This document shows, in pieces, positions 1 through 64,000 of a stretch of DNA of 64,000 bases. Under the pieces are notes generated by a model. The model saw only the letters and a list, made by a program, of their open reading frames with translations, did not search any database and was not told the DNA's origin. Source of the DNA: an uncultured Aeromonadales bacterium (lineage in GTDB: Bacteria; Pseudomonadota; Gammaproteobacteria; Enterobacterales; Succinivibrionaceae); NCBI GenBank assembly GCA_902782145.1, contig CACZLZ010000009.1, positions 1 through 64,000 on the forward strand, written 5' to 3'. How positions within the stretch are numbered: the first letter of the stretch is position 1; the number at the start of each line of letters is the position of its first letter. The translations under genes and the position numbers were made by a program.

Positions 1-163
1 GTGACTTGCATAGTGGCCTCATAACAATAAATAAAAATCACAGTGTTTCATTTATTGTTATATGTAGAATCAATTAAAATGCAATAGAAATTTTAAAAAT
101 TTTTCTCACCATTTGGGAAAACCAAAAAAATTTTTTTAAATGCTAAAAGTATAGACTGTATAA

Positions 164-487
164 GGATCTTTTGATTTTGAAAAAATTTTCGTCACTCATT
201 ATGGTATTACACAACAGCGAAGAAGTAAACAGTTAATTATTCACTTATACGTAGCATTACCTTTCTTTGAATTTCTAAAATCAGAGAAAGAGGAAGTGGA
301 AAGCAAAACTGGCTTATCATTTGAGTGGCGCAACCTTGACAACAGAGGCGCAATGGATGTAATTAAAGATGCAGACCTAGATGATATTAATAAACGAGAA
401 GAACAATTTGAATGGCTGATTACCAAAATGTGCTCGATAAAGCAAGTTTTTTTGGAATACAAAAAAATGTTTAAAGAAAATCAGTGA
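164..487 (+). pseudogene. Relic of a DUF4268-type protein (C-terminal end)
   Basis: An open frame runs from just after a stop at 161-163 to the stop ending at 487. It has no convincing start; the first usable codon is a GTG at 296. The end of the translation (GLSFEWRNLDN, then a run of charged residues, then EWLITKMCSIKQVF) resembles the C-terminal part of DUF4268 domains, which are PD-(D/E)XK-like and often linked to restriction or defence genes. Only about 105 codons remain, so the rest of the gene is missing. Base composition is AT-rich, unlike the bulk of the window. The family call is from memory of the motif pattern and is moderate. Confidence 0.45.
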
Positions 488-911
488 GATATCATTCCTG
501 GTGAGTCGCAGTTACCAAATCTTGCGCAAAAAGTCGATCGATTATTATGATACGCACAATAATTTTATGAATGTCGCAGAATCGGCAGCATCATTATATT
601 CTCGACTGATTTCACTCAATCAATGAGTTACTTTCCTTTCAAATTAAACCCTCCCCAACAGGAGGATTTTTTTACATCAGTTTTCTGTCAACACAAAACT
701 CAAAACCATACTCATCATTGATAATTAGTGATTATAATTAATAAAGTTTATCTTTCATTGCAACCCCGGCGACTCTATCAACCAATTTGAACTGTCGTAC
801 AAAGATCCCTTCCATGTACTCCACACTTGACTAAACTCACCCGTTGTGGTACAAGAAACCAAATAAACTCGAAGTAAACTTGCTTGATTAATCCACTTGG
901 TGAGATGGGCC
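488..911. other. AT-rich intergenic DNA, no intact gene seen
   Basis: Apart from the hairpin at 649-673 I see no supported gene here. Short frames on both strands have no recognisable product. Low GC and low GATC density set it apart from native DNA, consistent with acquired and decaying sequence. Confidence 0.4.
649..673 (+). terminator. Rho-independent terminator
   Basis: CCTCC (650-654) and GGAGG (661-665) form a short stem around a six-base loop. It is followed by A and seven T (667-673). No intact gene lies directly upstream, so it may be left over from a decayed gene in this AT-rich stretch. Confidence 0.5.
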
Positions 912-1163
912 ATGAAACCTGACACTGTTACCTGCTCTTTTGTTGTGGACAAAAAAACTTACAACGCCTACAAGAGCATTATTGCCGGTTATGGCCAGAG
1001 TGTTAAAAATAACATCATTGAGCATATGCAGAATGTGATCAATTATGGAATTGCTAATGCTGAAACTATTGCAGCCATTAAGGAAGTTGAAGAATTAGAA
1101 AAAGCTCCAAACAAAAAAGTCTACAATACTTTTGAAGAAATACTGGAGGAGTTAGACGGGTAA
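912..1163 (+). CDS. RelB/DinJ-type antitoxin, orphan
   Basis: An 83-residue protein starting at ATG 912 (MKPDTVTCSF); a TTG at 897 is a possible earlier start. The N-terminal half looks like the short strand plus helices of a ribbon-helix-helix DNA-binding domain. The tail (NAETIAAIKEVEELEK, then FEEILEEL) is the typical toxin-wrapping tail of RelB/DinJ antitoxins, with its ETxxAxxEaEE and EELxxEL patterns. Family members repress their own operon and neutralise a RelE/YafQ-type RNase. No toxin gene follows: the 143 bases before the next gene hold no plausible frame. It is therefore an orphan antitoxin, or the toxin has been lost. Confidence 0.6.
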   Translation: MKPDTVTCSFVVDKKTYNAYKSIIAGYGQSVKNNIIEHMQNVINYGIANAETIAAIKEVEELEKAPNKKVYNTFEEILEELDG

Positions 1164-1306
1164 AATCTTAAACACTTTCAGTTCGGACGTTATCAGACTC
1201 ATAAGATCCACTGACTCAAACCTAGTGACCATTATCCGCAAGTCCCGCAAGCCCTCTCTGCCCAACTGCTAATCTAAAAACGAATTGAGTTCACCTTGGA
1301 GAAAAA

Positions 1307-3067
1307 ATGTTGAAACCAATAAGCCTTGGCTCAGAAGTGTTTCATAAACTGATTGAAAGCAACAGTTATTACGTGGACAAAACGGACCTTATTAGGACCG
1401 TATTCAAAGATGACACAGCGGACGTCATGCTCATCACACGGCCCAGGCGCTTCGGCAAAACACTTACCATGACCACCTTCTGGGATTTCCTGTCTCTGGA
1501 TCCTCTGAACCCAGGGGACACCACACGGCAGAACAAATGGTTCCAAGAAACCGCTATTTTTGCAGACAAAGAATTCTGCAGAGAGTATATGGGAAAGTTT
1601 CCCGTGATCTTCCTGACTCTCAAATCTGTTGGCTACGCTAACTTTCAGGACTCCTACAACGAACTGGCCTTTCTTGTCTCCTCCCTGGCAAAAAGTTTTA
1701 TATATCTGGAGTCCGAGGATATTCTGAATGAAACTGACAAGCAGACATTCCGTACTCTCCTGAATTACGAACTGCTGAGGGATCCAAAGGACAAATCCCA
1801 TCTTGCCAATTCCCTTAAGACACTGACGGAACTCCTTGCAAAGTATCACGGGATAAATCCCATTCTTCTCATCGACGAATATGACGTACCCATCGCCAAG
1901 GCCGCCCATCACGGCTACTATCGTGAAATGATCGATGTCATCAGTCCGTTCCTAAGCAATGCCCTCAAGACCAATCCCCATCTGGGAAAGGCAGTGCTTA
2001 CCGGGTGCCTTAGGGCAGCCAAGGAAAGCATTTTCACAGGTCTCAACAACCTTTCGGTATGTTCCGTCCTCGATCCGGGTGATATGCTCATGTCCACAAG
2101 CATTGGATTCACAGATGAGGAAACTAGGACGGCTCTAGCCTACTACAGTCTTTCAGACTGTTATCAAGAAGTCCAGAAAAACTATGACGGCTATCATTTT
2201 GGCGGCAACCGGATGTACTGCCCCTGGGACGTTATGTCCTTTTGCCGTAGCAACCGCCTAACCGGCGCTCAGTACGCAGTCGCCGACAACTACTGGATAA
2301 ACACCAGTGGCAACGATATCATTGAAGAGTTCATGGGCTTCATTCAACCTGATGACACCGACAAAATGCAGAATCTCCTGGACGGAAAGGCCATCACTGT
2401 CAACGTGAGGAAAGCACTATGCTACGGGGATCTGCAGTGCCACAACATCAGCGACTTCTGGACTTTACTGCTCTACACCGGCTATCTGACCTACGATCCC
2501 CGTCACCGCACCGCGAACAAAGACGAGTACCTCCTGTACATACCTAATGAAGAGATCCGAGACTGTTTCCGTACCAAGATCAAGGATTTCATAGCGGATA
2601 ATCCGGTTATGAAAAACACCACCAGTGAGCTGATAACGGCCATGTTCGAGGGTGATGCCGGCACCATGGAGAACAGGCTCAACACACTGCTGGCCAAGTA
2701 CGTTTCCGTAAGGGATTTTGCCACCAAGGCTCCCCGGGAGAACTACTACCACGGATTCATGAACGGTCTGCTGGTGAACGGGATTTCCCTAATTGAAGAG
2801 CAGAAATCCAATGCTGAGTCCGGAGATGGCTACACCGATCTGATCATCCTATCCGCAGCCACAGACCGGATCGCAATACTGGAGTTGAAGACTGCCGAAC
2901 GGAAATTTGACGACAGGATCTCCAAGGCAGAAAAAGCCATTGAGCAAATTATCAGCAACCGCTATGCAGAGCAGTTTATGGACAACAAGACCATCAAGGC
3001 TGTTTATGCCTACGGGGTCTGCTTCTACAAAAAGAACTGCTCAGTCCAGGTGCGGCGGCTGAAATAA
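1307..3067 (+). CDS. AAA-ATPase-like / PD-(D/E)XK nuclease family protein
   Basis: A 586-residue protein with the AAA-ATPase_like (PF09820) plus PDDEXK_9 (PF08011) architecture that is expanded in many gut anaerobes. The N-terminus has the family signature (YYVDKTDLI, about 21-29) and a P-loop variant RPRRFGKT (45-52). Walker B is LLIDEYD (187-193). Near the C-terminus a D...ExK nuclease-like core is visible: Asp511 and then ELK at 526-528. The start at ATG 1307 is supported by TTGGAG at 1297-1302. The cellular role of this family is not established; a nuclease-like or mobile-element role is commonly inferred. It stands alone just after the AT-rich island and has no operon partner. Confidence 0.85.
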   Translation: MLKPISLGSEVFHKLIESNSYYVDKTDLIRTVFKDDTADVMLITRPRRFGKTLTMTTFWDFLSLDPLNPGDTTRQNKWFQETAIFADKEFCREYMGKFPVIFLTLKSVGYANFQDSYNELAFLVSSLAKSFIYLESEDILNETDKQTFRTLLNYELLRDPKDKSHLANSLKTLTELLAKYHGINPILLIDEYDVPIAKAAHHGYYREMIDVISPFLSNALKTNPHLGKAVLTGCLRAAKESIFTGLNNLSVCSVLDPGDMLMSTSIGFTDEETRTALAYYSLSDCYQEVQKNYDGYHFGGNRMYCPWDVMSFCRSNRLTGAQYAVADNYWINTSGNDIIEEFMGFIQPDDTDKMQNLLDGKAITVNVRKALCYGDLQCHNISDFWTLLLYTGYLTYDPRHRTANKDEYLLYIPNEEIRDCFRTKIKDFIADNPVMKNTTSELITAMFEGDAGTMENRLNTLLAKYVSVRDFATKAPRENYYHGFMNGLLVNGISLIEEQKSNAESGDGYTDLIILSAATDRIAILELKTAERKFDDRISKAEKAIEQIISNRYAEQFMDNKTIKAVYAYGVCFYKKNCSVQVRRLK

Positions 3068-3313
3068 CCCTGGCCTCCTGTCAGACTCTGACCCAGCCCC
3101 AGCCCCAGCCCGTCTCCCGTCCGCAACAGACTCTGCGACTCCAATTCTTCGCAGGAACTGGCTTGCGCCCCAGATCTCAACAACAGTCTCTGCATTCCTG
3201 ACTGCCAGTTCACAGAAGGGCATGGCTGATCTTGGAAGAAGGCGCACCAGCCCCTAATATGGGGGAAACTGCAAAGGTCAGCAGAAAGCAAGATCAGCCT
3301 CAGGAGGTGCCCG

Positions 3314-4147
3314 ATGATCACAAACCCAGCAGATCCCATGAAAAAACCGGAGCCGCGTGCATTCCGCCCCTCCGGCACCATCCTCACCCTGCTCTTCGCC
3401 GCCCTGGTGACCGTCTCCCCCTGCCAGGCCAGGAACGCACCTAATGTGTCCGATCAGGCAACTTCGGGGCAGGAGCAGTCCCAGCCCGCAACCAGGAGCA
3501 GCAGCCCTGCGGACGCCAGCGGCTTTGTCCTCCTCAGCGACGCCGTGCCGGATGCCATCCTGGAGATCCGCTACTATTCCACTTTCAACTTCACCGGCAG
3601 CCGTGTTGACGGCTACCAGGAGCCAGTGGCACTGCTGACCCGGGAAGCTGCCGCAGCCCTCAGGAAAGCCAGCGATGAACTGGTGTCCAAAGGATACCGG
3701 CTCAAGATCTTCGATGCCTACCGGCCCCAGATGGCAGTGGATCATTTCGTGCGCTGGTCCGGGGACACCAATGATGTGGCCATGAAGAAATACTTCTACC
3801 CCGAACTGGACAAGTCCAGGCTGTTCCCTGAAGGTTACATCGCCGCCAAGTCAGGCCACAGCCGGGGAAGCACCGTGGATCTCACTCTGTTTGACATGAA
3901 GCTCCAGAAGGAAGCTGACATGGGTGGAACCTTCGACTATTTTGGCAAGCTGAGCCATCCGGACTACCGGAAGATCACCAAGCAGCAGTATGACAACCGC
4001 ATGCTCCTGCGCCAGGTGATGCTCAAGCACGGGTTCAAGCCCCTGGCCGAGGAATGGTGGCATTTCACCCTGAAGAATGAACCTTACCCCAACACCTACT
4101 TCACCTTTCCGGTGTCCGCCGGCTCCCTGCAAAAACCGGCGAACTGA
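3314..4147 (+). CDS. Exported D-alanyl-D-alanine dipeptidase, copy 1 (VanX/DdpX family, M15D)
   Basis: A 277-residue zinc peptidase that would hydrolyse D-Ala-D-Ala outside the inner membrane. The chosen start (ATG 3314) has AGGAGGT just upstream, conserved with copy 2; an internal ATG at residue 9 begins a classic signal peptide (MKK, hydrophobic core, cleavage near CQA at 37-39). Expected M15D residues are present: Arg137 in AYRP, zinc ligands His182 and Asp189 in the SGHSRGSTVD segment, catalytic Glu247 and ligand His250 in EWWH. Intracellular VanX lacks a signal peptide, so this form probably salvages peptidoglycan dipeptides in the periplasm. No vanHA or dpp genes are adjacent. A closely related copy follows 397 bases downstream. 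Confidence 0.88.
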   Translation: MITNPADPMKKPEPRAFRPSGTILTLLFAALVTVSPCQARNAPNVSDQATSGQEQSQPATRSSSPADASGFVLLSDAVPDAILEIRYYSTFNFTGSRVDGYQEPVALLTREAAAALRKASDELVSKGYRLKIFDAYRPQMAVDHFVRWSGDTNDVAMKKYFYPELDKSRLFPEGYIAAKSGHSRGSTVDLTLFDMKLQKEADMGGTFDYFGKLSHPDYRKITKQQYDNRMLLRQVMLKHGFKPLAEEWWHFTLKNEPYPNTYFTFPVSAGSLQKPAN

Positions 4148-4544
4148 GCCGCACCAGGTTCGGGACTGCGCTCCGCTCATGGCGGCCAGAAGATACCGCA
4201 GCAAAGCCCGATCTCCACTTATGGCGGCTAGAAGATGCCTCAGCACAGACTGGGCTCCGGATCCGGGATGAGAAAAGATGATCTGCCGTCCCCTTCACAT
4301 CAGGGACTGTCGGTCCCGGATCTGAGCAGGAACAATATTGCGCCCCTGATCGTCCAGTCTTCTTCTTGATCCACGGCTGACAGATTGGCTTACATTACAG
4401 TTTGCAATTCACATCAGAAGAGTCCCTGGGAGATTGGATGCAGGCGCCTCAGCCCGCAAGACAGATCAGCCCGTAGGATGAGACAAGATGGGAAGAGCCG
4501 GAAAAGCTCTCCAGACAGCAAGATCAGCACTCAGGAGGTGCCCG
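4148..4544. repeat. Spacer between the dipeptidase copies, with a 42-base direct repeat
   Basis: ATGGCGG followed by CCAGAAGAT or CTAGAAGAT begins at 4179 and again at 4221. This is an imperfect direct repeat 42 bases apart, and each unit ends in a similar CAGCA. No gene is seen in the spacer. The last 25 or so bases before the copy 2 start match those before copy 1, so the duplication took in the ribosome binding site. Confidence 0.5.
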
Positions 4545-5378
4545 ATGTTCACACCCTCCGCAGATCCCATGAAAAAGCCGGAGCAGCGGTCAGTCCGCCC
4601 CTCCGGCACCATCCTCACCCTGCTCTTCGCTGCCCTGGTGACCGTCGCCCCCTGCCAGGCCAGGAACGCACTTGATGTTTCCGATCAGGCGTCTTCAGGA
4701 CAGGAGCAGTCCCAGCCCGCAACCAGAAGCAGCGGTCCTACCGACGCCAGCGGCTTTGTCCTCCTCAGCGACGCCGTGCCGGATGCCATCCTGGAGATCC
4801 GCTACTATTCCACCTTCAACTTCACCGGCACCAGGGTTGACGGCTACCAGGAGCCGCTGGCACTGCTGACCCGGGAAGCCGCCGCAGCTCTCAGGAAAGT
4901 CAGCGATGAACTGGTATCCCAGGGCTACCGGCTCAAGATCTTCGACGCCTACCGGCCCCGGATGGCCGTGGATCACTTCGTGCGCTGGTCCCAGGACACC
5001 AGTGACGTGACCATGAAGAAATACTTCTACCCCAATCTGGACAAGTCCATGCTGTTCACTGAAGGCTACATTTCCGCCAAGTCAGGCCACAGCCGGGGAA
5101 GCACTGTGGATCTCACCCTGTTTGACATGAACCTCCAGAAGGAGACGGACATGGGGGGAACCTTCGACTATTTAGACGAATCCAGCCACCCGGACTACAG
5201 TAAGGTCACCAAGCAGCAGTATGACAACCGCATGCTTCTGCGCCAGGTGATGCTTAAGCACGGGTTCAGGGCCGCGCACACGGAATGGTGGCATTTCACC
5301 CTGAAGGAAGAGCCCTATCCCGATACCTATTTCACCTTTCCGGTGGCCACTGACTCGATCCAGAAGCCGGCAAACTGA
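4545..5378 (+). CDS. Exported D-alanyl-D-alanine dipeptidase, copy 2 (VanX/DdpX family, M15D)
   Basis: A 277-residue paralogue of the preceding gene, the same length and aligning without gaps. ATG 4545 is chosen because the AGGAGGT site and the first residues (SADPMKKPE) match copy 1; a longer frame from 4488 lacks such a site. Signal peptide and all catalytic residues are kept: Arg137, His182, Asp189, Glu247, His250. Differences cluster in the mature N-terminus (about 41-66), around 150-175 and at 209-247 (for example TEWWH instead of EEWWH). This looks like a tandem duplication that has diverged while both copies stayed functional. Confidence 0.88.
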   Translation: MFTPSADPMKKPEQRSVRPSGTILTLLFAALVTVAPCQARNALDVSDQASSGQEQSQPATRSSGPTDASGFVLLSDAVPDAILEIRYYSTFNFTGTRVDGYQEPLALLTREAAAALRKVSDELVSQGYRLKIFDAYRPRMAVDHFVRWSQDTSDVTMKKYFYPNLDKSMLFTEGYISAKSGHSRGSTVDLTLFDMNLQKETDMGGTFDYLDESSHPDYSKVTKQQYDNRMLLRQVMLKHGFRAAHTEWWHFTLKEEPYPDTYFTFPVATDSIQKPAN

Positions 5379-5481
5379 GCCGGATCCACTCTGATCTGAA
5401 CTCCCCTCCCGGCAGTCCGATGATGCCGGGATCCGCAGACAGGACCTGACCAGATCTGATCTGCCTGCTCTGCTCCAACTC

Positions 5482-5510
5482 CTGAACTGGGACTCGCTCC
5501 CGGTTCAGTT
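5482..5510 (+). terminator. Possible terminator between convergent genes
   Basis: CTGAACTGGGA (5482-5492) pairs with TCCCGGTTCAG (5498-5508), with one T-G wobble and a five-base loop, followed by TTGTCTTTC. It lies at the 3' end of the second dipeptidase gene and overlaps the stop of the convergent gene. A second perfect 7-bp hairpin (CCCGGCA/TGCCGGG, 5408-5430) lies just before it. Confidence 0.4.
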
Positions 5511-6674
5511 GTCTTTCATGAATGGCTTCACGAAAAACCGATCGATAAGGCTGCACAGGATACTCCTTCTGGTGCTGTCCAGGGTTGAAAACAGCTCCAC
5601 AATGTCCTCACAGTCCGAGGCCCGTCCCACATTCCAGTTGTAATACAGAGGGTACTGCAGCAGCGCCACCCCGGCCAGTTCATCCAATGTGATGCGGCTC
5701 ATTTTGCGCCGCTCCCAGGCCGCCAGGGCCTCCGGTGCCCGGCACCTGACGGCGATGTCATCCGTAAGGCCGTACCCGGCATAGAAGGGCATGCCGTAGC
5801 AGACCACCTTCTTGCCCCGGAGCAGAGCCTCAAAGCCGGAAAGGGAGGTGATGGTGTGCACCTCATCGGCGGCCTCAATACACTCAATGCTGGTGTACTC
5901 CCCGGTGATGATCCGATCGGCATACCGTGCTATGTCCTTCCTGGTGAGCCGATCAGATCGGTTGCCGCTGAGCACATCCGGGTGCACCTTGAAAATGATG
6001 AAGGCCTCGGGATTGAGCCGCCGGACATCCTGCAGGAGCCGGAGATTGTCATAGCCGCAGCCTCCCCGCCGCAATGCGGCGTCCCCGGGAACCTGGGCCG
6101 GCACAAAGATCACCTTCTGGAAGATCCGCTCCCGGGTCTCCTGGCGGCGGACATGATCCTTCAGATCCGCCACATTGGCCAGAAAACTCCTCTCAGGACA
6201 GCGGTAGTACTTGCTGATCCGGTTCTCCACAATCTTCCGGCGCAGCTTGGCACCCCGCTGGGCCAGATCATCCCGATCCTTCCGGAGGCACTGCTCCCGG
6301 ACCAGGATCTCAAAGCGGGAAGGACTCTTGGGATCATAATGGATCCCCTGATCATCCCACACCAAGGAATAGGGATAGTAGAAGTCGGTGCCCAGCCCCA
6401 GGGACCGGACGAAGCCGTCCTCAATCATGAGGATCCTGATCCCCGGCTGGCGCCTGAGCTCGGCAATGCTGCGGCGCTTCTCCTGCCCCCGGACAGAGGA
6501 CGCCCAAAAGGCGGCGGTGATCATCTCACCGCTGCCGGCCGCTGCAGCAGTCAGGGAGGGCAGACGCCGCAGGAAGGACTCCCAGGTGGTGAAAACGCAG
6601 TCAAATCCTGGAAAAAACCTGGCCATAAACCGTTTTTTCCAGAAGGTCATGTCAAGTAAGAAGATCTGCTTCAT
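5505..6674 (-). CDS. KpsC-type capsule glycosyltransferase, single C-terminal-like module
   Basis: A 389-residue protein of the Capsule_synth family (PF05159). KpsC normally has two beta-Kdo transferase modules in about 675 residues and builds the poly-Kdo linker on phosphatidylglycerol for group 2 capsules. Only one module is present here. Its N-terminus (FLLDMTFWKKRFMARFF) resembles the beginning of the second KpsC module, and the hallmark EDGFVRSLGLG is at 85-95. Further motifs are FKVHPD, then SLSGFEALLRGKKVVCYG and PFYAGYGL. The first-module equivalent is in the hybrid gene at 29079-31022. No capsule export genes are nearby. Function as a Kdo transferase is inferred from family. Confidence 0.75.
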   Translation of the reverse strand: MKQIFLLDMTFWKKRFMARFFPGFDCVFTTWESFLRRLPSLTAAAAGSGEMITAAFWASSVRGQEKRRSIAELRRQPGIRILMIEDGFVRSLGLGTDFYYPYSLVWDDQGIHYDPKSPSRFEILVREQCLRKDRDDLAQRGAKLRRKIVENRISKYYRCPERSFLANVADLKDHVRRQETRERIFQKVIFVPAQVPGDAALRRGGCGYDNLRLLQDVRRLNPEAFIIFKVHPDVLSGNRSDRLTRKDIARYADRIITGEYTSIECIEAADEVHTITSLSGFEALLRGKKVVCYGMPFYAGYGLTDDIAVRCRAPEALAAWERRKMSRITLDELAGVALLQYPLYYNWNVGRASDCEDIVELFSTLDSTRRSILCSLIDRFFVKPFMKDN

Positions 6675-7188
6675 CAGAAAAGCTCAAACAAAAAACACCG
6701 CAGGCTGAATCATGCAGATCCGCCTGCTGACAGGGACAACTCCGGCAGAGTACGGCATCCCGGCTCACACCCCCTGCCCAGCCACCCCTATTCCGTTCCG
6801 TACCGTACCGTACCGTTCCGCTCACCGCAGATCCGGAGCGCTTCCCCGGGCATTAGGATCGTCTGCCGGAAAGTTCCGGAACTGTCCCCGGATGCGGGAA
6901 AGCGGGCCACGGCCAGAAAGCCAGTCCTGCTTCAACTCCAACTCCAGTTATATCTCCATCTTCGGAAGCCCGGCAAAAAAGAGACCCGGAAAACACCCGG
7001 GGACGGCAGCAAGGAGTGTGCCTGAATTCCGGGCCGACAGTAAATCCTGCCGTCACAAGGATCTCTGGCTCCGGCTCCCGAACTCCAGTCTGCAGCGGGA
7101 ATTTAGGCTCTTCCGGACCCAGAGCGGTTCCGCCAGCTCTTCCCGTCACAGAGCCGGCTCACAGGCTCCCGGCTCACGGTCGGCGCAG
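6675..7188. other. 514-base intergenic region, no gene supported
   Basis: The reading frame seen here on the plus strand is the start of a long antisense shadow of bioA and has no recognisable product. Contents are low-complexity GC-rich DNA and the pentamer repeat listed separately. Confidence 0.4.
6791..6820. repeat. Six tandem pentamers TWCCG
   Basis: The 30 bases read TTCCG twice, TACCG three times, then TTCCG once, without interruption. This is a short simple repeat in the region upstream of the KpsC-like gene (which starts at 6674 on the minus strand), so copy-number change there could affect its expression. Confidence 0.8.
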
Positions 7189-8535
7189 TCAGTTCTCCCG
7201 GCTCCCCGCACCTGCCCCATGGAAGTCCAGTCCCTCCGCCACAGCACAGCACAGCAGACGGATCTCCTCCTCAGAGGCCACAAAGGGCGGCATCAGGTAG
7301 ATCAGGCGGCCAAAGGGCCGGATCCAGACTCCATGCTCCACAAAGAACTTCTGCAGAGCACCCATGTCCACCGGATCCTTAAGCTCCACCACTCCGATGG
7401 CACCCAGCACCCGGACTTCGGCCACTGCCGGATGTCCGCCCAGGGGCAGCAGTCCCTGCCTGAGCCAGCCATCAATCCGCCGCACCCGCTCCTGCCAGGG
7501 GGAGGACAGCAGCAGATCAACGGAGGCACAGGACACCGCCGCCGCCAGGGGATTGGCCATGAAGGTGGGTCCGTGCATAAGCACCCCAGCCCGGCCGGTG
7601 CAGATCCCCTTCATCACCTTCTCATTGGTCAGCACCGCCGACATGGTCATGAAGCCCCCGGTGAGGGCCTTGCCCAGGGCCATGATATCCGGCACCACCC
7701 CGGCCCAGTGGCAGGCGAAGAGTTTGCCGGTGCGGCCGAAACCCGTGGCGATCTCGTCGAAGATCAGCAGCACCCCGAAATAGTCGCACAGTGCCCGCAC
7801 CTTCCGGAGAAACTCGGGATGGTAGAAGTACATTCCACCGGCACCCTGCACCACCGGCTCCAGGATCACCGCGGCGATCTCCTCATGATGCTCCCGGAGC
7901 ACCTCATACAGTTCATCACAGCAGGCAGGATCCCAGGGATCCCCGAAGCGGCAGGATGGCCGGGAGATGAAGAAGTTGGGAGTGAGGAAATCCCGGTAGA
8001 TGGAATGCATGGATCCTTCCGGATCTGTGACGCTCATGGCCCCGAAAGTGTCCCCGTGGTAACCGCCCCGCAAGGCCAGAAAGCGGGTCCGGGTGCCCTT
8101 GGGACACAGCGTGCCCTGGCACTGCAGGGCCATCTTAAGGCTCACCTCCACTGCCACCGATCCGGAGTCCGCAAAAAACACATACTGGAGGGGCTCCGGC
8201 GTCAGCTCCACCAGCCTTGCGGCCAGCCCGGTGGCACTGGCATGGCGGATCCCGCCGAACATCACATGGGACATTTTCCGGATCTGCTCCTCTGCGGCAT
8301 GCTCCAGTTCCGGAACCCCGTAACCGTGAATGCAGGCCCACCAGGAAGACATGCCGTCCACCAGGCGCCGTCCATCCCGGAGAAAGAGGGAGCACCCCTT
8401 GGCGGACACCACCTCATAGGTGGGAAGGGGGCTGGTAAGGGAAGTGTAGGGATGCCAGACATGGCGCAGATCAAACTGCTCCTCCTTCATTGCCCCGCCC
8501 GCAGCGGCGGATCCCAGATCTGGCAGTGAAGCCAT
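7189..8535 (-). CDS. bioA: Adenosylmethionine-8-amino-7-oxononanoate aminotransferase
   Basis: A 448-residue class III PLP aminotransferase that makes 7,8-diaminopelargonate in biotin synthesis. Recognisable features are HVWHPYTS (25-32), DGMSSWWACIHGYG (60-73), GGYHGDT (157-163), Asp260 in FDEIATGFGRTG and the PLP-binding Lys289 in ALGKALTGG. The WHPY and SSWW motifs favour BioA over other class III enzymes. The start at 8535 has GAGGA about ten bases upstream; residue 16 (MKEEQFDLRHVWHPY) is an alternative closer to the family N-terminus. It is separated from any other bio gene in this window. Confidence 0.92.
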   Translation of the reverse strand: MASLPDLGSAAAGGAMKEEQFDLRHVWHPYTSLTSPLPTYEVVSAKGCSLFLRDGRRLVDGMSSWWACIHGYGVPELEHAAEEQIRKMSHVMFGGIRHASATGLAARLVELTPEPLQYVFFADSGSVAVEVSLKMALQCQGTLCPKGTRTRFLALRGGYHGDTFGAMSVTDPEGSMHSIYRDFLTPNFFISRPSCRFGDPWDPACCDELYEVLREHHEEIAAVILEPVVQGAGGMYFYHPEFLRKVRALCDYFGVLLIFDEIATGFGRTGKLFACHWAGVVPDIMALGKALTGGFMTMSAVLTNEKVMKGICTGRAGVLMHGPTFMANPLAAAVSCASVDLLLSSPWQERVRRIDGWLRQGLLPLGGHPAVAEVRVLGAIGVVELKDPVDMGALQKFFVEHGVWIRPFGRLIYLMPPFVASEEEIRLLCCAVAEGLDFHGAGAGSREN

Positions 8536-8553
8536 CAGAATTCATCCTCATGC

Positions 8554-8597
8554 AAAAAAAAAAACGAACAACCGGAAAACCACTGCCTGTCAGGCAG
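8554..8597 (-). terminator. Possible terminator downstream of the tail-anchored protein gene
   Basis: On the minus strand a CTGCC/GGCAG hairpin (8583-8597) is followed, after about 18 bases, by eleven T (complement of the A run at 8554-8564). The gap between stem and T run makes this a weak intrinsic terminator. It may instead be part of the bioA leader region. Confidence 0.3.
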
Positions 8598-8721
8598 GAG
8601 GTCCAGGCCAGACCTCATGTTCCTGCCAGAGACCCAGTCCCGGTCCCTGCCCTCAGCCTCTCCCGCTCAGGTCCGGAGAGGCGCCATGCGCCCCCTCCTG
8701 GCAGCCCCAGCCACCAGGATG

Positions 8722-9813
8722 TCAGCAGTTCTGTGTGCCGGTGCAGCTCACGCTGCCGAAAAAGCGCATAGCCAGGATCAGCAGGATCACCACAGCAGCA
8801 AACACCAGGATCCGGATCAGGAGACTGTCCTTCCGGATCCGCCCCGGTTTCCCGGCAGCGATCTTCTCCTCCTCCTGATCCAGCCGCCTCCTGCGCGCCC
8901 CGGGATCCGGTGCCGGTCGCGGCTCTGCGCCCTCCTGGCCGGATCGGGTCACCGAAGCTCCCCAGGAAACCTTGGGTGCCGGACCGGAGGATCCCCGGCC
9001 CCTTTTCCGCCTGCTCTTCCGGGAGCCGGAGGTGTCAACCGGGATCACCGCGGGAAAGAGTTCCCCTGAAGGCAGGAGCACCGAGGTGCGGTGGGTGACA
9101 TGGGCCACCATGTCCGGGCGCGCCATCTTCAGCACCGGCGGAAAGGTCTCATAGGAAGGAATGAAAAAATAGGCGTAGCGCCGATAGTCCGGCGGCAGGG
9201 GGAGGGTGCAGATGGTCTGCATATCGGTGTGAGTCAGCTCCGCATAAAGCCTTCCGGCAAAAAGCATGAGCCCATCATTGTCCACAGAATAGGACATGAC
9301 ATGATCCGGCAGGCATTCCAGCAGCTCGGTGATCCGGTGGCCTTCATATTCAAAGCCCTCCTGTCCCGGAGGATGGCTTGCGCCGTCATCCTCCTCCCCG
9401 GCCAGGAAGATGATGAAAGCCCCCTTCTCCGACACCTTCGGCCGGTGATACATCCGGTCAAAGGATCCCCCGGGCCGGCCCACCAGCAGATCCCGGTCAA
9501 TGAAGCCCAGGAGATCCGTGAGGATCAGGAAAAAGTCATCGGGGGTCTGGAGGAAGGTCTTGTAAAAGCAGTGGAAGAGAAAATTGTCGTAAACCTCGCC
9601 CCGGACCAGGGGCTCAGCGGCGGCGGCCTCCTGGCAGGCGCCTGAGTCCTCCATAAAATCCACCTGCCCCACATTACCCCGGGCAACAAAACCCGGCGCC
9701 AGGGCGGTGAACTCCGCATTCATGTGCTGGATCCCGTAGTCGTGCTGCGGGGACGGGTAATCCAGGACATTGTCATCGTCGTGGATCTGGGGATGGATAT
9801 ACTTTCTTTTCAT
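8722..9813 (-). CDS. Tail-anchored protein of unknown family, paralogue B
   Basis: 363 residues, no signal peptide, and a single hydrophobic segment near the C-terminus (LVFAAVVILLILAMRFF) preceded by basic residues. This predicts a cytosolic protein anchored by its tail. The N-terminal 80 residues align with the gene at 10155-11162: a KRKYIH or RRKYLH start, PSP...YGI.HM(N/D)A.FTALAPGF, then G..G.VDF.E.SG. A proline- and arginine-rich linker (about 255-320) joins the globular part to the anchor. It lies at the downstream end of the vWA/PP2C/kinase cluster on the same strand, 341 bases from its paralogue. I do not recognise the family. A role as membrane partner or target of the phospho-signalling genes is inference from context. 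Confidence 0.7.
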   Translation of the reverse strand: MKRKYIHPQIHDDDNVLDYPSPQHDYGIQHMNAEFTALAPGFVARGNVGQVDFMEDSGACQEAAAAEPLVRGEVYDNFLFHCFYKTFLQTPDDFFLILTDLLGFIDRDLLVGRPGGSFDRMYHRPKVSEKGAFIIFLAGEEDDGASHPPGQEGFEYEGHRITELLECLPDHVMSYSVDNDGLMLFAGRLYAELTHTDMQTICTLPLPPDYRRYAYFFIPSYETFPPVLKMARPDMVAHVTHRTSVLLPSGELFPAVIPVDTSGSRKSRRKRGRGSSGPAPKVSWGASVTRSGQEGAEPRPAPDPGARRRRLDQEEEKIAAGKPGRIRKDSLLIRILVFAAVVILLILAMRFFGSVSCTGTQNC

Positions 9814-9973
9814 CTCATCTCACAACGCCTGCCCGGGCCTGTGGCACTTCCCCTCTGCCCTCCCCGTCTTCCCAGCTCATGATCACCGGAGAGGAGGCGG
9901 CACCGCCTGACTCTGGGATCTCCGGCGCCGGCACGATCCGCAGCAGATCAGGAAATTCCCCAGCGCCTTGGGC

Positions 9974-10141
9974 ATCAGAGTCTGCGGAGATCCGTCAGCA
10001 TCTCCAAGAGTCCGTTAGAGTCTCCGGGGTATGTCAGCCACTCCAAACGACCTTCAGAAGTTCCCGGTGCAGGTCAGCAACACCGATCGTCCGTCTACAT
10101 CAATGGACTGATCCCATGTCAGCAGTTCCGGCACACATCAG
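9974..10141. repeat. Degenerate repeat array with a period of about 20 bp
   Basis: The words ATCAG, GTCAG, GTTAG, GTCAG, TTCAG, GTCAG, GTCTA, GTCAG and ATCAG begin at 9974, 9994, 10014, 10033, 10053, 10073, 10093, 10118 and 10137. Steps are 20, 20, 19, 20, 20, 20, 25 and 19, and several words are followed by something like CA-n-TTCC. The array fills the gap between the two tail-anchored protein genes (9814-10154), which otherwise holds no gene. Confidence 0.6.
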
Positions 10142-10154
10142 CGGATCCTGCCTG

Positions 10155-11162
10155 TCATCTGCCGCAGCTGGTGAAGGACAGTGTCACCAGCAAGATCACC
10201 AGCAGCAACACGCCAAAGTAAACCACACATCCCATGCGGCGCAGGATCACCTGACCCTTGGACTGGAGCAGCAGATGCTCCAGGGGATTGGCCCCCTCAG
10301 GGATACTCCCGGGGGTGAACGGAACTCCCATGATCCGGCTGATCACATAGGCACAGCGCTCCGTCCGGCTCAGCTCCAGAGGCGGCAGGGCATCCAGAGA
10401 GGGACGGAACCGGGAGACAAAATGCTGCGTGCCCTCATCAGGAGGCGCTGCCAGCAGGTGGGCAACATCGGCACCGCTCAGTTCATAGTACAGGCGGGCC
10501 GCATAATCCAGCATCTCCCGGGCACCCAGGGGAAAGGAGATCACCTCATCCGGCAGGCACATCAGCGCCTCGGTGACAGCAAAGGAATCCCGGACGGGGA
10601 TCTCCACCGCCGCCTCCGGCCCGGCCTGCTTGCCACCCTCACCGGCAGATCCGGCGGCGGCAGGATCCATCTCTTTCTCCGGCGCGGCACCCGCACTGCC
10701 ATCTGGAGGGGTTCCCTGCCCCGTTGCCTGCTCATGCCCGGAGGCTTCCGGCCCGGAGACAAAAAGGATGAAGGCACCCCGATCGTATTTCATGGGGCAG
10801 ACAAAAAGCCGATCCCCGGGCTTGCCCTCAGGACCGATGAGCATGTCCAGATCCCTGAAGCCCAGGCGCTGCACCAGGAGCTCCGGCAGGAGCTCCCCGG
10901 GAGTCCGCATCAGTGTTTTGAACACGCAGCAGGTCACCAGCAGATCTGCCTCGTCACCCGTGATATTCCCGCCCCGGCCTGCCTCACTGCCGGATCCCTC
11001 CAGGAAATCCACCTTGCCGGCACTGCCCTGGCTGGTGAATCCGGGAGCCAGGGCCGTGAAGGACGCGTCCATGTGGGACACGCCGTAACTGCAGCCGGGA
11101 GATGGGCTGTCCAGGAACTGGGTGGCTCCCTGGGGATCAATATGCAGGTATTTTCTCCGCAC
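10155..11162 (-). CDS. Tail-anchored protein of unknown family, paralogue A
   Basis: 335 residues, paralogous to the gene at 8722-9813. Shared N-terminal block: RRKYLH, SPSPGCSYGVSHMDASFTALAPGF, then GKVDFLEGSG. A middle segment (about 140-185) is Gly/Ala/Glu-rich and probably disordered. The C-terminus has one hydrophobic stretch (CVVYFGVLLLVILLVTLSF) ending in SCGR, so a tail anchor is likely. It begins 39 bases after the stop of the kinase gene upstream and is probably cotranscribed with it. The tight linkage suggests that it works with the kinase; the molecular role is unknown. Confidence 0.7.
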   Translation of the reverse strand: MRRKYLHIDPQGATQFLDSPSPGCSYGVSHMDASFTALAPGFTSQGSAGKVDFLEGSGSEAGRGGNITGDEADLLVTCCVFKTLMRTPGELLPELLVQRLGFRDLDMLIGPEGKPGDRLFVCPMKYDRGAFILFVSGPEASGHEQATGQGTPPDGSAGAAPEKEMDPAAAGSAGEGGKQAGPEAAVEIPVRDSFAVTEALMCLPDEVISFPLGAREMLDYAARLYYELSGADVAHLLAAPPDEGTQHFVSRFRPSLDALPPLELSRTERCAYVISRIMGVPFTPGSIPEGANPLEHLLLQSKGQVILRRMGCVVYFGVLLLVILLVTLSFTSCGR

Positions 11163-11201
11163 TGACTGTCTCCTTGATGCTTCCGGGGATAAGGGCGGGG
11201 A

Positions 11202-14200
11202 TCACTTGATCAGGATCAGGGACTTGTCCCCGTTGTCCCGGCTCATAAGCTTGGATCGGATGTACTCCTCCATCATCAGGGAGGTCTTCTCCGTATCCCG
11301 GCACTTGAGATCCACATTGGTGGCCAGATCTGCCAGCCATTCGGTCCATTTCTCCTCGCTGCGCACCTGGGGCATGCTGGCGAAGATCTCCCGGCTCAGG
11401 GATCGGTTCATGTACATCACCATCACCAGGGTGTCCACGATCTTGTAGTCAATGCGCAGCCGCAGCTCCTTCTCGTCCACATACCGGGGCTCCATGATGG
11501 TGCCGTCCCGGAAGATGTAGTCCCCGTACTGGTTGAATCCCAGGGGCAAGATATCATAGTTGCCATTGCACACGGCGGCAATGAAATGTCCCACAGAGGC
11601 GGTGAGGACAAACCAGCCGAAGTCAAAGCGCTTGAGGATCATCAGGGACAGGTTGGTGTCCATGAGATCTGTGGCGATGTTGGCAAAGTTGGACTGGATG
11701 GCCACCTCGTTGACGGCGTTCCGGAAGGCGTCAGCCACCATCTTCTCAAACACCGCCCGGGCGGACTTGCCTCCCATGGTGCCCCGGGAGCCGTTGTGCT
11801 CCTGGGCGGCAATGCCGTGGACCACCGAGTCCACGGAGGATCCCGCCCGGTCAAAGGCCGATGCCAGGGAGCGCACGGCGGCGTTCACCGCCACCCGGCT
11901 GCCCTCCCGGGAGTACACCGCCTTGTCCGAGCCGTCCGCCATGGCGGCAATGACCCAGCCGTAGATGTTCTCCGAGGCGCAGTCCGCATTCCTGGGCAGG
12001 CCGTTGTTGGCATGGAGCCGTCCCCGGATCCCGGCCATGAGCATCACCTTCATGGAGGTCTTGGACTCATTCACATGGACCTGGCTCACCGATCGGAACA
12101 CGTCCGGCTTGTAGAAACTGATGTCGGTGGGGGTGGGGATGTCATTCCAGGTGATCTTCACCGCGTCATCCACCCGGAGGATCACGTTCTTGGACAGCAA
12201 GAGCAGCTTGGATCCCCCCAGCCCCTTGGAGCGGTAGCGGATCTTCAGCATGAAGCGGCCCTTCTGGTTGGGCACCCCGGAGAGGATCTTGGTGTGGTTG
12301 TTGTAGGTCAGGCCCAAAGTGTCATGACCGATGACGTTCTCAATCTCAATGTCCTGGAACACATCATTGAAGTTCACCCGGTAGGTCTGCTCCAGGTTGG
12401 CCCCGGGCAGCTGGGGCACCCCGTCAGAGCTCTCGTTCTCGTCCATGCGGCTGTCCTTGGCATCAGGCACCCGGATAGTGAGCTTGGCGTTCTTGCTCAC
12501 CTTGATCATGTCCATGGGCAGACGGACATTGATCAGGATGCTGATATCACCCACCTGGCTGGGGAAGCCCCGGATGCAGGAGGAGGACTTGCTGTAATAC
12601 AGGCCGCAGGAGTCCAGGCCGATGAACTGCAGGGTGCAGTCCGTGGGGAAGATGGCCTTGAGATCCAGGTTGTACTCCCGGTTGATGATCCCGTCGGGCA
12701 GGATGATCTCATCCTTGTCAAACAGGAATTTGTACTTGTTGTAGAACCGGGGATGCTCGTTCTTCAGCTTGTTGACGCTGGCCTTCAGCCGGTTGATGGA
12801 GTTCTCCGACCGGATGAACAGGTAACTGGCCTCCCCGCCGTCCCGGGTGCGGATGGTGCTCCGGGGCCGGTTCTCATAGCCCAGGCGCACCGACACCAGC
12901 TCGTCCAGGTCACTGGAGAAGAAGAGGCAGCAGGAGTCGGTGATCTTGTAGGACTCCCCGGTCTTGGTTTCCGTGCGGTACAGAGCGTCCTGCATGAAGG
13001 ACAGGCTCACGTTGTTCACATACCAGTTGCCGTTCTCAAAGGAGATGTAGGCCTCGGTGGCAAACTCCTTCTCCGAGGTGAACTCCAGGGGGCGCCGCTC
13101 AGCGGCCAGGAGCCAGCTGCACAGTTTCTTGCCGTTGAAGCCCACAAAACGGGTATTGGTCAGGGCGTATTCTTCCTCCCCCGAACGGCGGTAGAAGTAG
13201 AACACCGGCAGGGGCGTCTGGATCCGGGTGTGGCAGAAGGGGCATTCCTCCACCCCCTTGTCATAAACAAACCAGCCGTGCTCGCAGACCATGCTGGTGC
13301 AGGGCACCAGGAGCTCGTAGGTGTTCACCAGGGCGGTGGCCCACTCATCAGCCCGGGGGCGCAGCTTGGGGTTGTGGAGGCCGTCGATGAAGGCGCGCTC
13401 AAACAATGTTTTGAGATAAGGGCCGCACAGGGTGTAGGGGGTCTTGGCGGGATCGCCGCACTCCCGCTCCGCCGGGTACAGATCGCTGACCTTCACCCGG
13501 TTCTCAAAGTTAGTGGGGTGCTCGATGAACAGGGCCCGCTCCCCCATGATCATCTCCTCGTCCTCGTCGGGATCCAGGTCGTAGACCTTGCCCCCCTTCA
13601 GGGGATGGCGGTTCAGGAGATACATGTAGATCAGGGTGGCCAAGGCATGGCAGTCGGTGTCAATGCTGGGCAGGACCCGGGCGGGATCTGTCAGGGACAG
13701 GTGCTGGGTGGCAATGACCTCCGGGGCGATGAAGTCGGAGGTGCCCATGACCTCGGGGTTGAACTTGCCCGTGACCACCAGGCCGTCCAGATCGATAATG
13801 GAAATCTGCCCGGTGGGGGGATCAATGAGCACATTCTTGTAGGACAGATCCGAATGGGCCAGGCCTGCGGCATTCAGGCGCTTCACTGCCTGGGCGATCT
13901 TCTGGCAGGCGATCACATAGCCCTTCCAGTTGCCCCGCTCCCTGGGATCCAGGAAGCGCTGGTTGCGGATAGAAGAGAACCACTTGCCCTCCTTCTCCTT
14001 CCCCCGGATCCCGCCAGAGTCATTGTCCTCGCTGCCGTAGCGGAAGAAGAAGCAGCTGCGGTAGGTAGGGGACACCAGACCCACCCGGTTGTTGTGGATC
14101 AGAACCTTGGTGGGCCAGCAGTACAGGGGCTCCCAGTAGCGGCCGCCCTCATTGTTGAAAATGCTTTCCCGGTAGGGACCCACAATGGTCTCCAGCCGAT

Positions 14201-14360
14201 CCAGGAGCTGCTCCTGATCCTTGGAGGAGTTCCGGTAAAAGGCCACCACATAGGACTTGTCCGGGCTGAAGTAGACGTCCTTCATTTCGCCCTTGCCTAT
14301 GATCTTGGAGTCCTCATACTCCACTATGGTTCCGTCCAACGCCTTGATCTGTACTATCAT
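11202..14360 (-). CDS. Protein kinase with zinc ribbon, Ig-like repeats and degenerate PP2C domain
   Basis: A 1052-residue cytosolic protein. Kinase domain about 15-345: glycine-rich loop GKGEMKDVY (22-30), catalytic HSDLSYKN (169-176), metal site IDLDG (189-193), APE (212-214). The beta-3 lysine is not where expected: VVAFYR (38-43) has Ala where V-A-K or V-V-K is usual. A zinc ribbon follows (C354, C359, C373, C376). Residues about 430-495 could be a diverged FHA-like beta fold. Two segments fit the He_PIG Ig-like pattern (about 575-612 and 675-711, the latter ending LSGVPNQKGRFMLKI). The C-terminal 270 residues are PP2C-like and paralogous to the next gene upstream, but metal-site motifs are changed: ADG kept (808-810), GD to GH (924-925), TDG to MNR (984-986). 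It therefore looks like an active or atypical kinase joined to a pseudophosphatase. It belongs to the TerY-P (vWA, PP2C, kinase) type of cluster. Confidence 0.8.
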   Translation of the reverse strand: MIVQIKALDGTIVEYEDSKIIGKGEMKDVYFSPDKSYVVAFYRNSSKDQEQLLDRLETIVGPYRESIFNNEGGRYWEPLYCWPTKVLIHNNRVGLVSPTYRSCFFFRYGSEDNDSGGIRGKEKEGKWFSSIRNQRFLDPRERGNWKGYVIACQKIAQAVKRLNAAGLAHSDLSYKNVLIDPPTGQISIIDLDGLVVTGKFNPEVMGTSDFIAPEVIATQHLSLTDPARVLPSIDTDCHALATLIYMYLLNRHPLKGGKVYDLDPDEDEEMIMGERALFIEHPTNFENRVKVSDLYPAERECGDPAKTPYTLCGPYLKTLFERAFIDGLHNPKLRPRADEWATALVNTYELLVPCTSMVCEHGWFVYDKGVEECPFCHTRIQTPLPVFYFYRRSGEEEYALTNTRFVGFNGKKLCSWLLAAERRPLEFTSEKEFATEAYISFENGNWYVNNVSLSFMQDALYRTETKTGESYKITDSCCLFFSSDLDELVSVRLGYENRPRSTIRTRDGGEASYLFIRSENSINRLKASVNKLKNEHPRFYNKYKFLFDKDEIILPDGIINREYNLDLKAIFPTDCTLQFIGLDSCGLYYSKSSSCIRGFPSQVGDISILINVRLPMDMIKVSKNAKLTIRVPDAKDSRMDENESSDGVPQLPGANLEQTYRVNFNDVFQDIEIENVIGHDTLGLTYNNHTKILSGVPNQKGRFMLKIRYRSKGLGGSKLLLLSKNVILRVDDAVKITWNDIPTPTDISFYKPDVFRSVSQVHVNESKTSMKVMLMAGIRGRLHANNGLPRNADCASENIYGWVIAAMADGSDKAVYSREGSRVAVNAAVRSLASAFDRAGSSVDSVVHGIAAQEHNGSRGTMGGKSARAVFEKMVADAFRNAVNEVAIQSNFANIATDLMDTNLSLMILKRFDFGWFVLTASVGHFIAAVCNGNYDILPLGFNQYGDYIFRDGTIMEPRYVDEKELRLRIDYKIVDTLVMVMYMNRSLSREIFASMPQVRSEEKWTEWLADLATNVDLKCRDTEKTSLMMEEYIRSKLMSRDNGDKSLILIK

Positions 14361-14807
14361 CCCTGAAGCACCATCTGCGGCGGGGTCTGTCCCCGCTCCC
14401 TATATCCGCAACAAAACCAATTAATCCGTATCCGCTAACCGGCTGATCCGTATCCGCTGATCCGTATCCGCTGCTCCCCATCCGCCGGCAGTCCCGCACC
14501 GGCACCGGTCAGAGGCCTGATCCCGTGTCAGTTCAGATCCCGCCAGGACAGGAAGCGATGATCCGCCGGCTCCGGAAAAAAGCCCCAATCAGCCCTGCTC
14601 TGTAAAAACGATCAGGAGCCCCTGCCCCGGGATCCTGCTCCCAGGATCCAGTTCACCGGTTCCCGTTCCAGGTACTCGTTCCCGAGATCCATTTCCCGGT
14701 TCCCGCTCCCGGTTCCCCGTCACCATCTGGGGCACCTTCACCCGGCACCGGGATCTGACCGCACCCTGCCATGACCACAGGATCAGATCAGTCCCAGGGG
14801 ATCCTTA
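14361..14807. repeat. 447-base intergenic region rich in short repeats
   Basis: No gene is seen. TGATCCGTATCCGC occurs twice in direct tandem (14444-14457 and 14458-14471) and a close variant, TTAATCCGTATCCGC, is at 14421-14435. Further along, CGGTTCCCG-like words recur between 14655 and 14718. The region lies between the PP2C gene and the kinase gene and should contain the kinase promoter if it is not read through; no clear -35/-10 pair was found. Confidence 0.6.
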
Positions 14808-16232
14808 TCAGAACACCACCGCCAGTGTGCGGTCGTCGTGGTTGCCGATGGACCAGAACTCCAGGTACTTCATCAGCTGCTCCCTAAGCTCGTCATTGCA
14901 GCCGTAAAGGGAGACCTCCCCGGCCAGTTCCCGGTAGAAGTCCAGCCACCGGCGGGAGTCATGGAGGTTCCGATCGGACTCGAACTTGGGATCGCTGACC
15001 CCGTCGGTCATGAGGATCAGGGCGTCAAAGTCCCGCACATAGTTCACCAGGATCCGGCGCCGGATATTGTCCTCAGAGCACACCCCTTCGGTGGTGACAA
15101 ACCTGGTCTCGCCAAAATACCGCCCCTCGTCGGGATTGCAGAGGATGGCGGCATAGCCCTCATGATCGTTGATCATGGCAATGGCCCCGTCCCCCACATT
15201 GTAGGTGAAGACGATCCAGCCCCGGGGGCAGCGGCGGAACACCGACAGCAGGCAGGTGGTGGAAAAGTCGTAAAGCCGGGCGCCTTCCACTGATCCGGCG
15301 GTCTCCTCAAAGCAGGCAATGGTCCGATCCAGGGCGGTTTTCAGGGGCTTCACCATGATCTCGGTGCAGTTGCGGATGAAGGCATTGTCATCGCAGTCCT
15401 GGGCATAGGTCTCCACTGCCCGGAGCACCTCGGAGCTGAAGGAAGAGGAGGAGAACACGTCGCTGAACACCGACTCCATCTGCTCCACCAGCACCCGGGA
15501 GCCCTCCCGGGAGTAGCGGGCTGATCCGGCCCCGTCAGACACCACGCACATATACCAGCCGGTGGCCTCGTGGAAGCTCAGCCGGAAGTCATCGTCCCGG
15601 GGCTTGCCGTCATAGGCGTGGGAGCGGCCCCGGACACTGGCGGCGGCGACGTTTTTCAGCCCCCGCATCCGGTACATGTCCACGATCAGGGCCGCGCTGT
15701 CGCTGTTGGCCTTGGGAAAGGGCAGATCGGCGGGGGGATCCACATATTTCCACAGGGTGATGACCTTCAGGTTCATCAGCTTGGAGAAAGGGGATCCCTT
15801 GATATTGAAGGAGATGGTCAGCTGGAAGGTGCCCAGATGGTTGGGCACCCCCTCGATGGTGAAGGTCTCGGGATTGTAGTGCAGGCCCGCGTCCTCCAGA
15901 CCTGAGATCTGGAAGGATCCCAGGGCCGACTCCGGCACCAGGTTGCGGACGTTGTAATAGTAGGAGATGTTGACAATGGCCTGCTCCAGCTCGCTCAGGC
16001 TCAGCAGCCGGAACAGTTTGGCATCCTGGTTGTCCCCGGCCTCCGGGCGCTTGCGGTCGGCGGCCCGTCCCCTGAGCAGGCTGTAAACCAGGGCGTTGGC
16101 GTTGGTCTCCTCCTGAGGCACATCCGGTGCCTGCACGTCCAGGGTCTCCTGGGCCACGCAGACATTGTTCTGCCTGACGTCATCGCCGCCGGACAGATCA
16201 AACTCATTGCCTGGGATGTACAGTTCACTCAT
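14808..16232 (-). CDS. PP2C-family serine/threonine phosphatase with Ig-like domain
   Basis: A 474-residue cytosolic protein. Residues about 82-160 fit the He_PIG Ig-like pattern: FQISGLEDAGLHYN, then FTIEGVPNHLGTFQLTI. Residues about 190-474 are a PPM_2-type phosphatase with all metal-binding motifs: GRSHAYDGKPRDD (202-214), SDGAGS (232-237), GDGA (347-350), TDGVSD (409-414) and DDRT (466-469). It should remove phosphates placed by the partner kinase. It starts 17 bases after the vWA-zinc ribbon gene, so the two form an operon. The fused kinase downstream carries a paralogous but degenerate copy of this Ig-PP2C unit. Confidence 0.85.
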   Translation of the reverse strand: MSELYIPGNEFDLSGGDDVRQNNVCVAQETLDVQAPDVPQEETNANALVYSLLRGRAADRKRPEAGDNQDAKLFRLLSLSELEQAIVNISYYYNVRNLVPESALGSFQISGLEDAGLHYNPETFTIEGVPNHLGTFQLTISFNIKGSPFSKLMNLKVITLWKYVDPPADLPFPKANSDSAALIVDMYRMRGLKNVAAASVRGRSHAYDGKPRDDDFRLSFHEATGWYMCVVSDGAGSARYSREGSRVLVEQMESVFSDVFSSSSFSSEVLRAVETYAQDCDDNAFIRNCTEIMVKPLKTALDRTIACFEETAGSVEGARLYDFSTTCLLSVFRRCPRGWIVFTYNVGDGAIAMINDHEGYAAILCNPDEGRYFGETRFVTTEGVCSEDNIRRRILVNYVRDFDALILMTDGVSDPKFESDRNLHDSRRWLDFYRELAGEVSLYGCNDELREQLMKYLEFWSIGNHDDRTLAVVF

Positions 16233-16249
16233 GATGGGATCCGTGAATC

Positions 16250-17269
16250 TCAGCCGATGGTGCGGTTGATGTCAACGCCCACATCCGAGGAGCCGAAGAA
16301 GGATCGGCGGCCGCAGTGGGGGCACACATTCACCTGGTTGTTCCTGACGCACAGCACACCGCCGCAGCTGCAGATGCCGATGGCGCTCTCATTGCCGCAG
16401 ATGGGACAGGTGGGATGGCCGTAAAGGTGATCGGTGTTGACCCTGAGGTTCTCATAGCCGTCGGCGGACAGGGAGAAGTAGTTGTCATCCACGGGATAAG
16501 CGCCCTCCAGCTCATAGGCGGTGCTGTCCTTGGAGGACTTCTGGTATTTGATGAGATAGTAGTTCCGGGTGGTCTGACACCGGGAGAGGATGACAATGTA
16601 GTTGTCGTCCACCGTCACGGCGCTTTCCTTCTCCTCCACCTTCTTCACCACCGAACTGTTGACCACGCTCAGGGAGCTACCGTCATGGCGCTTCTTGGCC
16701 ACGCTGCGGCTGGAGGAGTTGATGGAAAGGGTGATCCAGTCAAAGAACTGCTCAAAGGACTTGGGATCGGTGTTCTCCAGGCGGTACACATTGTCAGTGA
16801 ACTGCCTCAGGTACCTGGTGTCCATGGTGTTGCCCATGGCCACGGCCACACACAGCACCGACTCCCCGTACTTCTCCCGCCAGATCCGGGCGGCGTCCTC
16901 GGTGCGATCTGTGGGGTTGCCGTCGGTGAACAGGAACACAATGGGACGCCAGTCACCCTTCTCCTCATAGGTGTTCTTCTTCACACACTTGTCGATATCG
17001 TCCATGAGCATGTAGAACACATTGCCCAGGGAGGTGCCACCCCCCACCGGCAGCTTCACGGAGGTCAGGCGGTAGATCTCCTCCATGGACAGGAGCTTCA
17101 CCGCCTTGCCAGCAAAGGCGATCACCGAAAGCACCGTGGTCTCCAGGGCATAGGGGCTCTGCTTCAGGGTCCTGATTATGGTGGCAATGCCCTCCTCCAC
17201 GCATTTGATGGGCTTGCCCACCATGGATTCGGAACAGTCTATGACCAGGTATATCGGCAGTCGGCGCAT
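16250..17269 (-). CDS. TerY-like vWA protein with C-terminal zinc ribbon
   Basis: 339 residues. The N-terminal vWA domain (about 4-195) has a complete MIDAS: DCSES (Asp11, Ser13, Ser15), GGGTS for the threonine, and FTDGNP for the aspartate. The C-terminal 60 residues hold paired cysteines (CPICGN, CSCGG, CPHCGRR), fitting the TerY-C zinc-binding domain. TerY-type vWA proteins accompany a PP2C phosphatase and a kinase in the TerY-P triad, and both follow here on the same strand. No secretion signal, so cytosolic. Function in metal-dependent scaffolding of the kinase and phosphatase is inferred from that family literature. Confidence 0.85.
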   Translation of the reverse strand: MRRLPIYLVIDCSESMVGKPIKCVEEGIATIIRTLKQSPYALETTVLSVIAFAGKAVKLLSMEEIYRLTSVKLPVGGGTSLGNVFYMLMDDIDKCVKKNTYEEKGDWRPIVFLFTDGNPTDRTEDAARIWREKYGESVLCVAVAMGNTMDTRYLRQFTDNVYRLENTDPKSFEQFFDWITLSINSSSRSVAKKRHDGSSLSVVNSSVVKKVEEKESAVTVDDNYIVILSRCQTTRNYYLIKYQKSSKDSTAYELEGAYPVDDNYFSLSADGYENLRVNTDHLYGHPTCPICGNESAIGICSCGGVLCVRNNQVNVCPHCGRRSFFGSSDVGVDINRTIG

Positions 17270-17886
17270 ACGTTCTCCCCTAAGGTCCCAGCGGTGCCGC
17301 CACGCCGGATCTGACGGGCAGATCCGGCACCGGACGGAGACCGGGTTCCTCTTGTGCTCTCTTGATTGCTTTTGGTGCTGTTGTTTTAGTTGTAATGGTT
17401 ATCCGGCGGTGACGATCAGCAGATGCCATGTATCCGGGCACAGATCCGTGACAGTCCGGCCTCTGCCCTGGCCCCCGGGATTAATCCGGGGCTGATCCGG
17501 AAGATCAGTCCGGGCAGGATCCGGAGGATTAATCCTTGGGCACGATCCGGTGGATTAATCCCGGATCCGGCTGATTAATCATTTTCAGATGATCAGATCG
17601 GAACAGTCAGTTCCGTACTTCCAGCATCCCGCCGTCAGACTCCGTCTTCCTTCATCCAGTTTGCCGGGACCATCCGCCGGTCTCCAACTTTCAGGATCCA
17701 GGATCCGTCTGCCGGCCTCCCGATCCGCCAGCCACCTTCCCCGCAGGCCGCCTCCCCGGGATCCGCACACGCTCCGGGAAAGACGCCTTAAGGTCACCCT
17801 CAATGGCGCTGTGGGATCTCACCCAAGGCACCCTGGGGGCTCACTCAAAAGCACCCTGGGGACTCCATCAATGACGCCGCAATGTC
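17270..17886. repeat. 617-base intergenic region with four GATTAATC palindromes
   Basis: The 8-base palindrome GATTAATC occurs at 17479, 17527, 17553 and 17573, flanked by GATCCGG words. Nearer the vWA gene, two 22-base imperfect direct repeats of the form CTCACYCAA-n-GCACCCTGGGG lie between 17818 and 17863. No gene is seen. The TTAATT-like palindromes could be protein binding sites for control of the downstream (minus-strand) operon. Confidence 0.6.
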
Positions 17887-18426
17887 TCACTCGGCGGAGT
17901 TCAGAATATAGTTCAGCAAGGTGTTGCTGTCAGTGGTGTCCAGGCTCACCACCGCATCGGAGATGTTGGACAGCCAGGGATCCCCCTGGTGCACCGTCTG
18001 TCCGGCGATGCACACCACCAAGGCCCCGATGTTGCGCTTCCGGAGCTCATAAAGCCCAGCCCGGTAATCATCTGAGGGCTCCCCGTCCGTAAGGACAAAC
18101 ACCACCGGCCTCCAGTGGTTCCGGTAGTCGTCAACCTTGGTCTCCAGATCGATCTCCTGGGCCACCAGGTTGAAGGCTGCCCCCAGGGCGGTGCAGCCGT
18201 AGATCTCCAGCTCCGGCAGCACAAAAGAGTTGATATCCGTCAGGGGCACCCTGGTCTTGGCGGTGTCACCGAAAGTGATCACCGACACCAGGACCCGGCC
18301 GAAGGTGGACTGGTTCCGCACCAGGGTGGACACAAAGCTCTGCAGTCCGTTCTGCATGGAAAGCATGGCCTCGCCCCGCATGGATCCCGAGGCATCCAGC
18401 AGCAGATAAATGGAAAGATACTCCAT
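17887..18426 (-). CDS. TerY-like vWA protein, short form
   Basis: 179 residues, a single vWA domain without the zinc ribbon of its neighbour. MIDAS residues are intact: DASGS (Asp11, Ser13, Ser15), GCTALG and LTDGEPSDD. ATG at 18426 is chosen because AGGAGG lies nine bases upstream and the start (MEYLSIYLLLDAS) lines up with the other vWA protein; a GTG at 18435 abuts the ribosome site and is unlikely. It is separated by 617 bases from the rest of the cluster but shares its strand. It is most likely part of the same TerY-P-like system. Confidence 0.82.
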   Translation of the reverse strand: MEYLSIYLLLDASGSMRGEAMLSMQNGLQSFVSTLVRNQSTFGRVLVSVITFGDTAKTRVPLTDINSFVLPELEIYGCTALGAAFNLVAQEIDLETKVDDYRNHWRPVVFVLTDGEPSDDYRAGLYELRKRNIGALVVCIAGQTVHQGDPWLSNISDAVVSLDTTDSNTLLNYILNSAE

Positions 18427-18516
18427 GCCCTTCACCCTCCTGTGGTGCAGCTCCCAGGCGCCTTTTGCGGTTTCCGGGGGAAACGGATCAGCCTGCCGGC
18501 GATCCTCCTCTTCCCG

Positions 18517-19347
18517 TCACTTCTTCCCGGCGGCGCTGCCGCTGTCCTGGCCGGCCTCACCGGCGGCAGCCCCCGTCTCCAGGAAGCGGGTCCGGTAACT
18601 GTCTGCAATGGACTCCACCAGGCCGTCACTAACCAGCACATCCAAAGTGCGCTGGAGCTTCCGGATAATGCCCCGGTCAAAGCTGGGGCCGAATGCCATG
18701 ACCCGGTCGGCGTCGCAGCGGTGGTTCTCCAAGTTCACCGCGGCGGGAACAAAGGTATGGCGCTCCAGTTTGTGGGTTGCCATATAGTAGGCGGCCTCCC
18801 ACTCACTGGCCACCACCACGTCCAGTTCACCGCTGAGCAGTTTGCCAAACTGGATCTCCGGATCGTCGGAGTAATCCTTCACGATCAGGGGATCATCATC
18901 CAGCTCGTCGAAATAGGAAAAGGTGCGGATGATGCCCACCACATGGGAATAAAGGTGAGAGTACTTCTGCACCGGACGGGCGGCATCGGACTTCTGGTAG
19001 ACATACTGCCGGATCCCCGCCAGATAAGGGTTCTTCAGCCTGGGGAAGCCGTTGGTGTCCGCCATGTGGGTGCTCATGCCGGCCACGGCGTCGATATTCT
19101 CATTCTTCAGATCCACCAGGGCCCGGGAGGCGGGCATGGGCTTGAACTCAAACTTGAACCCCGACTCCCTTCCCAGGGTGCGCACCACGTCAATGTCGAT
19201 GCCCGTCAGCTGCTCCCCGTCATCCTGGAAGAAGTTCCAGGGTCCCTCCACCGGGATCCCCACCACAAACACATCCTTGGCCAGAACGGGGGACGCCAGG
19301 ACGGTGAACACCGCCAGCACTGCCGCGCACAACAGTTTTTTAATCAT
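18517..19347 (-). CDS. Periplasmic solute-binding protein, SBP_bac_3 type
   Basis: About 277 residues with a clear signal peptide (MIKKLL, hydrophobic core, cleavage after VLA). The mature protein has the family 3 pattern: GEQLTGIDIDVVRTLG, NENIDAVAGMS, LLSGELDVVVA, and a C-terminal helix LVESIADSYRTRF. Such proteins deliver amino acids or similar small ligands to an ABC importer or a sensor. No matching permease or ATPase is adjacent; the Sap system next door uses its own binding protein. A GTG at 19359 could add four residues. It is transcribed away from sapA across a 226-base shared region. Confidence 0.8.
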   Translation of the reverse strand: MIKKLLCAAVLAVFTVLASPVLAKDVFVVGIPVEGPWNFFQDDGEQLTGIDIDVVRTLGRESGFKFEFKPMPASRALVDLKNENIDAVAGMSTHMADTNGFPRLKNPYLAGIRQYVYQKSDAARPVQKYSHLYSHVVGIIRTFSYFDELDDDPLIVKDYSDDPEIQFGKLLSGELDVVVASEWEAAYYMATHKLERHTFVPAAVNLENHRCDADRVMAFGPSFDRGIIRKLQRTLDVLVSDGLVESIADSYRTRFLETGAAAGEAGQDSGSAAGKK

Positions 19348-19512
19348 GGACAAATTCACAAGTTCTCTGAGGATATCACTGCCGGGATTGCCTCCCCGGC
19401 ACAGATGGAAAAAAGGGCGCGCCGGAGGCTCCCGGATCTCTCCAGGGACCTTGCAGATCCGGCCCGGAGGACAGACGGCACCATGGCCAAAGCCCCCTCC
19501 GGGGCGGCCGGT

Positions 19513-19542
19513 TTGGCCGCCGCTCGCTTTTTCAATTATAAT
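19513..19542 (+). promoter_or_regulatory. Likely sigma-70 promoter of the sap operon
   Basis: TATAAT at 19537-19542 with TTGGCC at 19513-19518, an 18-base spacer, 31 bases before the sapA start. The same AT-rich core reads TATAAT on the minus strand (19540-19535) and might also serve the divergent binding-protein gene. Confidence 0.5.
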
Positions 19543-19573
19543 TAATCACACTTGAGTTTGGGGACGCCGCGTC

Positions 19574-21259
19574 ATGATTTTGTTATCTGCCTACCGAAAA
19601 AGGGGAGCCGCTGCCCTGGCAGCCCTGGCGCTCCTGGCATCGGGATGCGGTCCCGGCAAGATCATCCACCGGGACTATGAGACCCAGAACGGGGTGATCT
19701 TCTGCGTCAACTCCACGGTGTCCAACCTGGATCCCGTGAGCAATGAGATTAATGTCACCTCGGTGACCCTGGCCCAGAACGTGTTCAACCGCCTGGTGCG
19801 CTACGACTCCGCCCAAAACACCTTCCTGCCGGAGATCGCCTCCTCCTGGACGGTGTCCGAGGACGCCATGGTGTACCGCTTCACCCTCAGAGATGACGTA
19901 AATTTCCACTCCGTGCCCTGGTTCTCCCCGGCCCGGAGCCTCACCGCCGATGACGTGGTGTTCTCCTTTGAGCGGATCATGGACTACACCGCCCCCGACG
20001 GGGACGGATCCGAGGCCGCCGCCGCCCTGACCCGCAGCGGCTACGATATCCTGGACTTCCGCCACCTGTTGCGGGTCCGGCAGTATGTGCGCTCGGTGAC
20101 CGCCGTGGACCGGCACACCGTGGAGTTCCAGCTGGTGCGCCCCTGGTCCTATTTTCTGGAGCTGCTGGCCAACACCAACTGCATCATCAGCTCCCGGGAG
20201 TTCTACGACTCCATTCCCGACTCCCCCAAGAAGGAGGACTACTTCAGGAACCATCCGGTGGGCACCGGCCCCTTCCGCCTGGCCTCCATGAAGTTCAACG
20301 ATCACATCATCCTGGAGCGCAACCCCTCCTACTGGCTGGATCCCGCCCTGCCCCGGCTCAGCAAGCTGGTGCTGGATATCACCCCCAACCGGGCCGAGCG
20401 CATGAACAAGATGCTCACCGGAGAGTGCATGGTGAGCAACCAGCCCAGCAAGGCCGTCAGCGCCACCGGTGGAGCTGCCAAGAACTTCTCCTCCCTGGGA
20501 TCTGAGACCTACGACGCCACCATGATCTTCTTCAACACCTCCCGGATCCCCACCAACAGCCCGGATGTGCGCCAGGCTGTGGCCTCGGCGATAAACCGGG
20601 AAGTTTACGGTAGCGTCCTCTACCCCCATTCGGCCATGCTGCCCACCAGCATGCTTCCCTTTGACGTGACCTTCTTTGCCACGGTGGCCCACCAGGAGAC
20701 CGCCGCCGCCGCCCGGCTCCTGGCGGAGAAGGCGCCCCAGATCCTCCGGCGCAGCGGCATTGTCTATGTCTACATTGAGCGCAGCAGCAGCCGCATGGGC
20801 TACAACATCTCCCGGCTGACCCAGCTCCTGCGCAGCGACCTCAGCGCCCTGGGCCTGCATCCCCGGGTCCGGGAGGTAGACGCCCGCACATTGTCCCGGA
20901 TCGCCGCCCGGAACGCCTACGACATCATCGTCACCCGGAACATCTTCCCCATCAAAATGCCCCTGTACAAGCTTCACGCCATGTTCCAGTGCGTGGACGG
21001 CCGCCCGGCGGGGGGCAATTACTCCGCCTACTGCAGCACCGAGCTCCAGGAGCTGCTGGACCGCAACAAATACCTTAAGCTCAAGGACATAAGCCTGGAG
21101 GATCTCCAGGCCATCAACGCCCGGATCGAGCGGGATCTGCCCATGATGACCGTGAGCATCGCCAGCGACTACTACATCTACCATCCCGCCCTGGCGGGGA
21201 TCCGGCGCAGTGCCAACCACGGCCTGGACTTCACGGAGGCGCACCTGCTGGCACCATGA
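19574..21259 (+). CDS. sapA: SapA-type peptide-binding lipoprotein of an ABC importer
   Basis: 561 residues, SBP_bac_5 family. The N-terminus has a lipoprotein signal (LLASGC, lipidated Cys at about 25) where E. coli SapA has an ordinary signal peptide. Family motifs include EIASSWTVSEDAMVYRFTLR, LTADDVVFSFER, HPVGTGPFRL and ILERNPSYW. Sap importers take up peptides, including antimicrobial peptides, and in enterics sapBCDF also affects putrescine or potassium transport. It is the first gene of a complete sapABCDF operon; its stop overlaps the sapB start (ATGA). Confidence 0.9.
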   Translation: MILLSAYRKRGAAALAALALLASGCGPGKIIHRDYETQNGVIFCVNSTVSNLDPVSNEINVTSVTLAQNVFNRLVRYDSAQNTFLPEIASSWTVSEDAMVYRFTLRDDVNFHSVPWFSPARSLTADDVVFSFERIMDYTAPDGDGSEAAAALTRSGYDILDFRHLLRVRQYVRSVTAVDRHTVEFQLVRPWSYFLELLANTNCIISSREFYDSIPDSPKKEDYFRNHPVGTGPFRLASMKFNDHIILERNPSYWLDPALPRLSKLVLDITPNRAERMNKMLTGECMVSNQPSKAVSATGGAAKNFSSLGSETYDATMIFFNTSRIPTNSPDVRQAVASAINREVYGSVLYPHSAMLPTSMLPFDVTFFATVAHQETAAAARLLAEKAPQILRRSGIVYVYIERSSSRMGYNISRLTQLLRSDLSALGLHPRVREVDARTLSRIAARNAYDIIVTRNIFPIKMPLYKLHAMFQCVDGRPAGGNYSAYCSTELQELLDRNKYLKLKDISLEDLQAINARIERDLPMMTVSIASDYYIYHPALAGIRRSANHGLDFTEAHLLAP

Positions 21260-22218
21260 TCCTGATCCTCCTGCGGAAATCCGCAATGCTGCTACTGTCG
21301 GCGGTGATCCTGCTGCTGCTGACCTTCTGGTTCCACGTCCGGTCCAATGATCTGGGGGATCAGGATCTGTTCCTGCGCTTCCTGATCTACTTGAACCGGA
21401 TCCTGCGCCTGGACTTCGGCTTCTCCGCCCAGTCCTCCCGCCCGGTGTCCGGAGAGTTTCTGGAATACGGCGCCGCCACGGCGGAGCTGTGCCTGGCAGC
21501 CATGATCCCCTCCCTGGCGGCGGGGTTCTTCCTGGGCTGCTTTGCCGCCCTGCACAAGGATCGCTGGCTGGACAGCGCCATCACCAACTCCAGCATCATG
21601 TTCTCCTCCATCCCGGTGTTCTGGATCGCCCAGATCTTCATCGCCCTCCTGGCGGTCAGGGTGGACTGGATCCCCAGCAACGGCCGGATCAGCCTGCTGT
21701 ACAGCACCGAGCAGATCACCGGCTTCATCCTGGTGGACACCCTCCTCCGGGACGGCTTCGGGGACTCCTTCCTCAACGCCCTGACCCACTTCATCCTGCC
21801 GGTGCTGTCCCTTTCCATCCTCCCCACCACGGAGATGATCCGCATTGTGCGCAACTCCCTGTACAGCGTCATGCAGCAGAACTACATCAAGGCCGCCTTC
21901 AGCCGGGGCTGGAGCTCCTGGTACATCATCTACCGCCACGGGCTGCGCAACGCCATGCCCTCCATCCTGGCCCAGTGCGGCTCGGTGCTGTTCCTGACTT
22001 TCACCTCGGTGATCATTGTGGAGAATGTCTACAACTGGCCCGGGGTGGGCACCTGGATCATTGAGGCCATCCGCAGCGGGGACGTGAATGTGGTCAACGC
22101 CTACCTGGTGCTGGTGGGCATGCTCTTTGTGGTGCTGAACATATCCCTTGAATTTGCCGCCGATCTGTCCATAATCTACCTGAACCACCCGGGCCGGGGC
22201 CGGAGCACGCCGTCATGA
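21256..22218 (+). CDS. sapB: SapB-type ABC transporter permease
   Basis: 320 residues, about six membrane segments. It has the permease coupling-helix (EAA) region YIKAAFSRGWSSW...HGLRNA (about 214-236) and the FTSVIIVENVYNWPGVGTW segment typical of DppB/SapB. The start overlaps the sapA stop by four bases, so the genes are translationally coupled. It pairs with SapC to form the membrane channel. Confidence 0.9.
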   Translation: MILILLRKSAMLLLSAVILLLLTFWFHVRSNDLGDQDLFLRFLIYLNRILRLDFGFSAQSSRPVSGEFLEYGAATAELCLAAMIPSLAAGFFLGCFAALHKDRWLDSAITNSSIMFSSIPVFWIAQIFIALLAVRVDWIPSNGRISLLYSTEQITGFILVDTLLRDGFGDSFLNALTHFILPVLSLSILPTTEMIRIVRNSLYSVMQQNYIKAAFSRGWSSWYIIYRHGLRNAMPSILAQCGSVLFLTFTSVIIVENVYNWPGVGTWIIEAIRSGDVNVVNAYLVLVGMLFVVLNISLEFAADLSIIYLNHPGRGRSTPS

Positions 22219-22254
22219 CCGGAAGCAGCAGATCCCCCGGGACACGGAGGCGCC

Positions 22255-23139
22255 ATGAGTGAGGAAAAGGACACATCCCGGGGACAGGGATTCATCCAGG
22301 TGCTCCACAGCAACTGGATGGCCTGGTACGCCATGTGGTTTCTGGTGGCCTACTTCCTGCTGGTGGCCGGATCCATGGCCTTCATCGATCTCAATCCCTA
22401 CGATCAGCAGACCATGGACTTCTTCCGCCCGCCCCGGATCTCCTTCTCCTTCAGCCAGGGCTTAAGCAAGTTCATCCTGGGCACCGACGATCTGGGACGG
22501 GACGTGTATGCCCGGCTGATCTACGGCGCCCGGAACACCTTCCTCTACGCCCTGGCGGCGGCGGTGATCTCCTCCCTGGCCGGAGGGCTGGTGGGGTTCC
22601 TGAGCGCCCTCTATTCCAGCCGGCTCCTGAACATCATCCGGATCCTGGTCTCCTCGGTGCGATCCTACACCCCGGTGATCCTGGCCTTTGCCATCATCAC
22701 CGTCCTGGGACCCAGCCTCAAAAACGCCGCCGTGGCCATCGCCGTGTCCCTGATCCCCCGCTTCACCCTGATCTGCCATGAGATCACCACCTCAGAGATG
22801 AAGAAGGAGTACATCCGGGCGGTGATGCTGGACGGGGCCGGCACCCTGGCCATGTTCCGCCTGTCACTGTTCCCCAATATCCGGGATGTGCTGATCATCC
22901 AGTTCACCAAGCATTTCTCCATGGCCATCCTGGATCTGACGGCCCTGGGGTTCCTGGGGCTCAGCGCCGAGGCCCAGGAGCCGGAGCTGGGAAGCATGAT
23001 CGCTGAGAACATGGACATGCTCTACACCGGCAACTACTGGATCATCGCCATCCCGGGTGTGGCCATCATCTCCTTCGTCATCGCCATCAACATCCTCAGC
23101 GACGGGATCCGCAACGCCCTGCACCGGGAGAACCTCTGA
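22255..23139 (+). CDS. sapC: SapC-type ABC transporter permease
   Basis: 294 residues, DppC/SapC type with about six membrane segments. FILGTDDLGRDVYARLIYGARNT is the hallmark, broken here into two parts: GTDDLGRDV and RLIYGARNT. The coupling-helix region is EYIRAVMLDGAGTLAMFRLSL. Start ATG 22255 follows CGGAGGCGCC. The gap to sapB is 36 bases and to sapD one base. Confidence 0.9.
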   Translation: MSEEKDTSRGQGFIQVLHSNWMAWYAMWFLVAYFLLVAGSMAFIDLNPYDQQTMDFFRPPRISFSFSQGLSKFILGTDDLGRDVYARLIYGARNTFLYALAAAVISSLAGGLVGFLSALYSSRLLNIIRILVSSVRSYTPVILAFAIITVLGPSLKNAAVAIAVSLIPRFTLICHEITTSEMKKEYIRAVMLDGAGTLAMFRLSLFPNIRDVLIIQFTKHFSMAILDLTALGFLGLSAEAQEPELGSMIAENMDMLYTGNYWIIAIPGVAIISFVIAINILSDGIRNALHRENL

Positions 23140-23140
23140 C

Positions 23141-24157
23141 ATGGCGCTGCTGGATATCAGAAACCTCTCAGTCCGGGTGGGGCCCGGCAGGGACGCCCTG
23201 ACCGTGGTGGACCGGATCAGCCTGACGGTGAACGAAGGCCGGATCCTGGCCCTGGTGGGGGCCTCAGGCTCCGGCAAAAGCCTTTTGATGCAGGCGGTGA
23301 TGATGCTCCGCCGGGACAACATCTCCTACTCCGCCGACCGGTTCAAGCTGGACGGTGAGGATCTGCTGAAGATCCCCTCCCGGAAGCGGCGCCGGATCAT
23401 CGGCCAGAACATCTCCTTCATCATGCAGGATCCCCGGCAGAGCCTGGATCCCACCATGAAGATCCGGGATCAGATCTACGAGGTGATGCCCCGGATCCCC
23501 TGGTACCATGTGCTCTCCCGGCTGAAGAACTTCTTCCGCCGCACCCGGAGCAAGACCGCCGCCGCGCTGCTCCACCGCAGCGGGATCCGGGATCATGAGC
23601 GGATCCTGGGATCCTACCCGGCCCAGCTGTCCGACGTGGAGTGCCAGAAGATCATGCTGGCCATTGCCCTGGCCTCCAAGCCCCGTATCCTGCTGCTGGA
23701 CGAGCCGGTGGTGAACCTGGAGACCGCCTCCCGGCTCCAGGTGCTGAAACTGCTGGACCGGTGCGCCAAGAACGACCGGACGGCGGTGGTGGTGATCTGC
23801 AACGATCTGGCCTCGGTCTACAACTTTGCCGACGAGTTCGCCTTCATGTATGCCGGTCAGATCGTGGAGCGGGGCAGCCGGGACCGGATCCTGAACAATC
23901 CCCGGCACCCCTACACCGCCTCCCTGATCCGCACCATGCTGGAGCTGGGACGGAACGGGCGGCTCAAGCGCTACCTGCCGGTGCTCAGCGGCAAGCACCC
24001 AGACTACCGCAGCATGCCCGTGGGCTGCCGCTTCGGCGCCCGGTGCCGCCGGGCCCGCCGGGAGTGCAACCGGGAGCCGGAGATGATCATCAGCAAGAAT
24101 GAGCAGTACCGCTGCCATTTCCCCCTGGAAGACGGAGCACTTTACGAGGATGAATAG
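23141..24157 (+). CDS. sapD: SapD-type ABC transporter ATPase
   Basis: 338 residues starting at ATG 23141, one base after the sapC stop. Walker A is GASGSGKS (40-47); Walker B is RILLLDEPV. The signature region reads AQLSDVECQK instead of LSGGQ, a deviation that SapD proteins are known for. The C-terminus has the oligopeptide-transporter extension with a Cys cluster (GCRFGARCRRARREC). It pairs with SapF. Confidence 0.9.
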   Translation: MALLDIRNLSVRVGPGRDALTVVDRISLTVNEGRILALVGASGSGKSLLMQAVMMLRRDNISYSADRFKLDGEDLLKIPSRKRRRIIGQNISFIMQDPRQSLDPTMKIRDQIYEVMPRIPWYHVLSRLKNFFRRTRSKTAAALLHRSGIRDHERILGSYPAQLSDVECQKIMLAIALASKPRILLLDEPVVNLETASRLQVLKLLDRCAKNDRTAVVVICNDLASVYNFADEFAFMYAGQIVERGSRDRILNNPRHPYTASLIRTMLELGRNGRLKRYLPVLSGKHPDYRSMPVGCRFGARCRRARRECNREPEMIISKNEQYRCHFPLEDGALYEDE

Positions 24158-24989
24158 CGGCGATCCCCTGATAAGGCTCAGCGGAGTCTGCTACCGGGAG
24201 CACTCCCCCTGGTTCAGCCGCCTGTTCCGGGCGGAGTACATACTGAAGGATATCTCCTTCAGCCTGGAGGACGGTGAGTCCATGGCGGTGGTGGGGGACG
24301 AGGACAGCGGCAAAAGCGAACTCATCGCCCTGATCGCCGGTCTGCTGGAGCCCACCCGGGGCCGGATCCTGTACAGCGGCCAGACCGCTGCCGCCAATCC
24401 CCGGAACCGGGCCCGGAACTTCCGCATGATCTTCCAGGATCAGGAGACCTCCCTGAACCGGAAGCTCAGGATCCGGGACATCCTGCAGATCCCGCTGCTC
24501 ATCAACACCGGCATGGATCGCCGGGAGCGGCTGGAGCGCATCGCCGACACCCTCAACCTGGTGGATCTGCCGGAGAGCATCGCCGGGCGCTACCCCTCAG
24601 AGCTGTCCCACGGACAGATGAAGCGGGTGTCCTTCGCCCGGGCCCTGATCCTGAACCCCCGGGTGATCCTGGCCGACAAGTCCATCAGCTCGTTCGATCC
24701 CAACCTTAGGGCCCATATCTGCAACATGCTGCTGCGCCTGCAGAAGGAGCGCCGGATCTCCTCCATCATCACCACCTCGGATCTGGATCTGGTCCGGAAC
24801 ATCAGTGACCGGCTGCTGGTGCTGGATCGGGGGGAGATTGTGGAGTTCGGGGACACCCGGAAGATCCTCAGTGCCCCCCAGAGCCCCACCGCCACAAGAC
24901 TGCTGATGAACTACTACAACGAATATCGGTGCGATGCGGATCATGTGCTGGAGCGGGGGAGAAAGGCCGTGAAGCACCACGAATTTTAG
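24150..24989 (+). CDS. sapF: SapF-type ABC transporter ATPase
   Basis: 279 residues starting at ATG 24150, overlapping the end of sapD by eight bases. Walker A is GDEDSGKS (49-56), the signature is ELSHGQMKR and Walker B is RVILADKSISS, where the usual Asp-Glu is Asp-Lys. SapF of E. coli reads similarly (ADEA in most ABC proteins), so the Lys at the catalytic Glu position is notable; SapD may supply the active site. It is the last gene of the operon. Confidence 0.87.
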   Translation: MNSGDPLIRLSGVCYREHSPWFSRLFRAEYILKDISFSLEDGESMAVVGDEDSGKSELIALIAGLLEPTRGRILYSGQTAAANPRNRARNFRMIFQDQETSLNRKLRIRDILQIPLLINTGMDRRERLERIADTLNLVDLPESIAGRYPSELSHGQMKRVSFARALILNPRVILADKSISSFDPNLRAHICNMLLRLQKERRISSIITTSDLDLVRNISDRLLVLDRGEIVEFGDTRKILSAPQSPTATRLLMNYYNEYRCDADHVLERGRKAVKHHEF

Positions 24990-25046
24990 ACACCACCCTG
25001 GGCCCGGGTCCCCTGGGATCTGCCGGAAAGCAACAGGAACCTACCC

Positions 25047-26714
25047 ATGAACCAGGATAACAGATTCAACTTTCTGCACCGCACATGGATCACCATGATC
25101 GCCATGCAGCGGTACCGCCGGCTCGGTATCTTTCTGATCGTGGCCTTGATCTACTCCGGTCTGTACTATTTCGCCGGTACCGGCGGCCGCAGCCTGGAAC
25201 AATTGCTGGTGGCACCCAATCCCCTGGAAGCCCTCCATTTTGTGAGTCTGGCCCTGCTCATGGCCTGCATCTACCTGGCCGCCGGCTGCCACCGCAGCGC
25301 CGCCTGGGTGAAGATGCTGCTGATCATTCCCACTATTGCCGCCTTCATCCTCCTGGAGATCCTGCTGTCCGGCAACGGTAACTTCATATTCGATCTGGCA
25401 GGATCCAGTTTCTCCGAATTCACCGGCCTGCGCACCGGCACCACCATGATGACCATCACCTGCTACCCGGTCTATTTCCTCATTGCCGGTTACTGCACCT
25501 TCATGGCCTGGATCCTGCGGCGGCAAAAGGCCCGCCCTGTCGGCAACAGCGACACCAAGGACGTCGCCCTGAAGTTTAGGGATCTGTCCGGGATCAGTTT
25601 CCAGACCGGCACAGACAGCCGGGCCCGGCCTGGTGCCGCACCCGGCGGCGCCGGATCTGAAAGCGGCAGCACCGGGCCGGATGCCGCAGAACAGAGCGGC
25701 CCCGATCAGGATGGTCCGGATCCGGCCCACGGGGCCACCGCCGAGCTGGATCTGGCCCTGGCATCCCTCAGGCAGTCCTCCGTCCATGGGGAATTTCAGT
25801 CCACAGCCCGGGAGGACTTCCGGGATCAGGATCGTCTCCAGACAGCAGGCCGCAAGGACAAGTCAGCCCCCGCCGTTCTCCGCCTGATAAGCTACGCCGC
25901 CTTCCGGGGGATCCAGTCCCAAGAGCTCCGGGAAATCTGCCGGGATGATCTGGCCGAGCGCTTCGGACTCACCACCGATCCTGCCGCCTTTGCCGGCGAG
26001 ATGGCCAGGGCCCAGGGCATGACTGAGGATGAGTTCATCCAAGGCATTGATGAGCTCAGCCGCCAGATCCCCGACGAACTGTTCCGGAAACAGGCCTACT
26101 GCGCCCTGGCGGAGGCGCTGTTCTATGACGAGGAGATCACGTCCGCCGAGCATCTGCTCCTTTCCCGGATGGGACAGGCCTTCGGACTGAAACTGGCAAC
26201 CGCAGCCCGGATCCTGGACTCCCTGGGACGTGCCGCCAACCTCCGCTTCAGCCTGGCATCCCATGCCTGGATCCCTTACGGCGCTCCCGAACAGCCAACA
26301 GGCGGCAGCTGGAGCGGATATGGCAGTGCCGGCACCCGGAGCGGATCCGGCAGTGGTTCAGGGAAATGGCAGCAGGGTGCCTGGGGCGGCAGCGGCACGA
26401 ATGCCGGCACAGGCGCAAACGCAGGCAGAAAGACCGACACCGGAGAGCAGAGCCGGAAACAGGACAGTCAGACCAGAAAGAAGGGGCAGTATGTGCCCTA
26501 TGACGATCTCCGGAGCGCCTACACCACCCTTCAGCAGCACCCCACGGCCACCGACGAAGAGCTCCGCAAGGCCTATATCCGCATGGTTGCCCGCTACCAT
26601 CCGGATCGGGCTGCCGCTCTGGGCCTCAGCGAAGAGGAAAAGAACCGCTACAAGGAGACCACCCAGCGCCTGAACGGCGCCTGGGAGCTGATCAGCAAGG
26701 CCCGGGGGCTCTGA
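25047..26714 (+). CDS. Membrane protein with TerB-like and DnaJ domains
   Basis: 555 residues. Four membrane segments (about 26-44, 63-81, 87-108, 138-157) are followed by a low-complexity linker, a TerB-like helical domain (about 270-395), a second Gly/Ser-rich linker and a C-terminal J domain with HPD at 518-520. E. coli DjlA has one membrane segment, TerB, then J, so this is a DjlA-like protein with an enlarged membrane part. J domains stimulate DnaK, so it should recruit DnaK to the membrane. It follows the sap operon by 57 bases. TerB proteins also accompany TerY-type genes, which may or may not be relevant to the cluster at 8722-18426. Confidence 0.75.
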   Translation: MNQDNRFNFLHRTWITMIAMQRYRRLGIFLIVALIYSGLYYFAGTGGRSLEQLLVAPNPLEALHFVSLALLMACIYLAAGCHRSAAWVKMLLIIPTIAAFILLEILLSGNGNFIFDLAGSSFSEFTGLRTGTTMMTITCYPVYFLIAGYCTFMAWILRRQKARPVGNSDTKDVALKFRDLSGISFQTGTDSRARPGAAPGGAGSESGSTGPDAAEQSGPDQDGPDPAHGATAELDLALASLRQSSVHGEFQSTAREDFRDQDRLQTAGRKDKSAPAVLRLISYAAFRGIQSQELREICRDDLAERFGLTTDPAAFAGEMARAQGMTEDEFIQGIDELSRQIPDELFRKQAYCALAEALFYDEEITSAEHLLLSRMGQAFGLKLATAARILDSLGRAANLRFSLASHAWIPYGAPEQPTGGSWSGYGSAGTRSGSGSGSGKWQQGAWGGSGTNAGTGANAGRKTDTGEQSRKQDSQTRKKGQYVPYDDLRSAYTTLQQHPTATDEELRKAYIRMVARYHPDRAAALGLSEEEKNRYKETTQRLNGAWELISKARGL

Positions 26715-26808
26715 GTCTGCGCCCCGGTGCCGGGCCCTCCCGGGAAGGATACAGCCGGCCGGATCCTGCCGCCGCCAATGCACCCCCGGGACACCATGCT
26801 GCACCAAA

Positions 26809-26851
26809 AAGGCCCCGGATCTGATCCTCACAAGATCAGATCCGGGGCCTT
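26809..26851 (-). terminator. Strong rho-independent terminator of metY
   Basis: A perfect 18-bp stem (26809-26826 with 26834-26851) and a seven-base loop. On the minus strand it is followed by five T (TTTTTGG). It lies about 130 bases after the metY stop. The plus strand has no T run, so it serves mainly the minus strand. Confidence 0.85.
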
Positions 26852-26981
26852 GTGCGTTACGTCCCCGGCGGTTGAACAGCCGCTGCCATCAGAGCACGTT
26901 CCTGAGACGGCAGAGCCGGGGATCACCGGATCCGGTGCGATCTTCAGTCCGGCAATCCCGGACAGTTCTCAGAGGGCACCC

Positions 26982-28262
26982 TCACTTCCGGACATGATCC
27001 AGTGCCTGGCTGAGATCTGCAATAAGATCCTCCGGATCCTCAATGCCGATGGTCAGCCGGATGAGCTCCGGACCGATGCCGGCCATACGCAGCTGCTCCT
27101 CTGTCAGCTGGCGGTGGGTGGTGCTGGCCGGATGGCAGGCGCAGGAGCGGCTGTCCCCGATGTTCACCACCCGCTTGAACAGCTTCAGGGCGTCATAGAA
27201 GCGGATCCCGTCCTCCAGTCCTCCCCGGAGCCCGAAGGTGAGCATGCCGCTCTGGGAACCCTTGGTGTACTTGGCTGCCAGACTGTGGTAGCGGTTGTCC
27301 GGAAACTTGGCACAGTTCACCCAGGCCACCTGGGGATGGGAGCGGAGGAAATCCGCCACGGCAAAGGTGTTGGAAACATGCTGGGCCATTCTCAGGGACA
27401 GCGTCTCCAGACCCACCAGGATCAGGAAGCAGCTCAGGGGCGGCAGCACGGCGCCGGTGTTCCGGAGGCCCACAGTGCGGATCCGGGCAGCATAGGCGGC
27501 ACTGCCGAAACTATCAGTGTAGATCACCCCGTGATAGGACTTCTCCGGCTCGGTGAACTGGGGGAATTTCTCCCGGTGGGCCGTCCAGTCAAAACGCCCG
27601 CTGTCCACCACAATGCCGCCCATGGTGTTGCCATGGCCACCGCAGAACTTGGTCAGGGAGTGCACCACCACGTCCGCCCCGTGGGAAATGGGCTTGCACA
27701 AAGCCGGGGAGGCCACGGTGTTGTCCACCACCAGGGGAATGCCGTGACGGTGAGCCACATCGGCAAGAGCCTCCAGATCCACAATGTTGCCCGCAGGGTT
27801 GCCAATGGTCTCACAGTAGACCGCCCGGGTATTGTCATCAATCAGACGCTCAATGTCTTCAGGACTGTCGCTGGCTGCCAGACGCCCCTCAATTCCCAGA
27901 TCGGCAAACACCGAGGTGAGCAGGGTGAAGGTGCCGCCATACAGCTGGGGCACCGAGACAATGTTCTGCCCCGCCTTGACAAGGTTCAGCAGCGCATACT
28001 GGATCGCCGCCTGCCCTGAGGCGGTGGCCACTGCCGCCACACCGCCCTCCAGCAGTGCCATACGGCGCTCCAGAATATCGGCAGTGGGATTCATGAGCCG
28101 GGTGTAGATATTCCCGGGCTTGGCCAGGTTGAAGAGATCAGCAGCATACTGGGCATCATCAAACTCATATGCCACCGTCTGGTAAATAGGCGGCACCACC
28201 GCACGGGTGGTCTTCTCGGCGGTCTCGTAACCGCCATGGATCTCAAGGGTCTTGTCCTTCAT
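26982..28262 (-). CDS. metY: O-acetylhomoserine sulfhydrylase
   Basis: A 426-residue Cys/Met-metabolism PLP enzyme making homocysteine from O-acetylhomoserine and sulfide. Features are YTRLMNPT (53-60), ASGQAAI (81-87), VDNTVASP (179-186) and the PLP lysine Lys205 in SLTKFCGGHG. The length and the ATPAxC-region sequence (GDSRSCACHPASTTHRQL) favour MetY over MetB/MetC, whose length is nearer 390. The start has AAGGAG eight bases upstream. Standalone gene ending at a strong hairpin. Confidence 0.9.
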   Translation of the reverse strand: MKDKTLEIHGGYETAEKTTRAVVPPIYQTVAYEFDDAQYAADLFNLAKPGNIYTRLMNPTADILERRMALLEGGVAAVATASGQAAIQYALLNLVKAGQNIVSVPQLYGGTFTLLTSVFADLGIEGRLAASDSPEDIERLIDDNTRAVYCETIGNPAGNIVDLEALADVAHRHGIPLVVDNTVASPALCKPISHGADVVVHSLTKFCGGHGNTMGGIVVDSGRFDWTAHREKFPQFTEPEKSYHGVIYTDSFGSAAYAARIRTVGLRNTGAVLPPLSCFLILVGLETLSLRMAQHVSNTFAVADFLRSHPQVAWVNCAKFPDNRYHSLAAKYTKGSQSGMLTFGLRGGLEDGIRFYDALKLFKRVVNIGDSRSCACHPASTTHRQLTEEQLRMAGIGPELIRLTIGIEDPEDLIADLSQALDHVRK

Positions 28263-28381
28263 TCAGTTTCTCCTTATTGTTCTGCGGATCCGGAACTGCC
28301 AGATCCGTGTTTCAATTAGCAACCCGCCAGGCATGAGCGGAAAGACGCTACGCCTGACTCGCTATGTTCAATCATCCTCTG

Positions 28382-28420
28382 AGCCTGCTGCCGTGACATG
28401 ATCCGGTACGTCAGCAGGCT
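28382..28420. other. Hairpin with 9-bp stem upstream of metY
   Basis: AGCCTGCTG (28382-28390) pairs with CAGCAGGCT (28412-28420) across a 21-base loop. It marks the boundary between GATC-rich native DNA and the AT-rich stretch that follows. No T run is present. It might be a repeat end or a leader structure for metY. Confidence 0.35.
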
Positions 28421-28421
28421 G

Positions 28422-28685
28422 TTATCCTATCCGTAGGCAGCCAGGGACACATACAATGGCAACATAGTAACCACAGGAACATAAAAGCCATTTAGTAGTA
28501 TTTTTATCTTTAACCGATTTTTCAAAATTCAGATATTTATCAAAACGTTCTTCATTAAAGACCGCTTTGATAAACTTTATCCGAAAAGTAGAGCAATCAG
28601 ATTTCTCAGAAATTATTGTATTCGGCTGAGAATATTCATTTACAAATTCTGAAATCATTTTACGCAGTTTTGAATTATTATTCAT
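28422..28685 (-). CDS. Small hypothetical protein in AT-rich DNA
   Basis: 87 codons beginning with MNNNSKLRK, with an A-rich (AAAAGAAAA) leader but no good ribosome site. Composition is Lys/Asn/Phe-rich, fitting the low GC of 28430-28860. Nothing recognisable. It may be a real acquired gene, a relic or chance; the absence of GATC sites around it supports foreign origin. Confidence 0.3.
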   Translation of the reverse strand: MNNNSKLRKMISEFVNEYSQPNTIISEKSDCSTFRIKFIKAVFNEERFDKYLNFEKSVKDKNTTKWLLCSCGYYVAIVCVPGCLRIG

Positions 28686-29078
28686 TATTATTTTCTTTTC
28701 ACAATTTAATTAAAACAAATCTAGAATATCTAATCAATTCTTTAATTTGCTCTGAAAACGGTCTTTTGCCCGATATTTTACAATATTTCCAACAACCCAT
28801 TAATGCCTTCAGTTCTCAGGAACGCATTATGTTTAAGTCCGGGACAGTAACGTAGGTGATGTCGACCGTGAGCTTTCAGGTTCAACGCAGGGAAAACTTG
28901 GGCTGACCAGCTCGGACCTCTCGTCTGACTGAAATCCTGACCACCTGAAAATTGCTGTCCAGACTTACTGCCAGGGGTACTCAGCGGCACCGGCATGGTT
29001 GTAAGGTATAATCATAGAGCCGCTTTCGGGATCATCCAGATCCCTGATCGGCACCATCCATACAGCCCAGGAACAGCC
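28686..29078. other. Intergenic region, AT-rich then mixed; promoter for the KpsS/KpsC hybrid
   Basis: 28686-28830 continues the AT-rich island without a supported gene. From about 28860 composition becomes mixed. A TATAAT hexamer at 29007-29012, 66 bases before the hybrid gene start, is a plausible -10 element but has no good -35. Its position inside the longer frame from 28995 argues for translation starting at 29079. Confidence 0.45.
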
Positions 29079-31022
29079 ATGGAACAACACACATCCCCCA
29101 TGCCCGGCAGGAAACCCGAAGCCGATCTCATGAGTCCTGCCGCCCTCCGAGGCACCAGGCGGAACTTCCTCCTGCTCCAGGCACCGCCGGGATCATTTTT
29201 CAGGCGGCTGGCGAGCCGTCTTGAGGGCATTGGCTGCCAGTGCTTCCACATCTGCATGAGCGGCGGTGATCTCCTGGACTGGTTTCCCTGGAGAAACTTC
29301 CGGCTGTTCCTCAGATCCGGAAAAGCCTGGGAACCTTGGTTCCGGAAAGTGCTCCTGGACTGGCAGATCACCGATACCGTCCTGTGGGGCTGCCAGGGAT
29401 ACTACCATGAGGGGATCCTGAAGATCTGCCGGGAGACCGGAAGCCGGATCTGGCTCTTTGATGAGAAGGATCTGCCCCCGGATCAGATGCGTCTGATCCA
29501 GGCAAACATCCCTGATCTGGATCTGGATCTGGATCAGGCTCAGAACCAGAGCCCGTCAGAGACACAGGATCAGAGGCGGACTCACCGGGGATCCGGCAGC
29601 CCCGCCGGCACCGGAGCCACATCCAAACAGATGACGGACACATTATCTTCTGCGTCCAGGACTGTCCAGGACAGCCAAGCAGCCACTGCCCAGGCTCCCG
29701 GAAATTCAACGCCTGAAAAGGCTCTGTTTCGGGACGTCCTCCGGCACACAGCCGGAAGGATCCTGCTCTTCCCCCTATTCCCCTTCCACCGGGAAGAGCG
29801 CAAGATCATGACCCTGAAGGGACTGCTGTCCCTTAGGCGGCAGTCTTCCGAAAGCACACGGAGTCCAGAGCCTGATCAGGAGCCTTCCTCTACCAGCCGG
29901 CAGCCTTCACCGGAGACCGGCTCCGATCTCATCACCGGCAGCATCCACACCGGAGCCGGGCTCCCCGGGGCCATTGACTGCGTCCTTAAGATCATGGGCT
30001 TTGGCGGGATCAGGCACTGCACCATCCTGAGCCGTGGGATCCGCCGGATCTCCGGCCTGCCCCTGTTCCTGGAGGAGATCACCGCGCCCTGCGTGGTGGG
30101 CTGGGGACACAAGAAAACCGCCGCCCGGGCCAGGAAATATGCCCGGAGAAAACATCTGCCCTATGTGGCCCTGGAGGACGGGCTCATCAAGTCCGTGGCT
30201 GAGACCTACCGGGACAGCGGGGAAACACTGCTGTCCCTAGTGCTGGATCAGGAGGGGATCTACTATGACGCCACGTCAGGCTCGTCCCTGGAACGCCAGA
30301 TCCGGGATCTGGACTCCTGGTGCACCCAGGAGCTCCGGCTCCGGGCCCGGGAACTGATCCGCCGGATCGTGGAGCACCGGATCGTCAAGTACAACACCCT
30401 GCGGTCAGCCCGCCCCGTGCCCGCATCCCTCCGGGATCTTGCGCCTTCGGAAAACCGGGTGCTACTCATTGATCAGACCCGGAACGACGCCTCCATCAGC
30501 CAGGGCCTGGCCAGCAGCAACACCTTCCGGATCATGCTGGCGGATGCGGTGAAACAGTTCGGGGCAGACAATGTGTTTCTGAAGGTGCACCCCAATGTGG
30601 TCAAAGGAATGGCCCGGGGGTACCTGGATCCCGGAGAGGTCCGGCGGATGGGAGTTACGGTGCTGGCGGAGGAGATCAACGCCCTTGACCTCATGAGCCA
30701 TTTCCGGAACGTGTGGACAGTCACCTCTGGCACCGGCCTTGAGGCCCTGATGAGCGGCTGCCGGGTGAGGTGCTACGGAGTGCCTTTTTATGCAGGATAC
30801 GGACTGACCGAGGACATGCAGGAATGTGCCCGGGACAGAAGGGGAAAGTTGCTGGGCCGCAACTTGACCCTGGAGGAACTGGCGGCTGCAGTGTTCTACC
30901 GTTACAGCATCTTCATCAGCCCCCTGACCCGCCAGCGCTGTACCCCGGAGGAGGCTCTGGACTACATCCTGTCCAGGAGAAGGGAAGCGGCGGGAGACAC
31001 CGGATCGGAAACCGTCTCCTGA
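29079..31022 (+). CDS. KpsS/KpsC hybrid capsule glycosyltransferase
   Basis: 647 residues from ATG 29079 (AGGAA upstream). Residues about 15-140 resemble the first half of KpsS: NFLLLQAPPGSFFRRLASRLE, then ICMSGGD, then WLFDEKDLPPD where KpsS has FEEGYLRP. This segment is cut short and its EGYLRP motif is degenerate. A disordered, Gln/Ser/Asp-rich linker (about 145-300) follows. The C-terminal half matches the first KpsC module: GIRRISGLPLFL, VVGWGHKKTAARARKYARR, EDGLIKS (366-372), FLKVHPNV, TSGTGLEALMSG and PFYAGYGL. KpsS adds the first Kdo to phosphatidylglycerol and KpsC extends it. Together with the lone second module at 5505-6674 this looks like a rearranged KpsS/KpsC set. Confidence 0.75.
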   Translation: MEQHTSPMPGRKPEADLMSPAALRGTRRNFLLLQAPPGSFFRRLASRLEGIGCQCFHICMSGGDLLDWFPWRNFRLFLRSGKAWEPWFRKVLLDWQITDTVLWGCQGYYHEGILKICRETGSRIWLFDEKDLPPDQMRLIQANIPDLDLDLDQAQNQSPSETQDQRRTHRGSGSPAGTGATSKQMTDTLSSASRTVQDSQAATAQAPGNSTPEKALFRDVLRHTAGRILLFPLFPFHREERKIMTLKGLLSLRRQSSESTRSPEPDQEPSSTSRQPSPETGSDLITGSIHTGAGLPGAIDCVLKIMGFGGIRHCTILSRGIRRISGLPLFLEEITAPCVVGWGHKKTAARARKYARRKHLPYVALEDGLIKSVAETYRDSGETLLSLVLDQEGIYYDATSGSSLERQIRDLDSWCTQELRLRARELIRRIVEHRIVKYNTLRSARPVPASLRDLAPSENRVLLIDQTRNDASISQGLASSNTFRIMLADAVKQFGADNVFLKVHPNVVKGMARGYLDPGEVRRMGVTVLAEEINALDLMSHFRNVWTVTSGTGLEALMSGCRVRCYGVPFYAGYGLTEDMQECARDRRGKLLGRNLTLEELAAAVFYRYSIFISPLTRQRCTPEEALDYILSRRREAAGDTGSETVS

Positions 31023-31207
31023 GGCGGTAACGCCGGAAGATGTCCAGAAGGCAGCAAGTCTGCCAGCAACCGCCCACCACCGCCGGTAACCAGTTCAGAC
31101 CTTTAAAACCTTGCCGGACTTGTCCGGGAATGCTGACGGGATCTGCCGCTCCGGCTCATGTTCACAGCGGAAAAAAGCCCCGGGAACATTCGCTCTGCAA
31201 GGGAATC

Positions 31208-32458
31208 TTACCCCGGATCCTGGCCGACTTCAGGGCTTCCGCCTTCCGTTACCACCCCTACTGGATCCCCTGCTGCTGCAGCAGAAGGAGCATCCTCTGC
31301 CCCAGCTCCGGGTTCCCCGGAGGCCTTTTCAGCACCCTGGGCGCTGTCAGCACCGTCCGGGAGCCCGGGATCCGGTGCAGATCCAGGGGCGGATGACAGG
31401 GATGTAAGCACCTCCTGGACCCCGGCAGCAGGGGGAGTCCCGGATCCAGATCCAGCATCTGCCTTCTCAGCAGATCCGGTCTCAGGAGATGAGCCGGTGC
31501 CTCTCAGCGGGAGATCCTCGGCAGCCATACCCTGATCCACATGCTCCTCCTCTGAGGCGTCGATCACTGAAGGGGCGTCATCCACTGCAGACAGTTCCTC
31601 CGGAGGCGGGAGCTCAGCCAGATTTCTCTCCGCTGACTCCACCGCCTCAGTGATCTTCTTTTCATCCGTCAGGCACTTCATGCCCCCGCCAGGGCATTTC
31701 ATTCCCAGGATCGCCGCCTGATGCAGGGATGTGAGCATCAGGAACATGTCTGAATTGAAGTAGTTCAGGTTCTCCATGCCGCTGGCCAGTGGATCCTCCA
31801 GATAATTGAGCATCTTCTCCTTATAGCGGATCCAGGCGATCTCCATGTCCTTGAGCTCCAGCCGGGCCTCATCATCAGCGGTGGCAGCCATGACATCCTT
31901 GTACTGGCGGTTCAGGGCGTCATCGATCTCCATGACGGCCGCCTCCCGGAGCTGATCATTCCACAGGAAGTTATGGGAAAGACCAGTCTGATAGGTCACC
32001 AGATGCTCCAGGGAATAATGGAGGTACTTCTCCCCCCGGACACTGACGCATCCCAGCTCAGAAGCCTTGCAGCCGTAGCCCAGAGCCATGAGGTGATACT
32101 GGAGGTTCACCAGGTGCTCAGCCTCAGCAGTCTTTTTGTTCCGGATCCGGATCAGGTAGTTTTGAAGCCTGGTGCTGTAGTCATTCCACAGGGACGCCAG
32201 ATCAGCAAGCTGCTTGGAGCAGAAGGAGTTTTCCAGGCAGTTCTTGGTCAGATCCTCCATTCTGGTTTCCAGATCCCTGGTCCACAGATCACTGAACCCC
32301 TTAAGGCACTTGGCAGCATTCTTCTGGGAACTGCAGAGCACTGCGGGAGTGGAGACGTTCTCAGAATAGTCCACCTCGGCAGAGGCCGCACCGGGCAGGA
32401 GAAAAGTCAGCAGGGAAAGGGCGGCAGAGGCGGCCAGCCTGGAAACAGCAGGATTCAT
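31208..32458 (-). CDS. Exported protein with LprI-like (DUF1311) domain and long acidic tail
   Basis: 416 residues from residue 11 of the longest frame, where a signal peptide begins (MNPAVSRLAAS, cleavage after ASA). The mature part has paired cysteines. The segment LNRQYKDVMAATADDEARLELKDMEIAWIRYKEKML fits the LprI/DUF1311 helical repeat in two pieces: LNRQYKDVM and EIAWIRYKE. LprI-type proteins inhibit lysozyme in some bacteria. The last 140 residues are Glu/Pro/Ser/Gly-rich and probably disordered. Convergent with the KpsS/KpsC hybrid. Confidence 0.6.
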   Translation of the reverse strand: MNPAVSRLAASAALSLLTFLLPGAASAEVDYSENVSTPAVLCSSQKNAAKCLKGFSDLWTRDLETRMEDLTKNCLENSFCSKQLADLASLWNDYSTRLQNYLIRIRNKKTAEAEHLVNLQYHLMALGYGCKASELGCVSVRGEKYLHYSLEHLVTYQTGLSHNFLWNDQLREAAVMEIDDALNRQYKDVMAATADDEARLELKDMEIAWIRYKEKMLNYLEDPLASGMENLNYFNSDMFLMLTSLHQAAILGMKCPGGGMKCLTDEKKITEAVESAERNLAELPPPEELSAVDDAPSVIDASEEEHVDQGMAAEDLPLRGTGSSPETGSAEKADAGSGSGTPPAAGVQEVLTSLSSAPGSAPDPGLPDGADSAQGAEKASGEPGAGAEDAPSAAAAGDPVGVVTEGGSPEVGQDPG

Positions 32459-32689
32459 CGGCAGATAACCTTGAGTCTGGAGGCACAATTGTCACTGCGG
32501 GTTCACCGCACATGACCATCGCAAAAAAGAATAGCACAAAGAGACTCAAAAAAGCACCGGACACCGGCGCATTCCATGATCTGCACAGCGGATCGTGCAT
32601 TTACGGGATCAGATCCAGAAGTAAACCGCAGCGGGAACAAAGGCTGCGGGAAAGGATCGGGGAAATACAGGGAACGTCCAGACGGTCAG

Positions 32690-33157
32690 TCAGAGTACCT
32701 CCCCGGTCCGGTAGCACTCGAAAATGTAACCGGGGTTTTCATAATAGAAACTGCTGTTATAGTCATCAATCAGCGGGCTCACAAAGGAATTATAGACGTC
32801 CATGAGAACATCAACCCTCGACATCTTTTCCTCAGCCGCCACCATCCTGATGAGACGCATGTAAACCTTGCCTATATCCCAGTGGGTGGGTATGGAATAC
32901 AGGCACGCTCCCACATTGTCAAAGGAGCCAACTGTGAGGCCCGACTCCCGAATGAAGTCATCAGCAACCCGGTCCTGGATGTCACAGTGGTAGACATCCG
33001 CCAGATCGTAAATCCGGGCAATGTTCTCCCTGCCCAGTCCATTGACCACAGCGGAGCGCACATTCCGTGTCTTCCGGGAGATGTAGTCAATCAGGGAACA
33101 GGTGAAAAACTGATCATTGTCCTCCCGGGACCTTCTTCCTTCACCGACCAACTTCAC
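32690..33157 (-). CDS. Conserved-looking protein of unknown function
   Basis: 155 residues from a GTG at 33157 that follows GGGGAGGAG; an upstream TTG at 33181 is less likely. No signal peptide. Mixed alpha-helical protein with many Asp, Tyr and Arg residues (NARIYDLADVYHCDIQDR-like region, then WDIGKVYMRLIRMV). I do not recognise it. Codon and GATC use match native genes, so it is probably real. Adjacent genes give no clue. Confidence 0.55.
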   Translation of the reverse strand: MKLVGEGRRSREDNDQFFTCSLIDYISRKTRNVRSAVVNGLGRENIARIYDLADVYHCDIQDRVADDFIRESGLTVGSFDNVGACLYSIPTHWDIGKVYMRLIRMVAAEEKMSRVDVLMDVYNSFVSPLIDDYNSSFYYENPGYIFECYRTGEVL

Positions 33158-33470
33158 ACCTCCTCCCCGGCAAATCCGCAAGAGTCCCGCACCGCCAGGT
33201 CAGCAGAGCTCCCCAAACGAAGCCTTTGCGGCAGACTTGCTGGAAGGGAGGCAAATCCCGGAAAGACGCCCGGCAGCTAGCCAGAGCCCGGGGTGAATCC
33301 GGCTCCAGTCCACCTCCTGCTAGCATTCTGCGGCTTTTCCGGAAGCTGCCGGGAAGACATCTGCGCCGGCTCCAGGCACCGACATCTGAACTGAACTGAA
33401 CTGAGCTCACCCCGGATCGGCAAAGGGTGTTCCCGGCGCCGTCCAGGTACGGATTGCCGATCCGGCACCA
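33158..33470. repeat. Intergenic region with a pentamer repeat
   Basis: No gene is seen. CTGAA occurs three times in tandem followed by CTGAG (33386-33405). Short pentamer tracts of this kind also occur at 6791-6820. Confidence 0.5.
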
Positions 33471-33471
33471 A

Positions 33472-33504
33472 GAAAAAAGCCTTTCCTCAGAAGCGGGGAA
33501 AGGC
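33472..33504 (-). terminator. Rho-independent terminator of adk
   Basis: GCCTTTCC (33479-33486) pairs with GGAAAGGC (33497-33504) around a ten-base loop. On the minus strand it is followed by TTTTTTCTT. It lies 65 bases after the adk stop. Confidence 0.85.
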
Positions 33505-33569
33505 CACGATCTGCTTCCTCCCATCAGGCTCAGCCTGGTGCAGGAGGATGCGGCATAAGTCAGAGAAAC

Positions 33570-34946
<1,377 letters not shown>

Positions 34947-37022
34947 CTAATGCCGGGGCGCCCGGATCTCGCCGAAGAGCCGGTGACGCATCTCGTAATA
35001 GGCCTCCTTCTGCAGGTACATCTCGTGATCGGCCTTTTTGTAGAGCTGCTGGAAGGGGGTGGTGCGGCTGTCAGCATAGCCCACGGCAAAGGTGGCACTG
35101 ATCTCCGCCGTGGTGGCCGACCGGGGAACCGGCTTGTCCTGGATCTCCGCCAGTTTCTGGATGATCTCCTGGGCGTTGTTCAGATCCTTGCCGTGGAGCA
35201 GGGTGATGAACTCATCGCCGCCAATGCGGAAAATGTCCGCATCATAGCCGTCAAAGACTGTGCGCAGTTTGCCGGCCACCTTCTTGAGCAGTGCATCTCC
35301 CGCAGTATGACCCCGGCTGTCATTAATCTCCTTCAGACCGTTGGCATCAATGAGGAACAGACCGATCTCCGAATCCAGGCAGGTCTCAAAATAAGCCATC
35401 TGCTGATCGTAGGCCACCCGGTTGCCCAGTTTGGTGAGACCGTCGGTGCGGGCCCAGAAGGACAGGCGGTTCCGCAGCGCCCGGTTGTCAAGGTAGGAGG
35501 ACACCTCACGGCAGAACATGGCAATGGCGGTGAGGATATCCGGCTCAATGGCGGAGTTCTGGGATTCCACCACCAGCATGCCGTCCCCCTCCTTCATGGT
35601 CAGGGGGAAGCGGTAAAAGCCCTTCTCGTAGTTGTAGCTGTCCCCGGCGGGGATGTTGTCAAAGGCCGGCACAATGGTGGTGATGGTGTTGAGTTTCTCC
35701 CGAGACTCCCCCTCCATCTTGTACTCAAAGCAGAAGTTCCGCTTGAGGTTGAACTCCCGGAGGCTCTCACAGAAGATGGCAAAAATATCCCCAGGCTTCA
35801 GCTCATCCTTCAGCATGGTCCGCTGGTTGATGATCACATTGGAGATGTTGTTGCAGTTGTTGGACAGCTCCAGGGCATTCTGCAGGGAGATGGTCCGCTC
35901 CTTGACCTGCCGCTCCAATGTAGCGTTCATGTCGGCCAGTTTCCGGTTCACCTCCGCCGTCTCATTGTTGGCCCGCTCCAGTCCCAGGTTCTTCCGCTCA
36001 ATGTCCCGCAGCTGGCTTAAGATTGTGTTCTTCATGTCATGGAGCAGCCGGGCGGTCTTGTTGAACTCCCAGATCACGAACTTCTCGGAGTAAATCTTGT
36101 TGTTCATCTCCAGGCGGTTGATGAAGGCGAACAGCTGACCGAAGGAATGGAGAATAAACAGGAAGCAGATGATCAGGGCCAGGGCGATAAGAGAGCTGAT
36201 GAACACATTCTTCTTCACCTGGGAGACAATGGAGTCCAGGAGACTGGTCTCGATCTGATCGGCGGGAATGGACACCGACACCCTCAGGGTGCACAGCAGC
36301 TGACTGTTGATGGTCCGGATATCCAGAGTCTGAAAACGGCTGAGATAGCCGTCCAGATCATAGAGAAACTTGTTGCTGATCCGGATCAGGGATCCGGTGT
36401 TGGAAAGGGAGGACACCTCGGAGATCAGTTTGATCACCGGGATATTAGCCACCAGGAAGCCCTTCACGTCATAGACCTGCTGGAAGGGATCGAAGGCCAC
36501 CACCGGATGGACATAGACCATGGACAGGATCTCGCCCCCCAGTTCATCCCGGGTGTCCGCAAAAAGGATATCGCCGCTGACGTTCTGGAAATCCCCTGTG
36601 CGCTCGGCAATGTTTTCAAAGGCCTCAGTGAACTGGCTGCTGGAGGTGGGAATGAACCGCAGGGGATTGTCAGTGATCCGGGCCATGGTGCGGCCGGTGT
36701 CATCCACCAGCAGCACATCCTCCACTATGGGGGCCCGGCTCCGGATCACCGCCAGATCATTCATGATCCGCATCTGATCGATGCGGCCGTTCATGGCGCT
36801 TTCAACCGACTCCCGCCCGGCGGTGAAATGAGTGACCTCCACGGCATGCTGCACCAGGGTCTTGATGTTGTTGGCCACGAAGGCCTCTTCCATGTAGAGT
36901 TCCCGGCCCACATTCTGCTCCGCATACCTTCTGAACTCCTGGTAGTAACTCAGGCAGAAGTAGCAGATGGAAATGCAGAATACCACCAGCGTGATGAACA
37001 GCAGATGCTTTATGCGGATCAT
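34947..37022 (-). CDS. Membrane-bound diguanylate cyclase (GGDEF)
   Basis: 691 residues. N-terminal membrane segment (about 5-25), a large periplasmic sensor part (about 26-270, probably Cache-like), a second membrane segment (about 275-300), a coiled coil, a GAF-like region (about 395-515) and a C-terminal GGDEF domain with intact GGDEF at 601-605. It should make cyclic di-GMP from GTP. The inhibitory I-site RxxD expected six residues before GGDEF is not there (sequence GYDADIFRIGGDEF). No EAL domain. A likely promoter is at 37163-37192. Confidence 0.88.
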   Translation of the reverse strand: MIRIKHLLFITLVVFCISICYFCLSYYQEFRRYAEQNVGRELYMEEAFVANNIKTLVQHAVEVTHFTAGRESVESAMNGRIDQMRIMNDLAVIRSRAPIVEDVLLVDDTGRTMARITDNPLRFIPTSSSQFTEAFENIAERTGDFQNVSGDILFADTRDELGGEILSMVYVHPVVAFDPFQQVYDVKGFLVANIPVIKLISEVSSLSNTGSLIRISNKFLYDLDGYLSRFQTLDIRTINSQLLCTLRVSVSIPADQIETSLLDSIVSQVKKNVFISSLIALALIICFLFILHSFGQLFAFINRLEMNNKIYSEKFVIWEFNKTARLLHDMKNTILSQLRDIERKNLGLERANNETAEVNRKLADMNATLERQVKERTISLQNALELSNNCNNISNVIINQRTMLKDELKPGDIFAIFCESLREFNLKRNFCFEYKMEGESREKLNTITTIVPAFDNIPAGDSYNYEKGFYRFPLTMKEGDGMLVVESQNSAIEPDILTAIAMFCREVSSYLDNRALRNRLSFWARTDGLTKLGNRVAYDQQMAYFETCLDSEIGLFLIDANGLKEINDSRGHTAGDALLKKVAGKLRTVFDGYDADIFRIGGDEFITLLHGKDLNNAQEIIQKLAEIQDKPVPRSATTAEISATFAVGYADSRTTPFQQLYKKADHEMYLQKEAYYEMRHRLFGEIRAPRH

Positions 37023-37158
37023 GCGTAGTTTCCAGTACGATCCCGGAGGGGCGGTCCCCCGGGAAGCGGGATCAGGATCTCTGGACTGGGGCTCTGACTG
37101 CGGTCTTAGGGTCCCTTCCGGCGGAAGTCACCATGCAGGATCAGAACAGACGGTCCGG

Positions 37159-37192
37159 GATCATATTAGTATGATCGGCCCGCATGTGGCAA
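37159..37192 (-). promoter_or_regulatory. Probable promoter with overlapping inverted repeat, before the GGDEF gene
   Basis: On the minus strand TTGCCA (37192-37187), an 18-base spacer and TAATAT (37168-37163). The -10 lies inside a perfect inverted repeat GATCATA/TATGATC (37159-37165 and 37170-37176, four-base loop), which could be a repressor site. It is 137 bases from the start codon. Confidence 0.5.
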
Positions 37193-37292
37193 AGAGATAA
37201 GGGCCAAAATGCCCCTTAATGCCAAAAATATTTTCTATCCATGAGCCCTGTCACAGTCCCCGGGGCGTTTCCCCGGAGCCCGGCAGGCAATC

Positions 37293-38687
37293 TCAGATGA
37301 TATTCCGGATAAGGATCCCCAGGATCAGCAATGGGAGCAGGTAGCGCACCAGCACCCGGAAAGTGCTGAACATGGCAACCTTGAACATCCCGCCGCTGGA
37401 AAGTTCATCCAGCACATCCTCACTCTTCATCTGCCAGCCCACGAAAAGCGCAGCGCCCAGACCCGTCAGGGGAAGCACATAGTTGGAGGTGATCATGTCA
37501 ATGAAGTCGATGAGGTTCATGCCCCCGATCTTCAGCACATCACTTAAAGGGCCCATGGACAGGGAGGACACGGCGCCGATGACAAAGGCAGATCCGGACA
37601 CCAGGGCGGCGGTTTTCTTCCGGGAAAGCCCCATCTTCTCAGAGATGAACGCCGTGGCCACCTCATAGAGGAACATGGCCGAAGTGACCGCAGCCACAAA
37701 CAGGATGAAGTAAAAGGCAACGGGAATGATCCAGCTGAGCACCGGGCTGGCGCCGAAAGCGGAGTTGAACACCGCCGGCAGGGAAATGAACACCATGCCA
37801 GCGCCCTCAGCCGGAGAGGCTCCCGCCACGGAGAACACCGCCGGGAAAATGATGAGGCCGGCCAGGATCGCCACAAAGGTGTCCAGGAAGCTCACCGACA
37901 CCGCCGCACGGGTGAGGTTGGTGTCCCGGGTGAAATAGGAGGCATAGGTTACCAAGCCCATGCCAATGGAGAAGGAATAGAAGCACTGGCCCAGAGCTGA
38001 CAGGCACACATCAGAGTTCACCTCACTGATCCGGAAGTCAAAGAGGAAACTGTAGCCGGCGGCGGCCCCGGGCATGAAGGCGGCGGCCACGGCCAGCATC
38101 ATCATGATCACAAACAGCGCCGGCACCAGAAGTTTGGAGCAACGCTCAATGCCCTTCTCCACACCGGCCACGATGATGAAATGGATGATGCCCATGGTGA
38201 CAGCCAGAAACAGGATGGGCATCCAAGGATGGGAAATGAAGCCCGTAAAGTAATTCTCGTAGGCCTTGGACTCTGCTGTGGCCTGGACCATGAGATCCGA
38301 GAGGCTGCCGGTGAGGCTGCTCCAGAAATAGTACAGCACCCAGCCCACGATCACAGCGTAGTAACAGAAGATGGCATAGGCCACCAGGGAGGAGCCGTAA
38401 CCCACCACATTCCACCAGCGGCGGGAGGAGAGCGCGCCGTAAGACCGGGCCACATTCACCCGGGAGCGCCGGCCGATGACAAACTCGCACATCAGCATGG
38501 GAATGCCGAACAGCAGGATGATGACCAGATAGACCACCAGGAAGGCCGAACCGCCATTCAAGCCCACCTGGGTGGGGAACCGCCAGATATTGCCCAGGCC
38601 GATGGCGGATCCCGCCGCCGCCAGGAGACCTCCCAGCCTGCTGACAAAAATCGCCCTTGAGGGACTGAGTCCTTTCTGCTCCATCAT
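37293..38687 (-). CDS. Sodium-dependent transporter, NSS (SNF) family
   Basis: 464 residues with about 11 membrane segments. The NSS signature GSAIGLGNIWRFP is at 26-38, followed by NGGSAF. Bacterial members import amino acids (such as tryptophan, leucine or others) with sodium; substrate cannot be told from sequence. The start is preceded by CAGGAGG; a second ATG follows immediately. Standalone between the GGDEF and AAA genes. Confidence 0.92.
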   Translation of the reverse strand: MMEQKGLSPSRAIFVSRLGGLLAAAGSAIGLGNIWRFPTQVGLNGGSAFLVVYLVIILLFGIPMLMCEFVIGRRSRVNVARSYGALSSRRWWNVVGYGSSLVAYAIFCYYAVIVGWVLYYFWSSLTGSLSDLMVQATAESKAYENYFTGFISHPWMPILFLAVTMGIIHFIIVAGVEKGIERCSKLLVPALFVIMMMLAVAAAFMPGAAAGYSFLFDFRISEVNSDVCLSALGQCFYSFSIGMGLVTYASYFTRDTNLTRAAVSVSFLDTFVAILAGLIIFPAVFSVAGASPAEGAGMVFISLPAVFNSAFGASPVLSWIIPVAFYFILFVAAVTSAMFLYEVATAFISEKMGLSRKKTAALVSGSAFVIGAVSSLSMGPLSDVLKIGGMNLIDFIDMITSNYVLPLTGLGAALFVGWQMKSEDVLDELSSGGMFKVAMFSTFRVLVRYLLPLLILGILIRNII

Positions 38688-39375
38688 ATCCTCCTGTTCT
38701 TCCTCTATCTGCTTCTGCTATTCGATCAATCTGTTGGCTGTTCGGCCCTTGCGCTTGCTCTTCTTACTCTTGCGCTCCTGCACTGATCCAATCTTTTCCC
38801 TCCGGTCGGGCATTAGGGCGCCTTTCCAGCTGGGCAGGTGCCTGGGATCTTATCTCCCGGGAGCCGGCCGGCTCATTTCAATAGGGGTAAGGAGCATCAG
38901 GGGAGAAGCTCTGGGTAACCGCAATTCCGGGTGATTTTAGCACGACAGGGGCGGCAAAACGCCACCTTCGTTCAGTTCAGACACCAAACACCCCGGATTT
39001 CACCGCAAAAACGCCGCCAGGATCACGGCAAAAGGAGCAGATCCCCGGAAAAAAAAGAGCCCGGAGGACCGGGGTATGCTCCCCGGACGACACCCGCACC
39101 CGGGGACCTGCTGGAAACTGGAGTATTCCAGCACCTGATAGGAAAAGTTCGCCCTCTCCCAGGGCCCCACAGGGGATCAGGATCCCTCCGCCCGGATCCT
39201 CCGGAAGGCTCCGGATCATGCTGCTGGAGCCGGGCTGATCACTTGATGTCCAGGGACGGTGCCAGTCCGCAATTCGGGGATTTTGTTGTGCGGCTCCGGT
39301 GATTTTAATTGCGCTTTCTGCTAACATAGCGCCAAATTGTCAAGGCATGAAAAGAAAGCAAGTCACAGGATAAAT
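38688..39375. other. 688-base intergenic region between divergent genes
   Basis: No gene is seen. It should hold promoters for the NSS transporter (minus) and the AAA ATPase (plus). Two similar words, GGTGATTTTA, occur at about 38930 and 39299. No convincing -35/-10 pairs were found. Confidence 0.35.
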
Positions 39376-41436
39376 ATGCTCATAGGATTCAGCGCAGAAA
39401 ATTTCAAATGCTTCAGCGAAGAGATCAGTGTCAGTCTGATCGCTGAGAAACAGGATCGGAACTGCTTCAGCGTAGGCAGGGTTCCGGTGCTCAGCCACAT
39501 CGCCCTGTGCGGCGGCTGCGGCAGCGGCAAAACCTCCCTGCTGGACGGTCTGTCCCTGATAAGCTCCATGGTTGCCCTGGGCCGTCTGCCTGAGAACTCC
39601 CGCAGCTGGTACTGCCGGTCTGACAAGAAGAACCGCACCCGGGACACTGTACTGGAACTGATCTTTGCCCGGGAAGGCATGGTCTACTCCTACGGCGTCA
39701 GGGCGTGCCTCAGCACCGGCGAGATCTTTGAGGAGTGGCTCAACCAGTTGGATGACAACGGCTCCTACCAGCTCCTGGCAGGACGCGACCGCAACCGGGC
39801 CGCCAGCCTTGCCCGCCGGGATGAATTCACCCGGGACGATCAGCAGCGGTTCAGAATGTACGCTGAGGATCTGCCCTCGGATCAACTGCTACTGTCCAGG
39901 CTCATGGGTCTGGAATTCAAGGAGGGCTCCGGGCTCACACTGCTGAAGGATATCGGACTGTTCCTGTCCACCATGACCGCACGCCTTGACTGCTCGGCTG
40001 ATCAGGATCTCAAGGTCAAGATCAGCACTGACGATCTGGGATCGGTGTTTTCCCTGGCCGGGCTCCTGTCCCAGACTGATCTCTGCCGGGGCACCGTCCG
40101 GAACCACCTGCCTTCCCTGCCCTGCTGTGTGACAGCTGAGGAGGCCGCAGATCTGGTGGAGGGCCAGGGGATTGTCTGCATCCGTCACGGACGCCTGATC
40201 CTCACTGCCCGGAATGACTCCGGCATTCCCGAAAGTTCCGAGATCCTCTTCACCCAGCCCGGCGGTGCCCGCCTGGGCTTCGGTGATCTGTCCGGCGGCG
40301 CCGCCAAACTCACCCGCCTGGCCATGTTCCTGTCCAGTACCGAGAACCAGGTGCTGCTGGTAGACGACATTGATGATCATCTGGGACTGGATGATCTCAC
40401 CGGCCTTTACAGCGCCATCGAGAACGACAGCAAGAAGAGCGGCCGCCAGGTGGTGTTTACCACCCGGGACAGCGAGCAGAACACCCCGGTGTACAGCCTT
40501 GCCGGTCAGAATGTGTTCCACATGGTCCGCCAAGACGCGCACTACTTCCTGATGGAAACCAGGCAGCAGGGTGGCGAGTCATCCTACCTGGATGACAACT
40601 TCGGACCGCTGTTCTCATCCCAGGATCGGGAGCAGCCCGCCGGAAACACCGGCGAGAAGGACAACGCCCGCCAGAGTGCCCAGGAGTCTGAATTCACCAG
40701 CGAAAACGCTTCTGAGAAATTCCTTCATGAGGAGGATGTGGCAGAGAACTACCACTCCCTGGCCGCGGATCTCCCCCAGGCGGCTCCCCTGGATGATCGG
40801 GAGTCGGAAAGATGGAATGACGGCTCCGGAGATGACTTCCCGGCTCCCGCCCAGGAAGAGCCCCAGAGCTCCGAAGGCGCATCTGATAATGCCCCGGAGA
40901 ACGCTGAAGGCCGGGGACGGGCCTCCAACCGTGGAAAGGGCCAGCGCAAGGGATCCCGCCGGAGTCAGGAGCGCGGATCCCGAGGACAGGGCCGGGAGCT
41001 GACCGGATCTGCTGACAGTGCCGCACCTGCCATCGAAGGATCCACTGCCGATCCCGTGAATACCTATGACAGTGCTGAGCCCTCAGCTCAGGAGTCCTTC
41101 CAGACTGCCGGAGACGATGCAGCCGCCGACCAGCCCGTAGCTGACGCCGTTGCCGACAGCAGCACAGAGGGCGCTGCCCCCAAGCCCCGGCGCAGCCAGA
41201 GACGCACCAAGGGACAGGTCCGCCGCAGTGCCCAGCAGGAAGCCGGATCTCCGGAAACTGCTGCCCAGGAGCAGATCCCGACCGGATCTGAAGGTGAGGC
41301 CCCTGCCCCGGTGAGTGAGGCCGCACCTGCTCCCCAGGAGACACCAGCAAGCCCGGCTCCTGAAGCAGTGGAAGCAGCACCTGAAGCCCCAGTAGCTCAG
41401 GCTTCTGAGACTCCCCTGGAAAGCGCCGGTGAGTGA
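39376..41436 (+). CDS. AAA (ABC-type, AAA_15-like) ATPase with long disordered C-terminal tail
   Basis: 686 residues from ATG 39376 (AGGATAAAT upstream). The start MLIGFSAENFKCFSEE is typical of RloC/OLD-like AAA_15 ATPases. Walker A is GGCGSGKTS (about 46-54), signature DLSGGAAKL, Walker B QVLLVDDID, in which Asp replaces the usual catalytic Glu. After about residue 400 the protein is disordered: acidic, Gln/Ser/Glu-rich, then a basic Arg/Lys/Gly patch (RGKGQRKGSRRSQERG) and an Ala/Pro/Glu-rich end, somewhat like RNase E tails. Such ATPases often work in defence with a partner nuclease, but none is next to it. It ends at a strong terminator. Confidence 0.7.
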   Translation: MLIGFSAENFKCFSEEISVSLIAEKQDRNCFSVGRVPVLSHIALCGGCGSGKTSLLDGLSLISSMVALGRLPENSRSWYCRSDKKNRTRDTVLELIFAREGMVYSYGVRACLSTGEIFEEWLNQLDDNGSYQLLAGRDRNRAASLARRDEFTRDDQQRFRMYAEDLPSDQLLLSRLMGLEFKEGSGLTLLKDIGLFLSTMTARLDCSADQDLKVKISTDDLGSVFSLAGLLSQTDLCRGTVRNHLPSLPCCVTAEEAADLVEGQGIVCIRHGRLILTARNDSGIPESSEILFTQPGGARLGFGDLSGGAAKLTRLAMFLSSTENQVLLVDDIDDHLGLDDLTGLYSAIENDSKKSGRQVVFTTRDSEQNTPVYSLAGQNVFHMVRQDAHYFLMETRQQGGESSYLDDNFGPLFSSQDREQPAGNTGEKDNARQSAQESEFTSENASEKFLHEEDVAENYHSLAADLPQAAPLDDRESERWNDGSGDDFPAPAQEEPQSSEGASDNAPENAEGRGRASNRGKGQRKGSRRSQERGSRGQGRELTGSADSAAPAIEGSTADPVNTYDSAEPSAQESFQTAGDDAAADQPVADAVADSSTEGAAPKPRRSQRRTKGQVRRSAQQEAGSPETAAQEQIPTGSEGEAPAPVSEAAPAPQETPASPAPEAVEAAPEAPVAQASETPLESAGE

Positions 41437-41567
41437 ATCGAACCCTCGGTAAAAACTGAGATCAGTCCATGAGGTGATGTCCTGAAGGTGGTGAAGAGAG
41501 GCGCCGTAAACCTGCGCCATTAAGCCAGTACACCTGAAGCCAAGGCATCCCCGTGACATGATCAACC

Positions 41568-41591
41568 AAACGCACCTCCGGGTGCGTTTTT
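41568..41591 (+). terminator. Rho-independent terminator of the AAA gene
   Basis: AAACGCACC (41568-41576) pairs with GGTGCGTTT (41581-41589) around a TCCG tetraloop and runs into five T. It lies 132 bases after the stop codon. Confidence 0.88.
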
Positions 41592-42101
41592 CATTTCCGG
41601 TGCTGATCCTAAAATGCCTGGAAAAGGAAAACAGCCCTCACGGAAAAAGGGAAAGGAGAAAGGCTTGGGAATTTCCAGTGAGAAAGATCTGCGGCCGTTT
41701 TTTTCAGCACAGAGGACAGGAAAGCCAGAAAAAAATATGCCCTCAGAAAGAGGGCAAAATAAACAAATGGAGAAGAAAAAAATTATGAAAGCATCATGAT
41801 TCTTCATAAACATAATACCATGATTTTCCAGTCTGTCAAACCGCACCCGGAAAAAGAAGCATTAATGACTGTCAGATCACAAAAATAAACTAAAAAACAT
41901 CCACGTAAAGGGCGGCAGCCATGATATGAGGGCGCCAAACCCGCCCAAAACCTTGTGAGCACCAGCCGCCCCCCCAGGATCAGCCCCCCCAGAATCAGGC
42001 CGTAAAACCAGACCGTCTCCTGCCTGAGCCAATGAGTCCCGGAACACCAGCCCCTGGAGTTCTTCCGGCCCAGAAAGTTCTTCCGTCTCCTAAAAACAGC
42101 A
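41592..42101. other. Intergenic region, partly A-rich, no gene supported
   Basis: 41600-41900 is richer in A and T and poorer in GATC than native DNA. Short frames on both strands give nothing recognisable. No regulatory site is evident. Confidence 0.4.
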
Positions 42102-42123
42102 AACCCTCCGCAAAGGGAGGGTT
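42102..42123 (-). terminator. Hairpin, likely htpG terminator
   Basis: AACCCTCC (42102-42109) pairs with GGAGGGTT (42116-42123) around a six-base loop. On the minus strand it is followed by TGCTGTTTTTAG, so the T run is a few bases away. It lies about 45 bases after the htpG stop. Confidence 0.55.
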
Positions 42124-42165
42124 CTAAAGTTACTAGCGGATGATCCCTGGGGGGATCGTCAGCTC

Positions 42166-44085
42166 TTACTTGGCCAGCAGTTTGTTCATAAGCTTGATGA
42201 AGGATGCCGGATCCTCAATGTTGCCCTGCTCTGCCAGCTTGGCCTGGCCCAGAAGCACATTGGCCCAGTCCTTGAAGGCGTCCTCATCGGTCTCATCCAC
42301 AACACGCTTCACCAGAGGGTGATCCATGTTGAGTTCCAGGGAGTACTTGGTCTCAGGAACAGGCTGTCCCATGGCCTTGAAGATGTTGGCCATATGGGCA
42401 CCCACAGCGTTTTCAGCCAGGACGCAGCAGGGAGTGTCAACCAGACGGGTGGACACCTTGACGTCGGTGACCTTGTCGCCCAGGGCATCCTTGAACCTCT
42501 TGAGGGTGCTCTCGAACTCAACGGCCTGCTTCTCAGCCTTCTCCTTGTCCTCCTGGTTCTCCATGTCACCCAGTTCCAGATCCATGGCGGCGGCGGAGAT
42601 GAACCTCTTTTCCTTGTACTCGGTCATGTGAGCCATGAGCCATTCATCCACCCGGTCCCACATCAGCAGAACCTCGATGCCCTTGCTCTTCAGGGCCTCC
42701 AGGTGAATGTTGTTGGCCACAGCGGCATAGCTCTCACCGGTCAGGTAGTAGATATGCTTCTGCTTCTCAGGCATTCTGGAGATGTAATCATCCAGAGAGA
42801 CAGTCTGCTCGCTGGAGTTGTTGGCAGTGGAGGCAAACCTCAGCAGCCCCTCAATCTCCTCCCGGTTCTCATAGTCCTCGGCCGGACCTTCCTTCATGGT
42901 GTTGCCGAACTGGATCCAGAACTTCTTGTACTTCTCAGGATCATCCTTGGCCATTTTGGTCAGCATGCCCAGAACACGCTTGGTGCAGGCCTTCCGGAGC
43001 TGGGAGGTGATCTTGTTGTCCTGGAGGATCTCACGGGAGACATTCAGAGGCAGATCGTTGGAATCCACCAGACCCTTGACGAAGCGCAGATACGTCGGCA
43101 TGAACTGCTCAGCGTCATCCATAATGAACACCCGCTGGACATACAGCTTCAGACCGTGCTTGTTCTCACGGTTGAAGAGATCATAGGGAGCCTTGGAGGG
43201 GATATACAGCAGCGAGGTGTACTCCAGGGTGCCCTCAACCTTGTTGTGGGCCCAGGCCAGGGGCTCATCGTTCTGGTAGGTGCCGGCAATGCTGTTGTAG
43301 AAGTTCTTGTAGTCCTCGTCAGAGACATCCTTGGGGTTCTTGGTCCACAGAGCGGTGGCGCTGTTGATCTGCACCCACTTCCAGATCATCTTGGGAGGCT
43401 TGGGATTGCCCTCCTCGTCCTTCTCCTCAGGAGCATCCTCATCCCGGACTTCCTTGTAGATCTCCACGGGAATGCCGATGTGATCGGAATACTTGGAGAC
43501 AATGTCCTCGATCTTCCAGGTGCTCAGGAACTCGGTCTCGCTGTCCTTCAGATGCAGGATCACCTCGGTGCCCCGGTCAGACTTGTTGATATCGCTGGTC
43601 TCGAAGGTGCCGTCACCCTCGCTTTCCCAGCACACAGCCTGATCAGCGGCAGCGCCGGCGGCGCGGGATCTCACTGTGACCTTATCAGCAACGATGAAGG
43701 AAGAGTAGAAGCCCACACCGAACTGACCGATGAGCTGGGAATCCTTGGAGGCGTCGCCGCTGAGGTTGCCGAAGAACTCAGCGGTGCCGGAGTTGGCAAT
43801 GGTGCCCAGGTGCTCAATGGCCTCAGCCTTGGTCATGCCGATGCCGTTGTCGGCGATGGTGACGGTCTTGGCATCCTTGTCAAAGCTGATGCGGATCTTC
43901 AGAGTGGGATCGTCGTCGTAGAGGGAGGGGTCGCTCAGGGCGTTGAATCTGAGTTTGTCGCAAGCGTCAGATGCGTTGGAGACAAGCTCACGCAGAAATA
44001 CTTCCTTGTTGGAATAGAGGCTGTTGGCCAGCAAGTCCAACATCTTCTTAACTTCGGTCTGAAAAACGTGCTTCTCTGCAGTCAT
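42166..44085 (-). CDS. htpG: Chaperone HtpG (Hsp90)
   Basis: 639 residues from ATG 44085 ([12 protein letters not shown]), which has ACAGGAG five bases upstream; an upstream ATG at 44103 gives six more residues. GHKL ATPase motifs are [23 protein letters not shown] and [11 protein letters not shown]. Middle and C-terminal domains are complete. ATP-dependent chaperone for folding clients with DnaK. A heat-shock type promoter lies 68-97 bases upstream. Follows recR as in E. coli. Confidence 0.97.
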
Positions 44086-44152
44086 AAAAACTCCTGTAAA
44101 CATATATCCGATCCGGAGACCGGCACCACATACTTCCGATTAACTACAGCAT

Positions 44153-44182
44153 ATATGTGGACGTCACAGGAGGTTTTCAAGA
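44153..44182 (-). promoter_or_regulatory. Sigma-32 (heat shock) promoter of htpG
   Basis: On the minus strand CTTGAAA (44182-44176), a 15-base spacer, then CCACATAT (44160-44153). The known consensus is CTTGAAA and CCCCATNT, so the match is 7/7 and 7/8. It sits right after recR and directly upstream of htpG, whose E. coli counterpart has a sigma-32 promoter. Confidence 0.75.
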
Positions 44183-44188
44183 ACGAAT

Positions 44189-44788
44189 TTACAAATTTTT
44201 TCGGTTGGAGAAGGAATAGGTGAGAGTGCCCTCGTCCATGGAGTCCAGTTCGCTGCCCACGGGGATCCCCCGGGATGGTGTGGTGGCGGTGACTCCCAGA
44301 CGCTGGGCCAGGCGGGCGATCATAAAGGACGTCATGTTGCCCTCAACCGATGAGTTCAATGCCACAATAACCTCCTTGAAGGAGCCGATGCGGAGAAGCT
44401 CCTCCAGCTGCCCCATGCCGATCTCCTCAGGGCCCATGCCCTCCAGGGGGGAGATCCGGCCGTGGAGGACAAAATAGGTGCCCTTAAACTGGCCGGTCTG
44501 CTCAATAATGGCCACATCTGAAGGGGACTCCACCACACACAGCACATGCTCTTCCTGGCGCTTGACGCTGGCACAGATGGGGCAGATCTCCTCATCGGAG
44601 TAGTTGCGGCACCTGCTGCAGCGGCGGATGCCGCTCATGGCGGCGGTGATGGCGCAGGCCAGATCGAGTCCCCGGGACCGATCCTGCCCCAGAAGGGCAA
44701 AGGCCATGCGCTGGGCGGTTTTGCGGCCCACACCGGGAAGGTACTGGAGCTTGGAAATAAGCTCATCCAGCAGGGGACTGTATTTCAT
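44189..44788 (-). CDS. recR: Recombination mediator RecR
   Basis: 199 residues. Helix-hairpin-helix LPGVGRKTAQRMAF (17-30), zinc finger cysteines C57, C60, C69, C72, and a Toprim domain (VVESPSDVAIIE). Works with RecF/RecO to load RecA at gaps. Follows ybaB by 23 bases in the conserved dnaX-ybaB-recR order. Confidence 0.97.
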   Translation of the reverse strand: MKYSPLLDELISKLQYLPGVGRKTAQRMAFALLGQDRSRGLDLACAITAAMSGIRRCSRCRNYSDEEICPICASVKRQEEHVLCVVESPSDVAIIEQTGQFKGTYFVLHGRISPLEGMGPEEIGMGQLEELLRIGSFKEVIVALNSSVEGNMTSFMIARLAQRLGVTATTPSRGIPVGSELDSMDEGTLTYSFSNRKNL

Positions 44789-44811
44789 CTGTGTCTGACC
44801 ATGATCCGGGA

Positions 44812-45147
44812 TCAGAACATGTCCATGAGACCCTTGGGGATGGGAAGACCGGCGGTGGCCTTCTCCATCTTCTTCTTGGACTCCTCGCCGATCTTGCCGG
44901 CGGCGTCATTGAAGGCTGTTGCCACCAGATCGGCCAGCATGTCCAGATCCTCATCCTTGAGGGAGGGATCCAGGGTGATCCGGCGGACCTGATGGGTCCC
45001 GGTGAGCACCACCTTCACCAGCCCGGAGCCGGACTGGCCCTCAACCTCCAGCTTCTCAATGTCCTCCTTGACGGTCTTCATCTTGTCCTGCATCACCTGT
45101 GCCTGACGCATGAGATTGCCCAGATTACCCAAGCCTCCGTTGAACAT
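44812..45147 (-). CDS. ybaB: YbaB/EbfC family nucleoid-associated protein
   Basis: 111 residues. MQDKMKTVKEDIEKLEVEG and VKVVLTGTHQVRRITLDPSL are hallmark segments. A small dimeric DNA-binding protein. It starts two bases after the dnaX stop, so translation is coupled. Confidence 0.95.
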   Translation of the reverse strand: MFNGGLGNLGNLMRQAQVMQDKMKTVKEDIEKLEVEGQSGSGLVKVVLTGTHQVRRITLDPSLKDEDLDMLADLVATAFNDAAGKIGEESKKKMEKATAGLPIPKGLMDMF

Positions 45148-45149
45148 AT

Positions 45150-48100
45150 TTATTTCTCCTCTTTCTTAATGATGTAGATGTTATTCACTTCAGGAACGCA
45201 GCCCAAACTGCGGCAGATGCGGCTGAAAGGCTCCCGGCCGCTGAGGCTGGCAAGCTTCTCCTCCCGCAGATGCTGATAGCAGACTCCGGCCTGGCCCTGG
45301 GGGGAGGTGACAGGTGCCTGCTCATCATTCACCAGGATGACATTGGTCCCCAGTTGCTTCCTCAGACCGTTCACATGCCCCTCAGTGAGCATGCCCCGAT
45401 CGTTGGATGACAGGTGGATCCGGATCTCGCCGGGGGTGATCTCCGCCGTGGAGCGCTGGAGAACCAGCCTCACATAGGGCTCCTGGATCCGCTCATTGAT
45501 CAGATCAAGCCAGGGATCCCGCACCAGGGAAATGGCGTCCTCCAGTCCGAACTCATTGTCCACTGCCACCCGGTAATTGCGGCGCCGCCGCTCCAGCATC
45601 AGAGAGGCACCGGATCCCTGGCCTCCGGACTGAAACTCACCGGGATAGCCGGGGCCGGCTCCAAAGGGAGGCGGCGGTGCCGGAGGCTCAGGGACCGGGG
45701 GAACATACCACTGATCGGCGGGTGCAGACGCAGGTCCGAAACCGGGAACCGGCATCTCCGGAGGGATCATGTTCTGGGATCCGGCGCCAGCCGGGAAGTC
45801 CGGCAGGGGGACTTCCGGCACATTTCCGGGGACAGGAATGTTCTCGCCGGATCCGGGAAAGCCCTGGGGGACCGGCTCAGCACCGGGAACTCCGGGAACC
45901 GGCGGAGGCACGGGAGCGCCACCGGCAGGAGCAGGAACGGCGGCAGGGGCCTCCATGGCTGCCGGCTGGGAAACTGGGGAATTTGCGGCCGGGGTGCTTT
46001 CCGGGGAAGAAACAGGCGCCTCTGGTGCCGGAACGGGCTCCTGATCTGCCGCAGCAACGGTGCGGCGCCTTCTGGTCCGGGCCGGTGCCGGGGGCGCAGC
46101 CTCTCCGGATGACGGAGGCACCGGTGCAGCATCACCCCCAGGGGCGCTGGCAGTTTTGCGGCGTCTGCCCCTGCCCGAAGGCGCAGCAGGAGCCGGTGCG
46201 GGCTCGGGTGCAACCGGGCTTTCCGGCGTGGTCACGGGCTGCTCAGCACTGGCAACAGCGGCCGCAGGCTGCGCCGGGGCACCGGGACCCGGAATATCCG
46301 GAGAGACGGCAGGAGACGGGGATCCCGCAACAGGTGCTGGAGACACAGTCTCGGGAGCCGGGGCAGCAGCCGGTGGCACGGAAGCATCAGGAACGGTGGC
46401 CGGTACGGCAGCCTGGGCTGGAGCCATATTTTCAGGAGCAGGAGCCACAGCCTGCGGCACTGTGGCAACAGGGGGAACGGAAGCCGGGGCGGCAGCCTGG
46501 GACGGCGTCATATTTTCCGAGACCGGGGAAGAAGCCGGCGGAACAGAGGTGTCTGCCGGAGCAGCAGCCTGAACCGGAGCCGGGGCATTACCCGGGGCCG
46601 AAGCCGGAGCGGAAGCCTGGGCCGAAGCAGGGGCAACATCCTGGGCCGGCGCCATATTTTCCGGGGCCGAAGCCGGAGCGGAAGCAGGGGGGACAGAAGC
46701 AGTTGCCGAGCCAGGCTGAACCGGAGCAGGAGCAGCAGCCTGAACCGGAGCCACAGTTCCAAAGCCCGGAGCCGGAACCGGAACCGGCGCTCCGGTTCCC
46801 ACAGAAGGAACGGCAGGCACCATCCCGGCAGGAGGCTGGGCTGTCTGATCCGGGAAGCGGAGCACCGGCAGATCGGGAGCGGCCGGTTTGAACTCCTCGG
46901 GGCTGACCGGGGAGATATTGGCCACCTGAACCGGGGTCTCCGGCATGTCATCCTGATCTGGCAGGATCTTCATTTTTTCCGGCAGGCCAATGATCTTGAA
47001 GTTGCTGTCCCAGGGAACATCCAGGGGATCCGGCTCCTGGGTCATCTCAGCCATATGCCGGAGGAGTTCATCGGTCTTGGGATCTCCGGTGGAAGGCATA
47101 TCCACTGCCCCGCGGCGGGAGGCGGGAGCGGAAGCGGAAGCGGGAGCCGGACCGGTCATCTGAGGTGCCCTGGCAGGGTAGCCAGCCGGAGCAGGGAACT
47201 GGGACGGCAGCGGTGACGGGCCCTGCCCTCCTGGCTGGGGAAAAGCCTGACCAGCCGGAGAAAACGCCGACTGAGCCTGCGCCGGAGCCGGCATCTGAAC
47301 CGGGGCAACTGACGGCACCGGACGGGCGGCCTGGGGAGATGTCACTGCCGGGGACGAGGGGATCCGGCTGCCGGATCCCTGGGGCACCGCTGCTCCGGCT
47401 CCCTCCCCGCGGGTGCTGTCAGCGCCCGCCGGTGCCTGGAAGGGAGCCCGGGGAAAAGAACCCGGGGCGCCACCTGAAGAAGGCTGCTCTGGGGCTGCCC
47501 CCGGGGATGCTCCGGGCACCGCCAGGGGGAAGGATCCGGTGAAGGCCATGATCCTGAGAAGCACCATGTCCATGGCCGCCCTGCCCGAGGGGGCGAAAAT
47601 AAAGTCCCTCTTGGCGTTCAGCAGGATCTGATAGTAAAGGTGCAGAGTGTCCAGGGGCAGATCAGATGCCAGGGACGCCAGCTCTTTCATGTCATAGGTG
47701 TACATGTTGACACCCGTGCCGCCAATGACAGCGAACATGCAGATCTGATGAACCAGGGAAATAAGATCGTCCAGCATGCGCCGGTAGTCGGGGGAGTAGG
47801 AGTCGATGCTGTCCAGGATCCGGTACATTTCCGCACCCTGCTTCCGGTACACCGCCCGGAGGAGATCCAGGTAGAGACGCCGATCCAGGCATCCCAGCAT
47901 GGACAGTAGTTCGGACTCCCGGAGGGAATCTCCGGAAAGGGCCACCGCCTGATCGGTTATGGAAAGGGCGTCCCGCATGCTGCCGTTGCCTGCCTGGGCG
48001 ATAAGGCGGAGGGAGCCGTCATCATAGGCGACATGCTCCAGATCCAGGATCTTCCTGAGCTGGGACTCTATCTGGGCGGGGGTCAGGGCCAGCAGCCGGA

Positions 48101-48620
48101 GCTGAATGCAGCGGGAAACCACTGTTGCCGGGATCTTCTGGGGATCGGTGGTGGCAAGGATGAACTTCACATGCTCCGGCGGCTCCTCCAGGGTCTTCAG
48201 CAAAGCATTGAAACTGCCGGTGGAGAGCATGTGCACCTCGTCGATGAGGTACACCTTGTAGCGTCCGGAGGTGGGCTTGTAGTTGACATTCTCAAGGATG
48301 GTCCGGGTGTCCTCCACCTTGGTGCGGGAGGCGGCGTCAATCTCAATGAGATCCACAAAATTGCCATTCTCCACCTCCCGGCAGGTGTCGCACTGGCAGC
48401 AGGGATGACTGCTCACCCCCTGCTGGCAGTTCAGAGCCTTGGCGAAGATCCGGGCCAGGGTGGTCTTGCCCACCCCCCGGGTTCCGCTGAGAAGGTAGGC
48501 ATGATGGAGTTTGCCGGAATCCAGGGAGTTCACCAGGGCGGAGAGGACCTCCTTCTGGCCCACCATTTCGGCAAAGGTGCGGGGCCGGTATTTCCGGGCC
48601 AGGGCCTGATAAGCGCTCAT
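45150..48620 (-). CDS. dnaX: DNA polymerase III subunit gamma/tau, with a very long Pro/Ala-rich insertion
   Basis: 1156 residues against 643 in E. coli. The clamp-loader ATPase is normal: GTRGVGKT (46-53), zinc cysteines in CCQCDTC, DEVHML, VVSRCIQ. After domain III (ending about 370) comes a stretch of roughly 650 residues made mostly of Pro, Ala, Gly, Val, Ser and Glu with short repeats such as PAPAS and ASAPASAP. The C-terminal 130 residues (from about 1030) resemble the tau alpha-binding domain (WLDLINERIQEPYVRLVLQ). Six A residues (46973-46978, minus strand) are the only slippery-looking tract. It follows apt with a three-base gap. Confidence 0.93.
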   Translation of the reverse strand: MSAYQALARKYRPRTFAEMVGQKEVLSALVNSLDSGKLHHAYLLSGTRGVGKTTLARIFAKALNCQQGVSSHPCCQCDTCREVENGNFVDLIEIDAASRTKVEDTRTILENVNYKPTSGRYKVYLIDEVHMLSTGSFNALLKTLEEPPEHVKFILATTDPQKIPATVVSRCIQLRLLALTPAQIESQLRKILDLEHVAYDDGSLRLIAQAGNGSMRDALSITDQAVALSGDSLRESELLSMLGCLDRRLYLDLLRAVYRKQGAEMYRILDSIDSYSPDYRRMLDDLISLVHQICMFAVIGGTGVNMYTYDMKELASLASDLPLDTLHLYYQILLNAKRDFIFAPSGRAAMDMVLLRIMAFTGSFPLAVPGASPGAAPEQPSSGGAPGSFPRAPFQAPAGADSTRGEGAGAAVPQGSGSRIPSSPAVTSPQAARPVPSVAPVQMPAPAQAQSAFSPAGQAFPQPGGQGPSPLPSQFPAPAGYPARAPQMTGPAPASASAPASRRGAVDMPSTGDPKTDELLRHMAEMTQEPDPLDVPWDSNFKIIGLPEKMKILPDQDDMPETPVQVANISPVSPEEFKPAAPDLPVLRFPDQTAQPPAGMVPAVPSVGTGAPVPVPAPGFGTVAPVQAAAPAPVQPGSATASVPPASAPASAPENMAPAQDVAPASAQASAPASAPGNAPAPVQAAAPADTSVPPASSPVSENMTPSQAAAPASVPPVATVPQAVAPAPENMAPAQAAVPATVPDASVPPAAAPAPETVSPAPVAGSPSPAVSPDIPGPGAPAQPAAAVASAEQPVTTPESPVAPEPAPAPAAPSGRGRRRKTASAPGGDAAPVPPSSGEAAPPAPARTRRRRTVAAADQEPVPAPEAPVSSPESTPAANSPVSQPAAMEAPAAVPAPAGGAPVPPPVPGVPGAEPVPQGFPGSGENIPVPGNVPEVPLPDFPAGAGSQNMIPPEMPVPGFGPASAPADQWYVPPVPEPPAPPPPFGAGPGYPGEFQSGGQGSGASLMLERRRRNYRVAVDNEFGLEDAISLVRDPWLDLINERIQEPYVRLVLQRSTAEITPGEIRIHLSSNDRGMLTEGHVNGLRKQLGTNVILVNDEQAPVTSPQGQAGVCYQHLREEKLASLSGREPFSRICRSLGCVPEVNNIYIIKKEEK

Positions 48621-48622
48621 CG

Positions 48623-49168
48623 CTACTCCCCCTCAAACTCAATCAGGCAATGACTTTCCACCCCCAGATCCTTGAGGGCTTTCCTGCCGGGCAGATCAGA
48701 AAGGCAGATGGCAAAGCAGGCCTCAGTTACCTCGGCGCCCAGGGATCTGGCCAGCTCCAGCATGGCGACAGCAGTGCCGCCGGTGGCCAGGAGATCATCC
48801 ACCAGGAGCACCCGGTTCCCGGACTTCACCGAGTCCCGGTGGCACTCCAGGATACTGGAGCCGTATTCTAGGTTGTACTCCCTGCTCACCACTGCCCGGG
48901 GAAGTTTGCCGGGCTTCCGGACCATGACAACCCCGGCACCGATCCTGGCGGCCAGGGCGGCGCCGAAGATGAACCCCCGGGCCTCCGCTGCCATGATCTT
49001 GTCATACCCCCGGCCGGAGAACCGCTCTGCCATCCAGTCCACCGCCAGGGAAAAGGCCCGGGGATCCTCGATCAGGGAGGTAATGTCACGGAAGATGATC
49101 CCCTTCTTGGGGAAATCAGGAATGGCCGTGACCGAACTGATGAGATAGTCGAGATCTTCCTTGTTCAT
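48623..49168 (-). CDS. apt: Adenine phosphoribosyltransferase
   Basis: 181 residues from ATG 49168 (MNKEDLDYLISSV), which has GGAG upstream; a longer frame begins earlier without support. PRPP-binding motif LLVDDLLATGGTA, with FPKKGIIFRDIT near the N-terminus. Salvages adenine to AMP. First gene of the apt-dnaX-ybaB-recR operon. Confidence 0.95.
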   Translation of the reverse strand: MNKEDLDYLISSVTAIPDFPKKGIIFRDITSLIEDPRAFSLAVDWMAERFSGRGYDKIMAAEARGFIFGAALAARIGAGVVMVRKPGKLPRAVVSREYNLEYGSSILECHRDSVKSGNRVLLVDDLLATGGTAVAMLELARSLGAEVTEACFAICLSDLPGRKALKDLGVESHCLIEFEGE

Positions 49169-49263
49169 TGAGCAGGACTCCGCCGCACTGAGAAAAAGCA
49201 AACCAGAAAATGGACAATGGACCCCAAAACCAAAGGCCCGCAAGCCAAGTAAAAACAGGCCTC

Positions 49264-49272
49264 ATTCTAGCA
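49264..49272 (-). promoter_or_regulatory. Extended -10 promoter of the apt operon
   Basis: On the minus strand TGC followed by TAGAAT (49272-49264), an extended -10 element without a strong -35. It lies about 90 bases before the apt start. Confidence 0.5.
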
Positions 49273-49460
49273 TAAAGCCCAGGGTTCTGCATGAACGGCG
49301 GCAGGGCCCAACATAACACACAATCCCCGGGAAATGGACCTCCAGCTGGAGATCCCACATTCCAGGATCCGTCAGGCAGGTGGATGCGATCCCCTCTGAG
49401 CGGCCCGGGGCAAATTGCGTTAAAATGGGTACGTGATTTGGTCATGCCAGGGAGGCACAG

Positions 49461-50249
49461 ATGAACCTTAACTTTAAGTTGAGTTTTCCACTTTCCAGGG
49501 AAGCCGGCTCTGGCCAGACCTGGGAGATACTGACGGAACAGGCGCAGTACGGACTGCAGGCAGTCCCAGGGAAGACCGAGGAGAAGGGAAAAAGCAAAGC
49601 AAAGATCCTGACCCCCGAGGCGGTCATGGTCATGGAGGCACTGAAGGCCAAGGGGCTGGAAACCCCCTTCACCATCACCGATCAGTCACCCCAGGAGAAG
49701 AGGCAGGAGATTGCCGGACACATAGCCGCCATCATGAAGGTCCTGGGTCTGGACATCACCGATGACTCCCTGGAGGGAACGCCCCACCGCATTGCCAAGA
49801 TGTACGTCAACGAGATCTTCTCAGGCCTGGACTACAGCAACTTTCCCAAGATCACCCTGATCGAGAACAAGATGCACGTGGACGAGATGGTGAAGGTGCA
49901 GGACATCACCGTCACCTCCACCTGCGAGCATCACTTCGTGATCATTGACGGCAAGGCCAAGGTGGCCTATATGCCCAAGAGGAAGATCATCGGGCTGTCC
50001 AAAATCAACCGGATCGTCCAGTTCTTCGCCCGCCGACCCCAGGTGCAGGAGCGCCTGACCCAGCAGATCCTGGTGGCCCTCCAGACTCTGCTGGAGACGG
50101 AAAGTGTTGCCGTGACCATCACCGCCACCCACTATTGCGTCAAGGCCCGGGGAGTCAAGGACGCCTTCTCCAGCACCACCACCACGGCCCTGGGCGGATA
50201 CTTCAAGACCAATCCCGCCTCACGGCACGAATTCCTCACCGACGACTGA
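49461..50249 (+). CDS. folE: GTP cyclohydrolase I
   Basis: 262 residues. From about residue 49 it matches E. coli FolE closely ([16 protein letters not shown] zinc ligands, HYCVKARG). The first 48 residues are extra compared with E. coli FolE (222 residues) and have no recognisable domain. The start is supported by GGGAGG six bases upstream of ATG 49461. First step of tetrahydrofolate (and queuosine precursor) synthesis. Confidence 0.95.
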
Positions 50250-50322
50250 GCCCGGAGATCGCCTTCCTTCCCCGGTGCCGGAAACCCGGAACGCCCGCCC
50301 CAAGGCTCCGGGGCACCGGATC

Positions 50323-51411
50323 TCAGGGGCGGCACAGGGAGAGCCGCTGCTCCGCCTCCCGGCGCAGCAGCTGCTGATCCGCCGTCGGCAGATCTGAAGA
50401 CCAGAAGGTGAGCAGCCGGCAGTTCTCCCGGCCCTCCAGTTTCCCGGAGATCTTCACCCCCCGTCCCCGGACATTGGACAGGCAGCCGGAGAAATCCATC
50501 TGCTCCTTTCCCTCCCGGATCGTCACGCCGGATCCGCAGAATTCCTTCATTTTGCCGGGTACACTGCTCTTCTCAGCATCCACATCCTCGTCCCGGTAGA
50601 TCATGTACCCCAGCATGTCCTCCCTTCCCGGCCGGACATAGGTCCGGGCAGTCAGTAGACTTCCCGTACAGGCCACGGAACCGTCGCAGATCAGGGGGTA
50701 GTTAATGGTGGGATAAAGCAGAAAGCCCGCCTCCAGGATCTCCCTGCCCGCCCACTCATCAAAATCATCGGAAATGCAGTCCTGGACGCAGAAATGGGGA
50801 TCAAAGACCTCCCCCAAGATCACCGAGGGCATGTCCCGGTCATATAACAGGATCTGTACCCGATCCTGCTCCGGGATCCGGTTGTCAAAGGCGGTGAGGG
50901 TGTAATACGCAGGATCCCCGAAGTCCGCCGCGCCGTGGTAGTTTGCCCCCTCCGCTGCGCACCGGGAGAAGATAAGGGAGTCAACACATTCCCCCAGACA
51001 GCAGTACTCATCGCACTCATCCGGATCACCGCCCCACCCGGTCGCCCGGATCATTTCCGCTGCGGGGCAGCCCATAAAGCCGGTGAACAGCTCCCGGATC
51101 CAGCCCGGATCCTTCCCCTGAACAGTCTTCGCCTCATGGGCCACCGGATACATGCGGTGATCAGATGCCCGGATCAGGTAGCCTTTGGCACCGGTCTTCC
51201 GGTGGGTGAAGATCCGGCCGTAGAACATGCCCGGGTAGGATCGGTACAGGGGGCGGATCTCATAGTCCTGCTCCAGAGTTGCCTCGGCGGTCCAGGGCTC
51301 GGTCCTGGTCTCATCCCCGTCTCCGGCGGCTGATGTCACCGGCAGGATCCCCGGCGCTGTCAGCAGAAGCCCCGCCGCAAAGCCCCATGCCAGATAAGTT
51401 CCCAGCCTCAT
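50323..51411 (-). CDS. Cysteine-rich exported protein of unknown function
   Basis: 362 residues with a signal peptide (cleavage near TSAAG). The mature part has 14 cysteines, including DECDEYCCLGEC and HFCVQDC, suggesting several disulfide bonds. Aromatic and charged residues alternate with no membrane segments. I do not recognise a family. It stands between folE (convergent) and the porin gene on the same strand, with 341 bases between. Confidence 0.6.
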   Translation of the reverse strand: MRLGTYLAWGFAAGLLLTAPGILPVTSAAGDGDETRTEPWTAEATLEQDYEIRPLYRSYPGMFYGRIFTHRKTGAKGYLIRASDHRMYPVAHEAKTVQGKDPGWIRELFTGFMGCPAAEMIRATGWGGDPDECDEYCCLGECVDSLIFSRCAAEGANYHGAADFGDPAYYTLTAFDNRIPEQDRVQILLYDRDMPSVILGEVFDPHFCVQDCISDDFDEWAGREILEAGFLLYPTINYPLICDGSVACTGSLLTARTYVRPGREDMLGYMIYRDEDVDAEKSSVPGKMKEFCGSGVTIREGKEQMDFSGCLSNVRGRGVKISGKLEGRENCRLLTFWSSDLPTADQQLLRREAEQRLSLCRP

Positions 51412-51645
51412 GTCCTAACTCCTCTCTCTCAGCCCAAGTCACCGCGATCGCATGCCCAAGCAACCGGATCACGAAAAACCAGCCCAGGACAGCCCGGATC
51501 CCATGCCCCGTTCCGGAGTTTGAAACCTGATCGCCGCCCGGGCCGCACCCTGTCAGGCATAACCGCCCTGAAGGAAGCGTAACACACTCCCCGGGACGGC
51601 TGATAGGATCACTCCCGCCGGGAGTGCCGCCATGGGATCTGCCGC
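51412..51645. other. Intergenic region upstream of the Cys-rich protein gene
   Basis: No gene is seen. A short hairpin CACTCCC/GGGAGTG lies at about 51610-51626, next to the porin terminator. Confidence 0.3.
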
Positions 51646-51685
51646 AAAAAAAGCCGCGGATCCAGTCAGTTCCGGATCTGCGGCT
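51646..51685 (-). terminator. Rho-independent terminator of the porin gene
   Basis: AGCCGCGGATCC (51652-51663) pairs with GGATCTGCGGCT (51674-51685), one G-T wobble, ten-base loop. The minus strand continues into seven T. It lies about 70 bases after the porin stop. Confidence 0.85.
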
Positions 51686-51752
51686 GGCCTGGGAGATCCT
51701 GCCCGGCTCAGGCCGGCAGACTTGCCCCAGGAAAAGATCCCTTTCCGGGATC

Positions 51753-52799
51753 TCAGAAATTGTAGATCACGCCCAGGGTTGCCTTGTTCTCGTTTTCCGC
51801 CTGGTAGGCAGCCTTGAGCTTGTGCTCAAACTCAGCGTAGGTCTGCATACTGGCCACGGGAGACCAGGAGACCATGAAGGTCCAGCCGCTGGTGAGCCGG
51901 GAGGTGCGGTAACGGGTGTAGTTGGGGCGCTGGCTCTTCATGTAGCCGTAGGATCCCAGGAAGGTGAAGTCACCCCCGGGAGTGGTGTAGGAAAGGGCCA
52001 CCTCGGTGCCGTCACCCAGGTAGGTGTTCTTGAGCCAGGCGTGGTTGTAAAGGGCGGCAGCGTAGAAGCCCGGAGAGCGGAAGGTGCCGTAGTAGGCGGA
52101 AACACCCCATTCCGTCTTGTCAGCACCGTAAAAGAAGCCGTCGGCATGGTAACCGTAGTTGTCATCCCGGCGTCCCTTGAACCGGGAATAGCCCGCCATG
52201 ATCCCCAGGGGGCTGCCCAGGACATCATCAAACTCGTAGCCGAAGGATCCGGCCCAGCCATTCTCCACATGCTTGGAGGCATCCTTGAACTGGTAGGAAG
52301 CGGACAGGAACCAGCCGTTCAGGTTGACATCGTACATCGCCTGTCCGTCCATACGGCCGCCCACATCATTAGGGGTGAGCCCCCAGTAGGAGACACCGGT
52401 GTTGCCAAAGTCGTCATACAGATCCGTCACGGCGCTGACCCGGTAGTAAGCGTTCTCGAAGCGGCCGAAGGAGAGTTTGCCGGCGTAGTTGAAGTCAAAA
52501 CCCGCATAGCCATAGCGGATCTTGATCCGGTCCTCATTGGGGGCGGGATCCTGGGCGGCCAGATCATAGAGCAGATAGCCAAACACATGGAAATTGTCCA
52601 TCACCCGGGTCCTGCCGCTGACACCGAGCCTGGCAGTGCCCTTAAGGCGGTGATCCGGATCGGCGTCATTGTTCATGCCCTGGACCTTCACCCGTCCCAG
52701 GATCTCCAGGGAGGCATTGTCCGTCTTATAGACCTCAGCCGCATGGGCACCACCGGCCAGAGCCAGGATCAGGGCAACCGGCAACAGATTAATTTTCAT
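51753..52799 (-). CDS. Outer-membrane porin
   Basis: 348 residues from the ATG at 52799 (MKINLLPVALILALAGGAHA signal peptide, which follows AGGATGG); longer frames upstream lack a signal. The mature protein alternates strands rich in aromatic residues and ends in Phe (YNF), the beta-barrel assembly signal. GRVKVQGMNN-like and SYWGLTPNDVGGRMDG loops fit a general gram-negative porin (Porin_4 type). Diffusion of small solutes across the outer membrane is the expected role. Confidence 0.85.
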   Translation of the reverse strand: MKINLLPVALILALAGGAHAAEVYKTDNASLEILGRVKVQGMNNDADPDHRLKGTARLGVSGRTRVMDNFHVFGYLLYDLAAQDPAPNEDRIKIRYGYAGFDFNYAGKLSFGRFENAYYRVSAVTDLYDDFGNTGVSYWGLTPNDVGGRMDGQAMYDVNLNGWFLSASYQFKDASKHVENGWAGSFGYEFDDVLGSPLGIMAGYSRFKGRRDDNYGYHADGFFYGADKTEWGVSAYYGTFRSPGFYAAALYNHAWLKNTYLGDGTEVALSYTTPGGDFTFLGSYGYMKSQRPNYTRYRTSRLTSGWTFMVSWSPVASMQTYAEFEHKLKAAYQAENENKATLGVIYNF

Positions 52800-53220
52800 C
52801 ATTTCCATCCTGTGAAGGCTTTGCAAACAAGGCAGGATTTTACCACCTATCGCCGGAATTGAACAGTTACGCACCGCCATCTTACGCCGGGGTCCCGGAT
52901 CCAAGAGCAGGAGCCTCCGGGGGGACAAAGCCTGTCAGCGGCTGAAGTCCCCGCAGGACCGGAAAAAGGCCGGTGGGATCAGGATTTATCCAGAAAGATC
53001 AGCCCGGGAGGATGATGGTACAGGAGACATCTGCCAGGAGGAGATGCAGAGGGATCCCTCCAAGAATAACGACCACAAAGTGCCGGGGAGATCCCGGGAT
53101 CACCGGCTCCGGGAACGGAGGAATGGTGATCCTGGGGCAGCGATCCGCACCATGCCAGAGACGCCAGGACATTAAATTCCGTCAACTCCCGGGGGCAGCC
53201 ATCCCCCGCAATTTTGGCTG

Positions 53221-53248
53221 TTGTTTAACCCTCCCAATCGGGGTAAAA
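53221..53248 (+). promoter_or_regulatory. Possible sigma-70 promoter of dauA
   Basis: TTGTTT (53221-53226), a 16-base spacer and TAAAAT (53243-53248). It would start transcription near 53255, ahead of the FNR-like box and the ribosome binding site. Confidence 0.45.
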
Positions 53249-53261
53249 TCTGCTCAAAATT

Positions 53262-53275
53262 TTGATACAGATCAA
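53262..53275. promoter_or_regulatory. Perfect FNR-like box before dauA
   Basis: TTGATACAGATCAA matches TTGAT-N4-ATCAA at every defined base. It begins 51 bases before the GTG start and lies just downstream of the proposed -10, a position that would suit repression by FNR or a relative, while activation would need another promoter. Confidence 0.6.
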
Positions 53276-53312
53276 ATTATTCAGCAAATCAGTCTTCAAG
53301 GAGCCTCCTCAG

Positions 53313-55181
53313 GTGAGCAAATTTATCCTGACCAGACACAACGTCCTGCACCTGGGCAGGGCTTTCTACGAGTCCTGCGTGGCGGAGAAGTACACCTCCC
53401 GGCGCTTTGCCGGAGATCTCCTGGCAGGTCTCACCGTGGGCATCATCGCCATCCCCCTGGCCATGGCCCTGGCCATCAACTCCGGGGTGGATCCCCAGTA
53501 CGGCCTGTACACCGCCGTCATTGCCGGCATCTGCATCGCCCTGTCCGGCGGCTCCCGCTTCAGCGTCTCTGGACCCACGGCGGCCTTTGTGGTGATCCTC
53601 TGCCCCATCGCCCAGCAGTACGGCATTGGCGGCCTGCTCACCGCCTCGGTGATCGCCGGCTTCTTCCTGCTGCTCTTTGCTGCCGTGCGCCTGGGACGAT
53701 TGCTGATCTACATCCCCATTGAGGTGACCCAGGGATTCACCCTGGGTATCGGGATCCTCATCGGCGTGCTGCAACTGAAGGACTTCTTCGGGCTGACCGT
53801 GGAAAACATGCCCACCGAGTTTCACAACAAACTGGGAGCGCTCCTGGCGGCCATGCCGGATCTCAACTGGTGCGACACCTCCGTGGGTCTGGTGTCCCTG
53901 ATCACCGTCTTCGGCTGGCCCAAGCTCCGGAAACTCTTCGGTCCCACATTGTCCCGCCTTATCACCAGCATCCCCAGCCACCTGCCGGCAGTACTCCTGG
54001 GCATGCTCACCGCCTGGATCGTCTGCCAGATCACCGGGGATCCGGACAGTGTGCAGACCATCGGCAGCCGCTTCTCCTATGTCAGCGATGACGGCACCAC
54101 CGGCAGCGGCATCCCCCCCATCCTGCCCCATTTCGCCCTGCCCTGGAACATGCCCGGACCTGACGGCGCGCCCCTGAAATGGAGCGTGGAAATGCTGCAG
54201 AACCTGATCTTCGCTGCCTTCTCCATGGCCGTGCTGGGCGCCATCGAATCCCTCCTGTGCGCCGTGATCCTGGACGGCATGACCGGCACCAAGCATCACT
54301 CCAACAGCGAACTCCTGGGCCAGGGGATCGGCAACATCGTCGGCCCCTTCTTCGGCGGGATCACCGCCACGGCAGCCATCGCCCGATCTGCCGCCAATGT
54401 CCGTGCCGGCGCCACCTCACCGGTGGCTGCGGTGGTGCACTCCCTGGTGGTGCTACTGGCATTGCTGTGCCTCTCCCCCTTCCTGTCCATGCTCCCCTTA
54501 GCCTCCATGGCCGCCCTGCTGATGATGGTGGCCTACAACATGAGCGATATCAGGGGCATTGCCAAGACGGTGAAGACCGTCCCAGTGGCTGACGTCTTCA
54601 TCCTGCTCCTGTGTGCTGGCCTTACCGTGTTCTTTGACATGGTCATCGCCATCGCCTTCGGCTGCATCATGGCCACATTGTTCTTCATGCGGTCCATGGC
54701 CAAGATGACCGTGTGCCGGAACCTGGAGGAGATCGGCAAACTGCCCGCCTCCAAGATCCCGGAAGACTGGCTGGTCTACCGCATCAGCGGCCCCCTGTTC
54801 TTCGCCGCCGCCGACCGGGTGTTCAACGACATCATCGTGGAATGCAACACCAAAAAGGGCGTTGTCATCGACTTCTCCGCCGTGAGCATCATTGACGCCG
54901 GAGGCCTGAGCAGCCTGCTGCACTTCCGCAGCGATCTGGAAAAGGCCGGTGTGGATCTGCTGATGTGCGATCTCCAGTTCCAGCCCCTGAAGACCCTGGT
55001 CCACGCCCGCTTCCAGCCGGATCCGGGAAAGGTTGAGATCTGCCGGGATCTGGACGAGGCCCTGGACAAGGCCTGGAAGTGGAGCCGGGGTGACCGCACC
55101 AGCACACCGGCGGAGGACGGTGACGGATCCGGCACCGCCGCCCAGGCAGAGGCTCCCCAAGAAGGCACCGTCAGCGCCTGA
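53313..55181 (+). CDS. dauA: SulP-family dicarboxylate transporter with STAS domain (DauA-like)
   Basis: 622 residues starting at GTG 53313, which has AAGGAG nine bases upstream and a start that aligns with E. coli DauA; a TTG at 53262 lies within the FNR-like box and is less likely. VGIIAIPLAMALAINSGV and PQYGLYTA are near-identical to DauA. About 10-12 membrane segments precede a STAS domain (about 440-560; VVIDFSAVSIIDAGGL). E. coli DauA imports succinate and other C4-dicarboxylates aerobically. It ends at a strong hairpin. Confidence 0.9.
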   Translation: MSKFILTRHNVLHLGRAFYESCVAEKYTSRRFAGDLLAGLTVGIIAIPLAMALAINSGVDPQYGLYTAVIAGICIALSGGSRFSVSGPTAAFVVILCPIAQQYGIGGLLTASVIAGFFLLLFAAVRLGRLLIYIPIEVTQGFTLGIGILIGVLQLKDFFGLTVENMPTEFHNKLGALLAAMPDLNWCDTSVGLVSLITVFGWPKLRKLFGPTLSRLITSIPSHLPAVLLGMLTAWIVCQITGDPDSVQTIGSRFSYVSDDGTTGSGIPPILPHFALPWNMPGPDGAPLKWSVEMLQNLIFAAFSMAVLGAIESLLCAVILDGMTGTKHHSNSELLGQGIGNIVGPFFGGITATAAIARSAANVRAGATSPVAAVVHSLVVLLALLCLSPFLSMLPLASMAALLMMVAYNMSDIRGIAKTVKTVPVADVFILLLCAGLTVFFDMVIAIAFGCIMATLFFMRSMAKMTVCRNLEEIGKLPASKIPEDWLVYRISGPLFFAAADRVFNDIIVECNTKKGVVIDFSAVSIIDAGGLSSLLHFRSDLEKAGVDLLMCDLQFQPLKTLVHARFQPDPGKVEICRDLDEALDKAWKWSRGDRTSTPAEDGDGSGTAAQAEAPQEGTVSA

Positions 55182-55191
55182 GCCCCGGAAG

Positions 55192-55223
55192 AAGGGGGCA
55201 GCGCCGTCCGGTACTGCCCCCTT
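55192..55223 (+). terminator. Hairpin terminator of dauA
   Basis: AAGGGGGCAG (55192-55201) pairs perfectly with CTGCCCCCTT (55214-55223) around a 12-base loop, 11 bases after the dauA stop. The following T run is short. Confidence 0.65.
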
Positions 55224-55611
55224 CATCCGGATCCTGCCCTTACCGGGATCCTGTTGTCCCTCCCCAGCCGGCTCTTTCATGGCCGGCTATCCTGTCCCCC
55301 GGTTCTTCAGCCCGGAACTCATCAGCACCCCAGACGCCCCATTAGGCGCTGCACCCGCACAGCAGCCAATAGCCATGCCTGCCCGTTCCTCCCGGCATTC
55401 CAGCCCTGCATCCAGCCCGGCATCTCACACAGTTCGGGAATGACATTTCAGGGCGCAGGATCCTCCGCCAGCCCCTGCATAACTCCGCCCGCCCCGGCAC
55501 AGCGCCGCAAACCATGGGCAGGCACGGCGCGTGGCGCCATAGGTCCCACATGTGCCGGCTGCGTAGCCCCTCACCCGGCAAAGCCACCCGGAAAAACGCC
55601 CGCAGGCAGGC
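55224..55611. other. 388-base intergenic region, no gene supported
   Basis: Convergent between dauA and the small exported protein gene. Short frames on both strands show no recognisable product. Confidence 0.35.
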
Positions 55612-55636
55612 AAAAAAAAGAGTGCCACCCGGGCAC
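55612..55636 (-). terminator. Rho-independent terminator of the small exported protein gene
   Basis: On the minus strand GTGCC/GGCAC (55622-55626 with 55632-55636) followed by TC and eight T (complement of the A run at 55612-55619). It lies 41 bases after the gene stop. Confidence 0.75.
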
Positions 55637-55677
55637 CCTTGGGATCTGAACAGGCCCTCAGGCCCGCAGACGTAGTA

Positions 55678-56067
55678 TTACTGCTTGTTGGTCAGCTTGA
55701 GAACCAGAGCGCCGATGGCTGCGCACTGCTCATCGGTGGAGCAAGCGCCAGCGATCATGGAAATATCCTCGCCGTCGTCCAGGACAATGGCCTGGGTGTC
55801 GTTAGGGCAGTTCAGGAGCTGAGCAGGGATGTTCTGGAAGGTCACAGCCTGGGGAGCCTCACAGCCCTTTTCCTTGGCAATGCCTGCGGCAACCTGATCA
55901 AGGGGAACGTCCGGGCTGCTAGCAGCAAGCTTGGCAACAACCATTCTCACACCCAGAGCGTCCTCCTGGAACACAAAGGAGTCTTCAGTCTGCTCGACGA
56001 GTTGCCACTCAGCCATGGCAGAGGCGGACATGCACAGGGCAGCGGCCAGAACCATCAGTTTCTTCAT
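55678..56067 (-). CDS. Small exported protein of unknown function
   Basis: 129 residues with a clear signal peptide (MKKLMVLAAALCMSASAMA). The mature part has four cysteines, likely two disulfides (GCEAPQ, LNCPND, GACSTDEQCAAIG). No family recognised. The start ATG is preceded by AAGGTTTTAATC. Periplasmic or outer-surface location expected. Confidence 0.7.
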   Translation of the reverse strand: MKKLMVLAAALCMSASAMAEWQLVEQTEDSFVFQEDALGVRMVVAKLAASSPDVPLDQVAAGIAKEKGCEAPQAVTFQNIPAQLLNCPNDTQAIVLDDGEDISMIAGACSTDEQCAAIGALVLKLTNKQ

Positions 56068-56366
56068 GATTAAAACCTTATGTTAAACAGAATCATTTGA
56101 AACCTGCAAGGAAGCAGCACGCCACTGGTCAGAGGAATTCCCCTCCCCGCCGCAGTTGCTGTTGCAGGCGTCCGGCATCAGCAGAACTTCTGCGGACACC
56201 ACAGGTCCTTTCCGGAAATCACAGTCGGAACCCGCCGCTATTATCACCTCAGACAGGCAAAAAAGCAAGAATTTCAGCCAGGATCCGGTGTACAAAACAG
56301 GAGTGTCCCGGATTGGATCCGGCCGCGGCTACAGAAATGTCCTGTCAGCGCCGCTCCCAGACACCA

Positions 56367-59300
56367 TCAGCCCCGCTTCAGTTCCCGGAGCCGGGCGATT
56401 TCATTGCGCACCCTCTTCTCCGACACCGGATAGCGGGTGCCCTCCATCTGGGCATAAAGTGACACCCTGAACTCGTCAATCATCCATTTCAGCTCCCGGA
56501 TCTCCTGGGGCACGGCCTCGGGAGAGGGATAGCCCAGAGTCAGATCCTTCTGCTGCTTGTCCAGATCATCCAGCATGGCGTTGCGGATCTCATCTCCCCG
56601 GGGATCAGTGCGGATCCGGTCCAGCCGCCGGCTCAGGGCCCTGAGGTAACGCCTGAGATCATCCAGGCGCTCAAAGCCCGTCTCGGTGACAAAACCCGGA
56701 TGCACATAACCCTCCAGCTGGGCCTTGGCATGGGAGAAGCCGAAGGCTGTGGTGAAGTCCACCCGGCCCTTCAGCTGTTTCCGGATCCCGGCGAAAAGCT
56801 CCAGCACCACCTCGGTTTTCTCTGCGGCCTGGGCCACGGTCTCATTGATCTTCCCCCGGACCCCCTCCAGAAGAGCCGCAAACTCCTCCTGGCTCCACAC
56901 CAGACCGCCCCGCTCCCGCATCAGGTGATCCACCGCCGCACCGATGCAGTCATCAATCAGTTCGGTGATGGTGCCCGCACCCTGGCAGTAAAGCCTGAGC
57001 TTGGTGCGGTTGGGCAGACGCTCATGGAGATAGGCCACGGGACTGGCGATCCCCAGCATGATCAGGCGGCGCACCGCTTTCCACAGGTGGGACTGCTGCT
57101 CGGCGGCGGTGCCGCAGACAGTCTTCCGGACCCCTTTGCCCTCATCCCGGAGTGACGGGTAGACAGTGATCTCCAGCCCCCCGGACTTCTGCTTCCGGCT
57201 TTTCTCCACCGGCCCGAAGTTCCACTCTTTATAGAGGGTCTCATCGGCCTTCTCCCGGACAATGGCGCTGAAGCTGGACTTCATCCGGTCACCCAGGGAG
57301 CTCTTCAGCACCTCCAGATCCCGGCCCTGGGCCACGCTGCGGCCCCGCTCGTCGGTGACGGCAAAGTTGAACTTCAGATGCCGGGGCAGCGCCTCCAGAT
57401 CAAAGTCGTCCCGGGAGATCTCCACCCCGCCCTCCCGGGAAAGACAGCTCTCAATATCCTTCCAGAGGGTGGTGGTGTGGGGATCCACGGCATCCATGAG
57501 CTTCTGGGCATACACCGGAGCCGGAATAAAGCGCTTCCGCAGTGCCTTGGGCAATGTGCGGATGATCTCCGTGAAGAACTCCAGCCTGAGCCCCGGAACT
57601 ATGAACTCAAAGTCCCGGGAGGAGGCCTGGCCCAGGATGGCCAGGGGAATGCGGATGGTCACCCCGTCGTCCGCCGCCGTGGGATCAAAGCGGTAGCTCA
57701 GCCCCACCCGGTAGCCGGAAAACTCCGTGCTGTCCGGGAAGGACTCCTTGTCGGCGATCTTCTCCCGGTCGCTGATGAGGAAGTCCAGATCAAAGTTCAG
57801 GAAGGCAGGATCCTCCCGGCTCTTCCCCTCCCACCACTTCTTGAAGCTCACCCATCCGGTGACGTCCTCCGGGATCCGCTGATCATAGAAGAGGAACAGA
57901 TCATCGTCGCTGACCAGAATGTCCCGGCGCCGGGCCCGATCCTCCTCCTCCAGCACCTGCTCCACCAGGCGCCGGTTGTCCCGGAAAAACTTCATGCTGC
58001 AGTCCAGATCCCCCTCCACCAGGCCGTGGCGGATGAACAGTTCCCGGCACATGGCGGGATCAATGGTGCCATACTGCACTGAACGGGAGGCCACCACCGG
58101 CAGGCCGAACAGGGTGACCTTCATGCTGGCCAGCACTGCGGCGCTCTTCCGGGACCAGTGGACATCGCTGTAGGACCGCTTGAGGTAGGCTGCCCCGGCC
58201 TCCTCCAGCCACTCGGGCTCCACCCGGGCCACGGTCCGGGCATAGAGCCGGGAGGTCTCGGTGAGCTCTGCGGCCAGAACCCAGGGACACTTCTTCCGGT
58301 GCAAGGACGAGGTGTAGGCAATGAGGAAACGCGCTCCCCGGGCGCCCACATAGTCATTGGAGTCCGGGGACTTCATGCCCAGATGGCTGAACATGGCCGC
58401 GGCCACCGACCGGTGCAGGGAGGCATAGTCAGCCTCCGCCTGGTTGAAGCGGAACTTCAGATCCCGGCAGGTCTGGGTGAGCTGCCGGTGGAGATCCTCC
58501 CACTCCCGGATCCGCATGTAGGACAGAAACTCCCGGCGGCAGCGCCGGCGCAGTGCGCTCTGACTCTGATCCCGGATCACGTCCCGGGTGTATTTCCAGA
58601 GGTTCAGCAGGGCCATAAAATCAGAGTTGTCATCGGCAAAGCGCTGATGGGCCTGCACCGCGGCATCCTTCTTGTTCAGGGGATATTCCCGGGGATCCTG
58701 GGCCGACAGGGCGGAGACGATCACCAGCATTTCCCGGAGGCAGCCCTGCCTCTCCGCGGCCAGGAGCATCCGGGCAAGCCGGGGATCGGCGGGGATCCGG
58801 GCTATGATCCGGCCCTCGCGGGTGATCTGGCCGCCGCTGACGGCCCCGATCTCCTCCAGGGTGCGCCAGCCGTCGGCCACCAGGCGGTGCTCCGGGGGAT
58901 CGATGAAGGGGAAATCCTCCACCCGCCCCAGCTTCAGGGTCATCATCTGCAGGATCACCGACGCCAGGTTGGTTCTGAGGATCTCCGGATCAGTGTAAGC
59001 CGGGCGGGACTCGTAATCCTCCTGGGAATACAGCCGGACGCAGATCCCCGGCTCCGTGCGGCCGCAGCGGCCCCGGCGCTGATCGGCGCTGGCCCGGGAC
59101 ACCGGCTCCACCGGCAGGCGCTGAACCTTGGTGCGCAGGGAGTAACGGCTGATCCGAGCCAAACCGCAGTCAATGACATACCGGATCCCGGGGACCGTCA
59201 GGGAGGTCTCCGCCACATTGGTGGCCAGGATAATGCGCCAGGTGGCGTGGGGGGCAAAGATCCGGCTCTGCTCCCCGGCCGGGAGCCGGGCATACAGGGG

Positions 59301-60290
59301 CAGGATCTCCGCCCCCCGGAGGTTCTGCTTCCCCAGAAACTCCCCCAGTTCCCGGATGGTGCGCTCACCGTCCAGAAACACCAGCACATCCCCGCGCCCG
59401 GCGGCCTCCAGATCCCTGAGGGCCAGCAGCACCTCAGTGTACATGTCCCCGTCAGGGTTGTCGGGATCCTCCTCGGGAGGCCGGTAGAAGGTCTCCACGG
59501 GATAGGTGCGGCCGGCCACGGAAATGATCTTGGCGTCCCCGAAATGGCGGGCGAAGCGCTCCACGTCGATGGTGGCCGAGGTGATGATCAGTTTCAGATC
59601 CGGCCGCTTTTCCAGGATCCGCTTCAGACATCCCAGAAGGAAGTCGATGTTCAGGCTGCGCTCATGGGCCTCGTCCACAATAATGGCGCCGTAACTGCTG
59701 AGCAGCCGATCTGAGGAGAGCTCCGAAAGGAGGATGCCGTCGGTCATGAGGCGGATCAGGGTGTCCGGGGAGGACTGATCGGAAAAGCGGACCTTGCAGC
59801 CCACTACCCCGCCAAACTCCGTGCCCATCTCCTGGGACAGCCGCTCAGCCACCGATCGGGCCGCAATGCGCCGGGGCTGGGTGTGGCCGATGAGGCCGTA
59901 GCGGGCGCAGCCGGCCTCCAGGCACATCTTGGGCAGCTGGGTGGTCTTGCCGGATCCGGTGTCACCGGCAATGACCAGGACCTGGGAGGACGCCAGGGCC
60001 TCCAGGATCTCCTCCCGCCGGGCACTCACCGGCAGATCCTCCGGATAGGACAGGGTGTACTGGAGAGCCTGACGGCGCTCATAGAGTTCTGCCGCTTTGA
60101 GGGCCTCCTCCTCCAGGCGGGCTATTCCCTTCTGATCCCGGTACCCGCCCCGGCCCAGATCCCGGAGGCTCCGGCGCAGGCGGATCCGGTCCCTGAGCAG
60201 GCATCCGCTGTCGGCAATGCGGCGTATTTCACTGAGATCAGGCCCGCCCCGGCGGTCACCTGCAAGGCCCCTGGTGTTCTTGTCAGTCAT
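56367..60290 (-). CDS. hrpA: ATP-dependent RNA helicase HrpA
   Basis: 1307 residues from ATG 60290 (MTDKNTRG); E. coli HrpA has 1300. DEAH-box helicase: GDTGSGKT (109-116), TQPRRIAA (138-145), DEAH (206-209), SAT (238-240), then the large HrpA-specific C-terminal region. A GTG at 60335 would add 15 residues but has no support. HrpA rescues stalled ribosomes and acts in mRNA processing of some operons. Confidence 0.95.
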   Translation of the reverse strand: MTDKNTRGLAGDRRGGPDLSEIRRIADSGCLLRDRIRLRRSLRDLGRGGYRDQKGIARLEEEALKAAELYERRQALQYTLSYPEDLPVSARREEILEALASSQVLVIAGDTGSGKTTQLPKMCLEAGCARYGLIGHTQPRRIAARSVAERLSQEMGTEFGGVVGCKVRFSDQSSPDTLIRLMTDGILLSELSSDRLLSSYGAIIVDEAHERSLNIDFLLGCLKRILEKRPDLKLIITSATIDVERFARHFGDAKIISVAGRTYPVETFYRPPEEDPDNPDGDMYTEVLLALRDLEAAGRGDVLVFLDGERTIRELGEFLGKQNLRGAEILPLYARLPAGEQSRIFAPHATWRIILATNVAETSLTVPGIRYVIDCGLARISRYSLRTKVQRLPVEPVSRASADQRRGRCGRTEPGICVRLYSQEDYESRPAYTDPEILRTNLASVILQMMTLKLGRVEDFPFIDPPEHRLVADGWRTLEEIGAVSGGQITREGRIIARIPADPRLARMLLAAERQGCLREMLVIVSALSAQDPREYPLNKKDAAVQAHQRFADDNSDFMALLNLWKYTRDVIRDQSQSALRRRCRREFLSYMRIREWEDLHRQLTQTCRDLKFRFNQAEADYASLHRSVAAAMFSHLGMKSPDSNDYVGARGARFLIAYTSSLHRKKCPWVLAAELTETSRLYARTVARVEPEWLEEAGAAYLKRSYSDVHWSRKSAAVLASMKVTLFGLPVVASRSVQYGTIDPAMCRELFIRHGLVEGDLDCSMKFFRDNRRLVEQVLEEEDRARRRDILVSDDDLFLFYDQRIPEDVTGWVSFKKWWEGKSREDPAFLNFDLDFLISDREKIADKESFPDSTEFSGYRVGLSYRFDPTAADDGVTIRIPLAILGQASSRDFEFIVPGLRLEFFTEIIRTLPKALRKRFIPAPVYAQKLMDAVDPHTTTLWKDIESCLSREGGVEISRDDFDLEALPRHLKFNFAVTDERGRSVAQGRDLEVLKSSLGDRMKSSFSAIVREKADETLYKEWNFGPVEKSRKQKSGGLEITVYPSLRDEGKGVRKTVCGTAAEQQSHLWKAVRRLIMLGIASPVAYLHERLPNRTKLRLYCQGAGTITELIDDCIGAAVDHLMRERGGLVWSQEEFAALLEGVRGKINETVAQAAEKTEVVLELFAGIRKQLKGRVDFTTAFGFSHAKAQLEGYVHPGFVTETGFERLDDLRRYLRALSRRLDRIRTDPRGDEIRNAMLDDLDKQQKDLTLGYPSPEAVPQEIRELKWMIDEFRVSLYAQMEGTRYPVSEKRVRNEIARLRELKRG

Positions 60291-60790
60291 GGACAGTTTT
60301 TCTCTGCAGCAGATCCCCCGGAGCCGGCGCGGCACCCTGCCCTGCCGTCTCCGGGAATGAATGGTTTAAGACGGTGGGCATTGTACCCCGGTTTCCCGTC
60401 CCGGGGCAAAAGCGCCGGCCGGGATCCCTGACAGGCCCCGGATGCCCGGATGCGGCGGATTTCCGGCAGGCGGAAGGGAGAGCGTGCCCCGGATCTGCGC
60501 ACGGATCTTGCTTGACTGCCCGAAGGCACAGCCGGGACGCCGGATCCCGGGTCCCGCCATCTGACTGCCCCAAGCACGGGCGGAAGGCGGGCGGCGATGA
60601 CAGATCCGGCATTTTTGCGAACAGATCCTACAAAGCACAAGGGGCTCTGTTGTAAAATGTGCCCGTCGGAACGAGTCCCCGGGCCTGCGGGGATCCGGGT
60701 GTCCCCGGCGGACACCGGCAGAACATCAGGACACTTCCCCCACAGATCCCCGGGAAATGAGACGGGAAGCGGCGGACAGCGGGTAAAGAG
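60291..60790. other. 500-base region between hrpA and the coiled-coil gene
   Basis: GC-rich, no gene seen. TAAAAT at 60653-60658 (within TTGTAAAATG) is a possible -10 for the downstream plus-strand genes; no clear -35. Confidence 0.35.
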
Positions 60791-61552
60791 ATGATCTATA
60801 TAGTAGTTCTATTCATAATCCTCTTTGTGGGCTTCTTCGGCTACACCACCTACTGCAACATCAAGCAGGAGCAGGAAATTGAGCGCCGGAAGAAGATCTC
60901 CCACTACCGCAACATCATCAACGAGATGGATGAACTGCTGCTGAACGCCAACCACATCCCCTACTCCAAAAACCTGGTGCTGATGCTCCAGAACCGCATC
61001 CTCTACGCCCTGAAGAACATCCTGGAGTGCAACCCCAGCATGAACTCCATCCGCACCCGGATCGCCGACATCAACAAGCAGATCGAGTTTGTCAACGCCA
61101 ACTACAAAAGCGGCGAGGACAATCCCTTCATCCCCCCCAAGGATGATCGGGGCGCCATCGGCATGCTGAAGGTCATCAGCCGCCTGCGGAAAGTGGCCCG
61201 GGCCGAGCACAACCGGGGCAAAATCGATCCCAGCGCCTATGTCCATGAGGATCGGCGCCTGGAGATCCTGGCCCTGAAGATCAACCTCACCAGCCTCATC
61301 AACCATGCCCGGGACGCCTTCACCTCCCGGCAGTGGGGAACGGCCAAGCAGCTGATCCACAAGGGGCTCCAGGTGGTAAAGACCATCACTGAAAAGGATC
61401 CCTGGATTGAGTCCCGGGAGCAGGAGTTCAATGAAATGGACGCCGCCATCAACCGGGAGCTCAGCGAGCTCAACAAGAAGGAGATCCACAACATCGAGGA
61501 GAAGGAGCATGATGAGCTGGATGAGCTGTTCATGCCCAAGAAGAAGTGGTGA
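60791..61552 (+). CDS. Membrane-anchored coiled-coil protein of unknown function
   Basis: 253 residues. One N-terminal membrane segment (MIYIVVLFIILFVGFFGY) followed by a long helical, charged region likely to form coiled coils and ending in acidic and Lys residues. No signal cleavage site, so it is probably anchored with the bulk in the cytoplasm. No family recognised. It lies 47 bases upstream of lonH and is probably cotranscribed. Confidence 0.65.
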   Translation: MIYIVVLFIILFVGFFGYTTYCNIKQEQEIERRKKISHYRNIINEMDELLLNANHIPYSKNLVLMLQNRILYALKNILECNPSMNSIRTRIADINKQIEFVNANYKSGEDNPFIPPKDDRGAIGMLKVISRLRKVARAEHNRGKIDPSAYVHEDRRLEILALKINLTSLINHARDAFTSRQWGTAKQLIHKGLQVVKTITEKDPWIESREQEFNEMDAAINRELSELNKKEIHNIEEKEHDELDELFMPKKKW

Positions 61553-61599
61553 TCCCCTGTGCCCCAGCCAGATCCGGGGCTGTCCCTAAGGAAAGATAA

Positions 61600-63603
61600 T
61601 TGCAGAAACTGACCCATGATCAGCTGGCGCCCGGCTTCCGGTTCGCCTTTTCCCGTCTCAGCGAGGTTCCGGTCACCGGAACCGGCACCCTCCACCCCCG
61701 CGCCCTCAGCGGCTTCAAGCGCCTTAATGCCCCCTCCGGGCTCCGGGAGAGCCAGATCCTGGTGCTGGAGGGCTGTCCTGGCACCGACTACGAAAACACC
61801 GCCCGGCTTCTGATCCAGGAGGCCGGCGGCATGAAGCCCCGGCGCCCCATCTATGATCTGTGCTATGCGGAGAACCTGGACAATCCCCTGCGCCCGGTGT
61901 GCCTGCTGCTCACCGCCGGAACCGGCAACGAGTTCTGTAGCGGCATCGCCAAGCTTCTGGACAAGTTGGTGAACCATGTGGATGCCGAGCGCCAGGTGAA
62001 CCGTCTCCTGGAGGCCCAGAAGGATCTCCCGGAAGAGAGCCGGGAGCGCCTGGCCACCTACCTGTCGGCATTGTCGGCCAAGATCCTGAAGCAGGAGCCC
62101 TTCTCCAGCGAGATCATCATCAACCTCATGGACGCCCGGGAGAAGGATGTCTCCCCGGTGATCTGCGGACGGAACCTCAGCTGGCACAGCCTCTTCGGCA
62201 AGGTCAACTACCTGACAGAGCAGGGAACCACCTACTCCAACCAGAGCCTGCTGGAGCCGGGACTGGTGCGCCGGGCCAACGGCGGCTACCTGATCCTCCC
62301 CGCCGCAGAGCTGGCACGGCAGCCCCTGCTGTGGTTCAAACTGGCCAACACCCTGCGCACCGGCACCTTGGACTGGGAAAACAGCTACCAGGAGGGAACG
62401 GGGCTGGTGCCCTTCTTTGAGCCTGAGCCCACCAGGATCAATCTCTCGGTGATCATCACCGGGGACTATGTGGATCTCAGCGAGTTCTACAGCATCGATA
62501 TCAGCGCCCTGGATGAGATCGAGCTCAAAGTGAGCCTGGAAAGTTCCATGGACGCCGGCAAAACCGGGGAGTTCACCGGCTACCTCAACGGGATCCGCAG
62601 CCGCCTGGGACTGTCGGACTTCACCCCCGGCGCGGCGGAGGAGATCTGCCGCCATGCCCAGCGGGAGTGCGGCACCCGCACCCAGTTCATGATCGTGGAA
62701 TCCCGCCTGGCGTCCCTGATGAAGCTGGCCAGCGACATCGCCGCGGAAAACGGCCGGGAACTGGTGGAGAAGGAGGATATCACCGCCGCCGGACGGGAGA
62801 AGCGCTTCCGGGCCGATCACATTGAGGAAGAGTCCACCAAGATGTACCGGGAGGGGCAGATCTTCATCGCCACCTCCGGCAGCCGGATCGGCCAGATCAA
62901 CGGCATGAGCGTGGTGTCCTCCGCCGGCACCGACTTTGAATACGGCGAGCCCCTGCGGATCACCGCCACGGTGCACGCCGGTGAGGGAGACATTGCCGAC
63001 GTGGAGTACAAGGCCAACCTGGCGGGCCAGATCCACCAGAAGGCCATGATGATCATCAACGGCTTTCTCACCAGCAGGTTTGCCCCGGCGGTTCCCCTGC
63101 CCCTGTCGGTGAACCTGGTGTTTGAGCAGTCCTACAGCGAGATCGACGGTGACAGCGCCTCCCTGTCGGGTCTGTGTGCCGCCCTGTCAGCATTGTCAGA
63201 GCTCCCCATCAAGCAGAACTTCGCCGTCACCGGCGCCCTGGATCAGTTCGGCCACGTGCAGCCCGTGGGCGGACTCAACGAGAAGATCGAAGGCTTCTAC
63301 CGGGTGTGCTCGGTGAAGGGCCTCACCGGGGAGGAGGCGGTGATCATTCCCGCCTCCAACATCAACCAGCTGATCCTGTCCGATGAGGTGCTGAAGGCGG
63401 TGTCCGACGGGAAATTCGCCGTCCACACCGTGGAGACCATCGATGAGACCATCGAGCTGCTCACCGGGGTGCCTGCGGGGCCGGATGACGATCCCACGTC
63501 GGTTTACGGCAGGATCCGGCTGCGCATCGCCGAAATGCTGGAGCGCTCAGCAGCTGCCACCCAGGAACGCTCCTGGTGGTCCCGGCTCTTCTGCCGCAAC
63601 TGA
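61600..63603 (+). CDS. lonH: Lon-related protease LonH
   Basis: 667 residues starting at TTG 61600 with TAAGGAAA upstream. The N-terminal P-loop region is degenerate (LEGCPGTDYENTA lacks the GK of Walker A), as in E. coli LonH (YcbZ). The C-terminal Lon protease domain keeps the Ser-Lys dyad: Ser519 in GDSASLSG and Lys562 in NEKIEG. It degrades proteins in an ATP-independent or atypical way. The lonH-fabA order is conserved with E. coli. Confidence 0.9.
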   Translation: MQKLTHDQLAPGFRFAFSRLSEVPVTGTGTLHPRALSGFKRLNAPSGLRESQILVLEGCPGTDYENTARLLIQEAGGMKPRRPIYDLCYAENLDNPLRPVCLLLTAGTGNEFCSGIAKLLDKLVNHVDAERQVNRLLEAQKDLPEESRERLATYLSALSAKILKQEPFSSEIIINLMDAREKDVSPVICGRNLSWHSLFGKVNYLTEQGTTYSNQSLLEPGLVRRANGGYLILPAAELARQPLLWFKLANTLRTGTLDWENSYQEGTGLVPFFEPEPTRINLSVIITGDYVDLSEFYSIDISALDEIELKVSLESSMDAGKTGEFTGYLNGIRSRLGLSDFTPGAAEEICRHAQRECGTRTQFMIVESRLASLMKLASDIAAENGRELVEKEDITAAGREKRFRADHIEEESTKMYREGQIFIATSGSRIGQINGMSVVSSAGTDFEYGEPLRITATVHAGEGDIADVEYKANLAGQIHQKAMMIINGFLTSRFAPAVPLPLSVNLVFEQSYSEIDGDSASLSGLCAALSALSELPIKQNFAVTGALDQFGHVQPVGGLNEKIEGFYRVCSVKGLTGEEAVIIPASNINQLILSDEVLKAVSDGKFAVHTVETIDETIELLTGVPAGPDDDPTSVYGRIRLRIAEMLERSAAATQERSWWSRLFCRN

Positions 63604-63679
63604 GCTCAGCGCCGTCCCGGCGGCAAAGTGCCGGGGCAGGAGCATTCAGGTGAAAGACCAAGCATAACCGGGCATCGCT

Positions 63680-63777
63680 ACGGAGGATTTCCCGGAGCCG
63701 GACAAACAGCCGGGCAGCGCCGCCGGGGAGTTCCCAGAGCCGAAACTGGCAACGCTGCCGGGAAGTTCCCGGAACCA
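63680..63777. repeat. Three degenerate repeats upstream of fabA
   Basis: GGnnGTTTCCC or GGGrAGTTCCCrGA words occur with TTCCC at 63689, 63731 and 63766 (steps 42 and 35), embedded in GCC-rich DNA. No gene is seen in the 252 bases between lonH and fabA. Confidence 0.4.
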
Positions 63778-63855
63778 TTGCACGCCGCACCGCCCCGGTG
63801 GCAGGATCACGAACAAACTTCACCCACTAACAACCTTCACCGAAAGGAGAAAAAC

Positions 63856-64000
63856 TTGGAATACCAGGAAGGACTTTCCCTGTGCCAGCGGGGCATAAAC
63901 AGTTTTGATCATGAGGCACTGCTTTCCTGCTCCCGGGGGGAGCTGTTCGGACCAGGCAACAGCCAGCTGCCTGCACCCAACATGCTGATGATCGACCGCA
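63856..64000 (+). CDS. fabA: 3-hydroxydecanoyl-ACP dehydratase FabA (partial, runs off the window)
   Basis: The first 48 codons from TTG 63856, which has AAGGAG six bases upstream. [11 protein letters not shown] and [12 protein letters not shown] match E. coli FabA ([22 protein letters not shown]). FabA dehydrates and isomerises 10-carbon intermediates in unsaturated fatty acid synthesis. The rest, including the catalytic His and Asp, is beyond the window. Confidence 0.9.

Follow-up and report, generated by a model that had tools for sequence, protein, structure and literature searches.

The window holds a TerY-P cassette of four genes without TerD, namely the known triad with one extra vWA gene, and its kinase is extended to about 1050 residues by copies of the domains of its PP2C partner. 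This extension of the TerY-P kinase is apparently new, and the kind of switch is already known. The PP2C copy at the end of the kinase is probably catalytically inactive, as judged from the loss of two metal-binding aspartates. Two adjoining genes for C-terminally anchored proteins are an unrelated, lineage-specific family which lies downstream by chance.

Accounts of TerY-P later than the founding one of Anantharaman et al. 2012 are not known to include a kinase fused to a pseudo-PP2C. A preliminary description had placed both the fused kinase and the anchored pair beyond the described form of TerY-P; this stands for the kinase, which is absent from later accounts, and falls for the anchored pair, which is no member of the unit.

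Value of the findings

A TerY-P kinase joined to a putatively dead phosphatase points to a surface for which kinase and phosphatase may compete, and it would be a compact construct with the regulatory contact built in. It possibly adds a bacterial case to the pseudophosphatases, and it bears on the question of how TerY-P modules sense and which substrates they have. The negative result also matters, as two anchored genes adjacent in one genome had misled a reading made from the letters only.

Gene content of the window

The window is the whole stretch of 64,000 nucleotides that was analysed and comes from contig 9 of a 3.18-Mb genome (G000) that is 99% complete. The host is a gut/rumen-type bacterium, and the relatives compared are Succinivibrionaceae, several of them MAGs. 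All six reading frames named earlier are open and lie on the minus strand, and the types given to them (two vWA proteins, a PP2C, a kinase with a pseudo-PP2C and two C-terminally anchored proteins) were confirmed by Pfam matches (vWA, TerY_C, PP2C, kinase) and by hydrophobic stretches. Their order of transcription is vWA1, TerY, PP2C, fused kinase, TA1 and TA2. The features of the locus are given below.

17887..18426, minus strand: vWA1, small vWA-domain protein (Pfam VWA, 2.6e-14); first gene of the unit conserved in five other genomes
16250..17269, minus strand: TerY, vWA with C-terminal TerY_C metal-binding domain (TerY_C, PF15616, 1.5e-32; VWA, 5.8e-09)
14808..16232, minus strand: PP2C phosphatase (PP2C_2, 2.1e-36), all metal-binding motifs present by motif alignment
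11202..14360, minus strand: fused kinase, 1052 aa (Pkinase, 1.4e-08; PP2C_2, 1.3e-07)
11205..12155, minus strand: pseudo-PP2C part of the kinase gene (homology to the adjacent PP2C, 5e-21)
10155..11162, minus strand: TA1, protein of 335 aa with a C-terminal anchor, its GTG start codon preceded by AGGAG; outside the conserved unit
8722..9813, minus strand: TA2, C-terminally anchored paralogue of TA1, 363 aa, bioA being the next gene; outside the conserved unit
7189..8535, minus strand: bioA-type class III aminotransferase (Aminotran_3, 1.3e-112), downstream neighbour
18517..19359, minus strand: family-3 solute-binding protein (SBP_bac_3, 1.5e-11), just upstream of vWA1
19574..24989, plus strand: divergent peptide-type ABC transporter, best NCBIfam matches SapA, B, C, D and F in order, every one under the curated cut-off

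The MIDAS motif was read by eye as complete in both vWA proteins (DASGS, T and D in vWA1; DCSES, T and D in TerY). vWA1 starts at ATG; a GTG upstream at 18435 is possible, but the proteins of the relatives start at ATG. The catalytic part of the PP2C is preceded by a small beta-type domain, which looks Ig-like or PIG-like by eye only. The PP2C and kinase genes are 447 bp apart and the TA1 and TA2 genes 341 bp, which argues against a tight six-gene operon.

Conservation of the four-gene unit

The preliminary description had regarded the six genes as one extended cluster and had proposed a search of related genomes for a conserved six-gene unit; the search returned a unit of the first four genes instead. 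Order and strand of vWA1, TerY, PP2C and fused kinase are kept in six loci of two genera, which are the present genome and five relatives. Full-length kinase matches occur in G001, G002 and G003 of the same genus and in G013 and G023 of a sister genus (46-77% identity), and TerY is 60-86% identical across these five. The full-length fused kinase is thus far a feature of 6 of the 57 Succinivibrionaceae genomes and of none among the rest, absence from any single genome being limited by contig ends and by the completeness of G004 (74%).

The label TerY-P-like was upheld, since a TerY_C vWA, an intact PP2C and a Ser/Thr kinase with zinc ribbon are adjacent and co-oriented. The same set of vWA, TerY_C-vWA, PP2C and kinase is found around kinase matches in other phyla also (e.g. 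L087). TerD (PF02342) gave no match in the genomes G000, G001 and G023, so the cassette is TerD-independent in these genomes, and identity with a ter (TerD) cluster is ruled out for G000. G002, G003 and G013 have further TerY-P/ter loci of the ordinary type, in which the kinase is short.

The surroundings of the unit are less constant. On the 3′ side of the kinase lie TA1, TA2 and bioA in G000, a methyltransferase gene in G003, a gene for an unknown protein in G002, a gene for a deaminase-like protein in G001, and bioB in G013 and G023; the contig ends 1.2 kb after the kinase in G003 and 2.2 kb after it in G002. On the other side, the Sap-like transporter adjoins the unit in all of the six loci except that of G001, and the gene of the solute-binding protein has the same position in just two of the relatives, G002 and G003.

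Architecture of the fused kinase

Residues 1 to about 510 make up an ordinary TerY-P kinase, with kinase domain, zinc ribbon and beta domain. They are followed by two PIG-like repeats (about 540-735) and by the pseudo-PP2C (about 736-1052). Residues 630-1029 match residues 56-454 of the adjacent PP2C (E 5e-21), and residues 554-614 match its residues 82-144 (E 3e-5), which is a second copy of the N-terminal domain of the phosphatase. The cysteines 354, 359, 373 and 376 of the zinc ribbon are invariant among 27 kinases, and the kinase half is about 50% identical to the kinases of TerY-P loci across phyla.

The repeats and the beta domain gave no Pfam or PDB match. An FHA identity for the beta domain that follows the zinc ribbon found no support in Pfam or PDB profiles, and for a PIG/Ig identity of the repeats there was no Pfam match, the supported relation being their homology to the PP2C N-terminal domain. 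Up to residue ~500 the structure model is good, and over much of the pseudo-PP2C its confidence is low; the PP2C fold of the C-terminus is accordingly a prediction supported by sequence. The best matches listed in the fold search with the kinase were kinase domains only.

The fusion of kinase and pseudo-PP2C, reported before for the window, is real and conserved in the six loci, and it was found only in Succinivibrionaceae. In a collection of 84,980 species, the TerY-P kinases of 75 loci outside the family, taken from the best 80 of 236 matches, are unfused and about 500 aa long. None of 13 further outside kinases from the order, class and phylum samples is fused, some of them being cut or carrying a stop. 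This gives about 88 unfused outside kinases from these samples and the best 80 of 236 matches, a sampling in which rare fused relatives may be missed. An apparent kinase of 880 aa outside the family (L087) proved to be an ordinary kinase whose frame had been extended too far at the 5′ end.

Residue loss, phylogeny and selection in the pseudo-PP2C

Six pseudo-PP2Cs and 27 live PP2Cs were aligned. The GDG motif is changed to GHF, GRF, GRY or GQC and the TDG motif to MNR, MNK or MNN, so that each motif has lost its aspartate in six of six pseudo-PP2Cs, and both aspartates are present in every live PP2C aligned. Among the motifs of the scaffold, RG[RK].HA, DG and S-R-E-G are retained. Because the first DG aspartate is also retained for the most part, as is the last aspartate, some metal binding by the pseudo-PP2C may persist.

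In the tree the pseudo-PP2Cs are monophyletic (100/100) and stand on a long branch. The genomes of the six loci branch in the same order for the live PP2Cs and for the pseudo-PP2Cs, and this agreement together with the monophyly indicates that the fusion predates the split of the genera and that the genes of the unit were passed on jointly. The pseudo-PP2Cs are not nested within the partner PP2Cs, and their placement is unsure because of the long branch. The pseudo-PP2C and the live catalytic half have the same dN/dS of 0.058 in the comparison of G002 with G003, both values being rough since synonymous sites are far diverged between these genomes; pairs with G000 were left out, as they are saturated and their middle region is skewed by indels that do not align. 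The value of 0.058 shows the pseudo-PP2C to be maintained, under purifying selection.

The anchored proteins

TA1 and TA2 are paralogues, as proposed earlier (32% identity over 280 residues, E 1e-43), and the C-terminal anchoring also holds, each having a single hydrophobic stretch at its C-terminus. TA1, which has a good ribosome-binding site, starts 39 bp past the kinase and may be co-transcribed with it in G000. A fold search with an anchored protein gave nothing below E = 1.5, its structure model being weak.

The homologues of the pair are found in other places. The sole match outside the window in the single-sequence search is in G003, on another contig (L040, 5742-6578), where one copy lies directly before bioA, and the kinase of G003 is followed by the methyltransferase gene. 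By profile search the family was found in four of four genomes of genus g11 (G014, G024, G029 and G033), with one copy each, between pgsA and a ClC-type channel gene (names read from sequence). The genomes G014, G024 and G029 gave no kinase match at E <= 1e-20. Conversely, G001, G002, G013 and G023 carry the cassette and have no anchored homologue anywhere in the genome, and G003 has none beside its kinase. With the anchored genes occurring apart from the triad and the triad occurring in relatives apart from the anchored genes, a six-gene unit is rejected. The variable gene content 3′ of the kinase and the homologues elsewhere place the anchored pair beside the cassette by rearrangement.

Proposed mechanism and alternatives

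As a whole explanation, which we hold with a little more belief than doubt, the locus is a TerD-less TerY-P cassette with opposing enzymes, a vWA scaffold and a dead regulatory or docking arm, and the anchored genes are unrelated to it. Kinase and PP2C would act as opposing enzymes on one or more shared targets, and the two vWA proteins may scaffold them through their MIDAS metal sites. The kinase of Succinivibrionaceae would have gained a second copy of the architecture of its partner (PIG-like repeats and PP2C fold) as a C-terminal arm, which would then have lost catalysis. Homology and residue loss suggest that the dead arm is most likely a module for regulation or docking. It might cover a surface, either of TerY or of the phospho-target, which the live PP2C would otherwise use, or it might act in cis and control the kinase much as TAB1 controls TAK1 in trans. 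The more particular proposal, that the kinase carries a dead copy of its opposing phosphatase in cis as a TAB1-like regulator or decoy and that this is an independent bacterial invention, is offered tentatively and with more doubt than belief. No effector gene is consistently linked to the cassette across the six loci.

Two other readings concern function and are compatible with the anatomy of the four-gene cassette. It may be a stand-alone anti-phage defence of the kind that Gao et al. 2020 reported for TerY-P, and the pseudo-PP2C would then be a guard or a decoy directed at phage proteins; TerY-P-like modules have been reported as defence systems (PMC7699616; PMC11090510) and the cassette is intermittent in the family, but the neighbours read in the six loci include no recognised nuclease or toxin, the flanks are of housekeeping type (Sap-like transporter, biotin genes), the congruent trees suggest stable inheritance in place of island-type mobility, and PADLOC gave no match for the vWA or PP2C proteins and weak matches for the kinase (STK_OB, 0.035). 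We regard defence as somewhat unlikely. An envelope or peptide-stress switch tied in function to the Sap-like transporter is unlikely: the divergent transporter beside five of six loci in both genera and the solute-binding protein ahead of vWA1 in three loci speak for it, but G001 has a complete cassette without the transporter, and common neighbours may be plain inherited synteny.

A C-terminal PP2C active through an altered metal site, giving kinase and phosphatase in one chain, would agree with the retained aspartates and RGR.HA motif, but it is very improbable, the two core aspartates being replaced by H, R, Q, N and others in every pseudo-PP2C of two genera. Hardly to be expected at all is a system of six genes whose anchored proteins recruit the phosphorylation switch to the membrane or serve as its substrates. 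The short distance and ribosome-binding site of TA1, its possible co-transcription and the paralogy and shared strand of the pair fit such a system, but close relatives with the cassette (kinase 77% identical) lack anchored genes there, and the homologues adjoin bioA or pgsA and the ClC gene, in three g11 genomes without such a kinase. The four-gene cassette with a putatively dead arm is preferred to both.

Comparison with known systems

The pseudophosphatase TAB1 is the partner of the kinase TAK1 and is the animal precedent (PMC5297835). The likeness would lie in a protein kinase being under the influence of a dead PP2C fold; TAB1 and TAK1 are separate animal proteins, and the comparison is a mechanistic analogy which implies no direct relationship. 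Single-chain fusions of PP2C and Pkinase in bacteria, mostly Pseudomonadota, have been reported as PP2C phosphatases (PMC12088040). As described, they would differ from the present protein, which is a kinase of the TerY-P type that ends in a residue-depleted PP2C.

The classical ter clusters of the family (G003:C32, G011, G013:C68, G021 and G028) have vWA, TerY, PP2C and kinase in common with the cassette, and the kinase half is 46-50% identical to their kinases. Unlike the cassette, they have linked TerD-type genes and a kinase of about 505 aa without fusion. The anti-phage TerY-P of Gao et al. 2020, as presented in PMC11090510 and PMC7699616, consists of vWA, phosphatase and OB-fold kinase. 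The cassette shares vWA, phosphatase and kinase with it, and its kinase has a zinc ribbon and no detectable OB fold; the STK_OB model matched at 0.035 over 40 residues within the kinase domain only, the structure model being weak after residue 510.

The closest system is the TerY-P triad with the zinc-ribbon type of kinase, for which duplicated vWA genes are also described (Anantharaman et al. 2012, as given in PMC11090510). A TerY-like vWA, a PP2C and a Ser/Thr kinase with C-terminal zinc ribbon, adjacent and co-oriented, are shared with the triad as given there. In comparison with that outline, the present kinase is about 540 residues longer (PIG-like repeats and pseudo-PP2C), and the cassette is without TerD, nuclease or CoCoNuT genes. 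Length and domain make-up of the kinase (1052 aa against about 500 aa) are unlike those of the triad but are no defining feature of it, and the cassette is therefore classed as a TerY-P variant.

Neighbourhood of the cassette and related genes

The four-gene TerY-P cassette, which encodes two vWA proteins, a PP2C and a fused kinase, lies next to a divergently oriented, complete ABC transporter of the Sap-like kind, and a transporter of this kind adjoins the cassette in five of the six cassette loci, across two genera. Further vWA, kinase and PP2C genes were also located elsewhere in these genomes.

Transporter and further genes
window 19574-24989, Sap-like ABC transporter, order A, B, C, D, F, divergent from the cassette
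L053 2195-8204 (G000:C41), further cluster of vWA proteins and divergent kinases
L052 4539-10369 (G013:C43), further cluster of vWA proteins and divergent kinases
L046 7867-9015 (G000:C27), solitary TerY-P-like PP2C, 36% to the window PP2C

The L053 and L052 clusters represent a second vWA-kinase module, distinct from the cassette, in G000 and G013, and a single protein in L052 (5977-7734) combines both, with the kinase part ahead of the vWA part. Around the solitary PP2C no kinase or vWA gene was recognised on reading its neighbours within 15 kb.

Base composition and GATC sites

GATC is strongly over-represented in window 1-64000, with 906 sites against 407 (sd 20) expected from dinucleotide-preserving shuffles, and its density is 14 per kb compared with 6-8 per kb in related loci of the same genus. 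The cassette spacers at 14361-14807 (447 bp; 9-79 bp in relatives) and 17270-17886 (617 bp; 117-456 bp in relatives) are enlarged in this genome and hold short imperfect repeats rich in GATCC/ATTAATCC. Base composition is markedly shifted within one genus, the window having about 60% G+C whereas the congener loci L035, L036 and L037 have 44-47%; the kinase is up to 77% identical between the window and congener loci of that lower G+C. Window 1-2000 has 39% G+C against about 60% in the remainder, and is possibly foreign DNA.

C-tail-anchored protein family

Members of the family
window 8722-9813 (-)
window 10155-11162 (-)
L040 5742-6578
L152 997-1899
L165 4942-6069
L166 3912-5048
L167 4983-6203

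Each of the four genomes of genus g11 has the gene flanked by pgsA on one side and a ClC-type gene on the other. Pfam, PHROG, PDB and fold comparisons gave no confident match for these proteins, which share a conserved N-terminal core with the motifs YG-x-x-H, LGF-x-D and TE, and they apparently constitute an undescribed family.
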